Source of the DNA: Gammaproteobacteria bacterium
GTDB taxonomy: Bacteria > Pseudomonadota > Gammaproteobacteria > GRL18
DNA length: 23,195 nt
Direction: 5' to 3'
Assembly: GCA_030632625.1 (NCBI GenBank)
Contig: DAOVUK010000003.1
Coordinates: forward strand, 1-23,195
The position numbers were made by a program, and so were the translations under genes. The notes under the pieces were generated by a model that ran no database searches, was not told where the DNA came from, and saw only the letters and a list, made by a program, of their open reading frames with translations. The first letter of the stretch is position 1; each line of letters starts with the position of its first letter. Of the stretch, positions 1 through 23,195 are shown piece after piece.

Positions 1-3000
1 CACCGCTTTATCAATTAACCAGTCCAGCCCCCTGTCCACCAGCTCCCTTACCCGTTCAATCATTTCACCAATTTTACGGCCCAGACCACCCAGCCCTACC
101 TGATTTGCCAGGAAGCCAATAACAATTGGTACTGCACGGGCCAGTGAACCTTCCAGAAAACTGGCTGCACTTGCTACACTGCCCCTGGCGATTTCGGCGA
201 CGCCTTCGACAAAGGAATTAACAATTTCCAGCATTTCGCGTATATAGGCAATAAATGACTGGATAGCTTTATAGAAAGCGATAAAGCCATTGACCACCGC
301 CATGATCCCGGTGGGGTCCAGCATACTTAATAGTTTGACAGTTATTTGCTGGATGATACGCGTGACCACCCAGTTACGCACCGCATCCAGGACAATAGTC
401 CACAGGTTACTTAACTGCTCCTGAATATATTCCCAGATGGCTATCGGGCCCCGTGTCACTACATCAGAGACAAAGGTCCAGATGCCGGTGAGACGATCGA
501 GCATGCCTCGCATCCTGTCGACTTTATCCTGGCCAATTTTAGCGGCAAGTTTCTGGAATATACGATCGACGGATATTCCGAGGACGTCCAGGACAAAACC
601 CAGGATGGACTGAAAACTAAAGTCAGCTGGCGGAGATACACCGGCATCTTCAAGCTCTTTAAATAGCCAGCCCGTAATTCCATTCAGTAGATGTGTGGCA
701 ATGTTATCGAAAAACTTCACAAAACCAGTTTTAACGGCCCGTAGTAAATTCTTTAAAAAACCAATCGGGTCACGCTTGATTTCTTCAAAGGCCTGCAGGG
801 CTTTTTCGATGATATTGGAAATGAGCGCCACCGGAAAATTCATTAACTTCAGTGCCACTTCAATCACCAGTTTAATCACTTCACCGACAAAACTGATAAG
901 TCGTCCCAGGGGCTCGCCAAAAATACCCATGAGTCTTGCAAACGCGACAAAAGGAGCAGCAAGATCAGACAGCGAAAAACTTTCCCAGGCGCGAATAAAA
1001 AGTCCCTTAATGTATTCCCAGGTAAAATTCAGTGTGGCGATGGCGTTTTCGATACGGGTGGTTAAACGCGCAATGGCACCCGTCTGCTGCATTTCCTGAA
1101 ACTGCTCTTCGCCTCCATCCATTAATGCCATAAAACCATGAATAATATTTTCTGCACTGCGTTCTACCGGTTCATCGGAAAATGGGTCCTTGCCCAGAAT
1201 GACGGTGAGTAAAGGATAAGCCCGCGTGGTTCTTGCGTAGGCGACAAGCCGGCTAATTAAAGCATCCTTAATTAAGCTCAGAATTTTTATGCCGACTTCA
1301 ATAACAAAGTTAATAATTCTGAACGCGGGAGCGGCAAATGTTTCATAAATCTGGCGGAAGACACCGCCGGGATCTAACAAACTCTGGATACCAATCGATT
1401 CCCAGATACTCATAAACCCGGCCACCAGCACTTCCCAGGAAAGATTTAATCGCGCAACAGCGCCATCCAGCCAGTCCGCCGCTTTTTGTAAACTGCCGGA
1501 TTCTTCCATTTGCCTGAGTTGTTCGGCACCACTTTCCGAGAGCAGCATAAAACCTCGCAGCAAGGCGATGGGCGTACGTTCAACCACTTCACCGGAAATT
1601 GGATCGCGCCCGAGGATCACGGTTAAGAGCGGGTAAGCCGTGGTGTGTTCCTTGATGAAATTAATCAACGAATCAATCAGATAATTCTTTACGATTTCTA
1701 ATAGTTTGGCTGCAACATTAGTGGCAAATCGTATAATGCGCTGCACAGGTCCCTGAATAATATTCAGCAGGCGATCCATCACCGTGGGTATTCTGGCGGC
1801 GTCAGAAAGACCGAGGCTACTCCAGAATGCCGACAATTGCCCCGCTATCTCTGTCGGACTGATATCCAGTTCGTTAATTTGTTCATCCAGCCACTGAGCC
1901 GCCTCATCCAATGCACCCTCTTCTTCGAGCTTCTGCTTAAGCGAGGCACCATTGGGAATAATATCCAGACCGGCTTCAATAAAGTTACGGCCATTTCTTT
2001 CAACTTCACGGCCACTGATTGGATCACGGCCATTCACCACGGTAAACAGCGAATAACCGGGCATACTGCTGACGAAATCACTAGCCTTGTCTTTGATAAA
2101 ATTGATGGCATCGCCAATACTGTCACCAACCCACTCCACGGCATCACTCACCAGATCGGCTGCTGCACTAATGGGATTCCAGAAACGTTGAACCCGGGGA
2201 GAGGTGCTGCTAATGCTCGAAGGTGCTGCACGAACAACGCCACCCTGCTGCACAACATGGGTGGTTTCATGAGCCATTAAATGCACATCGGACTGAGACT
2301 GTCCCGCACCCAGCCAGATATCATTTTTATGGGTAAAGGCTTTGGCATTAATTGAGGCGGCTGCTTCGTGTGATGAGCTATCTTCATGCACACGCACCGC
2401 ACTTAGATCGACTCCCATGCCTGACTCAAGAATGCTTCTTACATCCGGACGTATCGATGAGCCGCTTGAAGGATTCTTGATGGCCTGAAATGCAGGCTGG
2501 ACTGTGGAATGGGATGATGATGGATTCGCTTTTACCTGAAGTTCTTCCTCTTCTTCTTCAGCCTGGCGCTGGATGAGTTTTGTTTGTATCGGCTCCTCTT
2601 CTTCCTCTTCAGGCTGGCGCTGGATTAACTTCGTTTGCAGCAGCTCCTCTTCTTCCTCTTCAGGCTGGCGCTGGATTAACTTCGTTTGCAGCGGCTCCTC
2701 TTCTTCCTCTTCGGCCTGGCGCTGGATTAACTTCGTTTGTAGCAGCTCCTCTTCTTCCTCTTCTGGCTGGCGCTGGATTAACTTCGTTTGCAGCAGCTCC
2801 TCTTCTTCCTCTTCTGGCTGGCGCTGGATTAACTTCGTTTGCAGCAGCTCCTCTTCTTCCTCTTCTGGCTGACATTGGAGTACTTTTTTCTGAAGCTGTT
2901 CATCGTCATTTGACTCAGCTGCAATATTTTGAATTCCCGGTGCAGCCAGTGAACCTGATATCAATGAAATAGCAGGAGCAGGTTGATTCGTTACAATGTG

Positions 3001-3189
3001 ATCCGCCACCCTGTCGGCTTCCTGCTCATAGGAATCATCAGGTTGTCCGATTGTCAGTTTAGCCTGCACAATCTGGCGAATATTATTTTGTTGTAAACGC
3101 TGGGCAGGTGCTAATGGTGCATGCACAGAAGAATGTGTCCTCCGTGTTGCAGATGCGGGTCTTTTTTCCTTTGTGGCAAAGGATTTCAT
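1..3189 (-). CDS. Giant eCIS-associated DUF4157 protein, 3' end beyond window
   Basis: The frame is open from ATG at 3189 (GGTGAG lies just upstream) to the left edge, giving at least 1063 residues with no stop. Residues about 49-65 (DDSYEQEADRVADHIV) are the typical opening of a DUF4157 domain. Residues about 104-216 are Gln/Glu-rich tandem repeats. The rest of the domain follows, with GVDLSAVRVHED and a metallopeptidase-like HETTH motif at 306-310 (AHETTHVVQQG). From residue 379 there are three repeats of about 140 residues, each opening with Y(P/S)LLTVILGRDPISGE-like sequence and continuing as amphipathic helices. After about residue 800 the chain is long, helical and hydrophobic. DUF4157 is a known eCIS-enriched domain, often on cargo or cargo-associated proteins. 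It is the last gene seen, 65 bp after the protease gene. A cargo role is inferred; whether HETTH is catalytic is unknown. Confidence 0.9.
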   Translation of the reverse strand, partial: MKSFATKEKRPASATRRTHSSVHAPLAPAQRLQQNNIRQIVQAKLTIGQPDDSYEQEADRVADHIVTNQPAPAISLISGSLAAPGIQNIAAESNDDEQLQKKVLQCQPEEEEEELLQTKLIQRQPEEEEEELLQTKLIQRQPEEEEEELLQTKLIQRQAEEEEEEPLQTKLIQRQPEEEEEELLQTKLIQRQPEEEEEEPIQTKLIQRQAEEEEEELQVKANPSSSHSTVQPAFQAIKNPSSGSSIRPDVRSILESGMGVDLSAVRVHEDSSSHEAAASINAKAFTHKNDIWLGAGQSQSDVHLMAHETTHVVQQGGVVRAAPSSISSTSPRVQRFWNPISAAADLVSDAVEWVGDSIGDAINFIKDKASDFVSSMPGYSLFTVVNGRDPISGREVERNGRNFIEAGLDIIPNGASLKQKLEEEGALDEAAQWLDEQINELDISPTEIAGQLSAFWSSLGLSDAARIPTVMDRLLNIIQGPVQRIIRFATNVAAKLLEIVKNYLIDSLINFIKEHTTAYPLLTVILGRDPISGEVVERTPIALLRGFMLLSESGAEQLRQMEESGSLQKAADWLDGAVARLNLSWEVLVAGFMSIWESIGIQSLLDPGGVFRQIYETFAAPAFRIINFVIEVGIKILSLIKDALISRLVAYARTTRAYPLLTVILGKDPFSDEPVERSAENIIHGFMALMDGGEEQFQEMQQTGAIARLTTRIENAIATLNFTWEYIKGLFIRAWESFSLSDLAAPFVAFARLMGIFGEPLGRLISFVGEVIKLVIEVALKLMNFPVALISNIIEKALQAFEEIKRDPIGFLKNLLRAVKTGFVKFFDNIATHLLNGITGWLFKELEDAGVSPPADFSFQSILGFVLDVLGISVDRIFQKLAAKIGQDKVDRMRGMLDRLTGIWTFVSDVVTRGPIAIWEYIQEQLSNLWTIVLDAVRNWVVTRIIQQITVKLLSMLDPTGIMAVVNGFIAFYKAIQSFIAYIREMLEIVNSFVEGVAEIARGSVASAASFLEGSLARAVPIVIGFLANQVGLGGLGRKIGEMIERVRELVDRGLDWLIDKAV
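800..2055 (-). repeat. Three ~140-residue protein repeats in the DUF4157 protein
   Basis: Units begin at residues 379, 519 and 658 (minus-strand positions 2055, 1635 and 1218), so the spacing is 140 and 139 residues. They open with YSLFTVVNGRDPISGREVER, YPLLTVILGRDPISGEVVER and YPLLTVILGKDPFSDEPVER. Each continues with a Glu-rich helix, a WLD or similar turn, a W-containing helix (FWSSLG, IWESIG, AWESFS) and a hydrophobic helix before the next unit. The DNA has diverged far more than in the 51-bp repeats, so the duplications look old. The segment before unit 1 (INFIKDKASDF) resembles the unit ends, suggesting a partial unit there. The end of unit 3 is approximate. Confidence 0.8.
2541..2879 (-). 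repeat. 51-bp tandem repeat coding Gln/Glu-rich 17-residue units
   Basis: Six copies of a 51-bp unit sit in register inside the DUF4157 gene. The marker tggcgctgga recurs on the + strand at 2564, 2615, 2666, 2717, 2768 and 2819, and a degenerate seventh copy follows near 2870. Each unit encodes 17 residues, LLQTKLIQRQPEEEEEE, with rare changes (P/A before the Glu run; LLQ, PLQ or PIQ). The array splits the DUF4157 domain, lying between its opening segment and its HETTH half. It is very acidic and probably disordered. Near-identity at the DNA level suggests recent expansion by slippage or recombination. Confidence 0.93.
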
Positions 3190-3254
3190 GGTCTCACCGA
3201 ATGATTTTATGAATGCCAGTGAAGATTAAACACAGCCACAGGCTCACGCTAAAT

Positions 3255-5525
3255 TTATTCATACACACAGTCAATCCCCCACGCATTTAATGTGCCGGTA
3301 TCCCTTGAAGCACTGTCGCTCACGTGTAATCGCCAACTGCCCATTATTTCGGTACCGAGCAGGGCTAACAATGTTTCATCAACACTGGTACTGTAGGTCA
3401 TCTTGATATCATGCCGGCTGCGACCGGTGCGATCATGCAATACAACTGCTACTCCTGATGGCGAAACCAGTACTACAAGTAAATCACCAATCCAGGTATG
3501 TGAAATATCCAGCGAAATATCCAGTTTGACGATACTACCCGATTCGCTAACGTCGATCAGGCTGTCAATGCCTGCAGAGCTGTTATCGGGGATGACTTGA
3601 TTGGCGGCCAACTGTTTGCTGAGTACTTTTTTCTCTGCTTTTGCGACAGACAGTTCCAGCTCCCAGAACACCAGCTTACCGGTATCCATGTCTGCATGAT
3701 CAGAGACTGAAAGCATCCAGTCACCCTGCACATTATCCCCCATAAATGCATTCAGATGTGGCGTTGAGTCCAGGTTGTATATCGCAAGCAGGTTATCACT
3801 GGAGCCACCCACACGATCATGCAAAACAACGGATTCATTTAACGGCGAAGTCAACATGACTCTCAGATCACCAATATAACTGTGTTCAATATCAATACCG
3901 ATATGAATATTTTTTAGCAAACCTGCGTCGGCTATATGCAGAACACTCTTTACACCCGCTGCCTGATTATCAGGTATGGCCTGATAGGGTGAAGTGTCCT
4001 GCTGAATAATACTGAATGCCTCATCCGGCTCACCGACACCCACCGCAGCCCAGGCATTTTTAATCGCGGCATACTCACTAGTATGTTCACCATGTATTTG
4101 TCGACAGGCATTCAATAATGCGTACCTGGCCTGCATGAATGTCCAGCGACTATCAGTCGCACTGCTTAAATAACTGGTCATGGCCAGATAAAATATCTGT
4201 TCCGCCTTATCTCTTCCGATGCCGTCAACAGCAATACCATGATGTGTACCACCAGCAACGATGAGGTAGGCTGCCTTGTTGGGTATACCGCTATTTGAAT
4301 GAAGATAGCCATTATCGTTTTTATCAGGATCGGGTTGTTCGCCTGCATCAAGTGCCAAAAAATCATCCATATGATCCGGCTGGCCATATTTGCCAGGCGC
4401 AGACAAATCCCTGAGTGCATCACCTGAACGAAATGGCGTGTAAACCCCTTCGCCCATTTTCCAGTCTGTAATTTCAGCCTCATTCGACACCATCACACCA
4501 AAGAAGTCGGCAAAGGATTCATCCAGTGCACCAGCTTCTTCAGCATACACAAAACGTGCAGTCCTCGAACTCACTGCATGGGTTAATTCATGACCGACAA
4601 CATCCAGCGCCAGCGCCAGTGGTGCAAATCGAATGCCGTCACCATCACCATAAACCATCTGCTTATACCAGTCAGTCCAGAAGGCATTATTGTAATTCTG
4701 TTTGTAATGCACGCTGGACACCAGATCAGCGCCATTGGCGTCATAACTATCTCGTTGGAAAGTCGTCAGGAAATAGTTGTATACCATTTCAGCATGATCA
4801 TGTGCCGCCTGCGCAATATGATCAGTGGACGACTGATCGCCCTCCAGTAATAGTTTGGCTTTTAAATTAGCAGCATTCTCTGCCGAATAGGTTAAACGTG
4901 AAACCACCCCACGGATGCGGGTGTGCTTTAATAGAATATTGCCAGAATGTGCATCAACGATGTGCAGGCTCGATGCCATATCCTGGCTTAAAATCCATTC
5001 AATTTCCCAGGCAAGATGCACAGTTTTGATTTCATCACGAAAAAGAATAAGTCGCACTTTTTTATCGGCAATCGCCTCCAGTGATTTTCCACTAAGCTGT
5101 AGCGCAGTTTCAATGGCTTGCTGCTCTGTAATACGTGGCTGTAGTGAAAGATCAAGTGCTGCCAGTCGGTAATCCTTATAGGCGATAACTTCACCCGCTG
5201 GATTAATATGCACCTGAGTGGAACCTTCGAGTACCGGTATGCCGTTTAATGTCTGGGCGAAATAGACATGACTAAAACCCTGTTTATCTTTCTCGGTATG
5301 TGATAGTTCCAGTGATTCACTTAAATCTTTGTGCAAATCCAGTAAACCAGCATAGTCTTTCAGAAAGACTGTTGCGATAACTTCAGCAGCTTCACTCGAT
5401 GGCTTGCTGAGTTTGCCCTTAATAAACCTGACAGTGTCACCAGGTTCATCCCAATAAAAATCATTCGTTTTATCGAGAGCCTGTAACTTTTTGACTGCCT
5501 GATCCTGTTTATCATTTAAAATCAT
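3255..5525 (-). CDS. M4 thermolysin-family metalloprotease with two P domains
   Basis: This is a zinc endopeptidase of 756 residues. Residues about 60-190 resemble an FTP/PepSY inhibitory propeptide. The catalytic domain has HELTH at 312-316, the third zinc ligand Glu336 in GALDESFADFFG (24 residues after the first His, as in thermolysin), and the catalytic His at about 409 in LHSNSGIPNKAAYL. All key residues are intact, so an active enzyme is expected. Two P/homoB-type beta domains follow at about 516-626 and 642-756, each with a VLHDR core and a G-W-L-VSD motif. I chose ATG at 5525 because AGAGGG precedes it; the frame extends to a TTG at 5615 that would overlap the previous gene by 56 bp with no clear ribosome site. 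No signal peptide is visible, which is odd for an M4 enzyme and fits delivery through the particle. It could instead be a maturation protease. Confidence 0.9.
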   Translation of the reverse strand: MILNDKQDQAVKKLQALDKTNDFYWDEPGDTVRFIKGKLSKPSSEAAEVIATVFLKDYAGLLDLHKDLSESLELSHTEKDKQGFSHVYFAQTLNGIPVLEGSTQVHINPAGEVIAYKDYRLAALDLSLQPRITEQQAIETALQLSGKSLEAIADKKVRLILFRDEIKTVHLAWEIEWILSQDMASSLHIVDAHSGNILLKHTRIRGVVSRLTYSAENAANLKAKLLLEGDQSSTDHIAQAAHDHAEMVYNYFLTTFQRDSYDANGADLVSSVHYKQNYNNAFWTDWYKQMVYGDGDGIRFAPLALALDVVGHELTHAVSSRTARFVYAEEAGALDESFADFFGVMVSNEAEITDWKMGEGVYTPFRSGDALRDLSAPGKYGQPDHMDDFLALDAGEQPDPDKNDNGYLHSNSGIPNKAAYLIVAGGTHHGIAVDGIGRDKAEQIFYLAMTSYLSSATDSRWTFMQARYALLNACRQIHGEHTSEYAAIKNAWAAVGVGEPDEAFSIIQQDTSPYQAIPDNQAAGVKSVLHIADAGLLKNIHIGIDIEHSYIGDLRVMLTSPLNESVVLHDRVGGSSDNLLAIYNLDSTPHLNAFMGDNVQGDWMLSVSDHADMDTGKLVFWELELSVAKAEKKVLSKQLAANQVIPDNSSAGIDSLIDVSESGSIVKLDISLDISHTWIGDLLVVLVSPSGVAVVLHDRTGRSRHDIKMTYSTSVDETLLALLGTEIMGSWRLHVSDSASRDTGTLNAWGIDCVYE

Positions 5526-5559
5526 CGTCTTTCCCTCTTCTGCAGGTTTACTTAGTAAC

Positions 5560-8500
5560 TCATATGATATCCATAATATTGGCTTCCTTACGAAGGATTC
5601 TTGAAATATGTTCAATTAATGCTTGTTCATTCATAGCAAGATTTCCAACAAATATGTCAAAATACGCTATTGTATAGGCAACCACATCGTCTTGATTGTT
5701 ACCCAGACGGAATTCATTGCCACTAAATTTAAGTGACCTGGCGATAAAACTGCTGCCCAGACCTAAAAAGATATTATCGCGAACAGATAATGACTCATAA
5801 GCAATTAATTGTAATTTGTTTTCCTTTACTCCAGTAACGACTTCCTGCAACTGTTGCATATTGCTTGATAAAACGGTGCTATAAACTGCATGTATCAGAT
5901 TATCATGTATATTCAAATAACCGTTATAGTCCAGATAATCATTTTCTTGTGCCCACGACAGTTTAAATTTCGCAACACTGTCAATATTTTTTGTTAAACC
6001 CCAGTTAAGGCCTACACCATCCGCCTGATCATTAAACAGGACAACATCGCCTTTAATCTCATTACTGGATATATCGCCTTCAACATGATTGGTCTCCAAT
6101 GCAAGAGCAACATCAATCGGTAATATCAATGCAGCCACCCTTCTGAAACGGTCAATTAATTTATCAATATCGTCTGCGTTTGCCGACTTGATATCTTCAT
6201 AGAAACTATTTACTTCAGTTTTTGGCCTAACCGAAATAAGGCTCATTGTTCGATCCAGTGTTCTTAGCGGGATAGACGGCCTGGAAGGTACTGGCGTTCT
6301 CCCAGGTATGGGTATCCCTGGTGGTCTGGAAGGAGTCGAGGGTGCAGGTGTCGATGGCGCTGAAGGTATTCTCCCTTCCAGCACCACGGCCCCGGTATGA
6401 CCAATATCTACTTCGATATCCGGTAATTTATTGATAAGCACCTCTTCACGTGCGGTAAAAAATTGTGTACGAGACGCAGCAGATAGTCCGACAATTTTTT
6501 CAGCCGCCACTTTTAGCTTTTCCTCAAATTCGGATTCATTATCATTAAGATTGTCGGCCCAAACCAATTCCAGTGCCAGATTGGCCTCAAGCGCTTCACC
6601 TCTCAGGATGTCTTTTTTTGGTTTGACTGCAGCAGATACTTCCTCATCCACACGACGCGCATCCATCAAGTTATTTTTCCAGGTAAGCATCATATTGCTG
6701 ACCGACACCACTGGTTTCCACTGATTATTTTCACCTCGGAATTTTCGGGAAAAGTTACAGTTATCAACAACACATTTTCCTATCTTTTTACTCGTAAGGA
6801 TAAGGTGGCCTGCAGCAGCTTTTTCTGAACTTATATCAGTAGCTGTACATGTAAGGTCACGCAAAATAATATCCATTGCCTGAAGCGATATAACATCCTG
6901 GATCGATACGATAGACGTACTCGAACCCTGACCAATGATTTTTATGCTGTTGTTAACAGATATATTCCAGGCTTTCTCTACACGGTGAGTACCCGGCAAC
7001 AAGCAGATATTGATGTCCTCCTTTTTTGATAACTTGTCAAATGCTTCATCCAGCGTTGTATATTCTCCACCTGGACCGACAGTCACCGCACAGCCACCAC
7101 CGGCTTTTCTGTCACAAAGAACTTTCAGTGCATCCTGAACAGATACCGCATCGTCCAGCTCACTGCATAAGGCTGTGTCTGTTTTATCCAGCGGTAAATG
7201 TGTCGCCTTGAAATCACAAAGTAATTTATCCAGCACCATATCAATTTTAACGGTAGTGCCATTTGCTATATCTTTAATTTCCGGCAGTAAAGAACGTAAG
7301 GTAGGCGATGGTACTGCTTCACAGGCTGGAATAAGATAACGTATATCGGTACTTTCAAGCCAGGCAAGCAAATCATCAATCGCTGACTGAACCGTATTCG
7401 GTTCAGTTAAATCTCCAATGACAGTCTGCTGCTCCTTAATGTCTTTCCATCTAGAAGCCTGGTTATTAGGATCGTAAGGAATTATTCCAGCATCCAGTTT
7501 GCATATCAGGTTCTGCAGGACATCATGAATAGTCGTATTTGTATTAATTCCAAGTCCTGATTTAACTGTCGGTATTAAGACACCTGATGGACAATCCTCT
7601 GGATAAAATGGAATATAGTTTGATCTTAAGTCACACAGTAAAGTATCAAGAACATCCTTAACTGTGACACTGCCATTGCCATCCCTGTCTGGCCATTGCA
7701 ACCCGGCATCACCATCAAACAGGGATTGCAGCGTAGGATGAGCTGCATCACCGCAACTCTGCTTATCATAAATCACCTGATCAGCGGTGATTAAATTCGC
7801 ATAAAAATAAACCGGAGGATGCACATCTTTATCTGCACCGCCGACATGATCGGGAATTACCAGGGTCGCTTTAACTCGATAATCGGCATCAGGCATGACA
7901 TTGGGTGTCCAGCGACACTCAGCAATACCTTTGTCACTGGTAACGGTGATGCCGCTTGCTGGAGCTAATGAACCACCACCAACGACTATTTCAAATCGTA
8001 CTTTGGCCCCTTGCACTGGATATTCACCATTGGCCACACCCACCCGCAAAGGCTGAGGTAAGGCTTCACCTGGCACCACCTCCTGGCCATCGCCTCCCGC
8101 CATAAACAAACGGGTCATTTCAGTTAATGCAGGAAAGGCATATTTACGATCTGCTTCAGGATTTGTATCCAGTTTATCAGTCGTCACTTCTCCAAGGGTC
8201 AGGTAATGATGCTCAATCCCATGCGGTGCTTGATGAGCAAGCAGTATCGTATTAGGTGTATGTTCAACCTCACGCACTTCAGCCAACCAGAAATCCCCCG
8301 CAACGAATGCATGATTTAATTCAAGCTCTAATTTCAGGGCGTCGAGATTGATGCTTAATGTAGTTCCATCGATGTCGGCAAAGCCTGGTGCAGTGGCTCC
8401 CGGATGGCTAATATCGAATTGTGAATTAATGACCCAGCTGCCATTTTTTTTCAGTGTGCAATAACCATCCCATCGGCGTACAAAATCACGTGGCGGAGCG

Positions 8501-9381
8501 GCAGGATAATCTGCAGTTAATAACTCCCTTTCAGGTGAAAAACCAGATACCCGATGTACTCCCAAATGTTTTTCACTGGTGTCATCAAAAAACTCGTAGA
8601 TCCAGTTATCATTGGTAAACGAACCTGGCGGCACAATGGCCTCAGCTTCTTTATTTTTCAGTGCATACTGCTCAGCCGCATTCTCACTTGACCATTTTAA
8701 TGTGATTTCATCAGGACTATCGGCATCGCCTTTTACATCGTGCACTTCCACTCGAAACAGGTAATTACCAATTCTCGATTCTATATCCAGTTGATCCGCA
8801 CAGGGATCACAGGAATCGGGCTGGGTGGTTTTATTCAATAAGGTAACAATGAGTTCCGCATTGCCTTTGTGAGGATTTTTACTCGACTGTTCGGGATCCA
8901 CATCACTGCATTTAATCTGACACAACACCTGTTTACGACTACAGGTGTCGGCCCCATGCAGCGCCTTATCACGCAGGCGTTCATCTAACAGCTGGGTAAC
9001 CGTGCGCTCCCAGACGTCGGCATACACAAAATAATGATCCGCTGGTAATGGGGCTGATAAAGGAAAATCAGTTTGATCTGTATATTCAACATTATCCGTG
9101 AGATCTGCCGCTATACCATCCACATAGATATGACCCGCCTCAATGGCGAGTGGATCAGCAACTGCATTTTTTATTATCTTCAGTGCACGGTGACGCGGCA
9201 TACCACCATAACTACCCTGCGTGCTGCCCACCACATCCTTGAGCGCATCGTTTAATCGCAGCTTGATAATTTCCACCAGTTCATTCCAGTCGGCATCTGT
9301 AAGCATGCGTCCCTGCTGTTGATATACCCCTGAATAATGTTTCAGTGGTTGATGGCTATCCCTGGAAATCTCGGTTTTCAT
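5560..9381 (-). CDS. DUF6519 mosaic beta-helix protein, likely eCIS baseplate periphery or fibre
   Basis: The protein has 1273 residues. The N-terminus (SRDSHQPLKHYSGVYQQQGR, then LTDADWNEL) matches the DUF6519 family common in eCIS loci. Residues about 444-520 look like an Ig/invasin-type domain (QPLRVGVANGEYPVQGAKVR). About 565-576 is an EF-hand/dockerin-like loop (DRDGNGSVTVKD), the start of a run of about five helical repeats (DVLDTLLCDL, DVLQNLICKL, AIDDLLAWL, MVLDKLLCDF, DALKVLCD) to about 760. A pectate-lyase-like beta-helix begins at about 762 with GPGGEYTTLDEAFDKL. A Pro/Ser/Thr-rich linker lies at about 1003-1037, and more beta-helix follows. Start is ATG at 9381 with GGGGGA upstream, overlapping the previous stop as ATGA. 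I infer a structural role, possibly receptor or surface binding; no catalytic residues are evident. Confidence 0.85.
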   Translation of the reverse strand: MKTEISRDSHQPLKHYSGVYQQQGRMLTDADWNELVEIIKLRLNDALKDVVGSTQGSYGGMPRHRALKIIKNAVADPLAIEAGHIYVDGIAADLTDNVEYTDQTDFPLSAPLPADHYFVYADVWERTVTQLLDERLRDKALHGADTCSRKQVLCQIKCSDVDPEQSSKNPHKGNAELIVTLLNKTTQPDSCDPCADQLDIESRIGNYLFRVEVHDVKGDADSPDEITLKWSSENAAEQYALKNKEAEAIVPPGSFTNDNWIYEFFDDTSEKHLGVHRVSGFSPERELLTADYPAAPPRDFVRRWDGYCTLKKNGSWVINSQFDISHPGATAPGFADIDGTTLSINLDALKLELELNHAFVAGDFWLAEVREVEHTPNTILLAHQAPHGIEHHYLTLGEVTTDKLDTNPEADRKYAFPALTEMTRLFMAGGDGQEVVPGEALPQPLRVGVANGEYPVQGAKVRFEIVVGGGSLAPASGITVTSDKGIAECRWTPNVMPDADYRVKATLVIPDHVGGADKDVHPPVYFYANLITADQVIYDKQSCGDAAHPTLQSLFDGDAGLQWPDRDGNGSVTVKDVLDTLLCDLRSNYIPFYPEDCPSGVLIPTVKSGLGINTNTTIHDVLQNLICKLDAGIIPYDPNNQASRWKDIKEQQTVIGDLTEPNTVQSAIDDLLAWLESTDIRYLIPACEAVPSPTLRSLLPEIKDIANGTTVKIDMVLDKLLCDFKATHLPLDKTDTALCSELDDAVSVQDALKVLCDRKAGGGCAVTVGPGGEYTTLDEAFDKLSKKEDINICLLPGTHRVEKAWNISVNNSIKIIGQGSSTSIVSIQDVISLQAMDIILRDLTCTATDISSEKAAAGHLILTSKKIGKCVVDNCNFSRKFRGENNQWKPVVSVSNMMLTWKNNLMDARRVDEEVSAAVKPKKDILRGEALEANLALELVWADNLNDNESEFEEKLKVAAEKIVGLSAASRTQFFTAREEVLINKLPDIEVDIGHTGAVVLEGRIPSAPSTPAPSTPSRPPGIPIPGRTPVPSRPSIPLRTLDRTMSLISVRPKTEVNSFYEDIKSANADDIDKLIDRFRRVAALILPIDVALALETNHVEGDISSNEIKGDVVLFNDQADGVGLNWGLTKNIDSVAKFKLSWAQENDYLDYNGYLNIHDNLIHAVYSTVLSSNMQQLQEVVTGVKENKLQLIAYESLSVRDNIFLGLGSSFIARSLKFSGNEFRLGNNQDDVVAYTIAYFDIFVGNLAMNEQALIEHISRILRKEANIMDII

Positions 9382-11666
9382 GGTGTTCCCCCATTACTCA
9401 AATTCGTATTATCAACGGGTACTTGCAACAGTCCCTTGTCGTATATCAGTACCGGCTCTATTCCGACGGGCAAAAACTCGCGCATTTTATCCAGCATGGC
9501 TTCAGCCTTAAGGGCATAATAGCCATGATGGTAGGCACCCATTTCACCTCCGTCTTCGGCACCAAATCGAATGGCTTTAGCAGCATGTAAGGCAAGTACA
9601 CCATAACCATATTCCCCATATTGGGCGTCACGTGCTGTAATGAGTTCCATGTCCAGCAGATCCTTACAATATGCATATTTATCAAACACCGGTTTTTCTA
9701 AGGTATTGCTTCTCAAACGTAAATTTCCTGCTTTATCGACTAGCTGTAACGCCCTCGCGAGTTTTTTACTAACACTCTCCTCAGGCTGGCTTTTTATATC
9801 TTCCAGAAACGCTCCCGGGATGGACGAAAAGCGCAGGCAATTTAAAAAGTGATTAAGCGTGCTATCCTCAGGAAGCTTATGTACACCCGATATATCACCA
9901 GCAAAAATACAGTCACTGGCCTGAAGGTATTTACATCTCGCTGAGAGCATTACCGTGCAGTATTCTAGTCGAGTGAGGCCATGCTCAACGTGAATTGCCT
10001 GAAACAGGCTGTCAGTTGCAGACAATGAGGCAAGCGCATTTCCCTCGCTATTCAAAGGTGTTTCAACAATTAGCTTCGGCACTGCAGAACGTATCAATAT
10101 CAATAGCCCGCTAGTCACCGTTAAATCATCTTGAAAAATAATATCGCTTAAAGGATATCCGCCATCATCAGGTAACGACAATGAAGCAATACCTTTAATC
10201 AGTACCGGCCGGTTTTTTCGACCCCGGTGAAAATAGCCCATCTCTGTCTGATCACTCGCGCCTGCATAAATAGATTCTGCTGTATCGGCACCAAGTACTG
10301 CACGGGCAGCAAGCGAATTAGTTGCCGCTATAAACGCAGGCGTATCAGTGACCTGATCGTAACCATAAACACTGTCCGTATTCCGTTGATGACTTTTTAT
10401 ACTCATCTTTTTAGCATCCGTACTCAGCGGTGCATTTTCAGGTGTACGTGAATACTCAATACTGCCCGTAATTTCTGTGCCATTAATATTGTTGAAAATA
10501 CAATCGACGGCCTGCACCGATGTGCTGATATGGGCAATATTAAGTACCGTGCAGCTATCCAGCTTGACCACTCCCTGTGAAGAAAGAGTAACAAACAGAC
10601 AATCACTGGCAGTCAGTACAGGTTCATCAGTTGATGGTGTGGTGACGCTTACGATGTTCGCTTCAACTGATTGCAGGTTCAGGCTGCCGCCACTCACGAC
10701 TGATAATTCTGTGAGAAAATTTAAACCTTCGATCCGATAAGGTCTGGCGGGTTCGAGCATATCCATTTCGCTAATCTCGATAATCCGATGCGTTTTATTT
10801 CGAATAACCCATACTCCGTTTTCATCTTTTTCTTCAATTAAATGATCATAGCGAGAATCTGTTCTCTCACTCCATTTCAGCTGTATACTGTCGAGTGGAA
10901 ACAAACCTGTGGGTGACGGCGCAAACACCAGCAGACGTTTATGGTGATAAAGCCCTTTACCTGCATCAATGGTTCGCACATCAACGGTACGACGTGATAC
11001 ATCATCAAAGCTGCCGGGAAAACACGGTACACCATGATAATTAGCCTGACGCCAGCTTTGTTGTATGCCGGCAAACTTTGAAATCTGCGTAGCGGGATTA
11101 GTGGCTAGTGACTCCACCGCACGTGATGGACGACGAAGATCCACCATTGTCACGGGTAGACCTGGATGTCGCGCAGCTTCGGATGGAATATCCTTATCCA
11201 GTTGCAGTGTGTCATCCCAGGCTTGCAGTGGAATAAGTGGCATAGCAATGCGTGGCGTCATTGCCACTCGCTTCCAGCCTTCCTGTATTACCACTTCCAC
11301 CTGGCCGACAGCTTCTGCAATTTCCTCGGCACATAGTAGTGTGCCTTTGCGTTGTCGCCAGGAAATCGCGCGATCAACTTCGGCGTGCTTGCCGGCAGAA
11401 TCCGGCGAAACGATATTAACGGCAAGTAACCGGGCAAAATAGGGCAATAACCAGTCCTGACTGGACGCGGGTAACGCATCTTCCAACTGTTGTTCCAGGG
11501 TGGCATGGATCAGATCCAGCAGATGACCATGGGCATCCAGGTACCTTGCTAAATCTTCTATGTTTGAGGCACTTGCTCTGGCTTGCTCACGGTCACGCGT
11601 GCGATACACTGCCGGCAGTAATTGATAGAGTTGTTCGCCTAGTCTGGAATCAAAGGTATAACTCAT
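9378..11666 (-). CDS. gpI-like baseplate/tail protein with beta-helix extension
   Basis: The protein has 762 residues. The first ~150 (YQLLPAVYRTRDREQ, then DWLLPYFARLLA and SWRQRKGTLLCAEEIAEAVG) match the P2 gpI-like tail protein family found in eCIS baseplates, where gpI acts with gpJ at the wedge-to-fibre connection. From about 300 to 640 the sequence is short beta strands with recurring turns (ASDCLF, AVDCIF, ATDSLF, ASDCIF), typical of a right-handed beta-helix. Two copies of a short EMG-(Y/F)H-x-G motif appear, one central (TEMGYFHRG) and one near the C-terminus (GEMGAYHHG). P2 gpI itself is much shorter, so the extension is an added module. SD GAGGAG lies upstream; ATGA overlaps join it to both neighbours, so translation is probably coupled. 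Family call is good; the function of the extension is inferred. Confidence 0.85.
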   Translation of the reverse strand: MSYTFDSRLGEQLYQLLPAVYRTRDREQARASASNIEDLARYLDAHGHLLDLIHATLEQQLEDALPASSQDWLLPYFARLLAVNIVSPDSAGKHAEVDRAISWRQRKGTLLCAEEIAEAVGQVEVVIQEGWKRVAMTPRIAMPLIPLQAWDDTLQLDKDIPSEAARHPGLPVTMVDLRRPSRAVESLATNPATQISKFAGIQQSWRQANYHGVPCFPGSFDDVSRRTVDVRTIDAGKGLYHHKRLLVFAPSPTGLFPLDSIQLKWSERTDSRYDHLIEEKDENGVWVIRNKTHRIIEISEMDMLEPARPYRIEGLNFLTELSVVSGGSLNLQSVEANIVSVTTPSTDEPVLTASDCLFVTLSSQGVVKLDSCTVLNIAHISTSVQAVDCIFNNINGTEITGSIEYSRTPENAPLSTDAKKMSIKSHQRNTDSVYGYDQVTDTPAFIAATNSLAARAVLGADTAESIYAGASDQTEMGYFHRGRKNRPVLIKGIASLSLPDDGGYPLSDIIFQDDLTVTSGLLILIRSAVPKLIVETPLNSEGNALASLSATDSLFQAIHVEHGLTRLEYCTVMLSARCKYLQASDCIFAGDISGVHKLPEDSTLNHFLNCLRFSSIPGAFLEDIKSQPEESVSKKLARALQLVDKAGNLRLRSNTLEKPVFDKYAYCKDLLDMELITARDAQYGEYGYGVLALHAAKAIRFGAEDGGEMGAYHHGYYALKAEAMLDKMREFLPVGIEPVLIYDKGLLQVPVDNTNLSNGGTP

Positions 11667-14600
11667 GGCGCATACTCCTCAACAGTTACATCCAGGATTG
11701 ATGGCGTGCCCTTTGCTTCTGTATCCAGGTAGATTACCGTACTATCATCTTCTGCCTGAATAACCGACAGATGCTGGTCATTATTCAGCACACAAATAGA
11801 GTTTTCGACACCCTCGATAAACTCAACTACTTTGTAGACTTCACTCAGGTAGAGATTCTCGCCAAGCTTACGGTTCTTTAAGGCAAAATGTTCCAGTAAT
11901 GCAATAAACACAGCATTTTCAACATCTGCGGCAACATACGCATCAAGTTTAATTCTCAGTGTTATAGAAAGACTAAATCGTACCCGAATACAATCGTCAA
12001 CTGTAATCTGGACACCCGGCATGGCATGCTTCTGCAGGAATGCTTGTACTTCATCTTCAACCGCTTCGGATGTGACACCACCGGCCGGGACAATGACTAC
12101 TCTGACCGATTCAGTTCTACCGCCATGAAGAATCTCACTGTATGCCTTCGCCTGCCAGATACTACTTTGTGCCGCAGCCAGATGAGAAAAATCTGATAAT
12201 GAAACCGCACGTTCAAGTGCCAGTAAAGTGGGTGGTGCATTTTCACGCAATGATGATATATCTTCCATATCCCCCCCACCGGCTGCTGCAAGGGGTTGAT
12301 GCACTTGTTTAAGTAAAGGATGAGGATTTACCGCTTTATTCAGTTCACCTACAGCAAGGTTACCGACAATCCCTGAGCCTACCCGATAGCGCACTCGAAT
12401 ATTGTTTTTTCCGGATGGCAGACGACGACCGTTTTCACTATCGCCAAACATAATTTTTACAGTAGCCTGCTCGGTCATTCGAATGGCATAATGATGATCC
12501 GATGGTGCTGAATCTTTAAGGCTCGATACCTGCTGCCAGATCCTGCCTTCTACTTCAACGTCTATCGCAGCGGCAACGCCGGAGCTCATGGTTGCATCAG
12601 CGGTAAATGACACGTTTTCCACCTGCAGGGTAAATTCCTGGTTAGTTTTTGCAGCATCACCACTGCCAATAATTTTGGACGGTTTATTCTCACCGTGACC
12701 GGCAAGCACAACATTAGCCCGAATGATTAATTGGCCCTTGCTGCAATTCTTTATCGAAGGATTAACAGTAATGACATTACCATTAATATTTTCAATTTTT
12801 GAAATAACTGGCACTTTGCCACAACCATCCATGATGACTGTGTGCCCAATGTTCAGGCTCTCCGGCAGGATTTCCAGTTCAATCTCATCTTCAATTAATG
12901 AAGTATTCAGTTCTGCACCTTCAGCAATCAGTTCATCACGAAAATCGGCATACACTTTTCTGAGTTCTTTATTGCCTAACAGACCTGCAAAATTTAACGA
13001 GAAGGTTTCTGTTTTATCTTCATCGGTAAACCAGTTAATAGCGCTTACCTTAAGCGCCCTGAGACCATCCGGAAAATCGCCCACCACCCAGTCACCCACA
13101 CCTATTTTAGAATTACCGTTAAACACATACAGTGGTTCACTAGCGGCAACGACGGCTTTAACGACTGGCGCTTTTGAGATAGCAAGCAGTGGTCCCTTGC
13201 CGATGATATCTTCTGTCAATGTCTGGAACAGCACGGTGGCTTCTTCACCGTCGGGGACGCTTAGCATCTTTTCTAGTGCCGCAATTATTGGCGTTTCTTG
13301 ATTTTCTGAAACTGGTGTTTCTGGATCAGGTTTTAATGACGAGTTCCACTTGACCACATTGCCAATCTCAAATGGTATAATGTTGCCATCCTCATCTATG
13401 ATATTGCCATCCTCATCTATTGGTATGATGCTGCCATCCTCATCTATGATGTTGCCATCCTCATCAACATCTACCACATAAGTCTTTAATTCATTTAGCA
13501 ATCCGAATAGATCTGTGGCTGCTTCAAGTGGATTTTCTGCGCCCTCAAGCAGTCCGCCAAATGGCATGCCTTTAATCACAATCTCACCGGTACTGGGAAT
13601 CACCATCACCCCAATACTCAGCATTAATTCAACGGCCGCTTTTACAAGATCCAACGGCAACAGAGGAGACGGAAATAAAAAAGTGCCAATTGCAGGCAGT
13701 GAAGCGGGAGGCAGCAATCCACCGCCACCACCACTGCTATCAGTCATACTTTCTGTAATAACCTTGCGAAGAGTGAATATTGGTTCGGGAACGCCTGCTT
13801 TAGAAGGCACTTCTATTTTAGGCTCTACAGCCTCTACAGCCGGTGGTGCATCAAATTCACTGCCCAGCAATACCAGCGCCTCATAATCTGCGGGTAATAC
13901 CGAACCTTCTATTGCGCGTAATTCATATAGTTTTTGACCAGGCTTTGGTAGTGGAGCATTCACCTGTAAACGTAAATCCCATTTATCCACTTCTATTATT
14001 TTTCCATGTCGCCATTGTGTATAGGCTGTGCATAAAATGGCATCTTCAATGATCGCCTGCTCAAGCGAAGGGGATAAGCTCCGAGGCGCAGGCAATGGAT
14101 TCAGCTGAGATTTTAGTGATGCTATCTTTTTTTCACCAATTAACGCACTTTCAGTTTTATCAATAACTTTTTCGCCGATTTCATTAAAAATACGGATACG
14201 TAAATGCCCACCTGTCAGAACCACATTAACCAAAGCGCTGCCATGGGTTACAAGTTCATCGTGTATCGACAGGTCAAAATCTATCTTCCAGCCAACAAAA
14301 GAGTCTGCGCTCAGTCCGTGGGGTGTTTCAGTACGAACAACATCTGTGCCATTTAACCAGCATTCACGTTTCCAGCGTGCTGACACTCTTAGCCGTGTCT
14401 CGCCCTTGTTCCATTGATTCAACCAGTCGTATTGCACAATACCGGGTAATAAATGAATGACATTAGTTTGTTTATCTATGCCTGATATGGTTGCGGCTTC
14501 TGCTTCATCTGATTTAAGATTATTCTCATTATTTAACTCACGATAGACCAGGGCAATTTCACCGGGACTGAGTTGTGAACTTGATTTAACATACCACGAT

Positions 14601-15307
14601 GTGATTAACGCACCTGTAACAATTTCTTCAGTGGAGTCTGAACCACCGCCATTGTTATCAGCCGGTAACACTGCAGGATCGTCCGATTTATTCCAGCCTT
14701 TAGTACGAAGTTCATTCAGTGCCGGATCTACAAACACATCTTCCAGTGTTTCAAAAATCACTTTATCTGCCCCGACCAGTGGACTATTTTTTATTTGAAA
14801 GCCTTTGCCAATCGTGCCGATATAGTTATCCTTTGCAATGAACACCAGTCGGGTCGAGGCAGATGCCGGAGGTGCCGGGTGGTAGTCCAGCATCTCTACC
14901 AGTCGGCGCACGTGATCCCACTGTGTGGCAGTCCCCAGATAAGCTTCGTTTGCATAAGCATCGGCATACTCGGTTAATATATGGCAGGAACGTACAAATG
15001 TTCTGCTGATCTCCCATGCCCAGTCACGTCTATCCTGATGGTAAGTTTCCAGCAAGCGTTTTTGTATACGACTTAAGCGTTCCTGCCGTTGCAACATTGT
15101 TTCATTTTCGGATTCAGGCGGCTGTTCGTTCTGTGGAATTTCTTCTGCGGGGTTTAGCCACTCACACAAACCTGTTTGCGGATCTTTAAATCGTTTGACC
15201 AGTTGTTGTCGCAGGGTTTCCAGGTATGTAACGGCGTTGCCATTCACATACCTGAAACGATTCAGGCCTGCGCGATTCCAGCGTGTTAGATCCTTTGGCG
15301 CGTTCAT
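11663..15307 (-). CDS. Very long baseplate J-like protein (second gpJ homologue)
   Basis: The protein has 1214 residues and belongs to the putative baseplate assembly (gpJ/T4 gp6-like) group; in Afp/PVC the two gpJ-like proteins Afp11 and Afp12 build the baseplate wedges. The N-terminus (SCHILTEYADAYANEAYLGT, then RRLVEMLDYHP) and C-terminus (VVIVPAGGVTSEAVEDEVQA, then SLSITLRIKLDAYV) are conserved. The middle is not typical: residues about 521-610 hold a Gly-rich stretch (SSGGGGGLLPP) followed by a hydrophobic segment (LVKAAVELMLSIGVMVIP), then an acidic DEDGNII repeat at about 613-645. Start is ATG at 15307, overlapping the previous stop as ATGA, with GGAGG slightly far upstream. The insert may be a surface loop or membrane-active element; that is a guess. 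Confidence 0.87.
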   Translation of the reverse strand: MNAPKDLTRWNRAGLNRFRYVNGNAVTYLETLRQQLVKRFKDPQTGLCEWLNPAEEIPQNEQPPESENETMLQRQERLSRIQKRLLETYHQDRRDWAWEISRTFVRSCHILTEYADAYANEAYLGTATQWDHVRRLVEMLDYHPAPPASASTRLVFIAKDNYIGTIGKGFQIKNSPLVGADKVIFETLEDVFVDPALNELRTKGWNKSDDPAVLPADNNGGGSDSTEEIVTGALITSWYVKSSSQLSPGEIALVYRELNNENNLKSDEAEAATISGIDKQTNVIHLLPGIVQYDWLNQWNKGETRLRVSARWKRECWLNGTDVVRTETPHGLSADSFVGWKIDFDLSIHDELVTHGSALVNVVLTGGHLRIRIFNEIGEKVIDKTESALIGEKKIASLKSQLNPLPAPRSLSPSLEQAIIEDAILCTAYTQWRHGKIIEVDKWDLRLQVNAPLPKPGQKLYELRAIEGSVLPADYEALVLLGSEFDAPPAVEAVEPKIEVPSKAGVPEPIFTLRKVITESMTDSSGGGGGLLPPASLPAIGTFLFPSPLLPLDLVKAAVELMLSIGVMVIPSTGEIVIKGMPFGGLLEGAENPLEAATDLFGLLNELKTYVVDVDEDGNIIDEDGSIIPIDEDGNIIDEDGNIIPFEIGNVVKWNSSLKPDPETPVSENQETPIIAALEKMLSVPDGEEATVLFQTLTEDIIGKGPLLAISKAPVVKAVVAASEPLYVFNGNSKIGVGDWVVGDFPDGLRALKVSAINWFTDEDKTETFSLNFAGLLGNKELRKVYADFRDELIAEGAELNTSLIEDEIELEILPESLNIGHTVIMDGCGKVPVISKIENINGNVITVNPSIKNCSKGQLIIRANVVLAGHGENKPSKIIGSGDAAKTNQEFTLQVENVSFTADATMSSGVAAAIDVEVEGRIWQQVSSLKDSAPSDHHYAIRMTEQATVKIMFGDSENGRRLPSGKNNIRVRYRVGSGIVGNLAVGELNKAVNPHPLLKQVHQPLAAAGGGDMEDISSLRENAPPTLLALERAVSLSDFSHLAAAQSSIWQAKAYSEILHGGRTESVRVVIVPAGGVTSEAVEDEVQAFLQKHAMPGVQITVDDCIRVRFSLSITLRIKLDAYVAADVENAVFIALLEHFALKNRKLGENLYLSEVYKVVEFIEGVENSICVLNNDQHLSVIQAEDDSTVIYLDTEAKGTPSILDVTVEEYAP
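13374..13470 (-). repeat. Tandem DEDGNII-type acidic repeat in the long gpJ-like protein
   Basis: Four near-identical copies of an eight-residue motif, DEDGNII or DEDGSII followed by D or P, are encoded back to back at about residues 613-645 (VDVDEDGNIIDEDGSIIP, then IDEDGNIIDEDGNIIP). On the + strand the core ttgccatcctcatctat or ctgccatcctcatctat recurs at short spacing. The D-x-D-G-N pattern resembles calcium-binding loops, but no full EF-hand can be claimed. It sits right after a hydrophobic segment of the same protein. Confidence 0.85.
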
Positions 15308-16509
15308 CCTTTACGGCCTCCATGTAACTTGAGGCGGTAATAACCGGTTTCAGGTTTATCCGCTTCATTATTACAGACCGCCACCTCCAGTCCGGCGAGA
15401 GAAATAAAACCGTCTTCTGCTCGATCCGGATACTGTCCACCAATGCGTTTGAAACGGTTCAGACAGACATGTTCAATGCCATCCAGTGCCATCAGTGCCT
15501 GGATAATATCACTGGCATAAAGGTCTTCACCAAAACCAAGCTGACCGGGTTCGAAAAATCCTTCCGGCCCGTGCCCCAGCACCTGACTAATGACATGATG
15601 CATTTCGGACTGAAAAAAATTGGCCGCCAGGCTGACCGAAATTGACATATAAATACCGACATAGAGAGGATCCTCCAACACCACTTCCTGCCCTGCCATT
15701 CGAAAAGCATCAATATAAGGTCGCAGAATCATGCGCACACTGGGTTGCTGAGATGCATCAAAATTCGGCGATTTAAGCCCGATACCCTGATGGAAATTAG
15801 CAATTTTATCTTTCAGTTCCTGACTGTATTCAATGGCGGGAGGATCATCGGGTGCTGGTTCTGGATTCAGATCGAGTTTGATATTTTTCCAGGCAATCAC
15901 CGCCAGATGAACAGTAAACCATGAGCCGCTCCATGCACTCCATGCATGGGCATGCAGCACAAGTGGATGTTCACGAATACGCAATGCATAATCCTCCGTA
16001 GTGACCATACGTTTCTGTGTGTGAATATTTCTTGGTCCTGCCTGCTTAGCCTGATCCATGGCATGAGGATTAGCCCGCCAGTAATCTTCAAGGGCTTTTA
16101 TGGCCGCATCGCCCTGTAAATCCTCCTTAATATGATCTTTCTGCAAGGCGACAGAGACAGCATCATAACCAATAAAACTCAATAGCTGGCGAACGGTTTC
16201 AGGTCGCCTGGCAGTTTCCAGATAAGCTTCCGTTGTCACTCTGTCGAGCATGTCGGATAACTGATCCAGAACACTGGCCATGACTTCTACCAGTACCACT
16301 TCCAGATCCGCCGGTGTCCATCGTGTTCGTTCTGGAAAGCGTGCAGACAATTCTTCCAGCATAAACATTCTAAAGTCATCATAATCACGAACACGCCAGT
16401 CAAAATCATCCCCGGCATCAGCCAGAGCGGTGGGCAGATGTACTTCCCGTGTACCACAATCCGGACAGCTTCCCTGATAGTTAAGTTGCAGGCGTGGTGT
16501 TTCAGCCAT
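15304..16509 (-). CDS. Baseplate J-like protein (first gpJ homologue)
   Basis: The protein has 401 residues, a usual length for the shorter gpJ-like eCIS baseplate protein. Residues 15-18 carry a single CPDC motif. The conserved N-terminal region follows (DWRVRDYDDFRMFMLEEL, RTRWTPADLEVVLVEVMA, DRVTTEAYLETARRPETV), then a long helical middle and a C-terminus with GFGEDLYASDIIQALMALDG. It should pair with the downstream 1214-residue homologue to form the wedge heterodimer around the spike, with the gp25-like protein as clamp. The start is ATG at 16509, with GGAG about 11 bases upstream, overlapping the gp25-like gene by 8 bp; its own stop overlaps the next start as ATGA. Family assignment is firm; the exact Afp11/Afp12 equivalence is inferred from order. 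Confidence 0.88.
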   Translation of the reverse strand: MAETPRLQLNYQGSCPDCGTREVHLPTALADAGDDFDWRVRDYDDFRMFMLEELSARFPERTRWTPADLEVVLVEVMASVLDQLSDMLDRVTTEAYLETARRPETVRQLLSFIGYDAVSVALQKDHIKEDLQGDAAIKALEDYWRANPHAMDQAKQAGPRNIHTQKRMVTTEDYALRIREHPLVLHAHAWSAWSGSWFTVHLAVIAWKNIKLDLNPEPAPDDPPAIEYSQELKDKIANFHQGIGLKSPNFDASQQPSVRMILRPYIDAFRMAGQEVVLEDPLYVGIYMSISVSLAANFFQSEMHHVISQVLGHGPEGFFEPGQLGFGEDLYASDIIQALMALDGIEHVCLNRFKRIGGQYPDRAEDGFISLAGLEVAVCNNEADKPETGYYRLKLHGGRKG

Positions 16510-16894
16510 TACTATTCTCCGCTACGATAAATGACTGTGATTCCTGTTTATTGATGGCGGCGAGTCTATAAGAAATCAGAATAATTAATTTGCCTTGTTC
16601 ACTTTTAATGTCGATGTTAAGCGTCCTTGGATCAACTTCACCATGCAGCGCATCAGCAAGCGAAGTACTTAACTGTTTTTGTGTGATATTCCATAGCACC
16701 GCATTATTGGGTTCAAACACCAGCCTGCGTATACCTACGCCAAATTCTGGACGAAATACGCGCTCTTTCGGACTGGTGAATAACACCTGCTCAATTTGTT
16801 GATAAACATGTTCAGAACGCGAACTGTTTTTTGGGCCATCGCTGCCCACTGAAAATGGAAATTTCAAATACTGTGTTGTACTCAGGTCTGACAT
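16502..16894 (-). CDS. gp25-like baseplate wedge protein (Afp9/TssE type)
   Basis: The protein has 130 residues, the usual length for T4 gp25/GpW-lysozyme-fold baseplate proteins. It has the family core: KERVFRPEFGVGIRRLVFEP at about residues 43-62, followed by the LWNITQKQLSTSLADAL helix and a strand region ending LIILISYRL. In contractile systems this protein clamps the gpJ heterodimers and helps start sheath assembly. It has no gp25 lysozyme activity by family knowledge. Start is ATG at 16894 with AGGAG upstream; 13 bp separate it from the spike gene, and its 3' end overlaps the gpJ-like gene by 8 bp. Confidence 0.93.
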   Translation of the reverse strand: MSDLSTTQYLKFPFSVGSDGPKNSSRSEHVYQQIEQVLFTSPKERVFRPEFGVGIRRLVFEPNNAVLWNITQKQLSTSLADALHGEVDPRTLNIDIKSEQGKLIILISYRLAAINKQESQSFIVAENSNG

Positions 16895-16907
16895 ACAAAT
16901 CTCCTGT

Positions 16908-17729
16908 TCATATGGTTTTTACCGTGGTAGAGAGAGTGCTCATCTCGCCCTGTGGTATCGGTGGTGATGTAGGCCCGCCCACCACAGGTGCCACAGTATG
17001 AATATGCGTAGCGAACATGCTCAGAAAACTTTGTCCTTTAATTAGCGGTTCTCCACCTTCATCACCCAGATGAACCTGGCTTCCTTTAATGACAATTTTT
17101 GGTGCTTCTGCAGTAATGCCCGCCGCTGCCATTTCGATAACATTGCCATTCGCATCTTCAACTTTTGTCCCCGCACTACTCATAGTCATTATGTTGCCAT
17201 TGGCATCTTCAATCACGATTTCATTATTCTCTGCATCCATTTTTAATATTGCTCCGGATGCATCGGTTAAGGTAATCGTGCCATTCGGATCAATCACCAT
17301 TTCTGCATCGGAGGGATGATGCAAACGAAACTGTTCTTCACCATCAGCATCATCAAACTGTAAAATATGACCCGATTTAGTTTGCAGTAAGCGTGTAGTT
17401 GGTTCGTCTTTAGCGGCATCTTCGGGTGTATCACTTTCCTGCTGCCAGAAAGTACCAACCCAGATCGGACGATGTATATCACCTTCTTCAAATTCCACCC
17501 AAACCTGTGCATCCACTTCAGGTACCATAAACAAACCCTGCTGAGACGTTCCGCCATAGGGGAAACAGGGCAAGGCCCAGTCGGTATCCTGATCTGCCAG
17601 TACTGAAGGCACGCGAAGTCGTAAACGAGCACGTTTTTGCGGATCCATATTATCGATAACAATCCCGCGATATTTACCGTATCGTTTTTCATCCACCTGG
17701 GTGGCCAGGCGTATTAGTGTTTCTTCCAT
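16908..17729 (-). CDS. gpV/gp5-like spike protein
   Basis: The protein has 273 residues. The N-terminal part (YRGIVIDNMDPQKRARLRLR, then WALPCFPYGG and VPEVDAQVWVEFEEGD) is the gp5/VgrG OB-fold. The C-terminal part has repeated IxxxDxxGxxIxM-like strands (DASGAILKMDAENNEIVIED, DANGNIMTMSS, DANGNVIEMAA), as expected of the trimeric beta-prism spike. It ends with a HIHTV motif and a Pro-rich tail (VGGPTSPPIPQGE), usual for eCIS gpV-like proteins. With the upstream gpD-like gene it makes the spike/hub, which is one fused VgrG-like protein in Afp and PVC. SD GAGGT overlaps the upstream stop codon, so coupling is likely. A PAAR tip would cap the spike but is not seen nearby. Confidence 0.93.
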   Translation of the reverse strand: MEETLIRLATQVDEKRYGKYRGIVIDNMDPQKRARLRLRVPSVLADQDTDWALPCFPYGGTSQQGLFMVPEVDAQVWVEFEEGDIHRPIWVGTFWQQESDTPEDAAKDEPTTRLLQTKSGHILQFDDADGEEQFRLHHPSDAEMVIDPNGTITLTDASGAILKMDAENNEIVIEDANGNIMTMSSAGTKVEDANGNVIEMAAAGITAEAPKIVIKGSQVHLGDEGGEPLIKGQSFLSMFATHIHTVAPVVGGPTSPPIPQGEMSTLSTTVKTI

Positions 17730-17731
17730 TA

Positions 17732-18850
17732 CTACCTCACTGCCGCCAGCGAATCATCACTTTCTGGTTCTGTATTTTGTCCCGTTGCATTCCTCAATAA
17801 CCTGAATGATTGACGATAACCACTTTGTGAAAAAACATGTGCCACTTTAGCGACGTAATACAAACCACCATAGGTATCGCCGATGCCATAGACGCCGACC
17901 AGTTTATGCGTCAGCAATACATGGCCGTAAAGTGAGCCATCGAGTTCACCATCCGCAATAATTTTCCATGCATTTTCATTTGCCCTGGCCTGTGCCCTGG
18001 CCTTTACTTCTTCAAGTGAGCTTCCGCCAGGACGAGGCATTTGCCAGATAAATTGCTCAAGTCCCATACTTGCACTATTGGCAGCATCATTACCCAATAA
18101 TGTCAGATCTGAGGTGAAAGTTTCCTGCTCAGCATCTGTGCCTGTTTCTGCACCACGCATCAAACCAATTTCATCTGGCTTGTGGCCATCATGTTGAATG
18201 GAAAAACTCAGGCAATTAGTGCGACCGCCCTTATACAGCATGATTGATGCTTGTGGATCTTCATCCAGTTGCAAAGGTTTGAAATAGACAGTGCCAGCTC
18301 GCACATAAAATTCATAGCCGTTCGCCTCGGCACGATCACGTAAAAACTGAACCGATGTACTATCCTGATTCAGACTGATATTGGTCAGGCCCGGTTCTGA
18401 TTCAACACTGAAATGATCACTGGCAATTTCTGTAACGATGTCACCATCGGTCATAGTTTCATCTTCTTTTGACCAGGCTTTACGTATATGCTCACGATCC
18501 AGCAATAGACTTTCATCCTGACAGAACACGATGACTTGTGCTTTGCCCATCTTCTCCGGTGTATCAGACCTGATCTCCTTAACATATCCTCTCATTATCT
18601 CTTCTGAATAATCACCAAAATCTGCTTCGATCATGAATGACTTCCAGGGAATAAAAATACCCGCATCCTGAATCTGCCAGGTTTCATCTTCCAGCCTCAT
18701 TGTGTCAAACACCAGTGTGCAAACTGAAGCTTCTTTTCTACCAGTTTCAACCGTAGCTTCAACAAGGTATGGCATCTGCTCAACAATCTCTTCTCCGTCT
18801 ACGGTAATCCTGCATTGAGCAGGCATTCTAAAGTCCTGCGTGTTACTCAT
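17732..18850 (-). CDS. gpD/gp27-like hub protein (VgrG N-terminal type)
   Basis: The protein has 372 residues and is of the phage late-control D / VgrG N-terminal family. Recognisable segments are the opening beta strands (CRITVDGEEIVEQMP), a hub helix region (GDIVTEIASDHF), the central TSVQFLRDRAEANGYEFYVR block, and the C-terminal GIGDTYGGLYYVAKVAHVFS strand-rich block ending in YRQSFRLLRNATG. It should form the trimeric hub joining spike to inner tube. Start ATG at 18850 overlaps the LysM gene's stop as ATGA, with GGAG upstream; only 2 bp separate its TAG stop from the spike gene's start. Confidence 0.93.
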   Translation of the reverse strand: MSNTQDFRMPAQCRITVDGEEIVEQMPYLVEATVETGRKEASVCTLVFDTMRLEDETWQIQDAGIFIPWKSFMIEADFGDYSEEIMRGYVKEIRSDTPEKMGKAQVIVFCQDESLLLDREHIRKAWSKEDETMTDGDIVTEIASDHFSVESEPGLTNISLNQDSTSVQFLRDRAEANGYEFYVRAGTVYFKPLQLDEDPQASIMLYKGGRTNCLSFSIQHDGHKPDEIGLMRGAETGTDAEQETFTSDLTLLGNDAANSASMGLEQFIWQMPRPGGSSLEEVKARAQARANENAWKIIADGELDGSLYGHVLLTHKLVGVYGIGDTYGGLYYVAKVAHVFSQSGYRQSFRLLRNATGQNTEPESDDSLAAVR

Positions 18851-19152
18851 CGTCTTGCTCCGGCTTCAACCATTCTGGGAATAAGAACTGTTTCACCCAC
18901 GTTTTCACTTAATGTTAAATCAGCAGCAAATATAATTTGTGGATTGGCATCCAATAATCGCCACCACTTACGGCTATCGTTATAAAAATACAGGGCGAGA
19001 AGATCCAGACGGTCCCCATCTTTAACCGTGTATTCAAGTACACCTGTCGCACGCACGATACTCCGTGCGCGAGTCCCTGGAAACAACCTTAGTTGCGCAT
19101 TATCCACGGAAAATAATTCCGCATTGTGGTAGCGCGATCCTTTTACCGGCAT
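18847..19152 (-). CDS. LysM-domain tail protein X-like
   Basis: The protein has 101 residues with one LysM domain at about 31-77 (VLEYTVKDGDRLDLLALYFY, then WRLLDANPQI). Small LysM proteins like this are usual between adaptor and hub genes in eCIS and resemble P2 gpX; Afp7 and T4 gp53 carry comparable LysM modules. It probably helps anchor the tube/hub interface inside the baseplate. It could in principle bind peptidoglycan, but position favours a structural role. GGAG precedes the ATG, and the stop overlaps the next start by 4 bp. Confidence 0.88.
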   Translation of the reverse strand: MPVKGSRYHNAELFSVDNAQLRLFPGTRARSIVRATGVLEYTVKDGDRLDLLALYFYNDSRKWWRLLDANPQIIFAADLTLSENVGETVLIPRMVEAGARR

Positions 19153-19186
19153 AAGCTACTCCATAACTTTAATAAACCGTGCAACA

Positions 19187-19858
19187 TCAGATATCACCCG
19201 TATTCTGAAAACCATTCAGTGATCCAAGCGCTTGTTGTGCAGAAGAGAACATGCGTTGTATCTCTTGCGTATAAAAATCATTTCTACTTTGTATTACCTG
19301 TAGAGTTAAGGTGGCTTCTGCCCGGTAAGGTAAAAGCGATGGCAGGTAATCCTTAACGTCGAACTGAATCTGTGTCATAAATACGGGCAGCACCTGCTGA
19401 CCCCAGGTAAATAACAATACCGATGGATAAGGCTGAGAATCGCCTGCATCTGGAGACAGCGCAGCTAATGTAGTGGCACCGTCTGCAGCCTGTAATTTTG
19501 GTTCGACCATGCTGTATAAAATATCCAGCTCGGGTTGTACGCCTTTTGTCTGCGCATCCTCATCACCGGCATTCATGCGATCGGTTGCATCGAGTAATAT
19601 TTTCACACTAAAACTTTCGGCCTTTACGGTTGCTCCTTGTGCAACACGTGCAATTTCACTGGTACCACTAAAATCTCTTCCACCTACAGTTTCCTGGCCT
19701 TCACCAAAAGTAATTTCAATCGCCCGTGATCGTGTAATCGTTGTCGGATTAAATTCAAAGTGCAGCTCAAGAGGATTATCGCCGTTGGTATATTCTTTCA
19801 ATACTCCACGCGTAACTTTAAGATGCGAATGATTACCTGAAGCCACTGGTGTATCCAT
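19187..19858 (-). CDS. Contractile injection system tube-baseplate adaptor (Afp7-like)
   Basis: The protein has 223 residues and belongs to the CIS tube N-terminal family (Afp7/gp54-like adaptor linking hub and inner tube). Typical features are the opening TPVASGNHSHLKVTRG region, LELHFEFNPTTITRSRAIEI at about 26-45, a strand block with FSVKILLDATDR, and the C-terminal VLLFTWGQQVLPVFMTQIQF, then YRAEATLTLQVIQ. The LysM part that Afp7 carries in one chain is here the separate next gene. The start overlaps the upstream stop by one base (TAATG), giving coupled translation; 34 bp separate it from the LysM gene. Confidence 0.9.
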   Translation of the reverse strand: MDTPVASGNHSHLKVTRGVLKEYTNGDNPLELHFEFNPTTITRSRAIEITFGEGQETVGGRDFSGTSEIARVAQGATVKAESFSVKILLDATDRMNAGDEDAQTKGVQPELDILYSMVEPKLQAADGATTLAALSPDAGDSQPYPSVLLFTWGQQVLPVFMTQIQFDVKDYLPSLLPYRAEATLTLQVIQSRNDFYTQEIQRMFSSAQQALGSLNGFQNTGDI

Positions 19859-20088
19859 TATTGTCTTCCTCTATAAGCAGAAACAATTTGTTCAACAATC
19901 TGATTAGCAATTTCAGCATCGCTGATGTTTAACGGTAATCGCGGTGGCGACACTGAAAGTGAATCAAGCAAAACATCCTGTGAAACAGATTGTTTCGCAA
20001 GCACAGTGCCCACAAGGCGTGCGATTGACGTGGCACGATGTTCAAATCCGGCAGGCAGATACATACGTATTCGTTCAATATGGATCAT
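19858..20088 (-). CDS. Small conserved eCIS-associated protein, function unknown
   Basis: The protein has 76 residues and no catalytic motif. The sequence is an N-terminal IHIERIRMYLPAGFEHRATS segment, a helix with IARLVGTVLA, a LDSLSVSPPRLPLN linker and a C-terminal helix (DAEIANQIVEQIVSAYR). From memory, similar short proteins with a GFEHRA-type core lie beside the ATPase or adaptor genes in other eCIS loci; I know no assigned role. The ATG at 20088 has AGAGGTG upstream; it overlaps the ATPase gene by 14 bp and shares a base with the adaptor start. It could be an assembly chaperone, which is a guess. Confidence 0.75.
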   Translation of the reverse strand: MIHIERIRMYLPAGFEHRATSIARLVGTVLAKQSVSQDVLLDSLSVSPPRLPLNISDAEIANQIVEQIVSAYRGRQ

Positions 20089-21406
20089 CTTTCACCTCTG
20101 CAGTTAGATAACTGGCTAAACAACCAAGGCTCGAGGTTGACAATTCACCTCCTTTTTTGGAAAATTCAGTCCACACTGCACGGGTAATATGCGTTAAGCC
20201 AATGGGTCGTGATTCACTGGCGGCAAGAAATGCTGCATGCAGGGCTGCATTGCGAATTTGTCCACCACTGAGCTTGAACTCCTTACCTAATAAAGCTGGA
20301 TCTATATCAGCATCACAGGGTGCCCTGGGTGGGATATGTAGTTGCCATAACTTTGCTCTGGCCGCTGCATCTGGACGCGGAAAATCTGTGACGTTCTGCA
20401 AGCGTCGGGTAAATGCTTTATCGATATGCTGGCGCAGATTGGAGGTTAATATACATGGCCCCTGGTGTCGCTCGATACGCGAAAGCAAATGACTCACTTC
20501 CATATTGGCATATCGATCACGTGCTTCTTTAACTTCACCACGTTTACTAAACAGGCTATCGGCTTCATCGAACAACAGCACAATGGGTTTTGCATGGGCC
20601 GCATCAAACAGGGCATTGAGATTTTTTTCGGTTTCCCCAATGTATTTACTCACCAGCAGCCCCAGGTCAACACGATAAAGTGACCAGCCCAGTGCATTGG
20701 CAATCACTTCAGATGCAAAGGTTTTACCCGTGCCTGAAGGACCTGAAAACAGGGCAACAGGACCACCCATAACTCGTCCTCCCCAGTCATTTACGACTTG
20801 TTGCCGGTGGGTAATCCAGATAATAAATTCACGTAAATTTTTTATACAATGCGCGGGTAAAACAAGATCATCCCAGGTAGCGCTAACAGGTACTTCTACG
20901 GCACCGGGAATATCAACAGAGGTGATTAACGGCCAGCCAAGCAGGTCTTTACAGGCGCGCGATGAAGGCTGGATAGGTTGAAAAAGATGCGAGCTATGGC
21001 CTTCAATCATGCCGTTTTTAAGCAAAGGTGAGTTCGCCGCCAGTCGCTGCTTAACCAGAAAAGATTGTTCCGAATTCATCACAAACATTTCACGAATCAA
21101 TGCCGGTGTCGGGTAAGGAGAATCTATACCCGATTGTAACTCCTGATACATCCAGCCAAGACGGGGTTCTGCCTGTGGTGCAAGGCTGCATGCAAGGATA
21201 TCCTGATCCAGTGTTTCTAAACCAAATTGAACCACAACAGAACGCCAGGGTTCCTGTTGTCGCAATGAATGCACCTGCTGCTGTACAACACCCAGACGTT
21301 CCCCTATTTCCTGCGGAATATCAACACCTCTTCTGGCTGCACTCAAGCAGGCACCTAGCAAATCAATACGTTCCCACTCTGCTAACAATGAAGGCATACT
21401 ATTCAT
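20075..21406 (-). CDS. AAA+ ATPase, Afp15-like assembly factor
   Basis: The protein has 443 residues. The AAA+ module has Walker A GPSGTGKT at 222-229, Walker B VLLFDEAD with DEAD at 280-283, a sensor-1 TSN near 316 and an AFTRRL arginine-finger segment near 327. An N-terminal helical region of about 190 residues precedes it, and a C-terminal helical lid (LGKEFKLSGGQIRNAALHAA) closes the module. In Afp/PVC this ATPase is required for particle assembly, although it is not part of the finished particle, and it is a standard eCIS marker. Start is ATG at 21406 with GGGGAGG upstream, overlapping the DUF4255 stop as ATGA. All ATPase residues look intact. Confidence 0.95.
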   Translation of the reverse strand: MNSMPSLLAEWERIDLLGACLSAARRGVDIPQEIGERLGVVQQQVHSLRQQEPWRSVVVQFGLETLDQDILACSLAPQAEPRLGWMYQELQSGIDSPYPTPALIREMFVMNSEQSFLVKQRLAANSPLLKNGMIEGHSSHLFQPIQPSSRACKDLLGWPLITSVDIPGAVEVPVSATWDDLVLPAHCIKNLREFIIWITHRQQVVNDWGGRVMGGPVALFSGPSGTGKTFASEVIANALGWSLYRVDLGLLVSKYIGETEKNLNALFDAAHAKPIVLLFDEADSLFSKRGEVKEARDRYANMEVSHLLSRIERHQGPCILTSNLRQHIDKAFTRRLQNVTDFPRPDAAARAKLWQLHIPPRAPCDADIDPALLGKEFKLSGGQIRNAALHAAFLAASESRPIGLTHITRAVWTEFSKKGGELSTSSLGCLASYLTAEVKDDPY

Positions 21407-22548
21407 GCACCCTCCCCGTATAGCAACACCGAATTACTTCTAGTAACAAGGGTTTTAAATTTTCCGCTGCCAGGTAAAGTTTCAACGCTTCTTTCATGAA
21501 TAGCATACAACATAGCCTGCCAGGTTTTAGTTTCTGTGTCTTTTATATCATCGGGTAATTTAACGCTGAAAATTCTTCGTGAATCAATATTGTCCGAGTC
21601 AATGCGATTCGGATAGAAAGGGTCAGTTGCTCCATCCGCATCTTTTATTTCTTTTTCCAGCGGTTCAACCTTGTCAGCGATATCTTCTTGCCACGCTACT
21701 ATGCTATTGTCTTTTTTCCGTCGCCATACATTCCATACCATTTTTACTCTGGCATTGTCTTTTGCCGCTATCTGGATACCCAGCTCCTTATTGAAATCAT
21801 CAGCAATCAAATACACGTAATGAAGTTTACTGGGAACTGAATCTACATTTTCAACAAAGCAGATATGCGGCATCCAGTCATCATCATCTGTTGCAATTTC
21901 AAGATATTCAACCATAGGTTTAAGACTTATCAAACCAGCCTTTTCATCTTCCTTAGGCCGGGAAGTATTGCCCCAGGAAAGCATTTGTGAATCACCAACC
22001 AAAGGTGAAGTTTTCACTGGTATGGTAAATGGAACAGGCGCCAGTGACATTTCATATGCAACTGACAGACGATATGATGTCTCGCTCTGTGTTGACCAGA
22101 TATGATTTAGATTATCCAGGCTCATGGTATAGGGAATAACCTGAAGTTGGGCAATTTCATTATCATTGCCATCATCGATAGAAAGCACAGGCTTTTCATG
22201 CAAAATGCGCATGACTTCACCTATTAGCCTGAGTTCATTTTCTCCTTTACTGACATCCCTGCTTCCTGCGCCATGGGATTCACTACTTTTTTGTCCTACT
22301 GCGGTAATCAGGCAATTAATTCGCACATAAAATGGGTTCTCACTGCTCCCATCAACTGGATAGCCATCATAATTCACATCGTAAAAAAATAGATTTAGCC
22401 CGCTGTCTTCAAGTGCTTCCAGCTCCTTAAGGGTATCTGCCGGATGACCAATTCTGATATTTTCATAGTCATTGAAATCATCAATATGACTCACAAATAA
22501 ATCACGTAGTTCATACGCTACCCTGGATAATGAGCTAACGGGCAACAT
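21403..22548 (-). CDS. DUF4255/Pvc16-like cap protein with long C-terminal extension
   Basis: The protein has 381 residues. The first ~180 match the Pvc16 N-terminal (DUF4255) family: VAYELRDLFVSHIDDFNDYE, then NLFFYDVNYDGY, NPFYVRINCLIT and RLIGEVMRILHEKPVLS. Members terminate tube and sheath and cap the particle in Afp/PVC. The last ~200 residues (from about 190, GDSQMLSWGN onward) extend past the domain with strand-rich sequence (HYVYLIADDFNKELGIQIA) that I do not recognise. The start overlaps the upstream stop by one base (TAATG), with GAGG about 10 bases before it; the stop overlaps the ATPase start. Confidence 0.9.
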   Translation of the reverse strand: MLPVSSLSRVAYELRDLFVSHIDDFNDYENIRIGHPADTLKELEALEDSGLNLFFYDVNYDGYPVDGSSENPFYVRINCLITAVGQKSSESHGAGSRDVSKGENELRLIGEVMRILHEKPVLSIDDGNDNEIAQLQVIPYTMSLDNLNHIWSTQSETSYRLSVAYEMSLAPVPFTIPVKTSPLVGDSQMLSWGNTSRPKEDEKAGLISLKPMVEYLEIATDDDDWMPHICFVENVDSVPSKLHYVYLIADDFNKELGIQIAAKDNARVKMVWNVWRRKKDNSIVAWQEDIADKVEPLEKEIKDADGATDPFYPNRIDSDNIDSRRIFSVKLPDDIKDTETKTWQAMLYAIHERSVETLPGSGKFKTLVTRSNSVLLYGEGA

Positions 22549-23195
22549 TAGGGTCGCCTCAAATAATGTCGACTTGCCAGTGATAATGAAGGTCGTGAAA
22601 CTGATGTTTGACGACTATCTGAACGATGAGGTGGTTCTATAAACACATCAACCTGACCGATCTTTACCTCTGCTGACTTTGCAGGCGCCTCACTAGAGTT
22701 TACATGATTATTTTCAATATGCCTGAGCGGGTTATTTGCAATTGAATAATTATCTATCACCTGGGCCTGCACTGCAGCAGCCGACGGCTGTGCGTTAAGT
22801 TCGCTGTGTAATTCTGCCTGTTCAGCTTTAAGCCTTTGCATCTGCATCAGGACGTCTGATTGCTTATCATTTACCTCATTAATTGTGTTCTCAGCCTGTA
22901 GCATCGAAGCGTCACTGTACTGATGATGAAGATTTTCCTGTGTTTCAGTGTCAGGCCTTGATGATATTATGGAACGATGGGCATAGCTGTCATCCCTGTT
23001 GATGTCTATTTGCTCAGGATTAATTTGTTGCTTGCTAATTTTCGTCGATTGACGACTGCCATCATTATCATCCAGTAAATCTGGCTGTTTAGATTGATTA
23101 TGTGCCGGCGGAATGTGTGATGAATGCATTTCATCCACGGCAGGATGTTGATCGGTATGATTAGTTTTTATTTGCAGAGTAGAGACCTCAGGATA
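22548..23195 (-). CDS. eCIS-associated low-complexity protein with IGQVDV and YLRR motifs, 5' partial
   Basis: The frame is open to the right edge of the window without a stop. A GTG at 23138 is a possible start but has no convincing ribosome site, so I treat the gene as 5' partial. The visible ~215 residues are rich in Gln, Ser, Asn and Asp with a helical QMQRLKAEQAELHSEL segment, so mostly disordered. The C-terminus has VKIGQVDVFIEPP and ends SLSLASRHYLRRP. Comparable IGRIEV...SLDDYLRRR endings occur on small eCIS proteins next to DUF4255 genes. Role unknown. It shares one base with the DUF4255 start, so it belongs to the same operon. Confidence 0.75.
   Translation of the reverse strand, partial: YPEVSTLQIKTNHTDQHPAVDEMHSSHIPPAHNQSKQPDLLDDNDGSRQSTKISKQQINPEQIDINRDDSYAHRSIISSRPDTETQENLHHQYSDASMLQAENTINEVNDKQSDVLMQMQRLKAEQAELHSELNAQPSAAAVQAQVIDNYSIANNPLRHIENNHVNSSEAPAKSAEVKIGQVDVFIEPPHRSDSRQTSVSRPSLSLASRHYLRRP

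Follow-up and report, generated by a model that had tools for sequence, protein, structure and literature searches.

Which proteins eCIS particles carry is largely unknown, and the locus described here raises the question of what a thermolysin-type (M4) protease without a visible export signal does inside an eCIS operon. The gene lies in a 23,195-nucleotide stretch of a gammaproteobacterial contig (the window). Our tentative answer, to which we assign a probability of about 40%, is that its product is a candidate eCIS-delivered protease.

The protease gene occupies exactly positions 3255–5525, as given in the original prediction, and lies on the minus strand, a detail absent from that prediction, with its ATG at 5525 and its stop at 3255; the product comprises 756 aa (83 kDa). 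Every element of the intact M4 zymogen that had been claimed (FTP, HELTH, Glu and His ligands, twin P domains) was confirmed by Pfam and alignment. Pfam matches above cut-off were FTP (E 9e-13), Peptidase_M4 (5e-28), Peptidase_M4_C (1e-44) and two P_proprotein stretches (3e-38 for the whole protein). Along the minus strand, a propeptide region of approximately residues 1–200 (4926–5525; the boundary is our own) includes the FTP motif at residues 71–116 (5178–5315) and a weak PepSY-like stretch at residues 131–198 (Pfam PepSY E 0.006, below cut-off). It is followed by a thermolysin-type catalytic domain of approximately residues 205–497 (4035–4913), delimited by Pfam, PDB sequence match, alignment and structure match, and by two P domains at approximately residues 534–626 (3648–3926) and 662–754 (3264–3542), both found with Pfam and our P-domain model. 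Within the catalytic domain, the HELTH motif lies at 4578–4592, the Glu ligand at 4518–4520 and His409 at 4299–4301, with ligand names that follow thermolysin.

The active site is fully conserved: H312, E313, H316, E336, D340 and H409 are invariant in 116 of 116 aligned sequences, that is, the window protein and 115 of its best 120 relatives after removal of five fragments (one of the 115, P0002, equals the window protein except at 5 positions). E177 and E187 of thermolysin, which we take to be calcium ligands, are both replaced in the window alignment. Thermolysin was the top sequence match among solved structures (E 1e-76). An AlphaFold2 model based on a 39-sequence alignment reached a mean pLDDT of 83.6 and a pTM of 0.82, with values of about 58–79 (blocks of ten) at residues 250–330 and below 50 at residues 360–369. 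Its first match among PDB structures was again thermolysin (1kei, E 2.6e-26, 40% identity), and lower-ranked matches included the vibriolysin propeptide chain 3nqz_A, 2vqx, an Aeromonas serine protease, Kex2 and furin; the part of the model covered by each of these matches is our reading. With the HExxH zinc motif, the downstream Glu ligand, the catalytic His and the thermolysin fold all present, the protein belongs to M4, and its domains together with the intact active site predict a latent thermolysin-type protease.

The surroundings of the gene are those of an eCIS operon. The protease had been placed between DUF6519 and DUF4157 genes, and Pfam supports this position: upstream lies the gene of a 1273-aa DUF6519 protein (5560–9381, minus strand; PF20129, E 7e-19) and downstream that of an eCIS_core/DUF4157 protein (1–3189, minus strand; PF13699, E 2e-21), which is open at the contig end and also has a weak pre-toxin TG match (PF14449, E 1.5e-6). 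Gaps of 34 bases to the DUF6519 gene and 65 bases to the DUF4157 gene separate the protease from its neighbours. The region at 9378–23138 (minus strand) holds eCIS-type genes with Pfam matches to baseplate J, gp25, a spike OB domain, CIS_tube, AAA ATPase and Pvc16, as well as weak matches to tail-protein-I and tail-X. Three further ORFs have no Pfam match, namely one of 401 aa (second baseplate position), one of 372 aa (gpD-like by position) and one more; such labels are ours, and their only support is blastp similarity to ORFs at further eCIS loci. Of the genes that mark an eCIS locus, tube, spike, gp25, baseplate J, AAA ATPase, Pvc16 and DUF4157 are all present in the window. None of the scanned ORFs of this 23-kb contig, whose end falls inside the operon, matched a sheath gene. 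All 14 genes that we count in the window share the minus strand, overlaps of 1–8 bases occur at 7 of the 13 junctions, and no terminator-like site was found on the coding strand in 2900–9500, the single such site being on the opposite strand. Two of the genes contain repeats. In the DUF4157 gene, a 51-base tandem repeat of 6.3 copies (2549–2871) encodes a repeated acidic segment, and the middle part of the translated protein (1–3189) has three variants of a segment resembling YPLLTVILGRDPISGEVVER; short tandem repeats were also seen inside the large baseplate-J gene (13373–13473).

We then examined the start site and the missing signal peptide, using an ad hoc measure that calls a stretch signal-like if a 12-residue Kyte-Doolittle mean exceeds 1.9 within the first 45 residues. 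The best such mean in the window protease is -0.23. By the same measure, a signal-like stretch occurs in 0 of 111 M4-family sequences (the best 120 relatives minus 9 that are short or lack an initial Met), whereas ordinary M4 proteins at other loci have one in 55 of 61 cases (L009–L081; first 70 residues read; 73 loci, of which 12 gave no ORF under the motif filter). The start itself is conserved, with 109 of 116 aligned sequences beginning at or ahead of the window Met1, 108 of these within 11 residues of it, and 7 beginning later. A leader from an upstream start was considered and rejected, as the TTG at 5615 overlaps DUF6519 and the Met1 start is conserved. An RBS-like AGAGGG is seen ahead of the ATG (5533–5538, minus strand). 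The claim that the enzyme lacks a signal peptide was therefore upheld at the level of hydropathy, including against an alternative true start. As judged from these sequences, the listed family as a whole has no visible signal peptide. Since family members in genomes in which no eCIS_core was found are leaderless as well, the leaderless state alone does not point to cargo.

How does this enzyme compare with known M4 proteases? With thermolysin and bacillolysin it shares the catalytic domain, HELTH, the Glu and His ligands and the FTP propeptide motif, but it differs from them in having no visible signal peptide, the usual M4 route of export, and in its two C-terminal P domains. Protealysin-like proteases have a short propeptide without FTP, whereas the window enzyme has a propeptide of about 200 residues of the FTP type as well as P domains. 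It resembles protealysin in being an M4 enzyme without a visible signal peptide whose location is predicted from sequence to be intracellular and whose model matches the protealysin precursor structure 2vqx. As protealysin is a known intracellular exception, the missing leader does not exclude membership in M4. No gene for emfourin, the inhibitor of protealysin, lies directly downstream, where the 65-base gap is too small; the operon is open at the contig end. For protealysin of Serratia itself, a possible role as an effector in competition systems has been suggested (PMC9505478).

To what extent does the M4 family occur at eCIS loci? A protein search returned at least 1562 M4-family matches, the best 120 of which were examined. 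At E 1e-120 or better, family genes could be placed in 1 of 398 genomes of the window's phylum (the window itself), in 2 of 395 genomes in the phylum of genome G435 and in 8 of 100 genomes of the family Methanosarcinaceae; together with a gene in G434, this gave 12 placed genes, a set outside which the closest relatives (60–87% identity) fall. Only two of the 12 lie in or beside an eCIS cluster, namely the window gene and one in a Methanosarcina genome (G891; L109, L140), where the M4 protease is found at the end of the cluster, 1.3 kb past an eCIS_core gene and at a distance of about 22 kb to gp25. The remaining ten do not, two of them being near contig ends (G434, G436). Two genomes (G865 and G435) carry eCIS_core on contigs other than that of the protease, and no eCIS_core was detected at E 1e-5 in the remaining eight genomes, G915 included, which may be incomplete; G434 and G581 nevertheless have gp25 matches of some kind. 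Among the 100 Methanosarcinaceae genomes, 8 have the protease, 12 have eCIS_core and 2 have both, which amounts to no association (Fisher P 0.25). A restriction of the family to eCIS was rejected on these grounds. The survey thus places the window gene and that of G891 at eCIS clusters, but the tie originally suggested for the wider family largely falls, the closest relatives excepted, because most placed homologues are found elsewhere.

The genomic sites of these relatives are relevant to a different explanation, according to which the window gene encodes one of the widespread leaderless P-domain proteases, has a role unrelated to eCIS, either intracellular or after release by lysis, and came into the operon by chance. 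Besides the ten placed genes outside eCIS clusters, it is favored by a stable gene site in Methanosarcina: a lipoprotein-like gene accompanies the protease in each of the stretches fetched (7 of 7), and 6 of 8 stretches (L004 counted) have a membrane-like gene of 124 aa; G891 is included in both counts. Since eCIS-linked G891 and its unlinked relatives have these flanking genes in common, the link in G891 may be due to chance, and the eCIS may have arrived there next to an older protease gene. This conserved site lowered our estimates for delivery and, slightly, for the P-domain module proposal discussed at the end, and raised that for a chance passenger. Repeated flanks were also found in bacteria, with a SapC gene on one side of the protease and a Der-type GTPase on the other in both G435 and G581, and the groups concerned are large, with at least 1562 matches for M4, 2318 for M6 and at least 5703 for S8. 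Against this explanation stand the operon-like spacing of the window gene, which is embedded between the DUF6519 and DUF4157 genes, and the three other genomes described below, in which P-domain proteases of S8 or M6 type lie within or close to eCIS loci. Overall, we regard it as possible, though doubtful.

Several further observations were made around M4-family genes. In G435, T6SS genes of the VasE/TssK and DotU families lie near the M4 P-domain protease (L003 17321–19395; L141), and none were found in the stretch around its relative in G581 (L105). In the Methanosarcina genome G915, an AAA ATPase gene of eCIS type, broken into pieces, lies at a distance of about 7 kb to the M4 protease (L179 14495–15501; L112 1–1274). 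M4 and S8 P-domain proteases are close to each other in one Methanosarcina genome (L106 8945–13993), and a second such pair (P0073 and P0249) may share one contig. A genome of the same genus as the window (G013) encodes a short M4 protein in which no signal peptide is visible and which we read as protealysin-like (L115 9365–10468). A scan of genome contigs yielded at least 80 loci, of which 3 of 80 match over the full protein length with at least 50% identity and the rest at lower identity or in part, so that members may be missed. No plasmid record covered 80% of the protease; 100 plasmid records had partial matches below 60%, and among the 15 listed most were annotated as M4 metallopeptidases. 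Viral contigs gave no match with the single-protein query, four distant M4 relatives (33–37% identity) with the alignment query, and no match for the M6 or the S8 group.

Leaderless proteases with related P domains but other catalytic heads were observed in or near eCIS loci, and this is the new point of our analysis. In a genome of the same genus as the window (G008, L113), a subtilase (S8) with two P domains and no visible signal peptide is encoded between a DUF4157 gene and a CIS_tube gene; its gene spans an assembly gap, and this eCIS locus, which has both sheath and tube, is not close to that of the window (tube 23% identity). In G435, a Desulfobulbaceae genome (L135), a protease with two P domains and no visible signal peptide is flanked by DUF4157 genes. 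Its own Pfam matches are P domains only, while an identical protein from Desulfobulbaceae is named as M6 family and many relatives have Peptidase_M6. G855, a Methanosarcinaceae genome (L172–L174), encodes an M6 relative (Peptidase_M6, E 7e-5), likewise with two P domains and no visible signal peptide, 7.6 kb before the sheath gene that opens the eCIS cluster. By the ad hoc hydropathy measure, a signal-like stretch is present in 0 of the 120 M6 relatives listed and in 1 of 117 S8 relatives (3 of the best 120 were left out). Exactly two P domains were counted with our own model in 119 of 120 M4 and 120 of 120 M6 sequences; the S8 relative in L106 has one. Mean P-domain identity between the M4, M6 and S8 groups is 35–51%, compared with 23–30% to three P domains of M4 proteins from other loci, a small comparison set found with the P-domain model of the first kind. 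In a P-domain tree, long-branched outgroups were placed within the ingroup, and the tree therefore has no bearing on module transfer. No N-terminal sequence common to the three groups was seen. Our literature search, supplementary tables apart, brought up no paper that describes P-domain proteases of M4, M6 or S8 type in eCIS loci.

As a next step, we analyzed the linkage of P-domain proteins to eCIS_core in 59 eCIS_core-positive genomes (29 from the phylum of the window, 17 and 12 from the two other groups, and G008). P-domain matches were present in 10 of these (22 rows, 15 proteins by our own count). With the window and G008 left out, 3 of 13 P-domain proteins (G435, G855, G891) lie within 20 kb of eCIS_core, a cut-off chosen after the data had been seen, versus 0.14 expected for random genome positions (P 0.0003). 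The numbers were 2 of 13 within 5, 10 and 15 kb (P 0.0007, 0.002 and 0.005) and 3 of 13 within 50 kb (P 0.004). Without G435, G865 and G891, which had been reached through the M4 family, 1 of 9 remained within 20 kb (P 0.075). The excess near eCIS_core is suggestive, and not firm, as it depends on the cut-off and on how the genomes were reached. No P domain was found in 42 further stretches around eCIS_core matches (12, 17 and 13, some ended by contig ends; 18 of the 29 window-phylum genomes, with weaker matches, were left out), the G855 M6 gene being located just outside its stretch. P-domain proteases are thus uncommon at eCIS loci.

This scarcity bears on the idea that the protease is an in-cell maturation enzyme, trimming the DUF4157 protein or some other component of the particle before assembly or in its course, without being delivered itself. 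A cytoplasmic location would fit, as would the weak pre-toxin TG match in the adjoining DUF4157 protein, but 49 of the 59 eCIS-positive genomes have no P-domain protein at E 1e-5, which argues against a general maturation factor, and it is unlikely that three unrelated catalytic head types would serve one cleavage job. We consider such a role improbable. Least probable of all is a protease on the particle exterior that binds through its P domains and breaks down the surface of the target to aid docking: P domains also occur as accessory parts in other proteases (Kex2, furin and the Aeromonas serine protease among the structure matches) and the gene follows DUF6519, taken as structural, but the protein has no fibre or baseplate fusion.

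Delivery by the particle remains our preferred explanation. It draws on the domains, the intact active site, the conserved leaderless start, the operon position and the parallel P-domain proteases at some eCIS loci. Without a visible export signal, the protease would stay in the cytoplasm, and its propeptide would hold the enzyme latent until delivery. Most likely, it would be loaded into or onto the eCIS particle, perhaps with the adjacent DUF4157 protein as a bridge; the two P domains may stabilise the protease, or bind a target or a particle component. After delivery to a target, removal of the propeptide would allow cleavage of proteins there. Published work provides precedents for such loading factors, both of which have counterparts in the window as an AAA ATPase gene and the adjoining DUF4157 gene. 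One paper describes DUF4157 as a core domain of eCIS (PMC8213781), a DUF4157 protein of Streptomyces lividans binds the neighbouring effector, which lacks that domain (PMC13277306), and the AAA ATPase of Photorhabdus is required for loading and was reported to unfold cargo (PMC11495950). Several points speak against delivery, among them the relatives outside eCIS clusters, the few cases behind the linkage and the lack of an N-terminal sequence common to the M4, M6 and S8 groups. In addition, there is no aromatic residue among the first eight, contrary to a published trend (PMC11297309), and a folded multidomain protein of 83 kDa would probably need unfolding to fit the tube. The original prediction had read the missing leader as fitting either particle cargo or an internal processing enzyme. 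The intact site and the position in an eCIS operon next to DUF4157 agree with this, but the leaderless state is family-wide and most placed relatives occur outside eCIS clusters.

A comparison with known eCIS cargo gives a similarly mixed picture. DUF4157 neighbours are a feature of a published effector classifier, no Sec signal is expected of effectors, and protease or peptidase annotations apply to about 2% of predicted eCIS-associated toxins (EATs), a total of 46 proteins (PMC11297309). The window protease resembles EATs in its location in an eCIS operon, its DUF4157 neighbour and the absence of a visible Sec signal, but has no DUF4157 domain of its own (Pfam), and its loading and toxicity are putative. 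The AlgoCIS cargo Cgo1 has putative metalloprotease motifs, of which its growth inhibition is independent (PMC8894135), and the Streptomyces DUF4157 protein Sle2 binds Sle1 (PMC13277306). In these systems, too, cargo is tied to DUF4157; unlike the window enzyme, the proteins are not described as thermolysins in the portions of these two papers available to us (PMC8894135, PMC13277306).

Intracellular M4 enzymes (protealysin), eCIS proteases as a category and DUF4157 as an eCIS core domain are already known. A more far-reaching proposal, which we consider rather unlikely, is that contractile injection systems of bacteria and archaea carry signal-less proteases built from a related C-terminal P-domain module and swappable M4, M6 or S8 heads, with the P domains, and not an N-terminal tag, as the common element for loading or target binding. 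If these proteins are unrelated to particles, they represent large families of latent, signal-less P-domain proteases for which a role is still to be found. If, on the other hand, the three head types with their common P-domain tail are delivered, this tail would provide a recognisable mark of a cargo class and a loading module used in both archaea and bacteria.
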